The notes under the pieces: generated by a model
Database searches by the model: none
What the model was told of the DNA's origin: nothing
What the model saw: only the letters and a program-made list of their open reading frames with translations
In this document: positions 1 through 64,000 of the stretch, piece after piece
Numbering within the stretch: position 1 is the stretch's first letter
Layout: each line of letters starts with the position of its first letter
Translations under genes and position numbers: made by a program
NCBI RefSeq assembly: GCF_001536285.1
Contig: NZ_FAOZ01000010.1
Location: 62,001-126,000 of the forward strand
Origin: Parafrankia irregularis
GTDB lineage: Bacteria > Actinomycetota > Actinomycetes > Frankiales > Frankiaceae
Direction of reading: 5' to 3'
Length of the DNA stretch: 64,000 nucleotides

Positions 1-56
1 GCCCGCGCCGACCGGGGTCGGAGTTCGGCGACGCCACATTCATCAGGGGAGGTGCT

Positions 57-875
57 GTGCTTCTTGCCGGGAAGCTGGTTGTGGTCACTGGCGGCGGGAG
101 TGGCATAGGTGCGGCGCTGGCCGTACGGGCTGCCGCGGAGGGCGCCAGCACCGTCGTGGTTTCCGATGTCAACCTGGCCGCGGCGAAACGAGTGGCCGAG
201 ATTGCGGCAGCACAGGGCTGTCGAACGGAGGCCGTCCGCGTGGATGTCGCGGACCGGGCGGACATCGACAGCCTCATCCGCTGCACCGAAAAGGATTTCG
301 GCCCTGTCGACGTGTTCTGCTCCAACGCCGGGATAGCCGTCGGTGCCGGCCTGGAAGCCCGGCCGCGCCAGTGGGCCGGGACCTGGTCCGTGAACGTCAT
401 GGCTCACGTCCATGTCGCGCAGGCACTGCTCCCAGCCATGGTGGACCGCGGCTCGGGCGCATTGTTGATCACCGCTTCGGCCGCCGGGCTGCTTGGTCTC
501 CCGGGCGACGCCCCCTACTCCGTAACGAAGGCTGCCGCGGTTGCTCTGGCGGAATGGCTCGCACTCAGTTACGGCGGCCGGGGCGTTCAGATCAGCGCGC
601 TGTGCCCGCTGGGCGTCAACACGGACATGCTGAGGAACGGATTCGACTCCGGCCACCCGTCTGCGCGGGCGGTGGTGGCGAGCGCCCCGGTCCTGGAGCC
701 CGAGCAGGTCGCCCGTTGCGCCTTTCAGGGCCTGGCGGCCAACCGCTTTCTGATCACGCCTCATCACGAGGTTGACGCGGCCTTTACGGAGAAGGCCGCA
801 GACATCGACGAATGGCTGTCCGGAAGACGGGCATCCCTCTTCTCGGCTGCCAGCCGTACCAGTGGTGGTATCTAG
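57..875 (+). CDS. Short-chain dehydrogenase/reductase
   Basis: Predicted cytosolic NAD(P)-dependent oxidoreductase of 272 residues, normal length for a classical SDR. The Rossmann signature TGGGSGIG is at residues 11-18, SNAG near residue 90, and the catalytic YxxxK is Y154-SVT-K158, preceded by the serine of the ITASAAG segment. I chose the GTG at 57 because a GGGGAGG ribosome site lies just upstream; the protein then begins directly with the first beta strand. It is co-oriented with, and 139 bp upstream of, the synthase gene at 1015, so it may supply a carbonyl reduction to the same product. The substrate cannot be read from sequence. The family call is firm; the pathway link is inference from proximity. 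Confidence 0.9.
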   Translation: MLLAGKLVVVTGGGSGIGAALAVRAAAEGASTVVVSDVNLAAAKRVAEIAAAQGCRTEAVRVDVADRADIDSLIRCTEKDFGPVDVFCSNAGIAVGAGLEARPRQWAGTWSVNVMAHVHVAQALLPAMVDRGSGALLITASAAGLLGLPGDAPYSVTKAAAVALAEWLALSYGGRGVQISALCPLGVNTDMLRNGFDSGHPSARAVVASAPVLEPEQVARCAFQGLAANRFLITPHHEVDAAFTEKAADIDEWLSGRRASLFSAASRTSGGI

Positions 876-920
876 TTCCGACTGGCACCCTTCCCGATCA
901 CGATTCAGTCGCAGGAACCC

Positions 921-954
921 GATCTGATCTGCCTCGAGATCTGATCTGCCTCGA
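921..954. repeat. 17-bp perfect tandem duplication
   Basis: GATCTGATCTGCCTCGA occurs twice back to back (921-937 and 938-954) in the 139-bp gap between the dehydrogenase stop and the synthase GTG. It lies where a promoter or operator for the synthase operon would be expected. It could be a duplicated regulator site or a replication slip. Confidence 0.85.
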
Positions 955-1014
955 ACAACGCAGGCAGGAGCACCGGACTCGACCGGCTGACCCACGGACA
1001 CGAGGAAGTGACCT

Positions 1015-4000
1015 GTGAAATACGGCATGAAACACAGTCGAGACAGCGGATGCGACCAGATCGACAGGTCCCGGACAAATGTTCCGCGACGGGATCAGAT
1101 TATCGGAGTCAGTCCTTTCGGCCTACCAGATCCCAGACTGGTCGCCGCGGTCAGTGGCGCGGGAGCGCTGGGGGTGCTCGACCTCGGCCGCGACCCGACC
1201 AGGGCGGCCGCTGCGCTGCGTCTGACCTCACGGATTGCCGGTACCTCGTTCGGCATTCGCGTCTCCGAACCTGCACAGCTTTCCCGATATTACCTGGCCC
1301 AACACGAGGAAAAGATTGACACCGTGTTCTGGCCCGGCGATGCGCTGGCCGGCCCCGGTGGCAGGCGTCAGCTTGCCAGATTGAAGAAAGAGCTTCCCGA
1401 CACCCGGCTCCTGATCGAGATCACCAGCCTCAGTGAAGCGGCGACAGCGGTGGATGCGGGTGCCGACGGACTACTGGCACGGGGCAGCGAGGCCGGCGGT
1501 CGAATCGGCGAGCTCTCCTCCTTTGTCCTGCTGCAGCAGATTTTGGAAGCGGACCAGTTATGCCATGGAAGTTCCCCGCCGCCGGTGTGGTGCTGGGGCG
1601 GCGTGGGCTTACGGACGGCGGTGGCCGCGGTGGTCGGAGGCGCCGTCGGGGTGGTTCTGGATACCCAACTCGCCCTGCTCCGACAAGCCTCGACGCCGGC
1701 GCCCACCGCAGCCGCGCTGCGCAGGATGGACGGCACCGAGACCGTGACTGCCGGTGGTCATCGTGTCCACCAGTCGGCGGCTGCCAGGCGAACCAGGGGA
1801 AACGCTGAAAGCTGGCCCACCGAGGTGGTTGTCTCCAGCCTGGGCGGCGATGACCCCGACCTGCGGCTTCTGCCAGTGGGCGAGGACGTGTTCCTCGCCC
1901 GGGAGTTCGCCGCCCGGTTCGGGACGGTGGCAAAGGTGGTCCAGGCGATCCGTCAGGAGCTCGACACCACCGCGGACGCGGTGGGTCGCGGCGCCTCGGA
2001 TGCCGCCTTCTCCGGAGAGTCACCCCTGTGCCGCGCGCTGGGAATCACGAGGCCGGTCGCGCAGGGACCGATGACCAGGGTGAGTGACCGCCCCGGCTTT
2101 GCGCGACGGGTCGCGGATGACGGGGCTCTTCCCTTTCTCGCGCTTGCGTTGGCGAACGGAGAGCAGTCCCGCCAACTGCTGACCGAGACCCGAGATCTGC
2201 TTGGTGACCGGCCCTGGGGCGTCGGTCTGCTGGGGTTCGCTCCCGAGGACCTGCGCACGGCCCAACTGGAAGCCGTCCGCGATATCCGCCCTTCCTGTGT
2301 GATTGTCGCGGGTGGCCGGGCCACCCAGGCCACCGATCTTGAGAAAATCGGGATTCCTACTTTTCTGCACGTTCCTTCGCCGGTACTCCTCCGTCAGTAT
2401 CTGGCCGCTGGCTGCCGGCGCTTCGTCTTCGAAGGATCCGAGTGCGGTGGCCATGTCGGTCCGCGTGCAAGCTTCCCATTGTGGGAGGCTCAGATTTCGG
2501 TTCTCCTCGACCACGTCGGCGCGTCCTCGGCCGGTGTGGACCCGTCCACGGACATTCAGATCCTGTTCGCCGGCGGTGTGCACGATGCCCGTTCATCGGC
2601 AATGGTGGCCGCGATGGCGCGTCCGCTGATCGACCGCGGCGTCGGCGTTGGTGTGCTCATGGGCACGGCCTACCTGTTCACCGAGGAGGCCGTGGAACAC
2701 GGGGCCATCCAGGAGGAGTTTCAACACCAGGCGGTGGCGGCGGGAAGGACCGCGCTCCTGCGGACCGCCCCGGGCCATGTCACCCGCTGTGTGGAGAGCC
2801 CGTACGTTGACCGCTTCCGGGCCGAGAACAACGAGTTGCGTGCGCAGGGCCTGGCCGATGAGCAGATCTGGGAACGACTGGAGCAGCTGAACATCGGTCG
2901 GCTCAGGGTGGCCAGCAAGGGTCTGGAACGACGTGGCGACAGCCTGGTTCCGGTCGGCCGGGAGCAGCAGCGCGACGAGGGACTCTTCATGGCCGGGCAG
3001 GTCGCTGTCCTCCGGTCGACGACCACGACCGTCCGGATGCTCCACGAGAGCGTCACCGAAGGCGCACGCCAGTACCTCCACGACCAGGCTCGCCGGCTGC
3101 GGGCGGAATACAGTCCGACGGACCCGCCGACGACCCTCGGTGCTGGACCGCTGGACATCGCGGTCGTCGGAATGGCGTGCGTCCTGCCGGGCGCACCCGA
3201 CGTGGCCACCTACTGGTCCAATGTGGTTGCCGGCAGGGATTCCGTGACGCCTGTTCCAGCGGACCGCTGGGACACCGAGATCTATTTCGACCCGGAGGCC
3301 AGTGGGCCGAGCGGGGAGAGAACCCGCTCGAAATGGGGCGGCTTCCTGCCGCGGATCCCCTTCGATCCCCTGCGCTACGGAATCCCGCCCTCCGCGTTGG
3401 CGAGCATCGAACCGGTCCAGGTCCTTGCGCTGGAAACCGCGCGCCGTGCCCTCGAGGACGCCGGGCTGGACACGGACGAGGTAGATCACACACGGACCGG
3501 AGTGGTCTTCGGAACTGAGCCCAACAGTGATTTTTCCGCGGCGCTGACCCTGCGTGCGCTGCTGCCGGCATATTTCGGAGAGGTACCCGCGGAGCTCGAC
3601 GATCTACTTCCCCGTGTGACGCCCGAGACCTTCACCGGCATTCTCGGCAACATCATTGCCAGCCGGATCTCGAACAGGCTCGACCTGGGTGGGCCGGCCT
3701 ATACCGTGGACGCCGCCTGTGCCTCGTCCCTGGCCGCGCTGGACATGGCCTGCAAGGAACTTCGGTTCGGCAGCGCCGACGTGATGATCTGCGGTGGCGC
3801 CGACCTGCACAACGGCATCTTCGACTATCTGATGTTCTCCTCGGTGGGCGCGCTCTCGCCGACCGGTCGAGCCAGGCCCTTCGCCGCCGAGGCGGATGGA
3901 ACGACCCTGGGCGAAGGGGTCGCCTGCGTCGTTCTGAAGCGGCTCGCCGACGCCGAACGTGATGGTGACCGCGTGTACGCCGTGATCAAGGGGGTCGGCG

Positions 4001-7000
4001 CGGCCAGCGACGGGCGTTCGCTCGGCCTCACCGCCCCGCGCCCGCAGGGCCAGCGGCTGGCGCTCGACCGTGCGTACCGCGCGGCCGACGTCTCACCCGC
4101 CCAGGTGGGTCTGGTCGAGGCCCACGGAACCGGGACGGTTCTCGGCGACCGCACCGAGATCGATGCCCTCACGGAGGTGTTCACCGAGGCTGGGGCCGCC
4201 GCCGGCTCCTGCGCCCTGGGGTCCGTCAAATCCCAGATCGGGCATACCAAGACCGCGGCTGCCCTCGCCTCCCTCGTGAAGGTCTCCCTGGCGCTACATC
4301 ACGGAGTCCTGCCACCGACCCTGCACATCAGTGCGCCCAACCCGGCATGGGCTCCCGACGTCAGCCCGTTCGTCTTCTCCGACACGGCACGGCCCTGGTC
4401 CCCGCCGGCGTCCGAACGGGTCGCCGGGATCAGTGCCTTCGGCTTCGGCGGGGCGAACTACCACGCCGTGCTCACCGGCCACCCGGGTGCGGTGGACTCC
4501 CGGCACGCCCTCGACGAGTGGCCGGCTGAGCTGCTGCTGTTCCGGGGCGCTGACCTGGCGGCGGCGCTACGCGCCGTCTCGGAGCTGCGCAACCTGCTGA
4601 CCAAGAACGACGCCCAGGGCCGGCCATGGCCGCTGCGTGACATTGCCGCCACCGCGGCGGTCACCCAGGCCCGACAGGGTCGGGTCCAGATCGCCGTCGT
4701 CGCCCGGGACCTCGATGACTGCGCACGTCTGCTGGAGCTGGCGGCGAGCGGCGGATCGGACCCACGCGGCGGGTTGTTCGTGGCGGACGGATCGCTCCCC
4801 GACGGGCCGCCCTCCGGCAAGGTGGCCGTGCTCTTCCCGGGGCAGGGAAGCCAGCGGCCGGGCATGCTCGGCGAGCTGTTCGTGGCATTCCCCGAGCTGC
4901 GGGACTATCTGCGGCTGGGGCAGGCGTGGGAGGGCACCATCCTGCCGCCCTCGCACTTCGACGCGGCGCAAGGCGCGGCGGCAGACGCGGCGGAGCGGCT
5001 GAAGGACACCCGGATCGCGCAGCCCGCGCTCGGCGTCGCCGGTCTCGGGATGTACCACCTGCTGTCCCGGCTGGGCCTGACACCGGACCTGGCGGCCGGC
5101 CACAGCTACGGCGAGCTGGTGGCGCTCTGTGTGGCGGGCGCCTTCGACGCCGAGACCCTGCTCGAACTCTCCGCCGCGCGGGGCGAGGCGATCATCGCCG
5201 CCGTCAGCGGACACCCGGCCGCCGAGGGCGCAGAGCCCGACCAGAGCGCAGTGCCCGACCAGGGCGCGATGGCCGCCGTCCGCGCCACCGTCACAGCCGT
5301 GACGTCGGTGCTGGCCGCCGACCAGCTCGCTGGCAGGGTGGTCCTCGCCAACCACAACGGTCCCGACCAGGTCGTGATCTCCGGGCCGACAGCGGATGTC
5401 GAGACGGCGATCAGGCTCCTGCGCGAGGCCGGGCACAGTGCTGTCCGGCTGCCCGTCGCGTGCGCCTTCCACAGCCCGCTCGTCGCTGACGCGGGCAAGG
5501 TCTTCGCCGCAGCGCTGAAGCAGGCCCGCGTCACCGCCCCCGGGCTCCCTGTCTGGTCGAACCGGACGGCTGCCCCCTACCCGGCCGCGGACGGGACCGG
5601 CGACGCCGTGCGGGTCGAGCTCGGCGCACAGATCGCGGCGCCGGTGCGGTTCGTGGAACAGATCGAGGCGATGTACGCCGCGGGCGCGCGGGTGTTCGTG
5701 GAAGCCGGACCCGGCCGGGTGCTCACCGGCCTGGTCACCTCGATCCTCGCCGACCGGCCGCACGTGGCGGTGGCCTGCGACGGGCGTCGGGGTGGGCTGA
5801 CCGGCTTCCTGGACGCGGTCGGCGCGCTCGCCGTCGCGGGCGTGCCCCTGCGCACGGACTGGCTGGTCGACGGCCGCGACGCGGTCGACCGCACCGCGAC
5901 GTTGCCCCCTGACCGCCACCGGTGGAGCGTCGACGGGCGCAGCATCTGCCTCGCGGACGGGAAGCCGGTGCCCGGCGGCCTGGTCCCCGCCCGGCGAGTC
6001 CAGCTGTCCCCGAGCGGCACGCCCGCCGCCGCGTTCCCCGTCGCGCCCGGCGCGCCCGCCGCGCCCGCGCCTGGGGCTCTGGTCAGCCAGTTCCTGCAGA
6101 CCGCCCGGGACAACCTCGCCGGCCAACGGGACGTGTTGCTGTCCTACCTAGGCGTGGATTCCGCGCCGGCTCCGCGGAGCCGTAGCCGCACCGAGCTTCC
6201 GCCCGCTCCAGCGCTGCACGACCAGACCGTCGCAAGCCCTGGCACCAGCGGAACGCCGTGGGCCGCCGCGACGACGACACCAGCCGTGGCACCAGCCGCG
6301 GTGCCGGTGCAGGCAGCCGTGCCAGTGCCAGTGCCGGTGGCGGTGGCGGTGGCGGTGGCGGTGGCGCCGGATGTCACGACGGCCGTGGTCAATGTCATCG
6401 CCGACGGCACCGGCTACCCACCGGACATGATCGAGATCGACCTCGATCTCGAGACCGACCTGTCGGTGAACTCCCTCAAGCGCACCGAACTCGCCGGCAG
6501 GCTCTCGGAGCAGTTCGGGTTCGCCGACCGCAGCGGCGGCGTCGACGAACTGAGCCGCCTGCGCACCGTTCGCGGCATCGTCTCCTGGATCACCGACCAG
6601 ACCCCCGCACCGTCCGCGCCCCCTCCCCCTCCCACGATCCAGACCGATCCCCCCGGCAGGGCGCGCGGCAGGAGCCCACAGCGCTTCATGCTCACGCGAC
6701 AGCCGTCGCCGGCGGCACCGGGCCAGCCTGATCTGGCCGGAACCTCCTGGGTGGTGATCGGGCGCGGCCCCGAGCCGGCCATCGAGACCTCCGTCGCGGG
6801 TCGGCTGGTCGAACTCGGTGCGCGGGTCAGTTCCCGGGTGGGCGAGGACCTCGACGCCGCCGACCTGAGCGCGTTCGACGGCGTCCTGTACCTGGCCGGG
6901 TGGGGCGGCGACCTGGGCGGGCCGGAGCTGCCGGGCGCCTTCGGATCGCTGCGTGGCGCGCTCCGCGGGCGCCTGCGCTGGCTGCTGGCCGTGGCACCCA

Positions 7001-8133
7001 CCGGCAGCACCCGCACGGCGGGCCTGCGCGGGCTGTTCCGCACGATCAGCCGGGAGTACCCGGCGATCGCCGTCCGGCTGCTGGAGGCCGGGCCGGACGC
7101 GGTGCCGAGGCTCGCGGATCTCGTGGTGGCCGAACTGAACGAGCCTCCGGGACCGGCCGCGGTCGTCTTCCACGACGGGGCGCGGCGCGAGACCGAGGCG
7201 CTGACGGCGGTCAGTGCCGGGCCGATGGCGTCGGTCGGTGCGGGGCCCGCCGACGACGGCGCGGCCGAGGCCGCCGCGCTCGGCCTGGACCGGGACGCCG
7301 TCGTCATCCTCATCGGCGGGGCCCGGGGCATCACGGCGGGCTTCACGACGCTGCTCGCGGGCGCCGGCCGATGCCATCTCGAGCTCGCCGGCAGCACCCC
7401 CGCGCCGGCGGACGACGAGGACCCGCGGCTGGCGGCGGCGGTCGACCAGCAGGCGCTGATCAGGATCCTGAGTGGCCTGGGGCAGGAGAGCCCGGGCAAG
7501 GTGGCCCGCAGGGCACGACTGGTGCTGGCGCAGCGGGAGATCCGGGCCACGTTGGCCGAGGTCGACGCCCGCGGCGGGCAGGCCCAATACCACCGGCTCG
7601 ACGTCCTGGACACCGAGGCGGTCCATCAGTTCATCAAGCAGGTCCACGCCCGTCACGGCCGGATCGACGCGGTCGTCTACTCCGCCGGGATCATCGCCGA
7701 TCGACTGATCGCGGACAAGGAACCCGAGGAGTTCCGACGGGTCTACGAGACCAAGGTCACCGGTGCCCGCACGGTGCTCGCGGCGCTGGGCGAGCTTCCC
7801 TTCCCGCCGCGGGCGGTGGTGTTCTTCGGCAGCGTCGCCGGCGCGCTCGGCAACCGAGGCCAGAGTGACTACGCCGCCGCCAACGACGCGCTCGAGACGC
7901 TGGGCGCGGACTGGCAGGCCCGAACCGGCCTGCGGGCGCTCACGGTCCACTGGGGCCCCTGGGCTCCGGACCCGCGGCACCCCGGAATGGTCAGCTCCGA
8001 CCTGGAGAAGGACTTCGCCCGGCGCGGCGTGGACCTGATCGACCCCGACGAGGGCCACCGAAGCCTCCTGCGGGAGCTGGCCTGGGGGCCTCGTGACATC
8101 TGCGGTGTCGTGTACACGGCTTCCGGCTGGTAG
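1015..8133 (+). CDS. Multidomain synthase: flavin barrel (NMO/PfaD-like)-KS-AT-ACP-KR
   Basis: Iterative fatty-acid/polyketide-type synthase of 2372 residues. Order: a degenerate TIM-barrel-like half (about 26-250), a nitronate-monooxygenase/PfaD-like FMN barrel (about 335-650, with the family ECGGHVG motif near 477-483), KS (about 712-1165; C902 in DAACASS, H1037 in EAHGTGT, H1077 in QIGHTK, all present), AT (about 1270-1595; S1364 in GHSYGE, CAFHS later), an Ala/Pro/Val linker, one ACP (about 1785-1862; S1820 in VNSLKR) and KR (about 2090-2372; GGARGITAG, FGS and SDYAAAN). The PfaD-type barrel would be an enoyl reductase in cis. KR and ACP resemble PUFA synthase (PfaA) domains. The GTG start follows GAGGAAG. 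Only three bases separate it from the next gene. No thioesterase or PPTase domain is present here. Confidence 0.9.
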   Translation: MKYGMKHSRDSGCDQIDRSRTNVPRRDQIIGVSPFGLPDPRLVAAVSGAGALGVLDLGRDPTRAAAALRLTSRIAGTSFGIRVSEPAQLSRYYLAQHEEKIDTVFWPGDALAGPGGRRQLARLKKELPDTRLLIEITSLSEAATAVDAGADGLLARGSEAGGRIGELSSFVLLQQILEADQLCHGSSPPPVWCWGGVGLRTAVAAVVGGAVGVVLDTQLALLRQASTPAPTAAALRRMDGTETVTAGGHRVHQSAAARRTRGNAESWPTEVVVSSLGGDDPDLRLLPVGEDVFLAREFAARFGTVAKVVQAIRQELDTTADAVGRGASDAAFSGESPLCRALGITRPVAQGPMTRVSDRPGFARRVADDGALPFLALALANGEQSRQLLTETRDLLGDRPWGVGLLGFAPEDLRTAQLEAVRDIRPSCVIVAGGRATQATDLEKIGIPTFLHVPSPVLLRQYLAAGCRRFVFEGSECGGHVGPRASFPLWEAQISVLLDHVGASSAGVDPSTDIQILFAGGVHDARSSAMVAAMARPLIDRGVGVGVLMGTAYLFTEEAVEHGAIQEEFQHQAVAAGRTALLRTAPGHVTRCVESPYVDRFRAENNELRAQGLADEQIWERLEQLNIGRLRVASKGLERRGDSLVPVGREQQRDEGLFMAGQVAVLRSTTTTVRMLHESVTEGARQYLHDQARRLRAEYSPTDPPTTLGAGPLDIAVVGMACVLPGAPDVATYWSNVVAGRDSVTPVPADRWDTEIYFDPEASGPSGERTRSKWGGFLPRIPFDPLRYGIPPSALASIEPVQVLALETARRALEDAGLDTDEVDHTRTGVVFGTEPNSDFSAALTLRALLPAYFGEVPAELDDLLPRVTPETFTGILGNIIASRISNRLDLGGPAYTVDAACASSLAALDMACKELRFGSADVMICGGADLHNGIFDYLMFSSVGALSPTGRARPFAAEADGTTLGEGVACVVLKRLADAERDGDRVYAVIKGVGAASDGRSLGLTAPRPQGQRLALDRAYRAADVSPAQVGLVEAHGTGTVLGDRTEIDALTEVFTEAGAAAGSCALGSVKSQIGHTKTAAALASLVKVSLALHHGVLPPTLHISAPNPAWAPDVSPFVFSDTARPWSPPASERVAGISAFGFGGANYHAVLTGHPGAVDSRHALDEWPAELLLFRGADLAAALRAVSELRNLLTKNDAQGRPWPLRDIAATAAVTQARQGRVQIAVVARDLDDCARLLELAASGGSDPRGGLFVADGSLPDGPPSGKVAVLFPGQGSQRPGMLGELFVAFPELRDYLRLGQAWEGTILPPSHFDAAQGAAADAAERLKDTRIAQPALGVAGLGMYHLLSRLGLTPDLAAGHSYGELVALCVAGAFDAETLLELSAARGEAIIAAVSGHPAAEGAEPDQSAVPDQGAMAAVRATVTAVTSVLAADQLAGRVVLANHNGPDQVVISGPTADVETAIRLLREAGHSAVRLPVACAFHSPLVADAGKVFAAALKQARVTAPGLPVWSNRTAAPYPAADGTGDAVRVELGAQIAAPVRFVEQIEAMYAAGARVFVEAGPGRVLTGLVTSILADRPHVAVACDGRRGGLTGFLDAVGALAVAGVPLRTDWLVDGRDAVDRTATLPPDRHRWSVDGRSICLADGKPVPGGLVPARRVQLSPSGTPAAAFPVAPGAPAAPAPGALVSQFLQTARDNLAGQRDVLLSYLGVDSAPAPRSRSRTELPPAPALHDQTVASPGTSGTPWAAATTTPAVAPAAVPVQAAVPVPVPVAVAVAVAVAPDVTTAVVNVIADGTGYPPDMIEIDLDLETDLSVNSLKRTELAGRLSEQFGFADRSGGVDELSRLRTVRGIVSWITDQTPAPSAPPPPPTIQTDPPGRARGRSPQRFMLTRQPSPAAPGQPDLAGTSWVVIGRGPEPAIETSVAGRLVELGARVSSRVGEDLDAADLSAFDGVLYLAGWGGDLGGPELPGAFGSLRGALRGRLRWLLAVAPTGSTRTAGLRGLFRTISREYPAIAVRLLEAGPDAVPRLADLVVAELNEPPGPAAVVFHDGARRETEALTAVSAGPMASVGAGPADDGAAEAAALGLDRDAVVILIGGARGITAGFTTLLAGAGRCHLELAGSTPAPADDEDPRLAAAVDQQALIRILSGLGQESPGKVARRARLVLAQREIRATLAEVDARGGQAQYHRLDVLDTEAVHQFIKQVHARHGRIDAVVYSAGIIADRLIADKEPEEFRRVYETKVTGARTVLAALGELPFPPRAVVFFGSVAGALGNRGQSDYAAANDALETLGADWQARTGLRALTVHWGPWAPDPRHPGMVSSDLEKDFARRGVDLIDPDEGHRSLLRELAWGPRDICGVVYTASGW

Positions 8134-8136
8134 GCG

Positions 8137-11100
8137 ATGTCCACTTCTTCGACGTCCACTTCTTCGACGCCCACAGCCGCGACACCCACAGCCGCCACGC
8201 CTCCGGGCGCCTCGTCCGACTGGCGGCAGCCGCCGATCGCGGTGGTCGGCATGGCGGTGCTCCTGCCCGGAGCCCCGGACCTGGACACCTACTGGCGGAA
8301 CCTGCTCGCCGGCGCGGACGCCATCACCGAGGTGCCGCCGAACCGCTGGGATCCGGCACTCTACGACCCGCGGGGAGCGACCGGCAGGCCGAGCGCCGAC
8401 AGGATCTACTGCCGGCGCGGCGGGTTCGTCGACGAGTTCGCCCACGCCGATCCGCTCCGCTTCGGCATTCCGCCGCACGAGGTGGGGAGCATCGAGCCCG
8501 ACCAGCTCATCGCGCTGCGCGTCGCGGCGGCCGCGATCGACGATGCCGGTGGCATCGAACGGCTGGGCGATCTGCGACAGACCGGCGTCGTGCTCGGCCG
8601 CGGCGGGTACCTCAGCCCCGGCTTCGTCCGTCTCAATCATCGGGTACGAACCGCCCGCCACCTGGTCGACACGGTCAGCGCCCTGCTACCCGACCTCGAC
8701 GGTGATGATCTCGAGAGGATCCGCGCGGCGTTCCTCGAGCCGCTCGGCCCCGAGGTGCCGGAGGCGGCCATGGGCATCGTCCCGAATCTGGCCGCCTCCC
8801 GGATCGCCAACAGGCTGAATCTCGGCGGCCCGGCGTTCACCGTCGACGCGGCCTGCGCCTCCTCGCTGGTCGCCGTGGACAGCGCTGTGTCCGCGCTGGC
8901 TTCGGGGCGGTGCGACACGATGCTGGCCGGCGGCGTCCACCACTGTCATGACATCACCTTGTGGAGCGTGTTCACGCAGCTGCGGGCCTTGTCGAGGACC
9001 CAGCGCAGTCAGCCGTTCGACCGGAACGCGGACGGGCTTCTCATCGGCGAGGGCACCGGGATGGTCGTCCTGCGGCGGCTGGCCGACGCGCGGCGGGACG
9101 GGAACCGGATCTACGCGGTGATCCGCGGCACCGGCGTGTCGAGTGACGGGCGCGGCGGCGGGCTGGTCAGTCCCGATCCGGCCGGGCAGGCGGCCGCCAT
9201 CGAACGGGCCTGGGACGCCGCCGGCCTCGACCCACGCGCCGCCGACGCGGTGGGCCTGATGGAAGCCCACGGGACGGGCACCCCGACCGGGGATGAGGCC
9301 GAGCTGGCAACCCTGGCCCAGGTCTTCGGTGGGCCCGTCGACGGTGATCCGGACGAGACCCGGCCCGCCGCCCTCGGCTCGGTCAAGGCGATGATCGGGC
9401 ACACCATGGCGGCCGCCGGCATCGCCGGACTGGTGAAGGCCGTGCTGGCGCTGCACCACCGGGTCCTGCTGCCGGCGGTGAACTGCGCCGAGCCGCATCC
9501 GGCGCTCACCACCACCCGCTTTCGGCTGTTGTCCGCCCCGGTGCCGTGGGAATCCGCGGGCGTGCGCCGTGCCGGGGTCAACGCGTTCGGGTTCGGCGGT
9601 ACCAACGCGCACGTGGTGCTGGAGGAGTCCCCCGTCGCCGCGCCGCCCGCTCCGGACCCGGCCCCAGGCACGAGCCCGCGGGCGAGGGCGAGCCTTCTCA
9701 GCGCGGTGGCCGAGCCCGAGGTGGTCCTGAGACTGGCCGCGGCGACACCGGACGAGCTGGCGGTCATGCTCGAGGTCGAGGACGAGACGCTGCGGCGCGA
9801 CGCGGTGGGCACGCCCGCCTTCACCGGCGTCGGGGCACGGCTCGGTCTGGTGAACCCGACCCCGCGACGACTCGCCGCCGCCCGCCACGCGGTCGGCGGT
9901 ATGCGCCTGGGGACGTGGCAGGCGTGGCGCGGCCGCGGCGAGGTCTGGGCCAGCGCGGAACCGCTGTCAGAGGGGCCCAACGCCGGCCGTACCGCGTTCG
10001 TCTTCCCCGGGCTCGAACCGGAGTTCTCGCCACAGATCCACGATGTCGCCGACCGTTTCGGGTTCTCCCTGCCGCCGGACCTCTCCGCGGCGGCACTGGG
10101 CACCCACGGTACGAGCGTCCTGCTGGTCAGCCGGGTGCTCGACCGGGTGCTACGGCGGATGCGCATCGAGCCCGACGCCCTCGCCGGGCACAGCATCGGC
10201 GAGTGGAGCGCGATGTTCGCCGCCGGAATGTTCGACGAAAGCGAGGCTGACGCCAGCGTCTTCGCCGCCGATCCGTACGACGGGGACGTTCCGCAGGTCG
10301 ACTACGCCTCGCTGGCCTGCTCGAGCGACGATGCCCGGAAGTTCATCGCCGACTTTCCGGACGTGGTCCTCTCGCACGACAACGCACCGCTCAGCACGGT
10401 TGTGTGTGGCCCGCCGGCGGCGATCGAGCGACTCGCCGACCGGCTGCGGCGGAAGAACGTCGTCGTCCAGATAATGCCTTTCCGCTCGGGCTTCCACACG
10501 CCCATGCTGCGGCCCTATCTGCCGGCGCTGCAGGCACGGACGGATCGCCTCCGTATTCGCCAGGCGGCGCGGGTGGAGCTGTGGTCGGCGACCACTGGCG
10601 CGCCGTACCCCGCCGATCTGACGGCGGTCCGTGAGCTGTTCATCCGCCATCTGGTCGAGCCCGTTCTGTTCAGGCAGACGATCGAGGCCATGTACGCGGC
10701 TGGCGTCCGGGTGTTCATCCAGGTCGGACCGGGCAGGCTGGGTGGGCTGATCGACGGGGTGCTGGAGGACCGGCGGCATCTGACCATTCCGGCGAACTCC
10801 GCCCACCGGGACGGGATCGGCCAGCTCCGCCGAGTCGCGGTGGCCCTCTGGGTCGAACACGGGAACCCCGACTTCGCTGTGCTGGACGGACCGGCGGGTG
10901 CGTCTGTCCCGGGTGGTCGAACCGCCCAGGTACGGCTCGCCCTGGGTGCGGAGGTCGCCGCCGTCGACCCGACGCGGCTGCCGCGCGTCGGGCCACCCAC
11001 GGCCGGGCTGGGGCAGCCCGCGACGGCGATGGCCGGGCACCCGCTGGCGGCCTGGGCGGACCGGGATCCGATGGCCAGACAGATCCTGGACCTGATCACC

Positions 11101-12486
11101 GACACCGCCGACACCGCCGCCGCCCTGTTGGCACACACGCAAACGCACACCACCGAACCAGCGCCGGCGCCGGACGTCGGCCACGCCGCCGGCCCCGCGG
11201 GCTCCACGGGCGTGCTGCGTGCGGAGCCCTCCGGGCAGGGATGGACGTCGACCCTGCGGGTCTCGGTGGCCGCCATGCCCTACCTGCTTGACCATTCCAT
11301 GACCCCGCAGCCGCCCTCCTGGCCGGATCTGGAGGACAGCCGGCCGGTGGTGGCGGCGACGACCATCGTCCGGCTGATGGCGGACTACGCGGCGCAGGCG
11401 TCGGGGCGGATTCCGGTCGGCGTCTACGACGTGCGTTTCGACTCCTGGCTGCGCGCGGAGCCGCCGGTCGACGTCGCCGTCAGCGTGCGGCCCGAGGCGT
11501 CGGACCGGTTCCGGGTGACCTTCGCCGGCTACGCGAGCGGGCTGGTCCGGGTGGCCGACGCGTATTCCGACGTGCGGCCGCCGCGGTGGCCGGTGGACCA
11601 CGACACCGAGCAGGCGCCCACCATCACCGGTCGAGATCTGTACCGGACACGGATGATGTTCCACGGGCCGGCCTTCCAGGCCGTGACCACCTTTCTGGGG
11701 TACGGCCCCTCCCACGTGCGGGCGGTGCTGCGAGGCACCGGCACGCCGGGAGCGCTACTGGACGCCGCCGGCCAGTTGCTCGGCTACTGGATCAGGATGC
11801 GGGAGAAGGACCGGTTCGTCATGTTCCCGGTGCGGTTCGGGGCCATCGAGTTCCACGGCCCCGAACCGGCACGAGGGACCCCGGTCACCTGCCACGCCTG
11901 GGTCCGCGAGATCGACGGCTCCCAGGTCGATGCCCATATGCAGCTCGTCGACGGCAACCAGGTCTGGGCCGTGGTCCACGGCTGGGTGGACCGGCGGTTC
12001 GACCTGCCCGCGGAGCTGGACGAGGCCTTCCGCTGGCCGGAGCTGCACCCCGTTTCCCGGCAGGCTCCGGACGGCTCCGTCATCGCCACCGAGCGCTGGG
12101 CGGATCTCGCCGTCCGGGAGATGGTGCTGAGCCGGTACATCGGCGCGGCCGAGCGGCCGGAGTACGAGCTGACGCCACCGCGCCAACGCAGGGAATGGCT
12201 ACTGCGGCGGATCGCGGTGAAGGACGCAGTCCGCGGCGAGCTGTGGAAGGCCGGGCTCCGGGCGGTCTTCCCCGTCCAGATCCGGGTGACGGACCGCGTC
12301 GAGCCACCGGACCGGGACGCCCCCGCCGTGGTCACGGTGGCCGGAGTCCACGGCTATCCCCTGCCGCCCTTCGCCGTCTCGGTCACGAGCACTCCGGACG
12401 CGGCGAGGGCGATCGCCCAGCCGGCGGCCGCCGAAGAAGACCGGCGCAACGAGACGCATGCGATGTCAAGGAGAACCGAGGCGTGA
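8137..12486 (+). CDS. Second synthase subunit: KS-AT-dehydratase-like-PPTase-like
   Basis: Protein of 1449 residues working with the preceding synthase. After a Ser/Thr/Pro/Ala repeat tail (2-25) come KS (about 34-490; C240 in DAACASS, EAHGTGT and MIGHTMAAAG present), an AT-like domain (about 600-915; GHSIGEW nucleophile, GFHTP), and a double-hotdog dehydratase-like region (about 1040-1340). The latter has LLDHSMTPQPPSW as candidate catalytic His region and LLDAAGQLLGYW as the candidate Asp region. The normal Gly of HxxxGxxxxP is Pro here, so activity is uncertain. The C-terminal segment (about 1350-1449) contains WLLRRIAVKDAVR, which I recall from phosphopantetheinyl-transferase-like tails of related synthases. 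It has no ACP of its own. Its stop overlaps the next start (ATGA). Confidence 0.85.
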   Translation: MSTSSTSTSSTPTAATPTAATPPGASSDWRQPPIAVVGMAVLLPGAPDLDTYWRNLLAGADAITEVPPNRWDPALYDPRGATGRPSADRIYCRRGGFVDEFAHADPLRFGIPPHEVGSIEPDQLIALRVAAAAIDDAGGIERLGDLRQTGVVLGRGGYLSPGFVRLNHRVRTARHLVDTVSALLPDLDGDDLERIRAAFLEPLGPEVPEAAMGIVPNLAASRIANRLNLGGPAFTVDAACASSLVAVDSAVSALASGRCDTMLAGGVHHCHDITLWSVFTQLRALSRTQRSQPFDRNADGLLIGEGTGMVVLRRLADARRDGNRIYAVIRGTGVSSDGRGGGLVSPDPAGQAAAIERAWDAAGLDPRAADAVGLMEAHGTGTPTGDEAELATLAQVFGGPVDGDPDETRPAALGSVKAMIGHTMAAAGIAGLVKAVLALHHRVLLPAVNCAEPHPALTTTRFRLLSAPVPWESAGVRRAGVNAFGFGGTNAHVVLEESPVAAPPAPDPAPGTSPRARASLLSAVAEPEVVLRLAAATPDELAVMLEVEDETLRRDAVGTPAFTGVGARLGLVNPTPRRLAAARHAVGGMRLGTWQAWRGRGEVWASAEPLSEGPNAGRTAFVFPGLEPEFSPQIHDVADRFGFSLPPDLSAAALGTHGTSVLLVSRVLDRVLRRMRIEPDALAGHSIGEWSAMFAAGMFDESEADASVFAADPYDGDVPQVDYASLACSSDDARKFIADFPDVVLSHDNAPLSTVVCGPPAAIERLADRLRRKNVVVQIMPFRSGFHTPMLRPYLPALQARTDRLRIRQAARVELWSATTGAPYPADLTAVRELFIRHLVEPVLFRQTIEAMYAAGVRVFIQVGPGRLGGLIDGVLEDRRHLTIPANSAHRDGIGQLRRVAVALWVEHGNPDFAVLDGPAGASVPGGRTAQVRLALGAEVAAVDPTRLPRVGPPTAGLGQPATAMAGHPLAAWADRDPMARQILDLITDTADTAAALLAHTQTHTTEPAPAPDVGHAAGPAGSTGVLRAEPSGQGWTSTLRVSVAAMPYLLDHSMTPQPPSWPDLEDSRPVVAATTIVRLMADYAAQASGRIPVGVYDVRFDSWLRAEPPVDVAVSVRPEASDRFRVTFAGYASGLVRVADAYSDVRPPRWPVDHDTEQAPTITGRDLYRTRMMFHGPAFQAVTTFLGYGPSHVRAVLRGTGTPGALLDAAGQLLGYWIRMREKDRFVMFPVRFGAIEFHGPEPARGTPVTCHAWVREIDGSQVDAHMQLVDGNQVWAVVHGWVDRRFDLPAELDEAFRWPELHPVSRQAPDGSVIATERWADLAVREMVLSRYIGAAERPEYELTPPRQRREWLLRRIAVKDAVRGELWKAGLRAVFPVQIRVTDRVEPPDRDAPAVVTVAGVHGYPLPPFAVSVTSTPDAARAIAQPAAAEEDRRNETHAMSRRTEA

Positions 12487-12791
12487 TGACAAGGAACAGT
12501 CCTGTCAGCCAGGTGCTGACCGAAATCAATGACATGATCAACAAAATCATTCGCAAATACGGATCACCTCCCACCCAGGTCACCATGGAAACGTACTTCC
12601 ACAGCGATCTCGAACTGGAGAGCATCGACCTGGTGACGCTTGGCGGCCTGCTGGCCGAACGTTACGGCGACCATGTCAGCATGGCCGAGTTCCTCGCCGA
12701 GAAGGAACTCGGTGAGGTCATCGCCCTGCGCGTCGGCGAGCTGGTCGACTACGTCACCACCCAGATCAGCACTTCCGCGACCGCGGGTTGA
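12486..12791 (+). CDS. Free-standing acyl carrier protein
   Basis: Protein of 101 residues with the helix-II phosphopantetheine attachment motif DLELESIDLV, the serine being the likely modified residue. It starts at the ATG inside the ATGA overlap with the synthase stop, so it is translationally coupled. It probably carries the chain for the second synthase, which lacks an ACP, or for release and transfer to the hydrolase and glycosyltransferase downstream. The short N-terminal extension (about 30 residues) before the motif is normal for carrier proteins. Confidence 0.9.
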   Translation: MTRNSPVSQVLTEINDMINKIIRKYGSPPTQVTMETYFHSDLELESIDLVTLGGLLAERYGDHVSMAEFLAEKELGEVIALRVGELVDYVTTQISTSATAG

Positions 12792-12792
12792 G

Positions 12793-13605
12793 ATGCCGAC
12801 GATTCACGTCAACGGCGGCGATATTCACTACCTGCACGCGCCGGGGCGCGGTGACGGCCCGGCGCCGACGCTGGTCTGCGTGCACGGGCTGGGAACCGAC
12901 AGCCTGGCAAGTTTCTACCTGACCCTGGCGGCGCCCCTGACCGCCGCCGGCATCAACATGATCTTTTACGATCTGCGTGGCCATGGCAACAGCGAACGGC
13001 CCGCGAGCGGGTACCGCGTGCACGACTTCGTCGCCGACCTCGACGGGCTTCTCACCGCGCTCGACGTGCCGTCCCCGGTGCACCTGGTCGGCAACAGCTT
13101 CGGCGGCACGATCGCCTTCGCGTTCGCCGCGGCACACCCCGACAGGACAGCCAGCATCGTGTCGATCGAGTCGGAACCGCCCACCACGGCCTGGGCTGAC
13201 CGGGTCGGCCAGGTCCTGGAGAACACCAGGCAGGAGCTTGCCCGCGAGGAGACCTACCAGCTGATCTCGGCGACCTTCGGTGATCACCATGCCCGGCTGT
13301 CACGGCAGGCCTTCCGGCGCCTGCAGGAAACGACGATGGCCGAGGAGATTCCGGCCGGCCCCTTCCTGGACCTGGTGGACCTGGGCCGGATCAGGGTGCC
13401 GGTCCTGAGCATCATCGGCAGCGACGGTTTCCAGTCCGAGGACCCGTTCCTGCTGGAAGGCCTGCTGCCGAACTGCCGCACGGTCGTCCTGCAGGACCAG
13501 GATCACTCCGTGCTCGTCGAGGCGCACCGGCGGGTGCGTGATCTGCTCCTCGACTGGATCTTCTCCCAGAACTCGGTCGCCGCCGGGCCCGGTGGTCGGA
13601 CGTGA
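12793..13605 (+). CDS. Alpha/beta-hydrolase, probable releasing thioesterase
   Basis: Protein of 270 residues with the alpha/beta-hydrolase core. It has an HGLG oxyanion loop, the nucleophile elbow GNSFGG, an acidic candidate in IIGSDGF and a C-terminal His in DQDHSVLVEAH. The ATG at 12793, one base after the carrier-protein stop, starts MPTIHVNGG, the usual first strand of the fold. Its place between carrier protein and glycosyltransferase suggests it hydrolyses or transfers the finished acyl chain; the synthases contain no thioesterase domain. An ester hydrolase or simple editing enzyme cannot be excluded. Its stop overlaps the GTG of the next gene. Confidence 0.85.
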   Translation: MPTIHVNGGDIHYLHAPGRGDGPAPTLVCVHGLGTDSLASFYLTLAAPLTAAGINMIFYDLRGHGNSERPASGYRVHDFVADLDGLLTALDVPSPVHLVGNSFGGTIAFAFAAAHPDRTASIVSIESEPPTTAWADRVGQVLENTRQELAREETYQLISATFGDHHARLSRQAFRRLQETTMAEEIPAGPFLDLVDLGRIRVPVLSIIGSDGFQSEDPFLLEGLLPNCRTVVLQDQDHSVLVEAHRRVRDLLLDWIFSQNSVAAGPGGRT

Positions 13606-14810
13606 GTACCTTCCTGTTGGTCGTTCCACCCCTCACAGGTCACATCACCCCGCTGGTGGCGGTGGCCGAGCAACTGGGTCTTCTCGGGCACCGGGTCGTC
13701 TGGTCCGGCGACCCGGCACCGATCAGAGAGCTGGCCGGCCCGGCCGCGGTGGTACACCCCGCCCTCGCAGGCAACGTCGGCGCCGTCAGCCGCGGCGCCG
13801 ACCTGCGGGGATACGCCGCCGTGCAGGCGCTCTGGGAGGACTACCTCATCCCGCTGGCCGCCGCCACCCACGAGTCAGTGGCCGAAGCGGCCAAACGGTT
13901 CGACGCCGACCTCGTCGTCGCCGACATGCAGGCACTGGCCGGCCCGCTCGCCGCGGCCCGCCTGGGGATCCCGTGGGCCACCTCGGCCTCCACCTCGGGC
14001 TCGTTGGGAGATATGTTCGCCGCCACGCCCAGGATCCGGCAGTGGCTCGACGGGCTGTTCACGGATCTGATCGCACGGCTGCCCGAAGACGCGGCCACCA
14101 CGCTGACCCCCGCGACCCTGGAACGTTCCCCGCATCTGGTTCTCGCCTTCACCACCGCGGCTCTCGCCGGCACGGTCCAGATCGCGGGGCCACCGCCCGC
14201 CTGGATCGGCCCCGCGCTGCGCAGGCAGGGCCCGCCGCAGGACGACCCGAAGCCAGCCAGCCCCTTTCCCTGGGCACGGCTCGACGCCCGGCGGCCGTTG
14301 ATCATCGTCAGCCTGGGCACGGTCAACAACAGCGTCGGCGGCCCCTTCCTACGGGCCTGCGCGCAGGCCCTGGGCCAGCTCGGCGACCGCGTCCAGGGCG
14401 TGTTGGCCGACCCGCTCGGCGCGGTCGACGCCGTCCCCGACAACGTCCTCACCTGGGGGCACATACCCATGCTGGCTTTGCTGCCGCGCGCGGCGGCGGT
14501 CGTCTGCCACGCGGGTCACAACACCGTGTGTGAGGCGCTCACACACGATCTGCCGCTGGTCGTCGCGCCGATACGGGACGACCAGCCGGTCGTCGCCCAG
14601 CAGGTGGTCGACGCGGGCGCCGGCATCCGGCTGCGTTTCGCCAGGGCGACCCCGGGCCTGATCGCGGACGCCATCGTCGCCGTCCTGCGCGAGCCTGGCT
14701 ACGGGCTCGCGGCACGGCGGATCGGTGCCTCGTTCCGGCGCGCCGGCGGAGCCGTGGCCGCCGCGAATCTGCTGGTGCGCCTCGTCGACGCAGGCACCCC
14801 GGTCCGATGA
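13602..14810 (+). CDS. GT1-family glycosyltransferase (MGT/UGT type)
   Basis: Protein of 402 residues of GT-B fold. The N-terminal half begins FLLVVPPLTGHITPL, the acceptor-side helix-capping motif of the MGT/UGT group. The C-terminal half carries the nucleotide-sugar signature CHAGHNTVCEAL followed by PLVVAPIRDDQP. It would transfer a sugar from an NDP donor to a lipid or polyketide hydroxyl. The GTG start sits in a GTGA overlap with the hydrolase stop and its own TGA overlaps the next ATG, so it is embedded in the operon. This makes glycosylation part of the same pathway. Sugar and acceptor are unknown. Confidence 0.92.
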   Translation: MSTFLLVVPPLTGHITPLVAVAEQLGLLGHRVVWSGDPAPIRELAGPAAVVHPALAGNVGAVSRGADLRGYAAVQALWEDYLIPLAAATHESVAEAAKRFDADLVVADMQALAGPLAAARLGIPWATSASTSGSLGDMFAATPRIRQWLDGLFTDLIARLPEDAATTLTPATLERSPHLVLAFTTAALAGTVQIAGPPPAWIGPALRRQGPPQDDPKPASPFPWARLDARRPLIIVSLGTVNNSVGGPFLRACAQALGQLGDRVQGVLADPLGAVDAVPDNVLTWGHIPMLALLPRAAAVVCHAGHNTVCEALTHDLPLVVAPIRDDQPVVAQQVVDAGAGIRLRFARATPGLIADAIVAVLREPGYGLAARRIGASFRRAGGAVAAANLLVRLVDAGTPVR

Positions 14811-16576
14811 ACGCCCAGGCGCACGACCTTCACCTGCCGCGGCATCGCCCACACAGCCCGCTGCGGCTGGCCCTCGGCTACACGACCGGCTTCCGGCTTC
14901 GGCTGGCGCTCGGCAGCGTCCTCACCCTGGCGGGAACAGCGTTCTCCCTGGCCCAGCCGCTCATCGCGCAGCGCATCCTGGATCGACTCGCTCGCGACCA
15001 GCCGATCGTCACCCTGCTGGCGCTGCTCGCCGGGGCGGTCGCCCTCGGGACCGTCATCGCCGCGCTGGGCTACTTCGTCGTCGAGTCGGTCGGCGAATCC
15101 GTGGTGCGAACCGTCCGGCGGCTGCTGGCGCAGCGCATCCTCCGGCTCAGGACACCGGTGTTCGACGACGTCGAGGCGGGGGATCTCATCTCCCGCCTGG
15201 TCGCGGACACAACCCTGCTGCGCCAGGTCACCACCCAGGCGATGGTGACGTCGATCACCGCGACGATCGGCCTGCTGGGCTCGCTGGTGATCATGGGTCT
15301 GATCGACTACATGCTCCTGGCAGTCACCCTGACGGCCGTCGTGACCATGAGCGTCGTGGTGCGCTGGTCCGCCGTCAGGATCGGGCGCGCGTCGGGGAAG
15401 GCCCAGGAGGCCGTCGGCTTCATGGCGACCCTCCTGGACCGCGACCTCGGAGCCTTCAGGACGGTCAAGGCCGCCGGAGCCGAGCAGAACGAGATCGACC
15501 TGCTGACCGCCGCAGCCGACACCGCATGGCGGCGCGGCCTGCGGGTGGCGGGATGGCAGGCCGCCAGCGGGGCGTCCACGAGCCTCATCCTGCAGACGTC
15601 GTTCCTCGCCGTCCTGGGAGTGGGCGGCGCCCGGGTGACCTCCGGAAAGCTGACCCTCGCGGACCTGATCGCCTACCTGCTCTACATGTTCTTCCTGACC
15701 CAGCCGGTCATGGCCCTGGCGGGCGCCTGGGGCCAGCTCAAGGTCGGCAGCGCCGCCATCGCGCGCGTCCAGGCCGTCCTGGCCCTCGCTGTCGAACCCG
15801 CGGGGACGGAATCCTCGGCGCCCGGCCCCGACCGAAGCCGTGCGAGCGTGTTCTTCGAGAATGTCGTGTTCACCTACCGGCCCGGACTGCCGACCGTGCA
15901 TCGCGGCGTCACGTTCGCTGTTCCCGCGGGAAGAATGACCGCCGTGGTCGGCCCGTCCGGAGCCGGGAAAACCAGCCTCTTCGCACTCCTCGAACGCTTC
16001 TACGAAATACGGTCAGGTCGCATACTGGTCGACGGGCTGGATATTCGGGAATGGCCGCTCGCGGACCTGCGGCGGGCGATCGGCTATGTGGAACAGGAAA
16101 GCCCGGTACTCGCGGGGACGCTGCGGGAGAACCTCACCCTGGGGCTCGCCGGCATCAGTGACGGGCAGCTGTGGGAGATCGTCCACCTCGCGCAGCTCGG
16201 CGACGTCGTCCAGGCGCTTCCCGGCGGCCTGGACGGCTGGATCGGCTACCGCGGCGGCAGCCTCTCCGGCGGTCAACGGCAGCGGATCGCGATCGGCCGG
16301 GCGCTGCTGCGTCGCCCCCGGCTGCTGCTGCTGGACGAGGCGACCTCGGCCCTGGACGCGACCAACGAGGCGGCGCTGCGTGCCACCATCGCCGCCGCCT
16401 CGGAGGTGACGACAGTGATGGTCATAGCCCACCGGCTGTCAACGGTCGTCGAGGCCGGCCAGATCCTCGTCATGGAATCCGGAAGGGTGCGCGCCTGCGG
16501 CACCCATCGGGAACTGCTCGACTTCGATCCGGTCTACCAGGAGCTCGCGAGAACGCAGCTGCTCATCCCAACCTGA
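14807..16576 (+). CDS. ABC half-transporter (type IV exporter, MsbA-like)
   Basis: Fused membrane and ATPase protein of 589 residues, expected to homodimerise in the cytoplasmic membrane. Residues about 25-325 hold six hydrophobic spans. The nucleotide-binding domain has Walker A GPSGAGKTS (about 381-389), signature LSGGQRQRI (about 486), Walker B LLLLDEATSALD (about 507-518) and the H-loop AHRLST. Translation is coupled to the glycosyltransferase by an ATGA overlap, which argues that it exports the glycosylated product or its lipid precursor. A role in self-resistance is the alternative. Family assignment is firm. Confidence 0.93.
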   Translation: MNAQAHDLHLPRHRPHSPLRLALGYTTGFRLRLALGSVLTLAGTAFSLAQPLIAQRILDRLARDQPIVTLLALLAGAVALGTVIAALGYFVVESVGESVVRTVRRLLAQRILRLRTPVFDDVEAGDLISRLVADTTLLRQVTTQAMVTSITATIGLLGSLVIMGLIDYMLLAVTLTAVVTMSVVVRWSAVRIGRASGKAQEAVGFMATLLDRDLGAFRTVKAAGAEQNEIDLLTAAADTAWRRGLRVAGWQAASGASTSLILQTSFLAVLGVGGARVTSGKLTLADLIAYLLYMFFLTQPVMALAGAWGQLKVGSAAIARVQAVLALAVEPAGTESSAPGPDRSRASVFFENVVFTYRPGLPTVHRGVTFAVPAGRMTAVVGPSGAGKTSLFALLERFYEIRSGRILVDGLDIREWPLADLRRAIGYVEQESPVLAGTLRENLTLGLAGISDGQLWEIVHLAQLGDVVQALPGGLDGWIGYRGGSLSGGQRQRIAIGRALLRRPRLLLLDEATSALDATNEAALRATIAAASEVTTVMVIAHRLSTVVEAGQILVMESGRVRACGTHRELLDFDPVYQELARTQLLIPT

Positions 16577-16598
16577 ATGAATCCGATGGGAAGGTGCC

Positions 16599-17207
16599 GT
16601 GACCAGCATCGACGATGCCGAGCCCACCACGCGTGACCGTCTGCTCGACGCCGCCGAACGGCTACTGCTCGAGGAGGGCTACGCGGCTGTCACCTCACGG
16701 CGGGTCGGCGCCCACGCCGGGCTGACCCCGCCGCTGGTGCACTACTACTTCCGCACCATGGACGACCTGTTCCTGGCGATGTTCCGCCGCCGCGCGGACC
16801 CCGGCCTCGAGCTGCTCGGTGAACTGGTCCGCTCCCGCCCGACGGTGCGCGAGCTGTGGGACCTGCACGAGGTGGGCATCATCACGAGCACTCGCTTCAA
16901 CCTGGAGTTCATGGCCCTGGCCAACCACCGCAAGGCGATCCGCGCGGCAATCGTCGAGTACTACCAGCGATATCGCCAGCTTCAGCTCGACGCCTTCACC
17001 GCGGCGCTGGCCGATCTGCGCGTCCCGCCAGACCTCTGCCCGCCACCGGTGGCGCACCTGGTGATGCTCGGCGTCACCCAGCTGATCGCCATCGACGCGG
17101 AGCTCGGCGTGGGATCGGATTACGAAAGTGCGCTCGACTTCCTCAACGAGCACACCGACGGTCTCGCCCGGGGACATGTTCCCGGCCGGGTTCCTTCAGC
17201 TCGCTAG
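16599..17207 (+). CDS. TetR/AcrR-family transcriptional regulator
   Basis: Protein of 202 residues. The N-terminal HTH (TRDRLLDAAERLLLEEGYAAV through VHYYFRTMDDLF) is typical, and the remaining alpha-helical domain would bind a ligand. The GTG at 16599 is preceded by GGAAGG. It follows the transporter by 22 bp, so it is probably the last gene of the operon and may autoregulate it. The TGATCGAC-type site was not found, but an 8-bp-arm palindrome at 18329-18346 upstream of the neighbouring phospholipase gene is the kind of site this family binds. Its stop overlaps the convergent phospholipase stop. Confidence 0.92.
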   Translation: MTSIDDAEPTTRDRLLDAAERLLLEEGYAAVTSRRVGAHAGLTPPLVHYYFRTMDDLFLAMFRRRADPGLELLGELVRSRPTVRELWDLHEVGIITSTRFNLEFMALANHRKAIRAAIVEYYQRYRQLQLDAFTAALADLRVPPDLCPPPVAHLVMLGVTQLIAIDAELGVGSDYESALDFLNEHTDGLARGHVPGRVPSAR

Positions 17208-18256
17208 CCGAAGGCGCGGACGGCGTCGTACATCAGCTGGGCGGCGCGCTGGCAGGTGACCTTCACCCCGAACCAGATCACCTGCGGTTCGCCGGCCGAC
17301 CCGCAGGTCGCGCGCAGGTCGGTGAGGAACTGGTTGTCGATCGCGAGCCTGCGCTGCTGGGTGGGGTCGACCTTCGGGCCGTTCAGGAAGTTGCGGTAGC
17401 CGAAGTCGTGGCGCAGGCACGGGCCGGCGAACAGGGCGTCCACCTCGGGCGGGGTCGGGCCGCTGCACCCGTCGGTCGTCCACACCAGCTCACCGCCGGC
17501 CGGGCCGGCCGCCCGGGCGTCGCGCACGACGACGAAGTCCGCCAGCGGGAGCCCGTACACGCTGGGCACGTCGACCGCGGGCACCTCCCCGCCGGGCTCC
17601 TCATGGGTGTCGGTGTCCTCCCCCGTGACGTACACGGCGCCGCCCTGGAAGTAGCTGACGCTGTCCGCCCCGACAGCCGGGCGGGGGTCCAGCAGCGGGT
17701 AGCCGAGCGGGCCGTCCGCGCCGCCGCCGTCCGCCCAGGCGTCGGCAGCGGGCTCGGTGACGACGTGGGTGCCGGTCGACGGGCTGGTGGCGATCGTGCC
17801 GTTCTCGAACCGCTGGGTCGTGCCGGCGCCGGCTCGCGTCGCGTCGTCGACGGGACGTCCCAGCGCGCCGGTGGTGCCACCGAGCTGGGCGTAGCGGGTG
17901 TAGATCTGGCCGCAGACGTCGAAGTCGCCCACCTGGTGGCAGGTGTCACCGCCCGCCGCAGGCGTCGCGGGCCGCGTTGTCGGATCGGCCGACCGGTCGG
18001 CGTCCGGTTCCGCGGAACCGCCCGGATCCGCGGAGTCGATCACATCCGCGTCGACCGTTGTCCGGGTCGGGGCCGGCGGGCTCGTCGGCTCCGCTCCCGC
18101 CGGGGTCATCGACGGCGACGGCTCGCCGGCCTGCAGACCAGCGGCACCGGGCTGGCAGCCGGCCGTCAGCAGGACGAGCGCCAGCGTGGTGGCCGCGGCT
18201 GCCGCGGCACGGCGCGACAGCCGGCCGCGCGTGGCGGGGCCTCGGCGGTCCGACAT
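17204..18256 (-). CDS. Secreted lipoprotein phospholipase A2 with LGFP-like repeats
   Basis: Protein of 350 residues. The start at 18256 gives a textbook lipoprotein signal peptide ending LLTAGC; a GAGGAAG ribosome site lies upstream. A Pro/Thr/Asp-rich linker leads to LGFP-type repeats (about 115-195; LGGTTGALGRP, GGGADGPLGYP), which are known in actinobacterial cell-wall proteins. The C-terminal third is a prokaryotic phospholipase A2 domain with the calcium/catalytic motif CLRHDFGYRN containing the H283-D284 dyad, and conserved cysteines. It would release fatty acids from phospholipid outside the membrane. Convergent with the TetR gene (4-bp overlap). The family call is strong; the natural substrate is unknown. 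Confidence 0.88.
   Translation of the reverse strand: MSDRRGPATRGRLSRRAAAAAATTLALVLLTAGCQPGAAGLQAGEPSPSMTPAGAEPTSPPAPTRTTVDADVIDSADPGGSAEPDADRSADPTTRPATPAAGGDTCHQVGDFDVCGQIYTRYAQLGGTTGALGRPVDDATRAGAGTTQRFENGTIATSPSTGTHVVTEPAADAWADGGGADGPLGYPLLDPRPAVGADSVSYFQGGAVYVTGEDTDTHEEPGGEVPAVDVPSVYGLPLADFVVVRDARAAGPAGGELVWTTDGCSGPTPPEVDALFAGPCLRHDFGYRNFLNGPKVDPTQQRRLAIDNQFLTDLRATCGSAGEPQVIWFGVKVTCQRAAQLMYDAVRAFG
18005..18020. repeat. 16-bp perfect palindrome, dispersed copy
   Basis: CGGTTCCGCGGAACCG is identical on both strands and lies inside the phospholipase gene's low-complexity linker. The same 16-mer recurs twice at 57823-57838 and 57852-57867, so it may be a genome-wide short palindromic element. 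Confidence 0.7.
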
Positions 18257-18328
18257 GGTCTGCTTCCTCTCGACCAGTCGAACACTAGGTCCCGAACGGC
18301 CCGAGGTGACCCGTTTTCTCCTGTGCAA

Positions 18329-18346
18329 TGACCGACAGGTCGGTCA
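18329..18346. promoter_or_regulatory. TetR-type operator candidate in the phospholipase/Mop intergenic region
   Basis: TGACCGAC-AG-GTCGGTCA is a perfect inverted repeat with 8-bp arms and a 2-bp spacer, the geometry of TetR-family operators. It lies 73-90 bp upstream of the phospholipase start (- strand), in the 366-bp divergent gap 18257-18622 that also precedes the Mop gene. Apart from this and a short GC-rich imperfect inverted repeat just downstream (about 18351-18378), I see nothing else in the gap. The nearest regulator gene is the TetR at 16599. Confidence 0.6.
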
Positions 18347-18622
18347 CCGACCGCTTCCGCGGCGCCGCGGCGCGCGGCCTGCGCCACCGAGGGCAGCCGG
18401 GGGCGGCCAGGCCGCCCATCCCACGATGATCGTTCCTGTGAAAGTCCATGTTCTTGGATGCGTAGGGCAACACCCCCGCCACTCCGCAGGCACGGGGATG
18501 CGGGCGGAAACAGGTCCGCGCTTTCGGAACCGACAGCGTGCCGTCGATATGCGCAGGTGGCGTCCGCTCAGGTAAGGAGGGGGGAGAGCAGACAGGCAGA
18601 GCCCAGTACACCAGGGGGATCG

Positions 18623-19045
18623 ATGAGCCTCAGCATTCGTAACCGGCTGACCGGAACGGTCGCTGAAATTACCGATGGCGCAGTAATGAGCACAGTACGG
18701 ATCACCCTTTCCGGCGGGCAGACCGTGACAGCGGCGATTACTCTCGACGCGGTCAAGGATCTCGGTGTGTCCGCGGGTTCCGCGGTCGAGGTGCTGTTCA
18801 AGTCGACCGAGGTGGCGCTGGCCACCGGCAGCGTGGACGGGCTGAGCATCCGCAACCAGCTGCCCGGCACGGTGTCCGGCCTGGAGACCGGCGGCGCCAT
18901 GGCCGTCGCGCACATCGCCCTCGAGAACGGCGGCGAGCTCACCTCGGCGATCACCGTGGACGCCGCGACCGCCCTCGGCCTCGCCCAGGGTTCCGCCGTG
19001 ACGGCGCTGATCAAGTCGACCGAGGTGTCGCTCTCGGCGGTCTGA
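18623..19045 (+). CDS. Tandem Mop/TOBE molybdate-binding protein (molbindin)
   Basis: Small cytosolic protein of 140 residues made of two similar Mop domains (about 1-68 and 72-140). Each begins SIRN-x-L-x-GTV and ends with a KSTEV strand. Such di-Mop proteins assemble and bind molybdate or tungstate for storage or buffering. The ATG at 18623, after AGGGGG, starts exactly at the first domain; longer upstream reading would add an unrelated Arg-rich tail. No molybdate transporter or molybdopterin gene is beside it, so it stands alone. Convergent with the PucR gene, 27 bp away. Confidence 0.9.
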   Translation: MSLSIRNRLTGTVAEITDGAVMSTVRITLSGGQTVTAAITLDAVKDLGVSAGSAVEVLFKSTEVALATGSVDGLSIRNQLPGTVSGLETGGAMAVAHIALENGGELTSAITVDAATALGLAQGSAVTALIKSTEVSLSAV

Positions 19046-19072
19046 TCCGGCCCGGCGCGATGATGTGGGCGC

Positions 19073-20899
19073 CTATCCAGGTCGCGGCGGACGAACTGTC
19101 GTGTTCGGGCGGGCCGCCGCCACGTCGTGCGCCAGCAGAGCCAGGTGCAGCGACGTGCGGATCTCCGGGTCGTCCAGGCTGGCGCCGATCACCTGCTCGG
19201 CTTTCTCCAGCCGTGCGTAGAACGCCGGTCGGGACAGGTGGATCGACCCGGCGGCACTCGCCTTGCTGGTGGGATGGGCCAGCAGCGCCCGCACGGCGCC
19301 GACGAGGTCGGTGGACCACCGGGCGTCATGGGCACGCAGACCAGCCAGCTCACGGTCGACGAACGCGGCCAGCCGCGGGTCGGTGCCGAGCAACGCGATC
19401 AGCCCCCGGACGTGGACGTCGTCGAGCCGGTGCACCACCCGTGCCGGGTCGGCGCCGGACGCGTCGCCGACCGACTCCAGCACCTGCCGGGCCTCGGCGA
19501 GCGTCGCGCCGAGTCGCGCCGGCTCGTTGACCGGTCTTGACGCCGCGACGACCACCGCATGGCGCCGGCGGACGTCGGCCGCGAGACCGTCGACCGCGGC
19601 GTCGACGGCACCTCCCGGGGCATTCACGCTTCCCGGGACGTTCGCGCCTCCCGGGACGTCCACGGCCGGCAGGGACAGCAGCGCGTGGACGTCCGGCCCG
19701 ATCTGGCTGACGAGGGCGGGCAGCCGCCGGGTACGGGTGGCGTGCACGACGGCCGCGACGACGTCGCCGATGTCCGATCCGGAAGAAGGACGCAGCGCGA
19801 CCGCGACGAAGCGGCGCCGCCGCAGCGGCAGCCCGGCCAGCTCACAGCGGCGCAGGGCGTCCGCGGTCGGCCGGACCGCCAGCGCCAGCATGATCTCGTG
19901 GTGGCTGCGGCGGACGAGGCCGTCGCGGTCCCGATCGTTGAGCCGCCGCAGTGCGACGGCCGCGGCCGCCCGCTCGGCGAGGACGACGAGGCGGTCTCCG
20001 GGCGGCTGCGCGGTGACGATGACGAGGCGGCCCCAGCGCCGCTTCCCGGCGCCGACCGGGGCGACCAGCCAGCCGACCGAGGCGTCCCAGCGCGTCGATC
20101 CCGCGGTCGCGGTGAGCTCGGCAGCCGACGTGAGCGCGCTCGTCGTGGGCTCGACAGTCGTGGACAGGCCTGTGCGCTCAGCCGGGCCTGTGCGCTCAGC
20201 CGGGCCTATGTGCTCAGCCGGGCCTATGTGCTCAGCCCCGTCGGCGGGTTCGGCCGCGTCCGCGGGCCCAGGGGCGCTCACCAGGCGGGAGATCTCGGCC
20301 CAGTCGGCGAGCAGCTCCGCGTCGTCACCGGTCGGGTCGGCCGCGAAGGCGACGACATGGTGCTCGTCCGACTCCAGCACGACGGGCAGGCCGGCGATCC
20401 GGTGCGCCGCCTGCAGGATCTCCGGGACCTCGGCCTCGGCGAGGCTCAGTCGGGTGAAGGTCGTGTGGATGCGTTCGACCGCCCGCAGCTCGGTCAGCTG
20501 ACCGTCGACGATGCGCTCACCGACTGCCTGCGCGATCGCCGCGAACCGGACCTCCCGGCCCAGGGCCACCAAGGGCAGGCCATGGGCGGCGCAGGCACGC
20601 ACGACACCCGCGGGCAGACCGGCCGACCAGCGGCGGTGCAGCTCGACGACGAGGCCGGCCGCCTCGACGTCGGCGAGGCTCGCGACGAAGGCCACCTGCG
20701 CAGCCTCGTCGGACGACCACAGGCTTCCCGTCGTCAGCACGAGCTCGCCGCCGCGCAGCAGGGTCGCGATGTCCGGCAGCTCGGACGAGTGGACCCACCG
20801 GACGTCCCGGTCGAGACCGACCTCACCGGCGACGACCAGGGGCCGCGCACCGCGAACGACCGGCATCCGCAGCACCTCACGCAACGTCGGCAGCGCCAC
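19073..20899 (-). CDS. PucR-family transcriptional regulator
   Basis: Protein of 608 residues. The N-terminal PucR purine-catabolism domain (about 1-125; LPTLREVLRMPVVRGARPLV, then SSELPDIATLL) is followed by a GGDEF-like central part and a C-terminal PucR-type HTH (SIHLSRPAFYARLEKAEQVIG). The GTG at 20899 has a GGGGAGGAG site upstream and starts exactly at the domain; the open frame further upstream is non-coding. It is divergently transcribed from the dehydrogenase at 21108, and PucR regulators usually control the divergent catabolic operon, sensing an amine or nucleobase metabolite. A hexapeptide repeat (AEHIGP/AERTGP x4) interrupts the middle. Confidence 0.9.
   Translation of the reverse strand: MALPTLREVLRMPVVRGARPLVVAGEVGLDRDVRWVHSSELPDIATLLRGGELVLTTGSLWSSDEAAQVAFVASLADVEAAGLVVELHRRWSAGLPAGVVRACAAHGLPLVALGREVRFAAIAQAVGERIVDGQLTELRAVERIHTTFTRLSLAEAEVPEILQAAHRIAGLPVVLESDEHHVVAFAADPTGDDAELLADWAEISRLVSAPGPADAAEPADGAEHIGPAEHIGPAERTGPAERTGLSTTVEPTTSALTSAAELTATAGSTRWDASVGWLVAPVGAGKRRWGRLVIVTAQPPGDRLVVLAERAAAAVALRRLNDRDRDGLVRRSHHEIMLALAVRPTADALRRCELAGLPLRRRRFVAVALRPSSGSDIGDVVAAVVHATRTRRLPALVSQIGPDVHALLSLPAVDVPGGANVPGSVNAPGGAVDAAVDGLAADVRRRHAVVVAASRPVNEPARLGATLAEARQVLESVGDASGADPARVVHRLDDVHVRGLIALLGTDPRLAAFVDRELAGLRAHDARWSTDLVGAVRALLAHPTSKASAAGSIHLSRPAFYARLEKAEQVIGASLDDPEIRTSLHLALLAHDVAAARPNTTVRPPRPG
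20168..20239. repeat. 18-bp tandem array, 4 copies, inside the PucR gene
   Basis: Unit GCCTGTGCGCTCAGCCGG with small variants, four copies. It encodes four hexapeptides in the linker of the PucR protein, so copy changes stay in frame. Confidence 0.85.
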
Positions 20900-21107
20900 C
20901 CCGGCTCCTCCCCACTCCCCACGCCCGTTCCCCGCCGCCGAGGCGACCGCCGGGCGCCCCGGCGCCCCGGCGCATCGTACGGACGTCTCCTGACGAACTG
21001 TAAGGAAGTGTCCCAGCTTCGTTACGGATCGTCGGAGGCGGCCGCGGGCCGGCGGCGTTCTAATCGAGCTGACGCGACAAGCCGCGCGACAGGTGAGGCA
21101 GGAGAAC

Positions 21108-22667
21108 ATGACCACGACGACCAGCACCGACACCATCGCGCACTGGGTGGACGGAGCGTTGTACGCGCCGGCCGGGAGCGCGACGGCCCCCGTGACCAAC
21201 CCCGCGACCGGCGCGACGACCGGCGCGGTGCTGCTCGCCGACGCACCGGCCGCCGCGCGCGTCATCGCGGCCGCCGCCGCGGCGGCACCCGGCTGGGCCG
21301 CCACCTCGCTCGCCCGGCGCACGCAGATCGTCTTCCGCTTCCGCGAGCTGCTGAACGCCCGCAAGACCGAGCTGGCCCGCATCATCACCAGCGAGCACGG
21401 CAAGGTCCACTCGGACGCGCTCGGCGAGGTCAGCCGCGGCCAGGAGGTCGTCGAGTTCGCCTGCGGCATCTCCCACCTCCTTCGCGGCGGGTTCTCGCCG
21501 AGCGCGTCGACCGGGGTCGACGTCCACTCGCGTCGGGAGCCGCTGGGGGTGGTCGGGATCATCAGCCCGTTCAACTTCCCGGCGATGGTCCCGATGTGGT
21601 TCTTCCCGATCGCGATCGCGGCGGGCAACGCGGTCGTGCTCAAACCGAGCGAGAAGGCGCCCTCGGCGGCGCTCTGGCTCGCTCAGCTGTGGCAGGAGGC
21701 CGGCCTTCCCGACGGGGTGTTCAACGTCCTGCACGGAGACAAGGCCGCGGTCGACGCGTTGCTGGACAGCCCGGACGTCGCGGCGGTCAGCTTCGTCGGC
21801 TCCACCCCGGTGGCCGAGTACGTCTACACGCGCGCCAGCGCCCACGGCAAGCGCGTCCAGGCCCTCGGCGGTGCCAAGAACCACATGGTCGTCCTGCCCG
21901 ACGCCGACCTCGACCTGGCCGCCGACGCCGCCGTCAGCGCCGGCTACGGCAGCGCCGGCGAACGCTGCATGGCGATCAGCGTGCTGGTCGCCGTCGACCC
22001 GATCGGTGACGAGCTGGTGGCGAGGATCGCCGAGCGCACCCGCGGGCTCGTCACCGGGGACGGCGCGGCCGGCGGCACCGGCGGCACCGGCGGCCATGCC
22101 GGCACCGACCGCGAAAGCGACATGGGTCCACTCGTCACCCGTGCCCACCGGGACCGGGTCGCGGACCTCGTCGCGCAGGGCGAGGCCGCCGGCGCCAAGC
22201 TGGTCGTCGACGGCCGTGGTGTCGAGCCGCGTGGCGACGCCGCCGGCTTCTGGCTCGGCCCGACGCTGTTTGACCAGGTGACGCCGGACATGCCGATCTA
22301 CACCGAGGAGATCTTCGGGCCGGTGCTGTCGGTCGTCCGCGTTCCCAGCTACGCCGCGGCGCTCGAACTGGTCAACGGCAACCCGTACGGCAACGGCACC
22401 GCGATCTTCACGGCCGACGGCGGGGCCGCCCGCCGGTTCGAGAACGAGGTGCGGGTCGGCATGATCGGCGTGAACGTGCCGATCCCGGTCCCCGTCGCCT
22501 ACTACTCGTTCGGCGGCTGGAAGCGGTCGCTGTTCGGCGACACCCATGCCCACGGGACCGAGGGCGTCCACTTCTTCACCCGTGCCAAGGTCGTGACAAC
22601 ACGCTGGCCGGACCCGGCCAGTCGCTCAGGCGGCGGCCTCCAGCTCGGATTCCCCCAGAACGCCTGA
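21108..22667 (+). CDS. mmsA: CoA-acylating (methyl)malonate-semialdehyde dehydrogenase
   Basis: Aldehyde dehydrogenase of 519 residues. It has the MmsA-type features: PFNFPAMVPMWFFPIAIAAGN, KPSEK, VSFVGSTPVAEYVY, GGAKNH in place of the usual glutamate-bearing segment, and the catalytic cysteine C287 in SAGERCMAIS. This group converts methylmalonate or malonate semialdehyde with CoA and NAD to propionyl- or acetyl-CoA. The ATG at 21108 follows GGCAGGAGAAC. It heads a + strand pair with the aminotransferase 66 bp downstream and faces the PucR regulator across about 210 bp. Together these indicate catabolism of beta-alanine or beta-aminoisobutyrate, as from pyrimidines. Family firm; exact substrate inferred. 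Confidence 0.9.
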   Translation: MTTTTSTDTIAHWVDGALYAPAGSATAPVTNPATGATTGAVLLADAPAAARVIAAAAAAAPGWAATSLARRTQIVFRFRELLNARKTELARIITSEHGKVHSDALGEVSRGQEVVEFACGISHLLRGGFSPSASTGVDVHSRREPLGVVGIISPFNFPAMVPMWFFPIAIAAGNAVVLKPSEKAPSAALWLAQLWQEAGLPDGVFNVLHGDKAAVDALLDSPDVAAVSFVGSTPVAEYVYTRASAHGKRVQALGGAKNHMVVLPDADLDLAADAAVSAGYGSAGERCMAISVLVAVDPIGDELVARIAERTRGLVTGDGAAGGTGGTGGHAGTDRESDMGPLVTRAHRDRVADLVAQGEAAGAKLVVDGRGVEPRGDAAGFWLGPTLFDQVTPDMPIYTEEIFGPVLSVVRVPSYAAALELVNGNPYGNGTAIFTADGGAARRFENEVRVGMIGVNVPIPVPVAYYSFGGWKRSLFGDTHAHGTEGVHFFTRAKVVTTRWPDPASRSGGGLQLGFPQNA

Positions 22668-22733
22668 CCGCCGACCACCGACGCTCGACCACCGACGCCC
22701 GAGCACCGACCACCGCGGCCGAGAGGACCACCA

Positions 22734-24197
22734 ATGACGACGAACGACACCATCACCGCGACCGGCCGCACCACCTCGAACAGCCGCATCACCTCGAACA
22801 GTCGCAGCGCGTCGGCCAGCCGCACCTCCCCGACCGGCGGCCTGGCCGCGCGCGGCGGCGGCTCCGCGGTGCCGCGCACACCCGCCGCCGCGCGGACGTA
22901 CGAGCTCGACCGCAGGCACGTCTTCCACTCCTGGTCGGCCCAGGAGCGGATCAGCCCCATGGTGATCACCCGCGCCGAGGGATCCTGGGTGTGGGACGAC
23001 TACGACCACCCGCTGCTCGACTTCAGCTCGCAGCTCGTGTTCACGAACCTCGGCCACCAGCACCCGCGGGTGGTCGCGGCGATCCAGCAGCAGGCGGCCA
23101 CGCTGTGCACGGTCGCCCCGCAGCACGCGAACGCGGCGCGCGCCGAGGCGGCCCGACTGATCCTGTCGCACCTGCCGGACACCTTCGAGAAGATCTTCTT
23201 CACGAACGGCGGGGCCGACGCGGTCGAGCACGCCATCCGGATGGCCCGGCTGCACACCGGACGGATCAAGGTGCTCTCGGCCTACCGCTCGTACCACGGC
23301 GGCACCGACCTGGCGATCAACGTGACCGGTGACCCGCGCCGGTGGGAGAACGACCACGGCGCCGCCGGAGTCGTCCACTTCTTCGGGCCGTTCCTGTACC
23401 GCAGCCCGTTCCACGCGACGGACGAGGCGCAGGAGTGCGAGCGTGCCCTCGCCCATCTGGAGCAGGTCATCGCGCTGGAAGGACCGGGCACGATCGCCGC
23501 GGTCGTGCTGGAGTCCATCCCCGGAACGGCCGGTGTCATGGTTCCCCCGGCGGGCTATCTGCGGGGGGTCCGTGAGCTCTGTGACCGCAACGGCCTGGTC
23601 ATGATCGCCGACGAGGTGATGGCCGGGTTCGGCCGCGCCGGGCGCTGGTTCGCGTTCGAGCTCGACGACGTCCGGCCCGACCTGGTGACGTTCGCGAAGG
23701 GCGTCACCAGCGGGTACGTGCCGCTCGGCGGCGTCGCGATCACCGGCCCGGTGCTGCGGACCTTCGACGACCGGGCCTATCCCGGCGGGCTGACCTACTC
23801 GGGCCATCCGCTGGCCTGCGCGGCGGCGGTGGCGACCGTCCGCGCGATGGAGGACGAGGGCACCGTGGCAGCAGCCGACCGCCTCGGTCGGGACGTCCTC
23901 GGCCCGGGCCTGCGCGATCTCGCGGCGCGGCATCCGGTGATCGGTGACGTCCGCGGCGTCGGTGCCTTCTGGGCCCTCGACCTCGTCGAGGACCGGGCGA
24001 GCCGCACACCGATCGCCCCGACCGGCGGAACCAGCGAGCGCATGGGACGCATCACCGCGGCCTGCCGGGTCGAGGGCCTGCTGCCGTTCGTGAGCAGCAA
24101 CCGGATCCACGTCGTGCCCCCGCTGAACATCTCGGACGGCGACGCCCGCGCCGGCCTCGCGATGCTCGACCGCGCCCTGGGCGCCGCCGAAGGCTGA
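22734..24197 (+). CDS. Class III (omega) aminotransferase
   Basis: PLP enzyme of 487 residues, fold type I. K322 in FAKGVTSGY is the predicted Schiff-base lysine, ADEVMAGFGR carries the cofactor-binding Asp, and FTNGGADAVEHA binds the phosphate. Closest in style to beta-alanine/taurine/omega-amino acid : pyruvate aminotransferases. The first about 45 residues are a Thr/Ser/Arg-rich repeat tail (ITSNS units) and are probably disordered; a later start cannot be excluded. Coupled with the semialdehyde dehydrogenase upstream, it would produce that enzyme's semialdehyde substrate from a beta-amino acid. Confidence 0.9.
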   Translation: MTTNDTITATGRTTSNSRITSNSRSASASRTSPTGGLAARGGGSAVPRTPAAARTYELDRRHVFHSWSAQERISPMVITRAEGSWVWDDYDHPLLDFSSQLVFTNLGHQHPRVVAAIQQQAATLCTVAPQHANAARAEAARLILSHLPDTFEKIFFTNGGADAVEHAIRMARLHTGRIKVLSAYRSYHGGTDLAINVTGDPRRWENDHGAAGVVHFFGPFLYRSPFHATDEAQECERALAHLEQVIALEGPGTIAAVVLESIPGTAGVMVPPAGYLRGVRELCDRNGLVMIADEVMAGFGRAGRWFAFELDDVRPDLVTFAKGVTSGYVPLGGVAITGPVLRTFDDRAYPGGLTYSGHPLACAAAVATVRAMEDEGTVAAADRLGRDVLGPGLRDLAARHPVIGDVRGVGAFWALDLVEDRASRTPIAPTGGTSERMGRITAACRVEGLLPFVSSNRIHVVPPLNISDGDARAGLAMLDRALGAAEG

Positions 24198-24359
24198 CCC
24201 GCGCGGCCTCTCACGGCCTCTCACGGATCTCACACGTTCCTCAGAACCCTTCCGCATCGGCCGCTGGTGAGGTGACGGTGTCGGATCCCGCCGGTGCGGC
24301 GCGTCGGTACGAAGGCTCCGACCTGTGTCCTCATGCCATCGAGGTCGGGAGATGCGGTT

Positions 24360-24944
24360 GTGAACGTTCGGAGCCGGGTTCACCGGGGTGCCGCGGTCCT
24401 TGTCGGATGCGTGCTGATGACGAGTGTGTCGGCCTGCCGGGCCGGCGCGGGGCAGACGGGCAGCGCGGCGGCGGCCGACAGCGCGGCCACGACCACGACC
24501 GCCGCACCGGCCACGGCTGCCGCGCCGGCCACGGCTGCCGCGACGACGCCGGCGGAAGCCGGGCAGCCAGCGGCGCCGGTGGGCACGGGCGACGGCGGCC
24601 CGGGGTCGCTGACCCTCGCCATCACCAGCCCGATCATGCTCAGCGGCCACGTCAACACCGCGGTGAGCTGCGAAACCGCCGCCCGCAGGTACGTCGCCTC
24701 TGCCACCGGCACGCTCGACGGCGCCACCGTCACGCAGAACGTGCGCGTCGCCGGCTACGCGGGCCCGGGGAGCTATCCGGCGGTGATCAGCGTGTCGGTG
24801 GTGGCGGCCGACGGGTCGAAATACGCGATCAGCGCGGTCCCGACGACAGTGCAGGTCACCGCGGATGGCGGTGCGGTCTCCTTCAACGCCAGCACCTCCG
24901 GCGGCCGTGCCCTGGCCGGCTCGATCAGCTGGGCCTGCTCCTGA
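24360..24944 (+). CDS. Small secreted lipoprotein, unknown function
   Basis: Predicted lipoprotein of 194 residues. The GTG at 24360 (GGGAG eight bases upstream) gives an n-region NVRSRVHRG, a hydrophobic core and lipobox SVSAC. An Ala/Thr-rich linker precedes a beta-rich domain of about 110 residues with no family I recognise (SLTLAITSPIMLSGHV at its start, ending GSISWACS). It resembles other actinobacterial surface lipoproteins of unknown role. No operon partner; convergent with the P450 across a strong hairpin. Confidence 0.75.
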   Translation: MNVRSRVHRGAAVLVGCVLMTSVSACRAGAGQTGSAAAADSAATTTTAAPATAAAPATAAATTPAEAGQPAAPVGTGDGGPGSLTLAITSPIMLSGHVNTAVSCETAARRYVASATGTLDGATVTQNVRVAGYAGPGSYPAVISVSVVAADGSKYAISAVPTTVQVTADGGAVSFNASTSGGRALAGSISWACS

Positions 24945-24948
24945 CGCA

Positions 24949-24988
24949 GCGGCGCGGGAGCCGACAGATCGGGGGGCTCCCGCGCCGC
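24949..24988. terminator. Bidirectional hairpin between convergent genes
   Basis: Perfect 14-bp inverted repeat: left arm GCGGCGCGGGAGCC (24949-24962), right arm GGCTCCCGCGCCGC (24975-24988), 12-nt loop. It lies between the lipoprotein stop (+) and P450 stop (-). There is no T-tract, as is usual in high-GC actinomycetes. Confidence 0.75.
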
Positions 24989-25025
24989 CGTGTGCCCGCA
25001 CGGCCGCGTGCCCGCACCGCCGCTC

Positions 25026-26552
25026 TCAGCGCCGGCTGTGCACGATCATCGACACGGGGCCCCGCGGACGGAGGGTGATCGCCGGTTCGGGTTGGACCGG
25101 GGTGTTGCTGGCCGGAGTCAGCGTCCACCGGCTGGCGATCGTTGCCAGGGCCAGGACACCTTCCGCGACGGCGAAGCCGTTCCCGATGCACTGACGCCTG
25201 CCACCACCGAACGGAAAATAGGCAAACCGCGGCCGCGTACCGGACGAATCAGTCGCACCGGCCCCACCGGCCGCGTCGGACGTGCCAGCGGCACCACCTG
25301 CCGGTTCGAGCCAGCGGCCGGGATCGAACCGTTCCGGATGAGGCCACCAGCGTCCGTCCCGGTGCATCACCCACTGGCCGATGACCAGCGTCGACCAGGC
25401 CGGCAGCAGGTACCCGGCCACCTCCCGGTCCTCGACGAGGTGGCGGACCATCGCCCACACGGGCGGGTACAGCCGCATGGATTCGTTGAACACCGCGTTG
25501 GTGTAGGTAAGCCGCGGCAGATCGTCGAAGGTCGGCAGCCGCCCGGCGAGGACGGTGTCGAGTTCCTCGCCCAGCTCCGCCGCGACCACCGGTGCACCGC
25601 CAAGCAGGTGGAACGTCCAGGTCAGGGCATTCGCGGCGGTCTCGTGGCCGGCGAGCAGGAGGGTCACGGCCTCGTCCCGGATCTCGTGGTCGGTCAGCTG
25701 CCCGCCGGTGTCGCCGTCCCGGGCGGCCATCAGCAGCGACATCAGATCAGTGCCGCCGGCCCCGGCCGCGCGATGCGCGGCGATCAGGTCGTAGATGGTC
25801 CGGTCGAGCGCGGCCCGGGTAGCGCGGCGACGGCGGACCGCCGGCAGGGGGAGCCGCGACGACTCCCCCAGCCCCAGCCCGCTGGCCTGCTGGACCGCCG
25901 AGCCGGACATCGTCTCGTCGAGAGCGGCGCGGACGACGTCCAGGACATGGTCGCTGATGTCGACGTCGAAGATGGTCCGAGCGACGATCGCCAGGGTCAT
26001 CTCGGACATCTCGGCGTGCACGTCGAGTCGCTGGCCGTCGTGCCAGCTCGCCGCGGTCGACTCCGCGATGGCGACGAACTGCTGGCCGTACTCCGCGATG
26101 CGCTGTTTGTGGAACAGCGGCTGCATGAGCCGCCGCTGTCGCAGGTGATCCTCACCCGCGCTGGTCAGCAGGCCGTCACCGAGCAGCGTCCGCAGCGGTT
26201 GGACGACGCGGCGCCGGGAGCCGGGGCCGCTCAGCACCGCGCCCTTGCCGTACGCCTTCTGACCGCCCACGAGGATGTCCCCGATCGCCTCCGGGTCGCT
26301 GACGAGGAACAGCGACACCGGCCACCGGATCAGGCGCACCAACGGCCCGTACCGGTCGTGCAGCGCGGTGAACTGGGACAACGGATCTGCGCGCATGCGA
26401 CGTACCGCCGCGAGCGGCCCGTCGGCCGGCCCGGGCACCTCGTCGACGGGACGCGGCGCACGCTGGGTGCTCCGCGTCGTCACCAGAGAAGCAGACACCA
26501 CAAGGGACCTTTCGCGATCGGGCGCCGGTCGCGGACGGGCGTCTTCCGACAC
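25026..26552 (-). CDS. Cytochrome P450
   Basis: Heme monooxygenase of up to 508 residues. I-helix motif AGHETAA, K-helix ESMRLYPP (ExxR), and heme loop FGGGRRQCIG with the thiolate cysteine C455. The GGGRRQCIG form and the length are nearer to terpene/fatty-acid hydroxylases of the pentalenene-oxygenase type than to the short class I bacterial P450s, but no substrate can be named. ATG at 26552 is taken as start; an in-frame GTG pair at 26501 after AAAGG is an equally good start and would give about 491 residues. No ferredoxin gene is adjacent. A Gly/Ala/Ser stretch (about 425-440) is inserted before the heme loop. Confidence 0.92.
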   Translation of the reverse strand: MSEDARPRPAPDRERSLVVSASLVTTRSTQRAPRPVDEVPGPADGPLAAVRRMRADPLSQFTALHDRYGPLVRLIRWPVSLFLVSDPEAIGDILVGGQKAYGKGAVLSGPGSRRRVVQPLRTLLGDGLLTSAGEDHLRQRRLMQPLFHKQRIAEYGQQFVAIAESTAASWHDGQRLDVHAEMSEMTLAIVARTIFDVDISDHVLDVVRAALDETMSGSAVQQASGLGLGESSRLPLPAVRRRRATRAALDRTIYDLIAAHRAAGAGGTDLMSLLMAARDGDTGGQLTDHEIRDEAVTLLLAGHETAANALTWTFHLLGGAPVVAAELGEELDTVLAGRLPTFDDLPRLTYTNAVFNESMRLYPPVWAMVRHLVEDREVAGYLLPAWSTLVIGQWVMHRDGRWWPHPERFDPGRWLEPAGGAAGTSDAAGGAGATDSSGTRPRFAYFPFGGGRRQCIGNGFAVAEGVLALATIASRWTLTPASNTPVQPEPAITLRPRGPVSMIVHSRR

Positions 26553-26649
26553 CGGCCGCTCAGACCGGACACGGCCACGCTTTGCACGGTAGGCGCGCCG
26601 GCAGCGGACCGCACCCCGTCAGCCAGGAGCACGTCAGCCAGGCAGCACG

Positions 26650-28107
26650 TCAGCCAGGCAGCACGATCCGCACGGTGAGGCCGCTGCCGTCGTCGGCGCT
26701 GGCCTGGGCGTGGGCGCTGCCGCCGTGCGCGGCGGCGACCGCGGCCACGATCGCCATTCCGAGACCGCTGCCGCCGCGGCCGCGCTCCCGCCCGGCGGCC
26801 GAGCGGTAGAAGCGGTCGAAGATCCGATCGAGGTCGGCCGGGGCCATCCCGGGGCCGTCGTCGCGGACGCGCAGCTCGACCTGACCGTCCACGGGGCCGC
26901 GCAGGCTGACCTCGGCCGGTGTCCCGGCCGGGGTGTGCACGCGGACGTTGGCGAGCAGGTTGCCGATCACCTGCCGCAGCGCGTCCCGATCGCCCACGAC
27001 CGGGCAGGCCGACGGGCCCAGCACGGTCAGGGGGCGGTCCGGCTCCACCGCGGCGGCGTCGGTGACCGCGTCCCGCACGACGACGGCCAGGTCGACCTCG
27101 TCACGTGCCAGCGGCCGCGCCTCGTCGAGGTGGGCGAGGTAGAGCATGTCGTCGACGAGGGTTCCCATCCGCCTCGTCTCGTCCTGCACCCGGCGCAGCG
27201 CGTCGTCCGCGCCGGAGGGCGGCACCATGCCCTGGCGCAGCATGTCGACGTACCCGCGCACCGACGTCAACGGGGTGCGCAGCTCGTGCGAGGCGTCGGC
27301 GACGAACCGGCGCAGGCGCTGCTGGGAGCGGCGGCGATCCTCGAAAGCCGCCTGGATCTGGGCGAGCATCACGTTGAGCGCGGCGGCGAGCTGACCGGTC
27401 TCGCTGCGGGGCGGGCCGTGCGCCACCCGGCGGGTGAGATCGCCGCCGGCGATGGCGACTGCCGTGTCGGTGATGTCGCGCAGCGGGCGCAGTCCGCGGC
27501 CGAGCAGGAACCAGGCACTCGCCCCGCCGAGCGCCAGCACCGCGGCACCGGCCAGGACCTCGATGAGGATCAGCTGCCCGGTCGTCTCGACGACCGGGCG
27601 CATGGGCAGCGCGACCAGGGCTGTGACACCGCTCGGCAGCTCCCCGACGACCGCCCGGTACCGGACGCCGCCGGCCACCAGCCCGAACGGCGCGCCCGAG
27701 GCGATCCGCCGGTCCAGGTCCGGGACCGCCGCGAGCAGGCTGCCGGTTCCAGAGCCGCCGCCGCCTGAGCTGCCGGTTCCGGAACCGCCGGCGCCTGAGC
27801 TGCCGGCGGCCGGCGTCTCGGCGAGGCCGGTCAATACCGTCAGCGAGCCGTCCGGCTCCCGCATCTCGACGATGAAGTCAGTGGGGGCCACCGCCTGTTG
27901 CAGCCCGACACCATGCAGCAGCGGGGCGAGCTGGGACAGCGCCGTCGCGGCGCGGGTCTCGAACAGGGACTGCGCGGCCCGCAGCCGGCGGTCGGTCTGG
28001 TCGACCAGATGGGAACGCAGGGCCAGCACGCTCGCGGCGCCCGCGACGGTCAGGCAGACCGCCATCAGGCCGAGCAGGCCGAACATCAGCCTGGCTCGCA
28101 GCGTCAC
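26650..28107 (-). CDS. Two-component sensor histidine kinase
   Basis: Membrane kinase of 485 residues. Two transmembrane spans (about 7-30 and 160-185) flank an extracytoplasmic sensor loop that contains a Gly/Ser repeat (SSGAGGSGTGSSGGGG). HAMP domain follows, then the dimerisation box with phospho-acceptor H274 in DASHELRTPLTS, N-box NLLANVRVH, and ATPase motifs RDDGPGM and GSGLGMAI. The GTG start at 28107 overlaps the response-regulator stop (GTGA), so the pair is co-translated. Signal unknown. Confidence 0.93.
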   Translation of the reverse strand: MTLRARLMFGLLGLMAVCLTVAGAASVLALRSHLVDQTDRRLRAAQSLFETRAATALSQLAPLLHGVGLQQAVAPTDFIVEMREPDGSLTVLTGLAETPAAGSSGAGGSGTGSSGGGGSGTGSLLAAVPDLDRRIASGAPFGLVAGGVRYRAVVGELPSGVTALVALPMRPVVETTGQLILIEVLAGAAVLALGGASAWFLLGRGLRPLRDITDTAVAIAGGDLTRRVAHGPPRSETGQLAAALNVMLAQIQAAFEDRRRSQQRLRRFVADASHELRTPLTSVRGYVDMLRQGMVPPSGADDALRRVQDETRRMGTLVDDMLYLAHLDEARPLARDEVDLAVVVRDAVTDAAAVEPDRPLTVLGPSACPVVGDRDALRQVIGNLLANVRVHTPAGTPAEVSLRGPVDGQVELRVRDDGPGMAPADLDRIFDRFYRSAAGRERGRGGSGLGMAIVAAVAAAHGGSAHAQASADDGSGLTVRIVLPG

Positions 28108-28907
28108 GGCTGGACCGCCTCGCCCGGCTGGGCCGTGCTGCCCGGCCGGGCCGCCTCGCCCAGCCGGGCCGCCTCGCCCGGCCGGAGCGTGCTGCCCAGC
28201 TCCGCCCGGGTGCCGGCGCGCAGCGCGTACCCGAACCCGCGCTGGGTGTGGATCAGCGGCGGGCCGTACGGGGCCAGTTTGCGCCGCAGGTAGCTGACGT
28301 ACTGGTCGACCACCGTGAGACCGCCGCGGAAGTCCTCGCTCCACACCGCGTCGAGGATCTGCTCCCGGGACAGCACCCGGTTCGGGTTCTCCAGCAGGTA
28401 GCGCAGCAGCCTGAACTCGGTCGGCGCGAGCTCGACCAGGTGGCCGGCACGGGTGACCTGATGCGTGTCCTCGTCCAGGACGACGTCGGCGAACTCCAGC
28501 ATCGACGCCCGCGTCGGCGCGGGCTGCTCGCGCCGCGTCCGCCGCAGCACGGCGCGTACCCGCGCGACCAGTTCGTCGATCGCGAACGGCTTGGTGACGT
28601 AGTCGTCGCCGCCGTAGGTCAGCCCGGCGACCTTGTCGGCGTGCCGGTCCCGCGCGGTCAGGAACACCACCGGCACCTCGACGCCGGCCTGCCGCCACTG
28701 CCGGCACAGCGCAAGCCCCTCGCAGTCGGGCAGCATGACGTCGAGCACCACCAGGTCCGGGCAGCTTGCGGTCACCGCGGCGGTGGCCTCCCGGCCGGAG
28801 CTGGCGGTCTCGACCTCGAAGCCGTGGAAGCGCAGCGCCATCCGCAGCATGTCCACGATGTTGGGCTCGTCGTCGACGACCAGCAGCCGCAGCGCCTTCG
28901 TATCCAC
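28104..28907 (-). CDS. OmpR-family response regulator
   Basis: Protein of 267 residues. Receiver domain (about 6-120): D12-D13 acidic pair, phospho-acceptor D56 in VVLDVMLPD, T in FLTA and K in VTKPF. Winged-helix DNA-binding domain (about 140-235): ELAPTEFRLLRYL, VVDQYVSYLRRKL, IHTQRGFGYAL. First gene of the operon with the sensor kinase. Odd: after the normal end of the family (near 238) there is a 25-30 residue tail of hexapeptide repeats (GEAARL, GEAARP, GSTAQP, GEAVQP) encoded by an 18-bp tandem array. Confidence 0.94.
   Translation of the reverse strand: MDTKALRLLVVDDEPNIVDMLRMALRFHGFEVETASSGREATAAVTASCPDLVVLDVMLPDCEGLALCRQWRQAGVEVPVVFLTARDRHADKVAGLTYGGDDYVTKPFAIDELVARVRAVLRRTRREQPAPTRASMLEFADVVLDEDTHQVTRAGHLVELAPTEFRLLRYLLENPNRVLSREQILDAVWSEDFRGGLTVVDQYVSYLRRKLAPYGPPLIHTQRGFGYALRAGTRAELGSTLRPGEAARLGEAARPGSTAQPGEAVQP
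28117..28206. repeat. 18-bp tandem array, 5 copies, at the response-regulator 3' end
   Basis: Five contiguous 18-bp units of the type GCCTCGCCCGGCTGGGCC, alternating with GTGCTG-starting variants. They encode the C-terminal hexapeptide tail of the regulator. Confidence 0.85.
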
Positions 28908-29325
28908 GCCCCACCCCCGACGCTGCGTGCTTGCGACCCGGTGAGGAGAACATACGAGTTCGTGGCGGATCGGGCGTCACCGGCCCGTCACCTGCCGGGC
29001 TCACGCTCCGGACCAGATGCCGGACCGGATACCGGATGGATCAGGCGCCGGTGGCGCGGTGGCCCTGGATCGGTCCCTCACCGCACCGTCGAGGTGGGCG
29101 CCGTCGCCCCCGAACAGGCCCAGCGGACGTCCACGCGACCGACCTGACCCAGCCGAGCCGCCAGGGAAACCGACGAGCCCGAAAAATTCTTTGTTTAAGT
29201 ATTTCTTCGGATCCGACGGACTATCACGCCCGATGCCGGGTAGCTCACGCTCCATCGCCGCCCGGGCAGGCCAGGCCGGGCGCCTCGTCCCGCCCACGCG
29301 GGATGTCATGGAAGGAGCGCAGACC
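28908..29325. promoter_or_regulatory. Divergent intergenic region with an AT-rich island
   Basis: A 418-bp gap between the response-regulator start (-) and the DUF6458 start (+). Its notable content is 29179-29210, a 32-bp AT-rich stretch (core AAAAATTCTTTGTTTAAGTA) bounded by CCGAA and TTCGG as inverted ends, in DNA otherwise overwhelmingly G+C. It may be a promoter or a nucleoid-protein or sigma-factor site for the downstream gene. The rest of the gap shows nothing I can assign. Confidence 0.45.
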
Positions 29326-29661
29326 ATGGGCATCGGCGCAGCCATCGCATTGATGGCGCTCGGCGCGATCCTCACATTCGCCGTCGACGTCAGCGTTTCC
29401 GGGCTCGACATCGCGGTCATCGGCATTGTTCTGATGCTGGCGGGCGCCGCCGGGCTCATCCTCGATCTCGCAGTGTTCGCGCCGCGCCGCCGCCGGGTCG
29501 GCTATGGCGCCGGCCTGGCGGAGTCCGACAGCGAGCTCTACCCGCCCGGCGTCGGCTCCCCGCCTGGCGGCGACTACCAGCGGACCACCGACGTCTACGA
29601 GGACCAGCCGGTCGGCAGGTCCTGGCGCCGGCGCCGGGTCACCGACGTCTACCGCGGCTGA
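29326..29661 (+). CDS. DUF6458-type small membrane protein
   Basis: Protein of 111 residues. Two hydrophobic helices (about 3-18 and 24-48; IALMALGAILTFAV and IAVIGIVLMLAGAAGLILDL) followed by a basic and then charged cytoplasmic tail. The start MGIGAAI is the hallmark opening of the DUF6458 family. The ATG at 29326 has GAAGGAG eight bases upstream; the open frame further upstream is not used. Function of the family is unknown. Single gene. Confidence 0.82.
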   Translation: MGIGAAIALMALGAILTFAVDVSVSGLDIAVIGIVLMLAGAAGLILDLAVFAPRRRRVGYGAGLAESDSELYPPGVGSPPGGDYQRTTDVYEDQPVGRSWRRRRVTDVYRG

Positions 29662-30258
29662 TCGCACCGCAGCGCCCACCAGCGCTCCCAGACCACACCG
29701 CAGCCACATCGCCACACCCGCCCTACCGCGCGTGGACAGCGTGGTCCCGCGCGGGCCGCCCCCGTCACACCAGAATCCCCCGGTGACGGGGGCGGCCCGT
29801 GCGAGACCGCCTGCCAGGCGAGCCGAACGATTCACCACGCCAGACCGCACGGACTGCCCTCGGTTCGGCAGATCGCCAGACAGGTCGGATCGGTCGGGTC
29901 AGGATTCTGGTCGCCCGAGAGCCTCGCGGGTCGGCGCCGGTCAGGATCGGCCGTCGGCGAGCGGGGAAGCCCGCACTCCACGAGCACGGTCGGACGCCCG
30001 AGAGCCGAGCGGCCAATGACCCGGTTTGGCGAGCCGCAAGAATGAACGATTTCGGTCGTTCCAACGACCAAAATCCTTCTTTCTTGCGGGTGGCCAGGCA
30101 ACCCTGCGCCCCTTTTACCCCACTCGGGGTGAATTGCCGACGCGGCGCGGCGGAGCGAGATCCTCGATCTGCGGCCACGACGTGTCGATCCGGGGCCATG
30201 CCGTTCGACCTATGGGTCAGAGGGTCGACGCGCCGCCCCGGCGGCAGGGAGACACACG
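29662..30258. other. Intergenic region, about 600 bp, with one palindrome
   Basis: No convincing gene. A perfect palindrome with 2-bp spacer, GGTCGTT-CC-AACGACC, lies at 30054-30069, and an overlapping inverted pair GAACGA/TCGTTC at 30044-30061. A locally A/T-richer stretch follows (30060-30085). These could be an operator or promoter for the YCII locus downstream. Confidence 0.45.
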
Positions 30259-30677
30259 ATGGCGAAGTACATGCTGATCATGCGGAACACGGACGAGCCC
30301 CTCGCGCGGATGCAGGAAACGCCCTTCGAGGAGATGCTCGCCCGGATCGGGCGTTACAACGAGGAGTTGATGCGGGCCGGGGTCGTGGTGGCCGGCGAGG
30401 GCCTCGACGACCCGTCCGAGGGTGTCGTCGTCGACTTCAGCGGTGACACGCCGGTGGTCACCGATGGACCGTACGGCGAGACGAAGGAGCTGTTCGGCGA
30501 CTTCTAACTGATCAAAATGGCTTCCAAGGAGGAGGCGATCGAGTGGGCGCGGCGACGCCGGCGGTCCCCGGCTCGAGGTGCGAGATCCGGCGGGTGCCGG
30601 GCATCGACGAGTTCCCCCAGGACAACGAGTGGATCATCAAGGAGCGGGCGTGGCGCGAGAAGCTTGGCCAGCCCTGA
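30259..30677 (+). pseudogene. Decayed YCII-domain (DGPF/YCII) gene
   Basis: The first 82 codons read as an intact YCII domain (MAKYMLIMRNTDEP, then VTDGPYGETKELFGDF), but an in-frame TAA at about 30505-30507 stands where the family normally continues with a Trp-containing strand. Past the stop the same frame still encodes KMASKEEAIEWARR, then a net frameshift near 30565-30587 is needed to reach EIRRVPGIDEFPQDNEWI and KERAWREKLGQP, ending at the TGA of 30675-30677. So all parts of a normal about 135-residue protein are present but broken by one stop and at least one frameshift. YCII genes often sit by an ECF sigma gene; none is here. Its 3' end merges into an 18-bp tandem array. Confidence 0.8.
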
Positions 30678-30826
30678 CCAATCGGCCAGCTGTGGCTATT
30701 CGGCCAGCTCAGTCCACCTGGCCGACCAGATCCACTCGGCCAGCCCCGTTCTCGCGGCCAGCCCAATCCCTTCGGCCAGCCCAATCCCTTCGGCCAGCGC
30801 CGTTCCCTCGGCCAGCTCCGACGTAC
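30665..30826. repeat. 18-bp tandem array, 9 copies
   Basis: Nine contiguous units of exactly 18 bp, each starting (C/T)GGCC(A/G), such as CGGCCAGCCCAATCCCTT, which occurs twice unchanged. The first unit overlaps the last codons and stop of the decayed YCII gene (codons for LGQP then TGA), so the array seems to have grown from that gene end. No gene covers it convincingly. Confidence 0.9.
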
Positions 30827-30911
30827 GCCCATGGCCGGGCCTGAGGCGGCGCGGCGAGCGGTCGAGGCGGAGGGCCAGGGGCAGGGGCAGGGGCAGGCCG
30901 GAAGCTGGGCG

Positions 30912-31295
30912 TCAGGCCGACCAACGAAGCGGCGGACCGCCCTCGCCCGCGGGCCGGACGGCAGCCTCGTGGCGGTGCTGGCCCACCCGCTCACGGCGCC
31001 GGGCGAGAAGAACGTCGGCGAGCGCATCCGCCCGCTCCATGTCGTCGAGCGTGGCGCGGGTGCGCCCGTCGACGGTCAGAATGGCCGCCAACAGCTCAGC
31101 GGACAGCCGGGTACGCGCCGCCACCCGGGCCACGCTGGGCGGTAGCGTCGTCGCCGGGCGACCGGGCAACGAGCGGGTGGACGGGGCACTCCGCTGTGAC
31201 GGCAGCGGACGACCCGGCGCCATGTGCTCACCCTGGACGGCGGGCTCGCCGTGAGCGGTGCGAGGACGTGGCCGGACCCCGAGGAGATCGAACAT
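30912..31295 (-). CDS. Hypothetical protein (weak)
   Basis: Possible protein of 127 residues from the ATG at 31295, with AGGA eight bases upstream. The C-terminal half (VARVAARTRLSAELLAAIL through RATLDDMERADALADVL) is helical, with third codon positions mostly G/C, which suggests real coding. The N-terminal half is Arg/Pro-rich and unconvincing. I recognise no family. It may be a degraded regulator, considering the adjacent pseudogene and repeat. Confidence 0.35.
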   Translation of the reverse strand: MFDLLGVRPRPRTAHGEPAVQGEHMAPGRPLPSQRSAPSTRSLPGRPATTLPPSVARVAARTRLSAELLAAILTVDGRTRATLDDMERADALADVLLARRRERVGQHRHEAAVRPAGEGGPPLRWSA

Positions 31296-31496
31296 ACTTT
31301 CGATCCTGGCCCCGGTAGATCGCCCTGTCAAGAGTCGCGGATGTCCGGCGAGGCACTGTCGCGCCTCCGTTGTCACGGCGGCATCAACCCAGGTCAGAAG
31401 TGGTCAGAACCGATCAGGACACAGCAGGTCAGGCTACGGCGGATCGGGTCGGAGTCGGTCGGCCGGAAGGTCGGACAGACGGGCGGGCGGAACAGC

Positions 31497-32348
31497 TCAG
31501 ATACCTGGAAGTTCGTCGGCCAGGCCGAGCGCGACATAGACCCGCGCGGAGATCTCGGTGGCGGCGTGCCGCTCCCCGAGGGCCGCACCGACCACCCCGA
31601 CCGCGGGCACGTTCGCGACCGCACGATGCCACCTCCGACCCTCCGCCCGCCCGTCGATCAGCCGCCGCACGGCCCACATCTCACGCGCCAGCGTGACGAC
31701 CCCGGCCGGCACCCGACGCACCAGCCGCAGCCACTGCGCCCGCTCCTCCTCGGTCCCGTCGATACCCAGGGCGGAGCCGGCGTCCTGGGCAGAGCCGGCG
31801 TCCTGAGCAGAGGCAGCGTCCCGGGTGGGGTCGGCATCCTGGGCGGAGCGGGCACCCGGGATTGAACTGGCGCCCGGGGCCGGGAGCTCACCCGCGGACG
31901 GCTGCGGCGGCACGGCAACCGGTGGTACCCAACCGGCGGGGAGCGTCTCGTCGAGCACCGTGTGCGCGAGCAGCCGCACCTGGCTGTGCACATCCGTCAC
32001 GTCGCACAGGCGGGCGAGGGACAGCACCAACAGGCCCTGCACCGTGGCGGACAGTACGTCACGCACCGGCCCCCCGAACCGCCCCGCGAAACCGGGCAGC
32101 GCTGACAGCGGCGCGAGCTCGGAGCGCCAGTGCCGGACGATCCGGTCGGCATGCTCCCGGCGCAACCGGTGGTCGGCATGGGTGTAGGCATAGGTGTCGA
32201 CGGCGGTGGAAGCCGGAGCGGCGGCGGCGGAAGGCTGCCCATCACCGCCCGTCGCGCCGCCTGGCCGGGACACCTGGACAGCGCCCGCCGCCATCGGCTG
32301 CGCGAGCTGGACGAACCTCGCCAGCCGATCGGCGTCAGCAGCACGCAC
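31497..32348 (-). CDS. Hypothetical protein with hexapeptide repeats
   Basis: Protein of 283 residues. GTG at 32348 with GGGGAG upstream. N- and C-terminal parts are ordered and helical (HADHRLRREHADRIVRHW; ARLCDVTDVHSQVRLLAHTV; and a C-terminal RWHRAVANVPAVGVVGAALG followed by HAATEISARVYVALGL). The last segment recalls the Gly/Ala-rich helices of EcsC- or DUF697-like membrane-associated proteins, but this is only a resemblance. The middle (about 163-195) is a run of QDAGSA-type hexapeptides from an 18-bp array. No operon partner is obvious. Confidence 0.6.
   Translation of the reverse strand: MRAADADRLARFVQLAQPMAAGAVQVSRPGGATGGDGQPSAAAAPASTAVDTYAYTHADHRLRREHADRIVRHWRSELAPLSALPGFAGRFGGPVRDVLSATVQGLLVLSLARLCDVTDVHSQVRLLAHTVLDETLPAGWVPPVAVPPQPSAGELPAPGASSIPGARSAQDADPTRDAASAQDAGSAQDAGSALGIDGTEEERAQWLRLVRRVPAGVVTLAREMWAVRRLIDGRAEGRRWHRAVANVPAVGVVGAALGERHAATEISARVYVALGLADELPGI
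31774..31863. repeat. 18-bp tandem array, 5 copies, within a hypothetical gene
   Basis: Units such as GAGCCGGCGTCCTGGGCA (31774-31791) repeated five times with increasing divergence. They encode the QDAGSA/QDADPT-like hexapeptides of the hypothetical protein. Confidence 0.85.
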
Positions 32349-32504
32349 GGACGTCTCCCCGGCCGTTGTTCATATGTCTGCGCCTTCCTCTCCCCCACCC
32401 CGCACGACCCGCCACGAACACCCCGCCACCAGGGCAGTCAGGTGCATTCTCCCGTCTCGCAGCAGCCTGCTACGACGACCCGACCGCGGGTGGCCGCGAC
32501 GGCG

Positions 32505-33059
32505 CTACAGCCGGGTGAGGTCGATCGTGACCTGGAAGGGGGCGACCGCCTCGACGACACCCGCCCAGACGCCGGCATCCCGGTAGGTTCCCGCGGCCGG
32601 ATCAAGGATGTGCGCATACACGAGCGGAACCCCGCCGGCGGGCTGCTCGACACGCCAGTAATAGGTGATGGCTGCTCGCGCGTACTCTCCGGCCTTGACG
32701 AATCTGTCCGTCGACTCGGAACCCGGCGAGACGACCTCTGCGACCAGCAGCACATGCTCGGGGCGGGCCGGCATGATGTCGAGGGTGTCGGCGCGGTACA
32801 CAACGACATCCGGTCGGCGATTGGTCAGCGGCACGTCCTGGAGCCGCAGATCAAAGTCGCTGTCAGCCTTCCAGCCCGGCCCTCCAGCCGTGTCCAGCGC
32901 GTTCGTGATGAGCCTGACCAGCCGGTTGTGACGTCTGGAGGCGCTGGGACTCACGACGACCATCCCGTCCACGATCTCGATGCCCGCGCACTGTTCCTCG
33001 GACCAGGAGCCATACTGCGCCGCCGTGATCTGCTGGTGCATCCAGGCCGGGGCGATCAT
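32505..33059 (-). CDS. Uma2/DUF820-family protein (PD-(D/E)XK-like fold)
   Basis: Protein of 184 residues matching the Uma2 family in length and order: WSEEQCAGIEIVDGMVVVSPSASRRHN at the N-terminus, RRPDVVVYRA with the fold's acidic residue, and VLLVAEVVSPGSESTDRFVKAGEYARAAITYYWRV, written here only to mark the E-V-x-S-P-x-S and K-x-x-E-Y-A motifs. The fold is that of restriction endonucleases, but the family is common in actinomycetes and its role is uncertain. Single gene, divergent from the PhoX-like gene across 279 bp that shows nothing further. Confidence 0.85.
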   Translation of the reverse strand: MIAPAWMHQQITAAQYGSWSEEQCAGIEIVDGMVVVSPSASRRHNRLVRLITNALDTAGGPGWKADSDFDLRLQDVPLTNRRPDVVVYRADTLDIMPARPEHVLLVAEVVSPGSESTDRFVKAGEYARAAITYYWRVEQPAGGVPLVYAHILDPAAGTYRDAGVWAGVVEAVAPFQVTIDLTRL

Positions 33060-33338
33060 CTCCGCGGTGATGGCGGACCTCCCTCAGTCGGGTCCTGCAG
33101 TCGGTCGGGCCCCTTGGCCAGCGTAACCAAGCCGGGATTCGCCTGTCCCGGTCCCGGTGTGCCCTCGGTGGCCTCATCGTCGGCGCTGCTCGATGGTGCC
33201 GGGTCCCCGGCTGGTGGCCGGGTGTTTGCTGGATGGCTATCCGCGGGACACCGAGCCGCCGCCCGGGGTCCACGGGTCCCTCACTACGATCCCTTCGTCC
33301 CAAACGCGCCATCTGCGAAAACACGAAAACGGGGGCCC

Positions 33339-34790
33339 ATGGCCACGACACGTAGGCAGCTGATCACCGCTACGGGCCTCGGCCTGCTCGGTGCGGGCCT
33401 CGCGCCCGGTCTCGGACAGGCGGCATGGGCCGGCGGCACCTCCGGCTCCAGCTCCAGCGCGGGCGCGGGCAGCGGGACGGCCTCGGGCGGCACGGGCTCG
33501 GGTGCGGGCGGGTTCGGAGCGTTGCGCAAGGCCGGCCCGGAACTGGCGCTGCCGCCGGGCTTCAGCTACCGGTCCTTCGGCGCGGCGGGCAGCCGGATGT
33601 CGGACGGCCTGGCCACCCCGCTCGCCCACGACGGGCAGGCACTCTTCGCCACCGCCGGCAGGGACACGGTCGTGCTGCTGCGCAACCACGAGATCGACAC
33701 GGACCTGCCCGGCATCACCCGGCGCAGCATCGGCAGGAAGGCGGCCTACGACCGGGCGGCGCCCGCCGGTGTCACCTCGTCACGCTACGACCTGGCGGCC
33801 GGTCGGCTGCGTGAGAGCTTCCTGGTCCTGAACGGGACGCTGGTGAACTGCAACGGCTCGCCGACGCCGTGGGGAAGCTGGCTGTCCTGCGAGGAGACGG
33901 TCGACGGGATCGACGCCGGCTACGAGAAGCCGCACGGCTACGTCTTCGAGGTCCCGGCGAACGCCCGCGGGCCGGTCGACCCGGTGCCGCTGCGGGCGAT
34001 GGGCCGGTTCGAGCACGAGTGCGCGCCCGTCGACCCGGCGACCGGCATCGTCTACCTGACCGAGGACAACGGCGACCCGGGCGACGGCCTCTACCGCTTC
34101 CTGCCGGCCCGGCCCGGCAAGCTCGCCGCCGGCGGGCGGCTGCAGATGCTCGCCGTGCGCGGCGAGCCGACGTACGACACCGAGACCGGCCAGCGGGTCG
34201 GCCAGAAGCTGCCGGTGACCTGGGTCGACATCGCGAACCCGGATCCGTCCGATGCGGAGTTGTTTCCCGGTTCTGTCTACAGCCAGGGCCGGGCCCGCGG
34301 CGGTGCCCGGTTCATCGGCCTCGAAGGCGCCGAATGGGCGGGCGGGGCGCTGACCTTCGTCGCGTCGGAGTCCGGCGATGCCGGCCAGGGCCAGGTGTGG
34401 CGCTACCAGCCGACCGGCCGCGACACCGGCGTCCTCACCCTGCTGTACGAGTCGAGGAGCGCAGGCGTCCTCAACCAGCCGGACGGTGTCACCGTCGGCC
34501 CGCACGGCGGCGTCCTGATGACCGAGGACGGCGACGGAGAAGATGAGGACGGCGGTGACAACTACCTGCGGCTGCTCACCGCCTCCGGCCGCATCGTCGA
34601 TGTGGCGAAGGTGATCGCTCCGCTGGACCTGCACTACTGGGAGGCCGAGGACTTCCCGGAGCCCGGCGCGATCGGCGCCAGTGAGCTCGCCGGCCCGCGT
34701 TTCACCGCCGACGGCCGCCACCTGTTCGTCAACCTCCAGTACCCGGGCCTCACCCTCGTCATCACCGGCCCCTGGGGCGCCCTGGTCTGA
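33339..34790 (+). CDS. Tat-exported PhoX/DUF839-family protein
   Basis: Protein of 483 residues. The ATG at 33339 gives a twin-arginine signal ([11 protein letters not shown], hydrophobic core, cleavage near QAAWAGG), consistent with export of a folded, cofactor-bearing protein. After a Gly/Ser-rich linker the mature part is a DUF839/PhoX-like beta-propeller: [55 protein letters not shown], and a later [19 protein letters not shown]. PhoX enzymes are calcium/iron phosphatases; many DUF839 members are uncharacterised. Acidic run [11 protein letters not shown] near residue 395 may bind calcium. Phosphatase activity is inferred from family only. Confidence 0.85.
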
Positions 34791-34972
34791 TCACCGCGCC
34801 CTTCCATTCCTGGCCCTGGATACAGCGACCACGCTGGCTTCTGGCGGCGACGTACAACCATGAAAGGCACTACGCTGACCGGACGTCAGACCGGGCTCCC
34901 GAAGTTCCCGGTCCGGCGTTCTGTCGAGTTCCGCCGTTCTCTGGTTCCACGTTGCCGTCACCCGTTGGCAAT

Positions 34973-35000
34973 ACGCGTCGACCGTTACGCGTCACGCGTC
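34973..35000. promoter_or_regulatory. Three ACGCGTC repeats upstream of the dehydrogenase
   Basis: ACGCGTC occurs at 34973-34979, 34987-34993 and 34994-35000, ending 26 bp before the ATG at 35027. An inverted TTGCC/GGCAA pair lies just upstream (about 34952-34971). The arrangement suggests a multi-site operator or activator site. Confidence 0.4.
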
Positions 35001-35026
35001 GCCTGTTCCAGGGCCAGGAGGCTCCC

Positions 35027-35839
35027 ATGATTCTTGCCGGCAAGGTCGCCTTCATCACCGGCGCGGCCCGCGGGCAGGGCCGCTCGCACGCGGTGCGGCT
35101 CGCCCAGGAAGGTGCCGACATCATTGCCGTCGACATCTGCGCGGATATCGATTCGGCCGGCTATCCACTGGCCACACCGGATGACCTGAAGGAGACGGTG
35201 CGCCAGGTCGAGGCCCTCGGCGGCGGTATTCACGCGGCGGTGGCCGACGTCCGTGATCCGGTCGCCTTACAGGCGGCCCTCGACGCCGGTGTGGCGGCGC
35301 TGGGGCCGGTCGACATCGTGGTCGCCAACGCCGGTATCGCTCCGTTCTCCGCCGCAGGTGTCGGCAGCGGGAACGAATGGCGCGACGTGCTGGACGTCAA
35401 CCTCACCGGCACCTACAACACCGTCCGGGCCGCGGCGCCCGCCATGGTCGAGCGGGGTGCGGGCGGCTCCATCGTGATCACCAGCTCGACGGCCGGCCTC
35501 ACCGGGATGTCCGTCGACACGCCGGGGGTCCTCGGCTACACGGCGTCGAAACACGGGCTGGTGGGCCTGATGCGGACCTGGGCCAACGCCCTGGCGCCGC
35601 ACCGAATCCGCGTCAACACCGTGCATCCGAGCGGTGTGGGCACGCCGATGGTGATGAACGACATGATGCTCGGGTTTCTGCGGAGCGACCCGAACATGGT
35701 CAATCCGCATGCCCTGCCGGTGGCGATGCTGGAGTGCTCGGACATCTCCGAGGCCGTCCTGTGGCTCGCCTCCGACCACGCCCGCTATGTCACCGGCGTG
35801 ACCCTCCCGGTGGATGCCGGATTCGTCAACAAACGCTGA
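35027..35839 (+). CDS. SDR oxidoreductase, mycofactocin-dependent type
   Basis: Protein of 270 residues. The sequence opens with [12 protein letters not shown] at residues 11-22, followed by [12 protein letters not shown] and an inserted segment ([13 protein letters not shown]). The [10 protein letters not shown] form and the insertion are the marks of the mycofactocin-coupled SDR subgroup, whose nicotinamide is not exchanged freely. Catalytic Ser in ITSSTAG and YTASK near residue 170. ATG at 35027 has CCAGGAGG upstream. No mycofactocin biosynthesis genes are in the window, so the cofactor link rests on family knowledge. Substrate unknown, often an alcohol. Confidence 0.88.
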
Positions 35840-35880
35840 CGAGGTGCCGGCCACGGAACACAGCCGCGCGCGGGGTGCGG

Positions 35881-36687
35881 TCACGAGGACGCCGTCGGCG
35901 CTGTCGGCGCCGCTTTCTCGTCAGCCCGGCGCGGTCGGGCCACGGGCAACTGCCGGCCGATGCCGAAGACGATCAGAGTTGTGCCGAGGGTGATCGCGAA
36001 GTCGGTCGGCGGTGAAGGCGTCACCAGACGCAGCGCCGACAGCGCGAAGACACCGAACAGACCACCGACGCAGCCAGCGGGAACGAAACGCAGGCCCCGC
36101 CGGGACGACGGCGCCGGCAACGGGTTCCGACCCAGCGAGAGAACCGCGGCGGCGGCGAGCAGCGCGGCCAGCATCAGCAGGCCCAGGCCGAACAGGCCGT
36201 AGGTCGACAACAGCGACCCGTGGATCCGCGCGCGGCCGTCCCGCACGCCGGCCACGGCCAGGTCGCCGTCGCGGATCTCCACCCGGATCGGCATCAGGCC
36301 GCTCGCCCGGCCGGCGAGGTCACGCAGGTCGAGGTCCACCGTCCAGGCGGCCTCGCCGCGGGCGGGCACGGTGGTTCGGACCCGCGTGTCGTAGTCGAAG
36401 AACGTGAGCCCCAGGACCGCTCCGCGCAGGCGCACGGAATCGACCTCCAAGGCCGAGCCGCCGAGATTCTCGACACCCACCACGAGCTGCGTGGCGGCCG
36501 ACAGGTCCAGCACGACGTCACCATCGAGGGGCTGACCATCGATGGTGACGGACAGCCGTGCGGTATTGTCTCCGCCCGCCCGGGCGGCAGCGGCGGGAAA
36601 CACGCCGAGGCTTGTCACGAACACCACAACAAATGCCAGCGCACGCCATTTTGATGTTGCTTTCGGTTCACGCGATCCGGAAATCAC
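35881..36687 (-). CDS. Exported membrane protein with a beta-sandwich-like ectodomain
   Basis: Protein of about 268 residues. N-terminal signal segment (KWRALAFVVVFVTSLGVF, Ala-rich cleavage region), an extracytoplasmic domain of about 120 residues with alternating strands (RLSVTIDGQPLDGDVVLDL, VGVENLGGSALEVDSVRL), then three hydrophobic spans (about 157-180, 195-215, 222-240) and a short charged tail. The start is uncertain: GTG at 36687 is near a GGGGGAG run, and upstream GTG/GTT codons are possible. It is divergent from the surface-protein gene at 36973, separated by 285 bp with no clear site. No family recognised; the ectodomain resembles the CARDB-like adhesion/scaffold type only in pattern. 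Confidence 0.65.
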   Translation of the reverse strand: MISGSREPKATSKWRALAFVVVFVTSLGVFPAAAARAGGDNTARLSVTIDGQPLDGDVVLDLSAATQLVVGVENLGGSALEVDSVRLRGAVLGLTFFDYDTRVRTTVPARGEAAWTVDLDLRDLAGRASGLMPIRVEIRDGDLAVAGVRDGRARIHGSLLSTYGLFGLGLLMLAALLAAAAVLSLGRNPLPAPSSRRGLRFVPAGCVGGLFGVFALSALRLVTPSPPTDFAITLGTTLIVFGIGRQLPVARPRRADEKAAPTAPTASS

Positions 36688-36972
36688 ATCTCCCCCATGG
36701 ACCGGGTGGTCACCAACTCCGATGTTACGCTGGAAAACAGGTTGACGCGCTCGGGCCGACGGCCGGAGGGTACGCAGGCACGCTGGCACGTGGCGGCGCA
36801 ATGAACCGGCAGCGCAATGGCTGGCAGCGTCGCGCCTTTCCACTGCAGGTCACCGTTGAATTCCACCCTCGGGTGGTGACAGAGAAAGTCGATGGCGGGC
36901 ATTTCGTTGGTGACCGGCGCCACCCACCGTCGGCGCGCGTCACGGGCAGGCAGGCGATCTGGGGGCAGGCCG

Positions 36973-38877
36973 ATGTTGGGCTGGAGAAGTACCGTTGTCG
37001 CGCGTACGGCGGCACGGCGGCGGCGTCAGCGGTTTCCGCCGCTCGCGCTCGCGGCGCTGCTGATCACCGCTCTGGCAGGCGGCTCACTGGCAACAGCCGT
37101 GGCGGCAGCCGCCGAGAGCCCGGCAGCCGGGTCCGAGTCCTCGGGCACCACCGCCGAGCCCGAGCCCGTGGCCGCGTCCACCCCACGGCCGTCGCCACCG
37201 CCGCCGCCGCCGCCATCGCCTGCGCCGGTGGCGACCGCTGCCACTGCGGACACGCAGGCTCGCCACGACACGTCCGGCGATGCCACACCGCCCGCGCGCA
37301 CGTCCACGCCCGCACGCACGTCCACGCCCGCACGCACGTCCACGCCCGCACGCACGTCCCCGCCCGCACGCACGTCCCCGGCCACGCGCACGTCCACGGC
37401 CACGCGCACGTCCACGGCCACGCGGAGGTCGCAGGCCGCCTCGACCGCGCCATCGACACGTGCCGCACCCGCGACATCGGCAGGAGCGGCGACCCGGGCA
37501 CCGTCGACGAAGCCGACGACAACGACTCGGGCGCCATCCACGAAGCCGGCGACAACCACTCGGGCACCGTCCACAAAGCCGGCGACGACGACCCGGGCTA
37601 CGTCCACAACCCCGGCGGCACGGGCGACACAGGCGCCGCCACCGACGTCACGCGCAACACGGACGACGAAGGCCACTCCGACACGAACGACCAAGGCCAC
37701 GCCGACACGGATACCGACGCCGGCGCAGCGGCCCGCGCCGACGCGCTCGCCGGCATGTCCAGGTTCTGGCCGGGGCTACGGTGCGCAGCGCGCAGCGTCC
37801 TGCCCGCCGGCCGGTAGCCCGACCCGCGGTACCGGGAGCACGTCCGGCGGCGGGCCGGACGGCGGAGCCACCACCACGGGCAACGGGCCGGGGAACGGCA
37901 TCCCGGATCCCGGCACGGGAGGCGGTGTAGGCGGGACGGGCACTGCCACCAGCGGGACGAGCGGCACGAGCGGCACGGACGGGAGCACGGGCACCAGCGG
38001 GTCGGGATCCGGTTCCGGTTCGGGTTCCGGTTCCGGTTCCGGTGGCGGCACGGGCCCAGCGGGCGGCAGCGGTACCGGGAATGGCAGCGGTACCGGGAAT
38101 GGCACTCCGTGGGTGCGCTGCGCCGACGGTTCCTGGGCACCGACGTCCGCCGCCTGCCCGGTCCAGCGTGTTCAGTGCCCCGACAGCCCGGTCAGCGTGG
38201 CGGTCGGAGAGCAGTGTCCCAGGCCGGCGGCGACCAGGAGGACGTCCGTCGCCTGCTGGGACGGCTCGTCCGCGCCGAGCACCGCCGACTGCCCGCCGGG
38301 GCGCACCTTCTGCCCGGGCGGAGTCACCGTGCCTCTCGGCGGGAGATGCGCCGAACCGGTCGAGACGGTGGCCTGCCGGGCGGGGAGTGTGCGGGTGCTG
38401 GGTGTCTGCACCCCGATCGCGAAGGCGGGCGCTCCGCAGCCGGCGCGCGGTGTGCCGGTGGCACGCGAACCGGAACCCGGCGAGCTGCGTTTCGACCGCT
38501 ACGTGTTGTCCGCCGGTGACCCTCTCTACGCTCAGGGCGCCGGCTGCGCACCAGGCGGTGAGACGATGCTGACCGCGGGCGGTGAGCTCGTCGGGCGCAC
38601 CGTCGCCGACCAGGACGGCCGCTTCGAGACGGTCGTGCGTTTCGCCAGCTTCCGGCCGGGCCACCGGCAGGTCGTCGCCGACTGTGGCGTTCGGCTTCAG
38701 GCCGGGGTCGACATGATGCTGGTCTCGGCCGACAGCAGTGTCTCCGTCTCGTCCCTGCTGCTGCTTTTCTGCCTCGCCGCCGGAGGCCTGGCTGTCCACC
38801 AGCAGGCGGCGCCCGGGCGCCGGCGGCTGCCCGGCCTGCCGGCCGTCGCCCCGAGCACGGCCGGCCGCGACGGATGA
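36973..38877 (+). CDS. Surface protein with Thr/Pro repeat stalk and C-terminal anchor
   Basis: Protein of 634 residues from the ATG at 36973 (GGGGGCAGG upstream). Signal segment FPPLALAALLITALAGG; long low-complexity stalk (about 50-390) with Pro runs, ARTSTP hexapeptides, APSTKPATTTR undecapeptide repeats, a Gly/Ser run; a Cys-rich region (about 375-490) with repeated W-x-x-C-x-D-G-S-W/S-A-P-x-S-x-x-C-P and CPG units; then a folded domain (ELRFDRYVLSAGDPLYAQGAGC) and a hydrophobic segment (VSVSSLLLLFCLAAGGLAVH) with a basic tail as anchor. The ATGA overlap with the kinase gene downstream shows they are co-translated, suggesting it is a partner or substrate of that kinase. No known family. 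Confidence 0.75.
   Translation: MLGWRSTVVARTAARRRRQRFPPLALAALLITALAGGSLATAVAAAAESPAAGSESSGTTAEPEPVAASTPRPSPPPPPPPSPAPVATAATADTQARHDTSGDATPPARTSTPARTSTPARTSTPARTSPPARTSPATRTSTATRTSTATRRSQAASTAPSTRAAPATSAGAATRAPSTKPTTTTRAPSTKPATTTRAPSTKPATTTRATSTTPAARATQAPPPTSRATRTTKATPTRTTKATPTRIPTPAQRPAPTRSPACPGSGRGYGAQRAASCPPAGSPTRGTGSTSGGGPDGGATTTGNGPGNGIPDPGTGGGVGGTGTATSGTSGTSGTDGSTGTSGSGSGSGSGSGSGSGGGTGPAGGSGTGNGSGTGNGTPWVRCADGSWAPTSAACPVQRVQCPDSPVSVAVGEQCPRPAATRRTSVACWDGSSAPSTADCPPGRTFCPGGVTVPLGGRCAEPVETVACRAGSVRVLGVCTPIAKAGAPQPARGVPVAREPEPGELRFDRYVLSAGDPLYAQGAGCAPGGETMLTAGGELVGRTVADQDGRFETVVRFASFRPGHRQVVADCGVRLQAGVDMMLVSADSSVSVSSLLLLFCLAAGGLAVHQQAAPGRRRLPGLPAVAPSTAGRDG
37291..37434. repeat. 18-bp tandem array, 8 copies, in the surface-protein gene
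   Basis: Eight contiguous units of CCCGCACGCACGTCCACG or GCCACGCGCACGTCCACG type, encoding the ARTSTP/ATRTST hexapeptide stalk. A second, 33-bp-period repeat encoding APSTKPATTTR follows at about 37497-37600. Confidence 0.9.
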
Positions 38878-41378
38878 CGATGAGCTCATCCACCTCCCCG
38901 GACCCGCCTGCCGACCCGGCCGAGGTCGGCCGGTACCGGTTGGTGCGGCGCCTCGGGGCGGGCGGAATGGGCACCGTCCACCTGGGTGTGGACCACGCCG
39001 GCCGCCAGGTGGCCGTCAAGCTCATCCGCACCGATCTGGCCTCCCGGCCGGAGTTCCGGGAGCGGCTCAAGCAGGAGGCGGACAGCGCCCGGCGGGTCGC
39101 CCGGTTCTGCACGGCCGCGGTTCTGGACGTCGACGTCACCGGGGACGTCCCGTACCTGGTCACGGAGTTCGTGGACGGGCCGACCCTGGCCGGGTCGGTA
39201 CGTGCGCGCGGGCCACTCAGCCACTCGGAGCTGCATCTGCTCGCCGCGAGCATGGCCACCGCGCTGATGGCGATCCACCGCGCGGGAATCGTGCACCGGG
39301 ACCTCAAGCCGGGCAACATCGTGCTGTCCAGGCTCGGTCCGAAGGTCATCGATTTCGGCATCGCCCGCGCGCTCGACACGGCCGTCTTCTCCAGCCGGGA
39401 CCAGGCGGTGGGCACACCCGCGTTCATGGCACCCGAACAGGCCCGCAGCGGCCTGATCACCCCCGCGGCGGACGTGTTCGCCTGGGGCGGGGTGCTCGTC
39501 TACGCCGCGACCGGCCATCATCCGTTCGGCACCGGCCCGGCCGCCACGCTGCTCCGCCGGGTGGTCAACGACGAACCGGCGCTGGACGGATTCGAGGATT
39601 CCCTGCGCCCGCTCGTCGAGGACGCGATGCGCAAGAACCCGCAGGAGCGGCCCACCGCCGAGCAGCTCTACGCCCGCCTGCTCGATCTGCGCCACACCGA
39701 GTCCGAGCCACCTGTGGGGCCGCCGCTCGCAGAGGTGACGGTGCTGATCGAGCCGGTCACCCCGCGAACGCCCGGCACGGCGGCGACCCCCGTGGACGCA
39801 GTGACGCACTCACTGTCCCCGCCGGCCCACACGTCGACGTCGACCGCGGCGACGGTGATGGTCCCGCCGGACTCCGCTGACCCGGAGCCAGCGATCCCCG
39901 CTCGTCCCGCCGCGGCCGAGATCGTCGAGACCCATCCGACCGTCATCCCGTCGACGCCGCCCGCGGGGACCGGCCCCGAGCGGCGAGAGCCGGAGCGGCG
40001 AGAGCCCGTGCGGCCGAAGCCGGGCGGGAAGCCCACCGGACGGGCCGGGCGGGCCGGGCGGGCCGGGATTGGGCGGCGCGGGGCGAGAGCGCTCGCGGCC
40101 ATCCTCGCCGTGGTCGTCGCCGCGGTTGTGCTCGTCGCCCTGTCCAGGAGCGGCGAGTCGCCACCGGCGGACACCCCCGCGCAGGTCGCGGCCAGAACGC
40201 TGCGCCTGCAGGTCGAGAACCGCCCGCTTGCCCGCCGACTCGCGCTGGCGAGCTACCAGGCGTCGCCGGACTCGCCGGCCACCCGGTCCGCAATGATCGG
40301 CCTGTTCGCCGCGGACCTCGATCCGCTGGCCGTGCCGCTCGGCAGCCGGGTGCTGAGCGCCGCGCTGCGCCCGGACGGCCGACTGCTCGCGGCCGGGACG
40401 GAGGCCGGGACGATCGAGTTGTGGGCCGTCGGCGGCGGCGCCGACCCGGCCGGCCTCACCCATGCCGACACCATCACGAACGTCGGCGACTGGGTGTACT
40501 CGGTCGCGTTCCATCCGAACGGAAGCGTGCTCGCGGCCGGTGTCGGTAACGGTCAGGTCCGTCTGTGGGACCTGGCGAACCCGGCACGGCCGAAGGCACT
40601 GGCCACCATGAGGTTCCACCAGGACAGGGTTCGCTCGATCGCCTTCGCCCCGGATGGCCAGGTCCTCGCCTCCGGCGGGGACGACGGGCAGATCGCGTTG
40701 TGGACGGTGGCTGATCCGTCGAATCCCACCCGGGTCTGGGCGGCTGACGGCGCCACCGCCGGGATCCGAGCGGTCGCGTTCTCGCCGCGCGGCCGGTTGC
40801 TTGCCTTCGGCGGCAACGACGGCACCGTGCGGCTGTGGGACGCCACGGATCCCGCGCGCCCCACGGCGCGACCCGCACTGCGCGGCGGTGAAAGTGGCGG
40901 CGGAGGTGGCGGGCGGACGCTGCAGGCTGTCGCCTTCTCCCCCGATGGTTCGGCACTCGCCGCCGGCGGTATCGACGGCTCGGTGCAGCTGTGGGGGGTC
41001 CGTTCGGCAGAGGCGGTCGACCTCGGCTCGACCGCCGGCGGCCTGGGCGGTGTGACCAGCGTCGGCTTCGACCAGGACGGCGGGATCCTCGCCACCGCGG
41101 GCGAGGACGACATCGTCCGGCTGACCGACGTCTCGTCGCCGGCCCGGCCCGTCCCGCTGACCGGTCTGCGCGGGCACACGAAGGCGGTGAACGCGGTCGT
41201 GCTGACGCCGGACGGGCGGACCGTGCTCTCGGCCAGCGGGGACGGATCGGTCCGGGTCTGGACCATCGACCCCGCGGCGCTGGCCCGGAACGCCTGCGCC
41301 GACCCGGCGAACCAGATCTCCACGGGGGAATGGCGTGAGCACTTCGGGAGCCTGCGCTTTGAACCGCCGTGCGCCTGA
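38874..41378 (+). CDS. Membrane Ser/Thr protein kinase with WD40 propeller
   Basis: Protein of 834 residues. PknB-type kinase domain (about 20-275): glycine loop LGAGGMG, K49 in VAVK, catalytic D143 in HRDLKPGN, D160 of DFG, and APEQ. A Pro/Thr-rich juxtamembrane linker leads to one transmembrane span (about 408-425; ILAVVVAAVVLVAL). The C-terminal part (about 485-815) contains seven or so WD40 units with recurrent VAFSPDG...LLAAGG...VRLW patterns, expected outside the cell in this topology. It starts in an ATGA overlap with the surface-protein gene. A propeller sensor on a bacterial Hanks kinase is known in actinomycetes and cyanobacteria; the ligand is not. Confidence 0.93.
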   Translation: MTMSSSTSPDPPADPAEVGRYRLVRRLGAGGMGTVHLGVDHAGRQVAVKLIRTDLASRPEFRERLKQEADSARRVARFCTAAVLDVDVTGDVPYLVTEFVDGPTLAGSVRARGPLSHSELHLLAASMATALMAIHRAGIVHRDLKPGNIVLSRLGPKVIDFGIARALDTAVFSSRDQAVGTPAFMAPEQARSGLITPAADVFAWGGVLVYAATGHHPFGTGPAATLLRRVVNDEPALDGFEDSLRPLVEDAMRKNPQERPTAEQLYARLLDLRHTESEPPVGPPLAEVTVLIEPVTPRTPGTAATPVDAVTHSLSPPAHTSTSTAATVMVPPDSADPEPAIPARPAAAEIVETHPTVIPSTPPAGTGPERREPERREPVRPKPGGKPTGRAGRAGRAGIGRRGARALAAILAVVVAAVVLVALSRSGESPPADTPAQVAARTLRLQVENRPLARRLALASYQASPDSPATRSAMIGLFAADLDPLAVPLGSRVLSAALRPDGRLLAAGTEAGTIELWAVGGGADPAGLTHADTITNVGDWVYSVAFHPNGSVLAAGVGNGQVRLWDLANPARPKALATMRFHQDRVRSIAFAPDGQVLASGGDDGQIALWTVADPSNPTRVWAADGATAGIRAVAFSPRGRLLAFGGNDGTVRLWDATDPARPTARPALRGGESGGGGGGRTLQAVAFSPDGSALAAGGIDGSVQLWGVRSAEAVDLGSTAGGLGGVTSVGFDQDGGILATAGEDDIVRLTDVSSPARPVPLTGLRGHTKAVNAVVLTPDGRTVLSASGDGSVRVWTIDPAALARNACADPANQISTGEWREHFGSLRFEPPCA

Positions 41379-41390
41379 CACCGCACCCAC

Positions 41391-41415
41391 CCGGAAACCC
41401 GATTCCGGTTTCCGG
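41391..41415 (+). terminator. Hairpin after the kinase gene
   Basis: Perfect 9-bp inverted repeat CCGGAAACC / GGTTTCCGG with a 7-nt loop, starting 12 bp after the kinase stop. No T-run. Probable intrinsic terminator or processing hairpin. Confidence 0.65.
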
Positions 41416-41890
41416 GCTCTCTGCTCAGGAACAAAAATTCCGGAGTCCCGGCGGTCCGGCCGTTCGGCGCGGTAAAGTTGCCGCTGGATTCAGGGGGGTA
41501 GGCGCCGCGAGCACCATCGGGGCCGTGACGGGCACCGGGCGACCACCGCGGCGGTAGGCGGAGTCAACATTCCGCTCTGTTTTCAGCGAAGGAGATCCGT
41601 CGTTACGCGCGGATAGAACCGGTCGGACAAGGCGGTCGAATCGGACAAGCCCGACGAGGCTTCCGGTTCAGCGTTGCGCGATGGTGAACAGTTAAATGCG
41701 GAAGATTGATATCTGACGGTATCGCCCTACGTTTCTGCTACACATGGTCCGCATCGGACAGTCCGGTGCGGAAATTCCCCGCAATGAATGCTCAGTTTCT
41801 GATGCGTAGGTCGGATCCGGGCCCGCTGCCGTCACTGACGGTCAGCGCAGGAAGGCACGGCCGCGGCGACCTGCCGGACAGGGGCCAGAA
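41416..41890. promoter_or_regulatory. Regulatory gap upstream of the five-gene cluster
   Basis: A 475-bp non-coding stretch, locally richer in A/T around 41560-41780 (for example GTTAAATGCGGAAGATTGAT). Its main feature is the 25-bp palindrome at 41748-41772. Short in-frame openings here show no coding character. The promoter of the cluster must lie here. Confidence 0.5.
41748..41772. promoter_or_regulatory. Near-perfect 25-bp palindrome, operator candidate
   Basis: Outer arms TCCGCA (41748-41753) and TGCGGA (41767-41772) and inner arms CGGAC and GTCCG are mirrored around a central base at 41760. Only the two single bases between arms and the centre break the symmetry. It ends 118 bp before the metallophosphatase ATG. 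A dimeric repressor or activator site is the natural reading. Confidence 0.65.
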
Positions 41891-44140
41891 ATGGACGACG
41901 TGCCGCTGCAGGTCGCGGCTCTCCCAGGCATCATCGCGGGCCCCGTGCTGCGCCGGGTGACCCGGACGAAGGTGTCCGTGTGGCTGGCGCTGAGCCGGCC
42001 GGATCCGGTCACGCTGCATGTCCGCAGAGCCGGGGTGCCCGCCTCGGAGATCGCCGCGGGGAGCGCGACGCCGGTCAGGGTCGGCGGCAGCCTGTGGATC
42101 GTGGTCGTCACCGGCACCGCACCGGGCGGGCAGTTCACCGCGGGTGACCTCTACGAGTACCGGATCAGCTCACCCGGCTGGCCCGAACCGAACTGGGGCG
42201 AGGTCTCGATCGGCACCGGGCGACCGGCGTTCCCCGCCCCACCCGCTTCCCTCGATGACCTGACGATCCTGCACACGTCCTGCCGCAAGGTCCACGGCAA
42301 CGGCCGGGACGGCCTGGCCGAGGCCGAGGAGCTCATCACCGGGCGGCTCGCCGCGGGCACACCGTCCGCCCGCCCGCACCTGCTCGTCATGTCCGGTGAC
42401 CAGATCTACGCCGACGAGGTTCCAGCCCCGCTGGTGCCGCGGATCCGCCGCATCGCCACCGATCTCGTCGCCGTCGACGACGCGGCGCCGTTCCTGCCGC
42501 TGCCGGCGATCGGGGGGCGGCAGGCCCGCTCGGAGGCCTATCACCTCACCTCCTCGGCGGCGAGCGACCATCTCTGGCGGTTCGGCGAGTTCCTGGCGAC
42601 CTACCTGCTCTACTGGTCCGACACGCTCTGGCCGGCGACCGTGCCGGCCTGGGCGGACGTCGCGCCCGGTGACGTCGCCGCGGACAGCGGCCTCGACGAG
42701 GCGTCGTGGGCCGAACTGCGCGCGGCCGTGGAGCTGTTCCGCGCCGGGCTGCCCGCCGTCCGCAAGGTGCTGGCGACCGTGCCGATCCTCATGGTGGCCG
42801 ACGACCACGAGGTGACCGACGACTGGAACCTCGACCACCCGTGGGCGGAGGCGGTCTACGCCGACGCGGCCGCCAGCCGCATCGTGACCAACGGGCTGCT
42901 CGCGTACGTCCTGTGCCAGCACTGGGGCAACACCCCGGAGCGGTTCACCGCCGCCGGCAGCCCCGAGGCCGCCGTCCTCGCCGCCGCCGTCCATACCGGC
43001 GCCTCCCCTGACACCCCGGCCCTGCGGCAGCTCCTCGGTGTTCCGGCCGGGCCGCCACCGCCGCCGCCGTCGGTCCTGCGCGACCTGACGGCTCCCGGAA
43101 CGCTGCGCTACGACTTCACCCTCGGCCCGGACGACGGCTGGCCCGTCCGGCTGCTCGCCCTCGACGAGCGCACCGCCCGCGAGTTCCACCGCGTCGACCA
43201 TCCGGCCGCGCGGATCAGCCTCGACGCCCTGGCACTCATGGTGCCGGAGCCCGGTGGCCTCGCCCCGGTCCCGCTCACGTTCGTCGTCGCACCGGCGCCG
43301 ATCCTCGGCACCCACCTGGTCGAGCACCTGATCCAGCCGGCGGCGAGCCTGATACCCGGCGGGTCGATCTTCGCCGACTTCGAGTCCTGGTCCGCGGCGA
43401 CCGCCAACCACCAGGAGCTACTGCGGCGCCTCACCGCACTGGGGCCGCTCGTCGTGCTGTCCGGCGACGTCCATTTCAGCGGCACGGCCGCACTGACCTA
43501 CACCCGCGCCGGGACGACGACGCGCGCGGCGCAGATCACCAGCAGCGCGGCGCGAAACGCGGAGGTGAAGACCATGGTCCTGCACCTGTTCGGGGACCTC
43601 GCCATGCGCCTGGGGCTGGAGCGGCACCGGGCGTTCAACGGCTACGCCGACCTCGGCCTGCCGCAGCGGGCGCAGCTCGCCGCCCCGCCGCCGGGGGCGG
43701 ACCTGCCCTACGACGAGTTCACCGACGTGTTCCTCGGCCGGGTGTTCCGGGCCGCGCAGGAGACTCCCACCGTCCTGTCCGAGGAGATCGCCGACGCCTA
43801 CGGGCTGACGCCGGGGCCCGGGGACTGGCGCTTCGAGGTGACACCGGTGGACGACGAGACCATGCCCGGCCCCGGTCCGCTGCTGACCGACATGACGGCC
43901 GCGCCCGCCCCGGCCGGGTGGACATCGTGGGACCCGGCCAGGTCGTACCTGATGCTCAAGGCACTGCGTGCCGGTGACCTGCACCGGATCGGGCGCATGT
44001 TCGTCGGGCTGCCGCAGCTGTCGCTGCTGGAGTTCGAAGCCACGCCGTTGGAGGTGCGGCACCTGATCGTCTCGCCGGTCGGCAACCATCCGTCCCCCGC
44101 CGCCCGCCAGCAGACGGTCACGAAGGTGCGGCTCGTCTGA
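41891..44140 (+). CDS. PhoD-type metallophosphatase-fold protein
   Basis: Protein of 749 residues without a signal peptide, so cytosolic, unlike exported PhoD. N-terminal beta domain (about 10-110) of the Fn3-like kind seen before PhoD catalytic domains. Metal-site motifs: D170 in MSGDQIYAD, D304-D305-H306-E in ADDHEVTDDWN, and D526/H528 in LSGDVHFSG. These three are the recognised PhoD/calcineurin-like blocks, so the site looks complete. The region after about 580 is extra and unassigned. First gene of a five-gene unit: its TGA shares a base with the next ATG (TGATG). A phosphodiesterase or phosphatase role is expected; the substrate is unknown. Confidence 0.85.
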   Translation: MDDVPLQVAALPGIIAGPVLRRVTRTKVSVWLALSRPDPVTLHVRRAGVPASEIAAGSATPVRVGGSLWIVVVTGTAPGGQFTAGDLYEYRISSPGWPEPNWGEVSIGTGRPAFPAPPASLDDLTILHTSCRKVHGNGRDGLAEAEELITGRLAAGTPSARPHLLVMSGDQIYADEVPAPLVPRIRRIATDLVAVDDAAPFLPLPAIGGRQARSEAYHLTSSAASDHLWRFGEFLATYLLYWSDTLWPATVPAWADVAPGDVAADSGLDEASWAELRAAVELFRAGLPAVRKVLATVPILMVADDHEVTDDWNLDHPWAEAVYADAAASRIVTNGLLAYVLCQHWGNTPERFTAAGSPEAAVLAAAVHTGASPDTPALRQLLGVPAGPPPPPPSVLRDLTAPGTLRYDFTLGPDDGWPVRLLALDERTAREFHRVDHPAARISLDALALMVPEPGGLAPVPLTFVVAPAPILGTHLVEHLIQPAASLIPGGSIFADFESWSAATANHQELLRRLTALGPLVVLSGDVHFSGTAALTYTRAGTTTRAAQITSSAARNAEVKTMVLHLFGDLAMRLGLERHRAFNGYADLGLPQRAQLAAPPPGADLPYDEFTDVFLGRVFRAAQETPTVLSEEIADAYGLTPGPGDWRFEVTPVDDETMPGPGPLLTDMTAAPAPAGWTSWDPARSYLMLKALRAGDLHRIGRMFVGLPQLSLLEFEATPLEVRHLIVSPVGNHPSPAARQQTVTKVRLV

Positions 44141-47100
44141 TGGCCGAGAAGTCACTCATCGAGGTGATCTCCGCGGCTTTCGCGGATGCCATGCGCTCGG
44201 CGCTGGACGGCACGAACCCGGCGCTGCCCCCGCTGAGCCCACCGGACGCGGCCGGCGCCCGGGCCGCCATCGAGCAGCTCGCCGACCGCGCCGGCGGTGT
44301 CACCGACGCGGCGGACCCGGTTGCCTGGCTGCAGGCGCTGGAAAGCTGGCGGGACACCGCGTCCGACGTGGCCGACCGGGCCTTCACCGGCCCGAACCCG
44401 GCCGAGCAGGCGTTCGTCCGCTTCCTCACCGAGCGGATGCCGCGCACGGCTGCCTTCCTCGCGCTGACCGGGGTGATCAGCCATACGCCGGACGGCCCGG
44501 CCCGGGTCGACCGGCCGAAGCTGCGCGCGCTCGTCACCGACCCGGGCACGCTCGTCAACGAGGGCCTGTGGGACGCGCTGCTCGCCGATGTCGGCCTGCC
44601 CGGCACCGGCCGCCTTCCCGCGGTGCTGGTCGGGCTGCTGCTGCTGGCGCCGCAGACCGTGCTCGCGCTCACCCGAGGCGATCTGCGCGTCGCGGGCCTG
44701 TCCGCGCCGCCGACGGCGCAGCCCGGCCCGTGGCGGGTGTTCCGCGAGGCCACCGAGGGCTGGATCTCCATCACCGTCCCGATCGGCGACCCCGCCGACC
44801 CGCAGCCCAACCCCCGCGACATGTTCGACTGGGCCGCCGACCTGACACCGGACCTGTCGGGCACGCTGGCAATCCGTTCGCAGCGCCACGACCTCGGCGG
44901 CGGGAAGCGCCGCACGGTCTTCGAGATGTGGCTCGCGCTGGCGGCCGAGGAGGACCGCTGGCAGTACGACTTCGGCAGCGGCTGGTACCTGCGGGTCGAG
45001 CCCGGCCTGACCGGCGGTTTCGGCTACGACGGCTCCTGGCACGGGGCGTTCCGCCAGTTCGCCCTCGACCCGGCCCGGCTGCCCGGGCCCGGTGACCCGG
45101 TCGAGGTCACGTTCGGCCGGGAGCTCGACGCTGGCGCGCCCGACATCGCCTTCGGCCCGCCGTACGACACCCGCCTGGTGCTCCGTGACCTCGGGCTGTT
45201 CCTGCGGCTGCGCGAGGACCACCCGGTCGTCGAGGTGGGCCTGTTCCTGCACGGCCTGTCGGCGGTGCTCACCAACCGCTGGTTCCGCACGTTCGGGGTG
45301 ACCGACACCGTCTTCCGGGACGGGATCCGGCTCGACCTGGATCTCGACCTCGCCTACGTCGAGGGCCGCGGTGTCGTGCTGGGCCTGTCCAGCGGCCTCG
45401 ACGTCACCCTCGGCATCGACGCGGAGTTCGGGAAGAACGCCCCCGTCGGCTTCAAGCTGCACAGCATCCGCATCCACGTCCCGGTGCGGGCCACCGAGGA
45501 CAGCTTCGACGTCCGCGCCGAGGTGCGCTTCCACATCTCGACCCATCTCGGCCCGGTGAGCCTGGTCGCCGACGGGCTCGGCGGCTGGGTGGGCTACTGG
45601 TCGGAGGACGACACCAGGAAGTACGTCGGTCTCCTCCCGCCGACCGGCGCCGGGCTGGAGATCTCCGCGGGCCCCTTCACCGGGGGCGGTTACCTCGACT
45701 TCACCGGCGGCCCGAACGAGCGGTTCGGCGGCGTCATCCACGTCAAGGTCGGCACGTTCGAGGTGACGGCCTTCGGCCTGCACGAACTGACCGGCGAACC
45801 AGGCGCGGCGAACCGCCCCACCTCGGTCATCGTCGTGCTCGGCGTGCGCTTCTCCCCTGGCATCCCGCTCGGGTTCGGTTTCGAGATCTCCGGTTTCGGC
45901 GGCCTGGTCGGCATCAACCGGCGGGCCGACACCGACGCGCTGCGGGAGCGGCTCACCAGCGGCGCGGCGGGCAACGTGCTGTTCGCCGAGGATCCGATCC
46001 GCAACGCGCCGCGCCTGCTCGACGACCTCGACCACCTCTTCCCGCGCAACGCGGGCACCCACGTGTTCGGCCCGACGATCCAGATCAGCTGGCTGAACAT
46101 CGCCGGGCACAAGGTGTTCCGGTTCGACGTCGGGCTCTTCTTCGAGTTCCCCGGGCCGCGGCGCATCGTGCTGCTGGGCTCCGCCCGCGCCCAGCTGCCG
46201 CCGCTGGCCGGCGGCCCGCACCTGATCGACATCCGGTTCGACATCGTCGGGTTCGTCGACTTCCCGAAGCGGATCGTCGAGGTCGACGCGACCCTCATCA
46301 ACTCCTCGGTGATGGAGATCTTCCACCTCACCGGCGACCTGGCGTTCCGGATCGCCTGGGGCGACCATCCGTACCTGCTGCTGAGCTTCGGTGGCTTCCA
46401 CCCGAGGTTCACCCCGCTGCCCGCGCAGTTCCCGGAGCTCGCCCGGCTCGCGCTCACCGTCAAGCCGGGGAAGCTCCCGGGCGGGGTGTTCTTCCGCGCC
46501 GAGGCCTACCTGGCCATCACCTCGAACACGGTGCAGTTCGGCGGGCAGGTGGAGCTCGGCTACAAGGCCGGCCCGCTCAACCTGATCGGTTTCGTCGCCC
46601 TCGACGCGCTCATCCAGTTCACCCCGTTCCACTTCGAGGTCACGATCAGCGCCGGGGTGCGGCTGCGCTGGAAGTCGACGAACCTCGCCGGGGTCCGGCT
46701 CGAAGGCACCCTGTCCGGCCCCGGGCCGTTCACGATCAGCGGCAAGGCCTGCTTCGAGATCCTCTGGTTCGACATCTGCGCCGACGTCAGGATCCAGCTC
46801 GGCAGCTCCGGGCAGCCGACCGCACCGCCGGTCAGCAGCGTCGTGCAGGCGCTGCGCCCGCAGCTCACCGAGCCGGCCAACCTGACCGCGCTCGACGGCG
46901 ACGACAACGAGGTCATCCAGGCCAGGCGGCCCGCGGCCGCCGGCGGCCATCCGCTGGTCTCCCCGCTGGGGGCGCTGAGCTGGGCGCAGAAGCGCACCCC
47001 GCTGGGCCTGACCCTCGACCGGTTCGACGGCGTGCCGCTGGCGGCACCGCAGCGGGTCGTCGTGGAGTCCCCGCGGGCCGCGGGCCCGGAGCAGGACTGG

Positions 47101-47514
47101 TTCGCGCCCGGCTCGTACGCGAACCTCACCGAGGCGGAGCGGCTCAACCGGCCCGCGTTCTCCCGGCTCGACGCGGGGATCAGGATCGGGCTCGGCGCCC
47201 CGGGGGCGTCCACGGCGATCCGGCGCGACGTGACGGTGGTGGAGATCCGGCTGCCGAAGCCGCCCAGCACCGGCGCGCTCGCGACCGCGTTCGCCGCCGT
47301 CACGCTTCGCGCCGCCCTGGAGCGCACCGCGCCGTCCCAGGTGCGCACGACGGCGCCGGCGTTCGGGGTGCGCGAGGAGCGGTTCGCCGTCCGCGACCGC
47401 GGTGGCGCGGTGCTGGCCGAGGACCTGTCCGTCAGCGAGGCACACCAGCGGGCCCGGCGCGCCGGCGGCGTCGCCGCGGCCAAGCGCGATCTCGTCGACC
47501 TGGGAGCGATCTGA
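44140..47514 (+). CDS. DUF6603-domain giant protein
   Basis: Protein of 1124 residues, no signal peptide or membrane span. N-terminal about 230 residues are helical. From about 380 to 870 it is a dense series of amphipathic beta strands that I match from memory to DUF6603: FGFEISGFGGLVGINRRAD near 576-594, then ALRERL, LFAEDPIRNAP, HVFGPTIQISW, GGFHPRFTPLP, SNTVQFGGQVELGY, FDICADVRIQL. The strand pattern recalls large beta-barrel or lipid-transfer-like folds. The C-terminal 250 residues are different and Pro/Ala-rich. Translation is coupled on both sides by one-base stop/start overlaps (TGATG). Function unknown for the family. Confidence 0.8.
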   Translation: MAEKSLIEVISAAFADAMRSALDGTNPALPPLSPPDAAGARAAIEQLADRAGGVTDAADPVAWLQALESWRDTASDVADRAFTGPNPAEQAFVRFLTERMPRTAAFLALTGVISHTPDGPARVDRPKLRALVTDPGTLVNEGLWDALLADVGLPGTGRLPAVLVGLLLLAPQTVLALTRGDLRVAGLSAPPTAQPGPWRVFREATEGWISITVPIGDPADPQPNPRDMFDWAADLTPDLSGTLAIRSQRHDLGGGKRRTVFEMWLALAAEEDRWQYDFGSGWYLRVEPGLTGGFGYDGSWHGAFRQFALDPARLPGPGDPVEVTFGRELDAGAPDIAFGPPYDTRLVLRDLGLFLRLREDHPVVEVGLFLHGLSAVLTNRWFRTFGVTDTVFRDGIRLDLDLDLAYVEGRGVVLGLSSGLDVTLGIDAEFGKNAPVGFKLHSIRIHVPVRATEDSFDVRAEVRFHISTHLGPVSLVADGLGGWVGYWSEDDTRKYVGLLPPTGAGLEISAGPFTGGGYLDFTGGPNERFGGVIHVKVGTFEVTAFGLHELTGEPGAANRPTSVIVVLGVRFSPGIPLGFGFEISGFGGLVGINRRADTDALRERLTSGAAGNVLFAEDPIRNAPRLLDDLDHLFPRNAGTHVFGPTIQISWLNIAGHKVFRFDVGLFFEFPGPRRIVLLGSARAQLPPLAGGPHLIDIRFDIVGFVDFPKRIVEVDATLINSSVMEIFHLTGDLAFRIAWGDHPYLLLSFGGFHPRFTPLPAQFPELARLALTVKPGKLPGGVFFRAEAYLAITSNTVQFGGQVELGYKAGPLNLIGFVALDALIQFTPFHFEVTISAGVRLRWKSTNLAGVRLEGTLSGPGPFTISGKACFEILWFDICADVRIQLGSSGQPTAPPVSSVVQALRPQLTEPANLTALDGDDNEVIQARRPAAAGGHPLVSPLGALSWAQKRTPLGLTLDRFDGVPLAAPQRVVVESPRAAGPEQDWFAPGSYANLTEAERLNRPAFSRLDAGIRIGLGAPGASTAIRRDVTVVEIRLPKPPSTGALATAFAAVTLRAALERTAPSQVRTTAPAFGVREERFAVRDRGGAVLAEDLSVSEAHQRARRAGGVAAAKRDLVDLGAI

Positions 47515-50195
47515 TGGCTGTGCGTCTGGACTTCTACGCCTGGCGCCGGTCCACCGTCTTCGAGGCGGTGGCCACCCCGGCGCTCACCCCGGCCGGCCGG
47601 CTCACCGGGCGCGTCCCGCTGACGTTGCGCAACACCGAGCGGCTGGGCGACACGGCCACCGAGAGCGTCGTGTTCGACCTGCTCGGCCCCGGCGACGTCG
47701 GCGGCCTGAAGCCGGCGGCCGTGCGGCGCGTCGTCCCGGCGCCCGGGTCGACGGAGGCGGAGAACACCAAGTGCGCCTACGTCGAGTTCAGCGCCCCGGA
47801 CCTGCCCTGGCGGTACACCCCGCGCCTCGCCGCGGGACGTCAGCTCGCCCCCTGGCTCGTCCTGGTCGTCGGGACGCCGGAGGAGATCGTGCCGCAGCCC
47901 GGCGGAACGGTCGCGATCAGCGCCAGCGCCCTGGGGGCGCACCGGCTCGTCGAGTCCCCCCGGTGGGCCCATGTGCAGGACGACGTCGACCATCCCGGCC
48001 AGCGGCTGGTGTCGCGGCTGCTCTCCCCGCGCCCGCTCGCCGGGAACACCGGCCACCGCGCGGTCATCGTCCCCGCGTTCACGCCGAACGGCGCGCCCGC
48101 CTGGGCCGACGGCTCCCCCGGGGTGACCGTGACGCTGCTCTACTCCTGGGAGTTCACGACGGCGCCGGCGGGTGACTTCCCCACCCTCGCGGCCCGGCTG
48201 CGGCCGCACTCCGGCGACGCCACGCTCGGCCGGGTGGCGCTGGCCTACCCACTGCCGCCCTCCCCGGGCCCAGGGCCGGAGGCGCCGATCGTGCGCGGCG
48301 CGCTGGCGCCCCTCGACAGCGTGGACGTCGACATCCCGGTGGAGATCGGCGACGACCTGGAGACGATCGCCGCACCGGTGCTCGACCCGGCCGCCGACGC
48401 GCGGCGCCCCGTCGTCTCGCTGCCGGTGTACGGCGACGCCTGGGTGGCCGACCCGACGCTTGCCCTGTGGTCGGCGCAGTTCCGCCGCGACCCGAGGCAC
48501 CGGGCCGTCGCCGGCCTCGGCGCGAAGGCGGGCATCGACGAGCAGGACAAGATCGTGGACGCCGCGGTGGCCCAGGCCGGGGCGCTCGCCGCGGCGTCCG
48601 AGCGGATCAGGGCGCTGACGGCGGGGCTGGCCGCGGCCTCGGCGCTGTGGAACCGCCGGCTGCCGCAGGACCGGCTCCGCCGCCTGGTCGTCTTCGGGCC
48701 GGCCCTGCGCGGCATGCAGACGCAGACCGGCACCGTGCTCGACCGGGCGACGGGTGGGGCGCGCCCGCTGCCGCCCGCGATCTTCTCCGCGGCCGCGCGG
48801 CGGGTCCTGCGCCCCGGCCCGGCGCGCACCCGGCACGCCGCCGACGGCGCGACCGACCCGCGGGCCGTGCTGGAGGTGGCCAACCGGTGCGCCGAGCCGC
48901 CGCCCCGCGCGCCGGACGGCCTGCCACACAGCGACCACCTCAGTGAAGTCGTCGGGGTCCGCAACCTCGACAAGGTGCTGCGAGCGGCTGCCGGGACGGG
49001 CCGGGTGCCCGTCAGACGGCTGCGCGACCTTGTCGGCGCCTTCGACCGCAGCCCCTACAGCGCCTCCACCGTCGGGTTCTTCGAGCAGGTCATGCGGCAG
49101 ATCCTCGACCGGGTCGAGGCGGGCCGGCCGATCCCGCTGTTCGATGTGCTGACCGTCCTCGAACCGCGCGACGGCCATCCGCTCCCGGAGCAGGACCTGC
49201 TGATCGCCCTGCGTGCCCTGCTGTCCGAACGGCCCGACGACGAGTACGACACCCCGGTGCTGGACGACCTCGTCATCGAGGTGCTGACCGAGCGCCCCGA
49301 CCGCCCCTGCGACCCCGTCGACCTCGACCGGCTCGCCGACGCCGTCGCCGACGCCGTCGATCCGACGGCGCACCACCCGGTCGTCGTCGACCGGGTGCTG
49401 GACACCATCGACGGCCTCGACGACCAGCCGCTCACCCCGCCGGAGCTGTCCCCGGATCTCGACATCCCCGCCTGGCAGCTGCTGCGCGACCACGATCCCG
49501 ACTGGCTGCTGCCCGGTGCCGGCACCATGCCGGTCGACCGTGTCGTCGCCGTGACGACGAACCTGGTGTTCGTCGACGCCTACCTGCTGGGGCTGAACAC
49601 CCAGATCCTCGGCGAGCTGCGGTTCCGCAACATCGCGGTGCGGGCGGGCAGCACCCCCCTGCGCCAGTTCTGGTCCCGGGCGGCGCCGGACGGCGAGAGC
49701 TTCCTGGACGACATCCACGGCGTCCACCTGTGGCCGACCGGCTCGGCGCTGGGCAGCGGCACCCACCAGCCGCCGGCCGCCGCCGGCGCCGACCTCGTCA
49801 TCGTCGCCCGGACCCCGCTGTTCCGCCGCTACCCGCACACGGTCGTCTACCTCACCCCGGCGCCGCTCGCCGGCGGCGAGCCCGACTGGGACGCCGCGCC
49901 CGACCTGGCCCAGCGCATCATCCCCAGCTTCCAGGGCTCGATCACCCCCGAGATCGTCTTCTTCGGGTTCGACCTCGACCCGGCGCTCGGCGGGCAGCAC
50001 TGGGTGGTGTTCGAGGAGCCGCCGCACGGCGTCCAGTTCTTCAGCGGCCCCCACGAAGGCCTCTCCCCGGCGCGACGTCACGTGTACACCGACCCGTTGC
50101 TTCACCTCGACGGCGCCGAGTTCGCCGACGCCGCCTACGCCGACCCCTACCGCGTGATGGTCCGCGGATCGTCACTGATTCCGGGAGCGCTGTGA
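47514..50195 (+). CDS. Conserved giant protein A of the DUF6603 cluster (unknown function)
   Basis: Protein of 893 residues, cytosolic by sequence. N-terminal half (1-300) is beta-rich: LDFYAWRRSTVFE, LRNTERLGD, LVLVVGTPEEI. The C-terminal block (about 660-893) has distinctive motifs: LPGAGTMPVDRVV, TNLVFVDAYLLGLNTQ, LRFRNIAV, TPLRQFW, RYPHTVVYLTPA, PSFQGSITPEIVFFGFDL and WVVFEEPPHGVQF. I recall the same motif order from unannotated large proteins of other bacteria but know no function. Start at ATG 47514 overlaps the DUF6603 stop by one base; its own TGA overlaps the next GTG. No nucleotide-binding or protease motif seen. Confidence 0.7.
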   Translation: MAVRLDFYAWRRSTVFEAVATPALTPAGRLTGRVPLTLRNTERLGDTATESVVFDLLGPGDVGGLKPAAVRRVVPAPGSTEAENTKCAYVEFSAPDLPWRYTPRLAAGRQLAPWLVLVVGTPEEIVPQPGGTVAISASALGAHRLVESPRWAHVQDDVDHPGQRLVSRLLSPRPLAGNTGHRAVIVPAFTPNGAPAWADGSPGVTVTLLYSWEFTTAPAGDFPTLAARLRPHSGDATLGRVALAYPLPPSPGPGPEAPIVRGALAPLDSVDVDIPVEIGDDLETIAAPVLDPAADARRPVVSLPVYGDAWVADPTLALWSAQFRRDPRHRAVAGLGAKAGIDEQDKIVDAAVAQAGALAAASERIRALTAGLAAASALWNRRLPQDRLRRLVVFGPALRGMQTQTGTVLDRATGGARPLPPAIFSAAARRVLRPGPARTRHAADGATDPRAVLEVANRCAEPPPRAPDGLPHSDHLSEVVGVRNLDKVLRAAAGTGRVPVRRLRDLVGAFDRSPYSASTVGFFEQVMRQILDRVEAGRPIPLFDVLTVLEPRDGHPLPEQDLLIALRALLSERPDDEYDTPVLDDLVIEVLTERPDRPCDPVDLDRLADAVADAVDPTAHHPVVVDRVLDTIDGLDDQPLTPPELSPDLDIPAWQLLRDHDPDWLLPGAGTMPVDRVVAVTTNLVFVDAYLLGLNTQILGELRFRNIAVRAGSTPLRQFWSRAAPDGESFLDDIHGVHLWPTGSALGSGTHQPPAAAGADLVIVARTPLFRRYPHTVVYLTPAPLAGGEPDWDAAPDLAQRIIPSFQGSITPEIVFFGFDLDPALGGQHWVVFEEPPHGVQFFSGPHEGLSPARRHVYTDPLLHLDGAEFADAAYADPYRVMVRGSSLIPGAL

Positions 50196-53100
50196 GCACG
50201 CCGATCATCGGGGTTCTGCTGCCACTGCGGCTGGAGACACGGTTCGCCGAACCCGACGCCCCGGGAGCCGGCTGGCGGCTCAAGGTCCGGGTTGTGCCCG
50301 ACGCGGCCAGCCTCGACCGGCACAACCCGCTGCCGCTGGACAGCGAGCTCGACGCGGTCGAGGCGCTGTGGCAGGCGGTGGACGGCGGTGTCGACGCCCT
50401 GGCCACCGAGCACGGCCGGGCGCAGTGGCAGGCGTTCGCCGCGCAGGTCGGCGCCGCCCGCGGCGCCTGGCTGGCCCGCTCGTTCCCCGCCGAGCCCGCC
50501 CCCGGCGGTGGCTGGCGGATCACCCGGCCCGCGGCGACCAGCGAGCCGCTGACCTTCGCCCGGGTCGCCGGCCTGCCGAAGACCCTGCAGCTGTGGCTCG
50601 GCCGCGGCGGCGGCGCGCCGGTCCGGATCGCCGAGCTCACCGTCGACCGCGACCGGCTCGCGCTCGACCCACCCGACCCGGAGACCGGCCAGGCCCGCTG
50701 GTGGACGTCCTTCAAGGAGGCCGAGCAGGTCCAGCTCGGCACCACAATCGACCTCGGGCCGGACCGGCCCGACGACATCGACGTCCTCTACGTGGTCGGC
50801 CTCGGCGAGGAGTCTCCCGCCGACCTGTTCGCCGCACACCGCGACGCCGGCATCCTCGGCGTCGCCGCGCTGGGAACCGCCACCAACAGTGTGGACGGCG
50901 CCCCGACGACGGATCTCGCCCGCGACCCCGAGGTGTGGCGCACCCTGCTCACCGCGCCGCCGCCGCAGCCCGGCGCGGAGGCGGTCAGCGCGGCGCTCAC
51001 CGGGAAGGACACCGCCCTCGGGCCACTGCCCGGCGGCGAGACCGACCACCGGCCGGTCAACCAGGCACTGGTCGGCAGCCTCTGGTCGGTCCTGTGGGGC
51101 CACTGGGTCAAGGACGTGTGGCTGGACGGCAAGGGCCTCGAGCTCGGGGCATGGGCCTACGACCACCTCGCCCCGGAGGGCCCGTTACCGCCGATCCGGA
51201 TCGGGGACCAGCCGTACGGTGTGCTGCCGGTCTCGGCGCCCTCCCGCTGGGTCACCGCGCCCGGCGACCCGGCCGTGGAGAAGCATGTGCTGCGGGTCGG
51301 GCTCGGCGCCCGCGACGTCGCCGCGACGGCGGCCGAGGCGGCCGGCACGATCGTCGGCGCCGACACCGCGCGGCTGCTCGACCTGATCGGCCGGGTTCCG
51401 GCCTCCCGCGGCTACGCCTGGCGGTGGGCGCTGCCACTGGAACTGCTCTACCTGCTCGAATGGGCCTACGGGGACGGCGTGCCCTGGGCGCGGCTGCAGA
51501 AATGGTGGGACGAGACCGCCGTCCGCGCGACGAAGATCGCGGACCGGTCACCGTCCCGGCGCTACGCCACGCTCGGCGAGCCGCAGGACCTCACGCTGCC
51601 ACTCGTCGTGCCGACCAACCTCACCGACGGCAGGGCACTGGACAAGCTGATCGAGATCCTGCTCGACGTGCCACCGAAGGAGCTCGCCTCCCCCCGGATC
51701 CTCGACGAGGTGTTCCGGCCGATGCCCGACAGCCTGCTGTTCCGGCTGTTGCTGCACGCGCGCCTGGTGGACACCGCCGAGGTGGTCCGGTTCACGGTCG
51801 AGGCCAGCGGACCCGCGCTGGAGCCGATCGAGGCCCCCGACTCCGAGCCGACCCGGCTGGCCAGGTGGGCCTCCCAGTTCAACGACGCGATGGTGGGCTC
51901 CGACCCGGCGAGCCTGCTGTTCCGGATCGGGCGGGAGGCACTCGGCGCGCTGCCGGGCCTGGACCCGGCGGTCGTCGAACGCGTCCTGCGGGCGACGCTC
52001 GACACGGCCTCGCACCGGATCGACCCCTGGCTCACCGGGGTGGTGACCCGGCGGCTGCGGGAGCTGACGGCCGCGGTGGAGCCGGCGCGGTTCCAGCTCG
52101 GCGCCTACGGGTGGGTGGACGCGCCCCGCCCCCGTGACCCGGCGGCTCCCCCGCCACCCGCCGAATACCTGCACGCGCCGTCCATGGAGCAGGCGCTGAC
52201 CGCCGCGGTTCTTCGCGACCGCGCGCTGTCCGACGCGGAACCCGCCCGCTGGCAGATGGACGTCGACAGCGACCGGGTACGGCTCGTCGAGGAACTGGCG
52301 GAGCAGGTCCGGCTCGGCAGCCACCTCACCGAGGTCCTCGGCCGCGCGGTGGAGCGCGCGGTGGCGGCCCAGGCCGACGTCGAACGGCTCCGGGCGCAGT
52401 TCCCGATCCGGGTCGAACACACCGGCCGCCGGGTCTGCGACGGTCAGGCGGTCCTCGACCGGTACGTCACGAACCCGGCCGATCTGGGCCTCACCGGGGC
52501 CCAGATCGACGCGCTGGCACCGCTCGCGCACGCCGTGGACACCTATGGCGACCTGCTGGTCGCCGAGGCCGTCCACCACGTCGTCTCCGGCCGCGGCGCG
52601 ATGGCGGCGACGGCGATGGAGGCCGCCGCGGGGCTCGCCGCACCCCCCACGCTGGAGGTGCTGCGCACCCGGCGGGGCGGGCGCATCGCGCGCACCACCG
52701 TCGTGGCCGCGCTGCCCGCCGCCGCTGGCCCGCCGGCACCGGACGCCTTCACCAGCCCCGGGGTGCTGGCCGAGCCGGCCGTCGCGGCCTTCCTCGAAGC
52801 CCAGACCGGCGCGCCGGGCACGGACCCGTGGCGCTGGGAGGCACTCGACACCGCCGACCAGCCACTCGGCCCGGTCACCCTTGCCGACCTCGGTCTGACG
52901 CCCGTCGACACGCTGTCGCTGTCGGCTGTGAACCTGTACGAGCTCGCGCTCGCCGCCGTCGAGGGAGCGGCCCGACTCGAACCGGCCGCCCTGCCCGCCC
53001 AGGCCGCGGCCCAGCGGCTGGCCGACATCCTCGGCAGCCGCCCGGTGCTGCCGGAGGATCTCGTCACCGGTGGGCCGGCGGCGCCTGGCACGGAGGCGGC

Positions 53101-54040
53101 GCTCGCTTCGCTGCAGGCAGGCGTCCAGGCCGAGCTGCACGGCCGGTACAGCGCCGTGCACGCGCTCGCGGACGACCTGCGGACGTGGCTGGTGGCGGCG
53201 GCCGCCGACCCCGCCGACCACGCTGCGGCACTGGTCGGCGCGGCCCGCTGGGGTATCACCCCGCTGCGCGCGGACGGCGCGCCGACCGCGACGCTCGTGG
53301 CCCGCGCGGCGGCGGCGCTGTCCGAACGACTGGCGAAGGCACCTTCGCCGGCCGCCGCGGCCGCGCTCGCGCCGGCGGCGCTGGCCAGCGCGCTGGCGGA
53401 ACTGGTCTCGCCGGAAGGACGCCTGCCCATCCTGTCCCGGCTGCCGCTGGACCAGCTACCGACCGCTCTGGTCCCCGACGTCGCCGGGCCGGCCGCGCTC
53501 GACCCGTACTGGCTCGAGGTCGTCTCGCCCGTCCGCGCGCACCTGGCCCGGTTCGAGGCGTACCAGCTCAGCAGGCACGTCTGGGGACTGCGCCCGCTCG
53601 CCGCGTGGACGAACCGGCCGGGCGACCCGTGGCAGCGCGAACCCCTGCCCGACGCCGACGCGCCCCCGGTGGACAACCACCTGCTCGCGGCGTTCGGCCC
53701 GGCCGGGGCGCTGGACCCGGCCGCCGGCCCGGCCCGGCCCGTCGCGCTCGGCCTGGTGGACTCGTTCAGCGAGGTCATCCCGGCCACCGACCACACGACG
53801 ACGGTCGCCTTCCACGTGGATGCGCCGGCGTCGCGGGCACCGCAGGCCGTGCTGATCGCCGTCCCGCCGGATGTCGACGTTCCGCTCGACACCGAGGCGC
53901 TCGTCGACGTCCTCGCCGACACCCGCCGGCTGGTCCGGGCCCGCGCGGCCGCCCCGCCGGACCTGGACGCGCTGGCCGCGGGCACCCCGTCCGTGCTGCT
54001 GCCAGCGCACCAGCCCACCGGCATCAGCCTCACGAAGTAA
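50192..54040 (+). CDS. Conserved giant protein B of the DUF6603 cluster (unknown function)
   Basis: Protein of 1282 residues from the GTG at 50192, inside a GTGA overlap with the previous stop; the open frame further upstream is not used. It starts IIGVLLPLRLETRF, a strand typical of this group. Other landmarks: DIDVLYVVGLGEESPADLF (about 190-210), PIRIGDQPYGVLPVSAPSRW (about 332-351), YLHAPSMEQALTAAVLRDRAL (about 658-678), WQMDVDSDRVRL, and a helical, Ala-rich C-terminal half with a final NRPGDPWQREPLP and LGLVDSFSEVIP. No transmembrane span, no signal. I recall the QPYGVLPV and HAPSxxQAxTAAVLR motifs from equally unannotated giant proteins. Function unknown. Confidence 0.7.
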   Translation: MSTPIIGVLLPLRLETRFAEPDAPGAGWRLKVRVVPDAASLDRHNPLPLDSELDAVEALWQAVDGGVDALATEHGRAQWQAFAAQVGAARGAWLARSFPAEPAPGGGWRITRPAATSEPLTFARVAGLPKTLQLWLGRGGGAPVRIAELTVDRDRLALDPPDPETGQARWWTSFKEAEQVQLGTTIDLGPDRPDDIDVLYVVGLGEESPADLFAAHRDAGILGVAALGTATNSVDGAPTTDLARDPEVWRTLLTAPPPQPGAEAVSAALTGKDTALGPLPGGETDHRPVNQALVGSLWSVLWGHWVKDVWLDGKGLELGAWAYDHLAPEGPLPPIRIGDQPYGVLPVSAPSRWVTAPGDPAVEKHVLRVGLGARDVAATAAEAAGTIVGADTARLLDLIGRVPASRGYAWRWALPLELLYLLEWAYGDGVPWARLQKWWDETAVRATKIADRSPSRRYATLGEPQDLTLPLVVPTNLTDGRALDKLIEILLDVPPKELASPRILDEVFRPMPDSLLFRLLLHARLVDTAEVVRFTVEASGPALEPIEAPDSEPTRLARWASQFNDAMVGSDPASLLFRIGREALGALPGLDPAVVERVLRATLDTASHRIDPWLTGVVTRRLRELTAAVEPARFQLGAYGWVDAPRPRDPAAPPPPAEYLHAPSMEQALTAAVLRDRALSDAEPARWQMDVDSDRVRLVEELAEQVRLGSHLTEVLGRAVERAVAAQADVERLRAQFPIRVEHTGRRVCDGQAVLDRYVTNPADLGLTGAQIDALAPLAHAVDTYGDLLVAEAVHHVVSGRGAMAATAMEAAAGLAAPPTLEVLRTRRGGRIARTTVVAALPAAAGPPAPDAFTSPGVLAEPAVAAFLEAQTGAPGTDPWRWEALDTADQPLGPVTLADLGLTPVDTLSLSAVNLYELALAAVEGAARLEPAALPAQAAAQRLADILGSRPVLPEDLVTGGPAAPGTEAALASLQAGVQAELHGRYSAVHALADDLRTWLVAAAADPADHAAALVGAARWGITPLRADGAPTATLVARAAAALSERLAKAPSPAAAAALAPAALASALAELVSPEGRLPILSRLPLDQLPTALVPDVAGPAALDPYWLEVVSPVRAHLARFEAYQLSRHVWGLRPLAAWTNRPGDPWQREPLPDADAPPVDNHLLAAFGPAGALDPAAGPARPVALGLVDSFSEVIPATDHTTTVAFHVDAPASRAPQAVLIAVPPDVDVPLDTEALVDVLADTRRLVRARAAAPPDLDALAAGTPSVLLPAHQPTGISLTK

Positions 54041-54080
54041 GGGAGCGGACAGTGCTGCAGCGGACGGTGCGGAGCGCCTC

Positions 54081-55646
54081 ATGACGCGATTCGATCTGGG
54101 ACGTCGGCTGGAGCCGATCCGCCCCGTGACGGACCTCGGCCGTGGGTTCCGCGCCGAGATCGCGGACCCGGCGTGGTTCCTGGCCCGGCAGTGGCACCTC
54201 GGCGAGCACCAGGGCGAGGACGCCGCCTCCCCCACCCTCGTACGCCACGTGGCCGCGCATCACCCGGTCGACCCGCTGCTGCCGCCGGCGACCGACCCCG
54301 ACCAGGCGACGGATCCCGCGGTCGTGCCCGCCGAGGCGATCATCGAGGCGGAGTCCGACGAATGGTGGACACCGGGCCGCCGGATCCGCGTCGGCCGTGA
54401 CCTCGCGACGTCCAGGCCGGCGCTGCTGGCCGACACCAGCCTGCGGCTCGCCGGGCTCCCACCGCCCTACGACGCTCTCGACGGCACCGGCGTCGACGGC
54501 CTCACGGCCTACCGGCGACGCGCCGAGCTCGGCCTGACGGCGGCCGACTTCCCCGGCGTGCCGACCGTCCCCGCCGCCGACCTGTGGGATCCCGCCGAGT
54601 TCGTGCACACCGCCGAGTTCACCAGCGGTGGTGTGGCCCTTCAGGTACCTCGCCATCGGGGCGGGGACGTCGACTGGTACTCGGTCCAGGCCAAGGAGCC
54701 GCCCGCTCCGGGCAGCGGCCCGGAGGTGCTGCGGGAGGTGCTGCCCAGCCGGCTGAAGTACCCGGGCGCGCCGCATCCCCGCTGGTGGCAGATCGAGAAC
54801 GCGCACGTCGACATCGGCGGCTTCCCGCCGGACCGCAGCCACCTGGCGACCATGCTGCTGATCGACCTGGTGATGTCCCACGCCGACGACTGGTTCAGCT
54901 TCCCGGTGGAGGCGAGCGCCGGGACCCTGGTCACACTGCGGGAAGTCGTCGTCGTGAACTCGTTCGACGAGGAGATCGTGCTGACGGCACCGGCGGACTG
55001 GAGCCTGTTCCGCATCACCGGCCTCGAACCCTCCACCCTCGCCATCTGGCCGACGGCGGTGACGCCGCTGAGCGACCGGCCCGTCGACGACGTCGCCGTC
55101 GGCCTCGACGAGGACGCGAACCTGCTGTGGGCCGTCGAGCACCGGGCCGCCGGCCGCGACCTGGCACCCGTCGCCGCAGCCACCGGCTCCACGTCGCCAC
55201 CGGAGGGGCCACCGGATGGCCCCCCGCAGGCACCCGACACCTCCGGCGAGGTGCTCGGCAGCGAGCCCGTCAGCTACGCCTACCGGCCGAGCACGACGCT
55301 GCCCCGGTACTGGCACCCCTACCCGGTGCGCGAGGTCGACGGGCGGCGGCGCTTCGTCCAGGGGCAGCTGCGGGACCTGGAGGCACGCCCGCCGGTGCCG
55401 ATGCCCGCGCCGGTCAGCCCGCTGCTCGAGGACCCACACGCGCCGGCCGACGGGCCCGCGCACCAGATCGAGCCGGCCGCGCTCCCGACGACCGGCGTGC
55501 GGCTGCAGCGGCAGTGGAAGCTGGCCAGGCGGACCGACGGCCGCCCCGTGCTGTGGATGCAGCGCCAGCAGCTGCCGTTGATCGGCCCACCGGTCTCCGG
55601 GCTGCGCTTCGACATCGCCGAGGCCCGGCACCCTTCCGCCGGCTGA
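54081..55646 (+). CDS. Conserved protein C of the DUF6603 cluster (unknown function)
   Basis: Protein of 521 residues. ATG at 54081 has GGAG six bases upstream, 40 bp after the previous stop. N-terminus FDLGRRLEPIRP, then DPAWFLARQWHLGEHQGEDA, an acidic/aromatic segment also met in homologues. Central HPRWWQIENAHVDIGGFPPD and MSHADDWFSFPVE with a following VVVVNSFDEEIVL strand, then NLLWAVEHRAAGRD. C-terminal ALPTTGVRLQRQWKLARR. Trp/His-rich motifs suggest a compact binding domain. The same order (WWxxExAxVDxGxxxPxxxxxA, NDWFxxPV, LxWAVE) is, to my memory, conserved in homologues beside proteins like A and B. Function unknown. Confidence 0.7.
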   Translation: MTRFDLGRRLEPIRPVTDLGRGFRAEIADPAWFLARQWHLGEHQGEDAASPTLVRHVAAHHPVDPLLPPATDPDQATDPAVVPAEAIIEAESDEWWTPGRRIRVGRDLATSRPALLADTSLRLAGLPPPYDALDGTGVDGLTAYRRRAELGLTAADFPGVPTVPAADLWDPAEFVHTAEFTSGGVALQVPRHRGGDVDWYSVQAKEPPAPGSGPEVLREVLPSRLKYPGAPHPRWWQIENAHVDIGGFPPDRSHLATMLLIDLVMSHADDWFSFPVEASAGTLVTLREVVVVNSFDEEIVLTAPADWSLFRITGLEPSTLAIWPTAVTPLSDRPVDDVAVGLDEDANLLWAVEHRAAGRDLAPVAAATGSTSPPEGPPDGPPQAPDTSGEVLGSEPVSYAYRPSTTLPRYWHPYPVREVDGRRRFVQGQLRDLEARPPVPMPAPVSPLLEDPHAPADGPAHQIEPAALPTTGVRLQRQWKLARRTDGRPVLWMQRQQLPLIGPPVSGLRFDIAEARHPSAG

Positions 55647-55726
55647 GGCCGGCTGAGGCCGGGGACCGCTCCTGCGGTAACCGTCGGAAAACCGACCGGC
55701 ATCCTGTCGCGTTGGCTTCAGCCCAC

Positions 55727-56662
55727 ATGACGGTGTCGAGCCACCATGGGCCCGTGATCAGGATTTCAGGGCCCAGAGGTCAGCAGCAGGACGACAGCGC
55801 CGGTACCGGCCCCGGCCTGCCCCGCCGCAGTCTCCGCCTGGTCCGGTCGCGGCCCCGCGGTCCAGTGACGGCGGCCGTCGCCTGCGTCCTGCTGTTGGGG
55901 GCTCCGCTGGCGCTGGTCACCGGCTGCCAGCCGAGCAGCGGCAGCGGCGGCAGCGGGAAGAGCACCGGCACCCACACTCATGCCAGTACGCGCACGACAC
56001 CGCGGGACAAACCACCAGCCGTGCCGGCGGGACAGCCGAACTCCCCCACCACCCGGGCACCGGGCGGGTCGTCGGCCTACCGGATCACCATCAGGAACGA
56101 GCGGGGGGCGATCGAGCCGAGCGCCAGCTACACCGCGCAGGTGCCGGTGCTGGCCGGCCCCGACGCGACGGTCGTGCGCCGGGTGAACGCGGCCATCGCC
56201 GCGTACGTCGACCAGGAGAAGGCCCACACCGCCCATGAGACCCTCACCCTGACAGCCGGCGATCCGCATGTGGGCACGCGGGTGCTGGCCCTCTCCTTCG
56301 GCGGCGACCGCTACCCACCCGGCGCGGCGCACCCCAGCGAGCTCGCCAGTGGCCTGGTCTTCGACCTGCGCACCGGTGACCGCGTCACCATCGAGGACGT
56401 CTTCACCTCCACCGACGCGGGCCTGCGCCGGCTGGAGCCGGTCGTCCGGGCCGAGCTGGAGCGGCGGTTCCCGGACGGCCCGACGGGCGGGGTCACCGAT
56501 CCGCTGCCGGCCAACTACCAGCAGTTCGTGGTGAACCCGAAGGGCCTGGTGGTGATCGTGACGGAGCTGCCGTACGTGCTCGGGCCGCAGAGCGTCCTCG
56601 TCCCGTGGAACAGCCTCGACGGCCTCGTCCGGCCCGAGCTCGCCGAGATCCTGCGCTCCTGA
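55727..56662 (+). CDS. Lipoprotein with DUF3298-like domain
   Basis: Protein of 311 residues (ATG 55727; an in-frame GTG at 55754 is possible). Basic n-region, hydrophobic core VTAAVACVLLLGAPLALV, lipobox VTGC. A Ser/Gly/Thr linker precedes a domain of about 190 residues: ITIRNERGAIEPSASYTAQVPVL, then GGDRYPPGAAHPSELASGLVFDLRTGDRVT, split here by family pattern as the DUF3298/RsiV C-terminal type, with the Y-P-P-G-A-A-H-P segment characteristic. RsiV proteins are anti-sigma factors that bind lysozyme, but this one has no anti-sigma region. Not clearly part of the preceding cluster (80-bp gap). Confidence 0.75.
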   Translation: MTVSSHHGPVIRISGPRGQQQDDSAGTGPGLPRRSLRLVRSRPRGPVTAAVACVLLLGAPLALVTGCQPSSGSGGSGKSTGTHTHASTRTTPRDKPPAVPAGQPNSPTTRAPGGSSAYRITIRNERGAIEPSASYTAQVPVLAGPDATVVRRVNAAIAAYVDQEKAHTAHETLTLTAGDPHVGTRVLALSFGGDRYPPGAAHPSELASGLVFDLRTGDRVTIEDVFTSTDAGLRRLEPVVRAELERRFPDGPTGGVTDPLPANYQQFVVNPKGLVVIVTELPYVLGPQSVLVPWNSLDGLVRPELAEILRS

Positions 56663-56732
56663 GCACCTGCGCTCGTGAGCACCTGAGCACCCGCGAGCGC
56701 TCCTGAGCCGAGATGCCGCGCTCTCGCGGGGA

Positions 56733-57788
56733 ATGCCTCCAGGCGGGGCGGGATTGACACTACGAGTGAGCGACGTCGACGAATCCCTTCCGCTGGCCGT
56801 GCTCGACTTCGTGGGGATCGAGCACGGCGAGAGCCCGGCTGCCGCGATCGCGGGTGCGGTGAGCATCGCGCAGACCGTCGAGGCGGCCGGATACCGGCGG
56901 TACTGGGTCTCCGAACACCACAACATGCACAGCCTGGCCTGCAGCGCCCCGGAGCTGCTGACCGCGCATGTCGGGGCGCTCACCTCCCGGATCAGGGTCG
57001 GCGCCGCCGGGATCATGCTGCCGAACCACACGTCGTTCAAGGTCGCGGAGCTGTTCCGGACGCTGGTGGCGATGTATCCCGGGCGCATCGATCTGGCGCT
57101 CGGCCGGGCGCCGGGCACCGACCCGCTGACCGCGCACGTGCTGCGCCGGGGTGGCGGCGCCGACGCCGGCGCGGAGTTCCCCCACCAGGTCGGTGAGCTG
57201 CTGGCGTTCCTCGGCGACGGCTTCCCGTCCAATCATCCGTACGCGCGGCTGGTCGCCGCGCCGGTGGTCGACGAGCGGCCCGAGCTGTTCGTGCTGGGCT
57301 CCAGCCCGTACGGACCGCGGTTCGCGGCCGTCAACGGCCTGAGCGCGGTGTTCGCCCATCACATGAGCCCCGAGCTGGCGTTCGACGCGCTACGCGCCTA
57401 CCGGCGTGAGTTCACCGCCCGCGGCGGCGGCAGCGACAGGCCGTACTCGGCGATGTCCGTGCTCGCCTTCGCCAGCGAGGACGAGGAGGCCACGCTGGAC
57501 TTCGAGGCGGCATGGACCCTCACCATCCAGAACATCAGCCGCGGTGTCCGGGAACCGCTGCGTCCCGAGGACGTCCACGGCTTCGCCCGCTCCGAGCGGT
57601 TCCGGGCGGCACGGCGCGACGACGGGCGGATGGTCACCGGGGAGCCGAAGGCCGTCGCCGCCCGCCTGTTGGAGATGAAGCAGCAGGCCCAGGCCGACGA
57701 GATCGTCGTCGTCACCCCGAGCCTGGACCGGGCCCGGCGCCAGGCCAGTTTCACCGCGCTCGCCGAAGCCTGGCGCAGCGCGGCCTAG
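56733..57788 (+). CDS. LLM-class flavin-dependent oxidoreductase
   Basis: Luciferase-like monooxygenase of 351 residues with the single-domain MsnO8-type layout: LAVLDFVGIEHGES at the first strand, YWVSEHHNM with the conserved EHH, VGAAGIMLPNH, GRIDLALGRAPGTD, and a C-terminal TGEPKAVAARLLEM. It would use reduced FMN (or F420) to oxidise an unknown substrate. ATG at 56733 is adopted; an in-frame GTG at 56766 is closer to the usual family N-terminus and is possible. Monocistronic; its stop lies in the palindrome cluster at 57781. Confidence 0.9.
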   Translation: MPPGGAGLTLRVSDVDESLPLAVLDFVGIEHGESPAAAIAGAVSIAQTVEAAGYRRYWVSEHHNMHSLACSAPELLTAHVGALTSRIRVGAAGIMLPNHTSFKVAELFRTLVAMYPGRIDLALGRAPGTDPLTAHVLRRGGGADAGAEFPHQVGELLAFLGDGFPSNHPYARLVAAPVVDERPELFVLGSSPYGPRFAAVNGLSAVFAHHMSPELAFDALRAYRREFTARGGGSDRPYSAMSVLAFASEDEEATLDFEAAWTLTIQNISRGVREPLRPEDVHGFARSERFRAARRDDGRMVTGEPKAVAARLLEMKQQAQADEIVVVTPSLDRARRQASFTALAEAWRSAA

Positions 57789-57870
57789 CCTAGGCCGGTT
57801 CTGGGCCTGGGCAGGTTCTGCGCGGTTCCGCGGAACCGGGCAGGTTCTCCGCGGTTCCGCGGAACCGCGG
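57781..57870. repeat. Three palindromes and a 29-bp tandem duplication
   Basis: CGGCCTAG-C-CTAGGCCG (57781-57797, spanning the preceding stop codon); CGGTTCCGCGGAACCG (57823-57838); and a 22-bp perfect palindrome (57849-57870) whose core is the same 16-mer. The second and third arise because a 29-bp unit (57809-57837) is tandemly duplicated at 57838-57866 with one mismatch. Located in the 207-bp gap before 57996. May act as terminator or repeat element. Confidence 0.85.
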
Positions 57871-57995
57871 AACCGCCCTGCGCCCAGCCCCGCCGGTGGC
57901 GCGGCTGTCTTGCGCCACCCGGCAGCGGGAAGTTCACACAGTGGCAGGCTGGCGCGGCGGCAAGCTGACGCAGGGACACCGGAGGGGATGTCGGG

Positions 57996-58424
57996 ATGGC
58001 CGAGGCAAACGACTGGAACGCGCAGATCATCGCCGAGTTCCGGGCGAACGCGGGGCAGGTCGGGGGGAACTTCTCGGGCGCCCCGATGGTGCTGGTGCAC
58101 CACCGGGGCCGCAGGAGCGGCCGCGAATACGTCAATCCGATGATGTACCTGGCGGACGACACCGATACCAACACGATCTACGTGTTCGCGTCCAAGGCCG
58201 GCGCACCGTCGAATCCGGACTGGTACTACAACCTGACGTCCGCCGGTGCGACGACCATCGAGCGCGGCGCCGAGACGTACCAGGTCGGCATCCGGGAGCT
58301 CACCGGCACCGAGCGCGACCAGGTGTACGCCGAGCAGGCGCGCCGCTACCCGGGGTTCGCGGAGTACGAGACGAAGGCCGCGGGCGTCCGGACGATCCCG
58401 GTGCTCGCCCTGCAACGCTCCTGA
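57996..58424 (+). CDS. Deazaflavin (F420)-dependent nitroreductase-family protein
   Basis: Protein of 142 residues of the Ddn/FDOR-A split-barrel family. Landmarks: IIAEFRANAGQVGGNFSGAPMVLVHHRGRRSG is the family's first block (quoted by parts: EFRANAG, LLVHHRGRRSG type), VNPMMYLAD, VFASKAGAPSNPDWYYNL with the cofactor-binding S-K-x-G-x-x-x-x-P-x-W-Y-x-N motif, and ETYQVGIRELT. It is expected to use F420 to reduce an unknown substrate. ATG at 57996 preceded by GGAGGGGATGTCGGG. Convergent with the methyltransferase across a GC palindrome. Confidence 0.92.
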   Translation: MAEANDWNAQIIAEFRANAGQVGGNFSGAPMVLVHHRGRRSGREYVNPMMYLADDTDTNTIYVFASKAGAPSNPDWYYNLTSAGATTIERGAETYQVGIRELTGTERDQVYAEQARRYPGFAEYETKAAGVRTIPVLALQRS

Positions 58425-58444
58425 TCGAGGCGCACTCCCGGATA

Positions 58445-58468
58445 CCCCGGGGCCCCGGGGCCCCGGGG
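58445..58468. terminator. Triple CCCCGGGG palindrome between convergent genes
   Basis: CCCCGGGG repeated three times without spacer, a 24-bp perfect palindrome, between stops at 58424 (+) and 58475 (-). Likely a bidirectional terminator hairpin or a slipped simple repeat. Confidence 0.6.
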
Positions 58469-58474
58469 CCACTG

Positions 58475-59404
58475 TCACTGCGGGCGGTCGGCGACGACGA
58501 CCCGGCCGCTGCGCAGTGAGTTGCGGCGGGAGGTCGGGGTGTCCAGGCGTTCGGCGATGGCGAGAAGATCCTCGTCGCGCCGGACGGTGAACCCGTGCCG
58601 GCCGAGGAGTTCGCACATCGTGGCCGCCGTCCAGTAGGAGCGCCACGGTTCGTTCACCCACATGCTGCTCCGCCGGGCCAGGGTGTGCATCATCCGGGCG
58701 ATCCACTGGCCGATCGCGATCCGGACCTGGCGGGCCTGATAGTTGATGATCAGCCGGCTGTCGGGGGCGGACAGGCCCGCGACGACGGCCATGGTCCGCT
58801 CGACCTCGGCCCGGGTGAGGTACGGGACGACTCCCTCCCAGATCCAGGTAGTCGGCGCGTCCGCGCGGTGACCGGCGGCGGCCAGGGCGCTGCCGAGCCG
58901 GTCCCGGGCGAAGTCGACGGGGACGAACCGGACCGGCTCCGCGGGCCCGGCGGGCCCGGCGGGCCGCGTGATCTCCCCGGGGCCCGTCACCCACGGCTGG
59001 CCCAGGCCGACGAGCCGCTCCCGCTTGTCCCGCTGGGACGCCGGATGGTCGACCTCGAACACGACGCTGCCCGCGAGCTCCGGCATCCGCCAGGCTCGAT
59101 CGTCCAGGCCCGCGCCGAGCAGCACGACCTGCGGGGACGGATGGTCGCGCAGCGCGTCGTCGATCGCGATCACCCGCGGCACGATGATCGTGGCGCAGGC
59201 CCGCACCGACTCGTAGTCGATGCGGTCGGGCAGGCTGGCGGGCGGTTTGCCGGCACGCACCTGCTCGACCGTTCGCCGCTCCTCGCCGCGCAGCAGGTGT
59301 GCCGCGAGCGGGTCGGCGAAGCGGCCGGTGGCGGTCAGCCCGTCCGCGACCGCTCTGCCCTGGCAGACGAGCACCGCCGTGCGACTGCCCCCGGCCGCCT
59401 TCAT
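58475..59404 (-). CDS. SAM-dependent methyltransferase (PPM1/TIGR00027 family)
   Basis: Protein of 309 residues from the ATG at 59404. Family landmarks: RFADPLAAHLL, RIDYESVRACATIIVPRVIAIDD, split as R-x-x-x-x-D near the start of the fold, then the SAM site VVLLGAGLDDRAWRM, FEVDHPASQRDKRERL with the acidic ribose-binding residue, VPVDFA, and WEGVVPYLT. This group methylates carboxyl or hydroxyl groups, often in natural-product pathways, but its substrates are rarely known. The start is placed after the Arg/Gly/Trp-rich upstream frame, which is a 16-bp repeat and not coding. Convergent with the deazaflavin gene. Confidence 0.87.
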   Translation of the reverse strand: MKAAGGSRTAVLVCQGRAVADGLTATGRFADPLAAHLLRGEERRTVEQVRAGKPPASLPDRIDYESVRACATIIVPRVIAIDDALRDHPSPQVVLLGAGLDDRAWRMPELAGSVVFEVDHPASQRDKRERLVGLGQPWVTGPGEITRPAGPAGPAEPVRFVPVDFARDRLGSALAAAGHRADAPTTWIWEGVVPYLTRAEVERTMAVVAGLSAPDSRLIINYQARQVRIAIGQWIARMMHTLARRSSMWVNEPWRSYWTAATMCELLGRHGFTVRRDEDLLAIAERLDTPTSRRNSLRSGRVVVADRPQ

Positions 59405-59451
59405 CCCGCACCACCATTCGACTCGTCCCGCCGCAGGCCCGCCTGGCCGCC

Positions 59452-59499
59452 CGACCGCCAGGCCACCCGACCGCCAGGCCACCCGACCGCCAGGCCACC
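59452..59499. repeat. 16-bp tandem repeat, 3 exact copies
   Basis: CGACCGCCAGGCCACC three times, with degenerate copies on both flanks. It lies 48 bp upstream of the methyltransferase start (- strand), in the gap before the P450 stop. Confidence 0.85.
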
Positions 59500-59633
59500 C
59501 GACCGACCGCCCGCCGCCGTGCCGGCCCTCCGTCGCGCCGCCCGCACGGCAACCGGGCAGACCTCCATCACGCGCCAGACCCGCGCCCCCGTCAACTCGG
59601 CGAACCCCGGCGGCAGGGCGCGGCATCCGCAGG

Positions 59634-60827
59634 CTAGCCGATCGTGATCGGGAGCGACTCCCAGCCGCGGACGGTCGAGGTCTGGGCGAGCTTCGCGGTC
59701 TCCCAGTCGACGTCCCAGGACGGGAAGCGGCGCAGGATCTCCTCCATCGCCACCCGGCCCTCGAGCCGGGCGAGCGCCGCGCCCAGGCAGTAGTGCGCGC
59801 CGAGCCCGAAGGTGAGCTGGTTACCCATCCGGCGGTGCAGGTCGAGGCGGTCCGCGTCGGGGTACCGGGACTCGTCCCGGTTCGCGGAGCCGACGATGAA
59901 CAGGATGGCGCTGCCGGCGGGAACCGTCCGGCCGTGGAACTCGACGTCCCGCGTGACGTACCGGCCGATGAAGGGGCCCGGCGGCTCGAGGCGCAGGATC
60001 TCCTCGATCGCGGCCGGGACCAGCGACGGATCGGCGACGATCTCCGCGCGCTGCTCGGGGTTCCTGGCGAGCGTGGCGCCGATCCAGCCGACCAGGCGAC
60101 CGGTCGTCTCGTTGCCCGCGCCGGCGACGACGGTGGTGTAGGTGATCACCTCGTCCCGGGTGAGGGTCCGCACCGTGCCGTTCTCGTCCTCGAACTCGGT
60201 GTACAGCAGGTCGGTCATCAGGTCGGTCGACGGGTTGTCACGCCGCCAGTCGATGTACTCGGCGAACGCCTCGTTGCTGAGGATCGCGCCGCCCTTGAAG
60301 TCCATCTGGCCGCCGGCCTCCGTGCGCAGGCTCTCGTCGGCGGTGTCGCGCAGCGCTTCCTGATCGGTCTCGGGGATGCCGAGCAGCATGCCGATGACGC
60401 GCATCGGCAGCTCGGTGCCCACCGCGGCCATCAGGTCGAAGCTGCCGGCGCCGACCAGCGGGTCGAGCGTGCGCTCGCAGTAGGCCCGGACCTTCGCCTC
60501 TAGCTCGCTGATCCGGCGCGGGGTGAAGACCCGGGCGAGCAGCTTGCGGTGGATGTCGTGGGCGGGCGGGTCCTCGAAGATGAGCGTGCCAGGCGGGATC
60601 TCGATGCCCGACTTGATCAGTTCCAGGATGCCGCCGCGCGCCGACGAGAACGTCTGCCAGTCGGGCAGCCCGCGCTCGCAGTCGACGTACCGGCTGACCG
60701 CGTAGAAGTCGTATTCCGCGTTGTAGTAGAGCGGTGCCTCCTCCCGCAGCCGGCGGTAGACCGGGTACGGGTCGGAGACCAGTGACGGGTCATAGGGATC
60801 CCAGTGGACCGCGCTGTCGGTGCTCAA
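59634..60827 (-). CDS. Cytochrome P450 (class I bacterial type)
   Basis: Protein of 397 residues, normal for soluble bacterial P450s. I-helix AGAGNETTGR, K-helix EEILRLEP, and heme loop FGLGAHYCLG with thiolate C347. I chose the TTG at 60827 because AGAGAGG stands seven bases before it and the protein then starts LSTDSAVHWDPYDP, the usual N-terminus; the longer open frame upstream is Arg-rich and non-coding. It is the last gene of a - strand series with a dehydrogenase and a TetR regulator upstream. Resembles steroid/terpene-type catabolic P450s (CYP107/125-like in general form), but the substrate is unassigned. Confidence 0.92.
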   Translation of the reverse strand: MSTDSAVHWDPYDPSLVSDPYPVYRRLREEAPLYYNAEYDFYAVSRYVDCERGLPDWQTFSSARGGILELIKSGIEIPPGTLIFEDPPAHDIHRKLLARVFTPRRISELEAKVRAYCERTLDPLVGAGSFDLMAAVGTELPMRVIGMLLGIPETDQEALRDTADESLRTEAGGQMDFKGGAILSNEAFAEYIDWRRDNPSTDLMTDLLYTEFEDENGTVRTLTRDEVITYTTVVAGAGNETTGRLVGWIGATLARNPEQRAEIVADPSLVPAAIEEILRLEPPGPFIGRYVTRDVEFHGRTVPAGSAILFIVGSANRDESRYPDADRLDLHRRMGNQLTFGLGAHYCLGAALARLEGRVAMEEILRRFPSWDVDWETAKLAQTSTVRGWESLPITIG

Positions 60828-61035
60828 GGTTCGTCCTCTCTGCGACGGGATCTGCCGCGTGCGCCGTCTCGCCCTCTCACCGCGGCTGGGCGGCCGGGCG
60901 GGGCCGGATCCGCATCGCCGCGCCACGAAACGAGCATAGCGAGATCGATGCATGAAGTCTCGCACCAATTCGGATCCCGGCGGTGCGGGAAGAGGAACAG
61001 CGGCCCGGGGGGACTTGCCTGGCAGGTCGAAGGAC

Positions 61036-61770
61036 TCAGATCGCGGGCCGGCCCGCTCCGGCCGCGATCGTCGCGCCCGTGATGAACCGGGCACGGTCGG
61101 AGGCAAGGAAAACGACCGTCTCGGCGATCTCGCGAGGTGTGGCGAGCCGGCCGAGCAGGGTGTTGCGCGCGAGCCGGTCGAGGCCGTCCGCGCTGGTGGC
61201 CGCGACCAGTGCGTCGGTGCCGGTCGGTCCGGGCACGACGGTGTTCACGCGGACGCCCGCCGGGCCGAACTCGGTCGCCCAGGCACGGCTCAGCGACTCC
61301 AGTGCGGCCTTGGTCGCCCCGTAGGCGGAGAAGCCGGGCATGCCGACCCGCGCCGCCAGAGTGCTGATGTTGACGATGCTGCCCGTGCCATTCTCGACCA
61401 TCGTGGGCACCAGCGCGGCGGTGAGAAGGTAGGGCGCGCGGACGTTGATGGCGAGCGCCGCGTCCAACGACTCGACGTCCTGCGACACCGTCGGCGCGCC
61501 GGGAATCGCGGCCGCGTTGTTGACCAGGATCTCGACGGGGCCCGCGAGCGACGCGAGGCGGTGCGGCCCGGCCGGGTCGGCCAGGTCTGCCGCGACGAAC
61601 CGGGCCGACCCACCCGCCGCCGCGATCTCCGCGACGAGGTCGGCTCCACGGGCGGCGTCACGGCCAGTGACGACGACCCGAGCCCCGGCCGCGGCCATCA
61701 GCCTGGCTGTCTCCCGCCCGATGCCTCCGGTGGAGCCCGTGATCAGGGCGGTCTTTCCGGCAAGTTCCAT
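61036..61770 (-). CDS. Short-chain dehydrogenase/reductase
   Basis: Protein of 244 residues, FabG-like. TGSTGGIG at 11-18, NNAAAIPG, catalytic Ser in NISTLAARVG and YGATK near residue 150, and C-terminal VVFLASDRARFITGATI. NADP-type Rossmann with VTGRD after strand 2. ATG at 61770 begins MELAGKTALITG with no extension. It shares orientation with the P450 (208 bp downstream) and the TetR gene (126 bp upstream). It probably oxidises or reduces an intermediate of the P450's pathway; inferred from proximity only. Confidence 0.9.
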   Translation of the reverse strand: MELAGKTALITGSTGGIGRETARLMAAAGARVVVTGRDAARGADLVAEIAAAGGSARFVAADLADPAGPHRLASLAGPVEILVNNAAAIPGAPTVSQDVESLDAALAINVRAPYLLTAALVPTMVENGTGSIVNISTLAARVGMPGFSAYGATKAALESLSRAWATEFGPAGVRVNTVVPGPTGTDALVAATSADGLDRLARNTLLGRLATPREIAETVVFLASDRARFITGATIAAGAGRPAI

Positions 61771-61896
61771 GACGACTTCCTATCGGAAGCGGTCAGGCCG
61801 GCGCGTCCTGCGTCATCCACGGCCCGTCCACCACAGCCAGCCGGAGTCGTCACCACTCCGCCCTCGGCCGCCGTCCACCCGCGCGCCGGGCTGCCC

Positions 61897-62706
61897 TCAC
61901 CCGCTGCCCGCGGAACTCGCCTCGCCCGGCCCGCCGTCAGGCTCGCCGCCAGGACCGTCGCCGGCTCGGACCGCCGCGCCCAGCGTCGCGATCACCCAGT
62001 TCACGGCGCGGGTGGCACGTTCGGGATCCAGCTTCCAGGTCACCGTCAGCCGCTCGTAGGACGGGACGTTCCAGAAGACGTCCAGCATCGCGGCGGCCAG
62101 CTCGGCCTCCTCGTCCGGCCAGTCCACGGCGGCGTCGGAGACGGCGGCGATGAGCGCGCGGCGCCGGCGTTCGTCGATGTCGGCGAAGGTCGGATCCTCC
62201 GGCGGCGGCTGGGCCACCGGGAAGGAGGACAGGTAGGCGAACATCCGCCCGACGACGTCGCCGAACTCCTCCAGCCGGAGCCCTTCGAGGTCGACCCCGG
62301 CCTCCTGCTCCAGGCGACGCATCACCGCGTCGCGCAGGCGCCGTTCGTTGGAGAAGTAGCGGTACACGGTGCTCTCGTTCACCTGGGCGCGGCGCGCCAC
62401 CGCCCGGATGGTGAGGGCTCCCCAGTCCCAGGTCGGAAAACCGTGGACCATCTCGGTCGCCGCGGCCAGGATGCGATCCCGCGTCACCGCGGCCTGCTGG
62501 CGGCGCAGCGGGCTCTCGTAGTGACGGCGACCGCCCGCGCCCCGGGCCCCCTCCGCCCGCTGCTCTGCCGACTGCTCCGCCGGCTGCTCCGACGGCTGCT
62601 CTGCCGACTGCTCCGACGGCTGCTCTGCCGGCTGTTCCGACGGCCGTTCTGCCTCAGGCCCATCCACGGTCAACGACCACCAGATCCTTCCGCGGCGTCG
62701 CGTCAC
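61897..62706 (-). CDS. TetR-family regulator with EQ-repeat tail
   Basis: Protein of 269 residues. The HTH (DRILAAATEMVHGF to NESTVYRYFSNERRLRDAV) starts only near residue 76; the preceding region is an unusual tail made of eight PSEQ/PAEQ/SAEQ tetrapeptides, from a 12-bp tandem array. The ligand-binding half is typical, with WDWPDEE-like acidic segments and a Gly/Pro/Ser-rich end. Start at GTG 62706 is provisional: the GTG at 62667 is also possible. It likely controls the adjacent dehydrogenase and P450. Confidence 0.87.
   Translation of the reverse strand: MTRRRGRIWWSLTVDGPEAERPSEQPAEQPSEQSAEQPSEQPAEQSAEQRAEGARGAGGRRHYESPLRRQQAAVTRDRILAAATEMVHGFPTWDWGALTIRAVARRAQVNESTVYRYFSNERRLRDAVMRRLEQEAGVDLEGLRLEEFGDVVGRMFAYLSSFPVAQPPPEDPTFADIDERRRRALIAAVSDAAVDWPDEEAELAAAMLDVFWNVPSYERLTVTWKLDPERATRAVNWVIATLGAAVRAGDGPGGEPDGGPGEASSAGSG
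62560..62655. repeat. 12-bp tandem array, 8 copies, in the TetR gene
   Basis: Units such as CTGCTCCGACGG and CTGCTCTGCCGA, eight copies, encoding the (P/S)(A/S)EQ tail on the - strand. Confidence 0.88.
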
Positions 62707-62800
62707 CGGCCGATGCCGGTCGAACCCGTACGCGGCTTCCTGCCATCGGAGGAGATGATGCCGGATCGGCCGCGGTGCGCGCGCATCCCTGCAGGTGAGA

Positions 62801-63862
62801 TCACGGCTGGCCGGCTGCCTCCGCGTCGAGGTCGCGGAACGCCGTCGCGTAGCGCCCCACCAGTGCCAGGGAGACGTCGTGGCGCTGCCAGCCGTCGGTG
62901 CCCAGCGTCGACAGCCAGATCGCGAGGCCGTAGGCGGCGCTGGCCCGGTAGCCGCGCCAGGCCGACTCCCAGGACGGACGGGCGTCCGCCGGCAGGTCGA
63001 GCGCGTCGAGGTAATGCCGCAGCAGGTCGGTCTCGTGGTCCCGCCGGTCCGGCGTCGTCAGCGCGCCCATCAGGAAGTAGCCGACGTCCTGGGACCAGCC
63101 ACCGCGCCGGACGACCTGCCAGTCGAGGAAGCCCACGTCGTCACCGGGCAGGACGTAGGTGTTGCCGATGTGGGCGTCGGCGTGCAGCAGGGTCGGCGTC
63201 TCCTGCCCGACCGCGGCCACGTAGCGCGCCCACAGGTCGACGATGCCGTCGGCGCCGTACCGCGCAACCTCGGCGGGGAGCTGGCCGTCGGCCCGGTCGA
63301 GGCCGGTCGGGATGCGTGATCGCAGGCCGCCGGCGAAACCGTCCGTCGGCTCCCAGGTCCGCACCCAGGCGAGAGCGGGCTGGGTCGCCGCGTCGAAGTC
63401 CCAGTAGTGGCTGTGCAGCCGGGCCAGCCCGCGCAGCCCGGCCGCGGCCTGGTCGACCGTCAGGGGACGGGTCGCGTCCCGCGGGTCGGCGCCCCGCAGC
63501 GTGACGTCCTCCATCACGAGGAGCCAGTCGAGGCCGGGGCGGTCGACCAACGCCCGGTAGACGAGCGGGTGGTCGACGGGTAAGGGAACCTCGGAGGCGA
63601 ACAGGTCCACCTCGTTGAAGAGATTCCCGTTACGGCTGTGCACCAGCCGGTGCTCGCCCTCGGCCTTCAGGAACACCCGGCGAGGGCCCGACCCGGCGGC
63701 GAAGTCCAGCTCGAACCGCGCCCGCCGGTTGGTGCCGTCGTCACGCAGAACGAGGTGGACGTCGCCGACCCGCGCGCCGGGGTGATGACGCGCGAGCGCG
63801 GCCGTCATCCACTGCGGGGTCACCTCGTCCCAGTCGGCGGGAACTGTCAACGGTTGTGACAT
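62801..63862 (-). CDS. APH/ecdysteroid-kinase-like phosphotransferase
   Basis: Protein of 353 residues of the protein-kinase-like phosphotransferase fold. Lys region VFLKAEGEHR, then LVMEDVTLRG hinge, catalytic loop LLHADAHIGNTYV (H-x-D-x-x-x-x-N) and metal-binding Asp in VGFLDWQVV. ATG at 63862 is chosen because GAGAAGGG precedes it; upstream codons are Ala/Asn-rich and unlikely. This family phosphorylates small alcohols or amino sugars, or acts on unknown substrates. It lies 94 bp upstream of the TetR gene on the same strand, the same direction as the dehydrogenase and P450. Confidence 0.88.
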   Translation of the reverse strand: MSQPLTVPADWDEVTPQWMTAALARHHPGARVGDVHLVLRDDGTNRRARFELDFAAGSGPRRVFLKAEGEHRLVHSRNGNLFNEVDLFASEVPLPVDHPLVYRALVDRPGLDWLLVMEDVTLRGADPRDATRPLTVDQAAAGLRGLARLHSHYWDFDAATQPALAWVRTWEPTDGFAGGLRSRIPTGLDRADGQLPAEVARYGADGIVDLWARYVAAVGQETPTLLHADAHIGNTYVLPGDDVGFLDWQVVRRGGWSQDVGYFLMGALTTPDRRDHETDLLRHYLDALDLPADARPSWESAWRGYRASAAYGLAIWLSTLGTDGWQRHDVSLALVGRYATAFRDLDAEAAGQP

Positions 63863-64000
63863 GGCCTGGCCCTTCTCATCCGTGGCGGCTGCGTTCCCAG
63901 CCGCTGCGTTCCCGGCGGCTGCGCACGATCGCGGGCCCACCGCGCCAGGATGCCACCCCAGGGCCCGCCGCCGACCGGCCGTCGCCGTGCCCGAGCCTCG

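Follow-up and report, generated by a model that had tools for sequence, protein, structure and literature searches.

A horizontally moving DUF6603-A-B-C gene block with an exchangeable enzyme in Parafrankia irregularis, other bacteria and haloarchaea

The window analyzed here is a 64,000-nucleotide stretch of Parafrankia irregularis DNA (contig NZ_FAOZ01000010.1). A cassette of five genes was observed in it, all on the + strand, with the following features.

41380-55680, + strand: the whole mobile cassette, its limits drawn from the empty site in congeners
41380-41890, + strand: non-coding leader of 510 bp within the cassette, missing in congeners along with the genes
41891-44140, + strand: predicted PhoD-type metal-dependent phosphoesterase, 749 residues (PF09423 match and metal motifs)
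44140-47514, + strand: core 1, DUF6603 protein, 1124 residues (PF20248 match; first core gene in 25 loci)
47514-50195, + strand: core 2, gene A, 893 residues (alignment; always immediately 3' of DUF6603)
50192-54040, + strand: core 3, gene B, 1282 residues, GTG start (alignment; QPYGVLPV and GAYGWVD motifs)
54081-55646, + strand: core 4, gene C, 521 residues (alignment; last core gene)

The junctions are overlaps of 1, 1 and 4 bases, followed by a gap of 40 bases before C, and the leader probably holds the promoter. A preliminary description of this DNA had reported five coupled + strand genes of these sizes without signal peptides, the first with all three PhoD metal blocks and the second belonging to DUF6603. 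All frames were confirmed, and both assignments were borne out by Pfam. The first protein matched PF09423 at 6.9e-9 (35.7 bits, cut-off 27) with its metal blocks GDQIYADE, DDHEVTDDW and SGDVHFSG intact, and the second matched PF20248 at 8.7e-110 (368 bits, cut-off 27). By hydropathy, none of the five proteins has an N-terminal signal or a convincing transmembrane segment; the single hydrophobic stretch of the DUF6603 protein is at residue 159. In alignments, the N- and C-terminal regions of protein A were conserved and its middle was variable, while protein C carried the motifs RQWxLGExxGEDAxSP and RWWxxExxxVDxGG.

Proteins A, B and C had no significant match to any family of Pfam, NCBIfam or PHROGs. 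Nothing meaningful came up when profiles of the four core families were run against the PDB, and none of the five cassette proteins matched PADLOC-DB 2.0.0, even at an E value of 1. In profile comparison, the four core families showed no homology to one another or to the C-terminal domain that some companion proteins share (see below). AlphaFold2 predictions from two-sequence alignments had a mean pLDDT of only 37 for residues 351-937 of DUF6603 and 29 for protein C, and for this reason neither was taken to a fold search; DUF6603 was predicted to be all-beta at very low confidence. For DUF6603, neither a function nor a structure was found, and a search of the open-access literature yielded no paper. 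The impression that no described system has this composition stood, and the linked DUF6603-A-B-C set is without description in the databases and open-access literature searched.

Elsewhere in the window, 1015-12486 encodes two large proteins that resemble polyketide synthases and contain ketoacyl synthase and acyltransferase domains; the first of them also contains KR and nitronate monooxygenase domains (PfaD-like). They are followed by a glycosyltransferase and an ABC transporter. A PhoX-type alkaline phosphatase lies at 32130-34787, about 7 kb 5' of the cassette.

The earlier suggestion that the other giant genes may form a conserved set was supported by their neighborhoods in distant genomes. 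By profiles and gene maps, DUF6603, A, B and C were contiguous, on the same strand and in the same order at 25 loci, one of them the window, spread over Actinomycetota, Pseudomonadota, Gemmatimonadota and haloarchaea. Maps beyond the annotated records rest on open frames and third-position G+C, and gene starts in them are therefore approximate; C was located by tblastn in one Natrinema copy, and DUF6603 by profile search in G527. Among 72,556 plasmids, tblastn found DUF6603 in 14 records, A in 13, B in 10 and C in 14, and the record sets were nearly identical. These records, through which alone genomes outside Actinomycetota entered the survey, come from Paraburkholderia, Nocardia, Rhizobium, several Streptomyces and Gemmatirosa and, in haloarchaea, from Salinigranum, Halalkalicoccus, Halobellus and Natrinema. 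In the class of G104 (66 genomes), DUF6603 was present in 7 genomes and B in 8, and all 7 were among the 8. The system is rare, with DUF6603 in 8 of 246 Actinomycetota genomes; a profile search of the window's class gave 15 of 394, a few sister-type proteins counted in. Since the same genes recur in the same order in distant genomes, the five-gene arrangement is not due to chance, and the four core families are almost certainly a real conserved module.

The module varies in detail. B and C are fused into a single 2101-residue frame in G236, Rhizobium and Halobellus have a split A or B, and C was not recognizable in G565. Incomplete copies stand at contig ends in G324, G326, G333, G006, G041, G599, G238 and MT835531. 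The last of these (L029), a gut contig labeled 'UNVERIFIED bacteriophage' with DUF6603, A, B and C, was the sole match in the phage collection, and with a G+C content of about 77% it is probably bacterial sequence filed as phage. A pattern search of 2.9 million viral contigs (IMG/VR) found no relatives. The plasmid of Natrinema gelatinilyticum has two divergent core copies (L042 and L043) about 150 kb apart on one megaplasmid. In G041 (L121 2674-11532, - strand), a DUF6603 frame of 2,952 residues has a long N-terminal part with an alpha/beta-hydrolase-like stretch whose nucleophile motif reads VGHGIAG; this is possibly a fused hydrolase that is inactive.

A sister type of locus was found in G246 (L077 10207-21378), G288 (L080 1805-13293) and G276 (L081), and in G343, G379 and G655, the remaining sister-type loci being L122, L123 and L124. 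Here longer or divergent DUF6603 proteins, some above 3,000 and up to about 3,600 residues, adjoin an A-like protein. The A-like family of G246, G276 and G288 matched A in profile comparison with a probability of 97 (E value 1.6e-11). Upstream of the pair in G246 is a protein with weak metallo-beta-lactamase matches, for which this fold is possible.

Three congeners, G001, G005 and G002, lack exactly 41380-55680. In these empty sites, the end of a gene for a Ser/Thr protein kinase with WD40 repeats (window 41378-41379) is separated by 20-363 bp from the region of the DUF3298 gene (window 55681-56078 onward). The five genes were therefore gained or lost as one unit. The kinase gene (38874-41378) had been considered as a sensor of the cassette and was rejected, because the cassette-free congeners retain it; its Ser/Thr kinase-WD40 propeller marks the insertion site. 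No integrase and no terminal repeat was found. G005 has a cluster of its own elsewhere in its genome, with an S8 companion. In a tree of the concatenated core, the window clusters with Mycolicibacterium, G005 of the window's own genus clusters with G325, a member of another class, and Rhizobium clusters with G014 of the window's family. Since this tree is at odds with species relations, the core has been transferred.

The gene at the position of PhoD, here called the companion, is usually immediately 5' of DUF6603 and frequently overlaps it or nearly so, and it differs among loci as follows.

PhoD-type, 6 loci: window, Mycolicibacterium hodleri (L063), G104, Salinigranum, S. longwoodensis and G527
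S8 subtilase, 3 loci: G005, G325 and Nocardia (downstream in the last)
M64 metallopeptidase, 4 loci: G159 and G324 (Pfam), G332 (HExxHxxGLxDEY motif only) and G565 (weak phmmer match and HELGH motif)
Trypsin-like proteases with GDSG motifs, 2 loci: Paraburkholderia (two genes) and Gemmatirosa (three)
Divergent LodA-type gene beside the core: G333
WD40 protein: G236 and S. NBC_01724
Proteins of about 900 residues without a family: haloarchaea
No recognizable companion: Rhizobium, G014, G420 and G520

The LodA-type (L-lysine oxidase-like) protein of G333 (L085 7164-11068) is large and divergent to the DUF6603 gene, and its tail looks peptidase-like by eye. When companion type was mapped on the core tree (19 tips), 9 changes were needed, compared with a minimum of 6 and with at least 10 for shuffled labels, and the same type was found in separate core clades. 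Companions are therefore inherited for a while and then exchanged; the core moves horizontally as a block with an exchangeable enzyme.

The S8 (G005 and G325) and trypsin-like (Paraburkholderia and Gemmatirosa) companions have in common a domain of about 115 residues with a consensus around VKLAWHRxxGPAF, which is C-terminal except in one internal case. One Gemmatirosa query retrieved other copies among 3,620 ORFs with phmmer (E values 2e-11 to 3e-5), and the G325 copy was added by eye and joint profile. Pfam has nothing at this domain, and it had no match in 396 Actinomycetota genomes, a search set without a positive control; it is known so far only next to the DUF6603-A-B-C core. A common module on unrelated protease folds beside a common core suggests a docking domain, which would bind the core. 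The PhoD and M64 companions are without the domain, so docking cannot depend on it alone.

These observations bear on the idea that the companion has no relation to the core and is a chance neighbor, or merely an enzyme that processes the giant core proteins. PhoD relatives occur on other plasmids without the core, some loci have no companion, and the proteases could serve as maturation enzymes. However, independent loci have the companion at one and the same place, where its gene often overlaps the core or nearly does so (window, G325, Salinigranum and Paraburkholderia), unrelated proteases carry the common C-terminal domain, and all five genes were gained or lost together. Maturation would also leave PhoD unexplained. 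We thus regard an unrelated companion as improbable.

The PhoD protein had been put forward as a metal-dependent effector. As a hydrolase it is a plausible one, but other companions proved able to take its place, and in two PhoD companions active-site residues are lost. The metal motifs are intact in the window, Mycolicibacterium, G104 and Salinigranum; they are lost in S. longwoodensis, and in G527 the last motif reads SGDVGYG, with active-site residues lost in part. Hydrolysis is therefore not required everywhere. The companion is very probably an effector.

The core could instead be a metabolic or storage scaffold that binds a polymer or lipid, with the companion hydrolyzing or maturing the bound material. 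PhoD enzymes hydrolyze phosphodiesters, and the all-beta prediction for DUF6603, at its very low confidence, would suit such a role. On the other hand, the replacement of a phosphoesterase by three kinds of protease is hard to fit with one substrate, and the spread is patchy, as the low count of DUF6603 in Actinomycetota genomes shows. A scaffold of this kind is likewise improbable.

The main rival explanation is an enzyme-bearing extracellular particle, leaving the cell on lysis or by an unknown means of export, in which the core forms a shell or surface assembly and the companion is a payload used against neighbors or for nutrient release. PhoD, S8 and M64 enzymes are usually exported, and the companion families are mostly extracellular enzymes. 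Some core proteins have FG-GAP and lamin-tail domains, which are common outside cells, the S. longwoodensis PhoD is fused to a PG-binding domain, and one core is adjoined by the LodA-type oxidase. Nevertheless, the core and companion proteins inspected have no signal peptide by hydropathy, as opposed to a dedicated signal-peptide predictor, the core has no tail, sheath or needle family in Pfam or PHROGs, and the viral contigs held no relatives with the patterns used. We consider the extracellular particle unlikely, though less so than the two alternatives above.

Our best explanation, held with middling confidence, is a modular effector system that moves horizontally and acts in the cytoplasm. 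Its four large co-translated core proteins, DUF6603, A, B and C, would assemble into one big complex, which would detect a trigger and hold or activate the companion enzyme; once triggered, the companion would hydrolyze targets within the same cell. A physical complex of the core proteins is probable, the fixed stoichiometry that the preliminary description drew from the gene coupling would be conjectural, and the B-C fusion in G236 supports a putative contact of that pair only. The likeliest setting would be a conflict system, antiviral or directed against other invaders. We hold such a conflict or defense function tentatively, at slightly less than an even balance. Several points weigh against the best explanation. 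The core is without a sensor NTPase, a nucleotide cyclase, a nuclease and any known defense gene, and no consistent defense-island neighborhood was demonstrated. To these are added the PhoD companions with lost active-site residues, the companion-free loci, the usually exported companion families, and the FG-GAP and lamin-tail domains.

The core families are widespread but rare and unannotated, and in two domains of life they behave as a single transferable module. Should they form a complex in control of exchangeable proteases and phosphoesterases, this would be a new architecture for controlling effectors with no NTPase as sensor, and it would offer a first approach to DUF6603. A broader proposal, more tentative than the conflict function, is that bacteria and haloarchaea share a new kind of modular complex with an immune or effector role, in which four giant families without known relatives may recruit and trigger unrelated hydrolases (phosphoesterase, subtilase, M64 and trypsin-like), partly through a dedicated C-terminal adaptor domain.

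Several known systems resemble the cassette in part. Its PhoD protein has the same three metal motifs as PhoD-like phosphatases (PF09423), but differs in having no export signal, a long C-terminal extension and a place inside a giant-protein operon. Like contractile injection systems and Tc toxin complexes, the cassette is an operon of several very large proteins with a variable payload; unlike them, its core has no sheath, tube, baseplate, needle or RHS family, as neither sheath, tube, baseplate and tail families (PHROGs and Pfam) nor TcA, TcB and RHS-type TcC (Pfam and NCBIfam) gave a significant match. As for the traits of polymorphic toxins, there is no export signal by hydropathy and no constant small partner gene in the maps, short of a systematic search for immunity genes. 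The vWA-MoxR-VMAP ternary systems and other conflict systems share with the cassette a small domain that is common to different effectors and could act in recruitment, peptidase effectors and an occurrence in Actinomycetota (PMC7159879). The cassette core differs from them in lacking MoxR, vWA, VMAP and STAND, and the shared domain has no Pfam match; Pfam domains of MoxR ATPase, vWA and VMAP were absent from the core and the flanking genes tested. Effector-associated domains are the closest analogy for the shared module, with no claim of membership (PMC7159879). Bacterial immune systems (AVAST, Hachiman, Lamassu and DRT with MBL nuclease and trypsin-like protease) have in common a set of interchangeable effector genes, trypsin-like proteases and MBL hydrolases among them (PMC12799240). 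The cassette core is unrelated to the modeled defense proteins and has no ATPase, helicase or reverse transcriptase, and PhoD, S8 and M64 dominate among its companions, with no nuclease-protease pair seen. Yet it combines a conserved core with swappable enzymes, including trypsin-like proteases and a possible MBL-fold protein, at patchy and transferable loci, and we take the interchangeable immune effector pool, without claiming membership in it, as the closest working analogy (PMC12799240).
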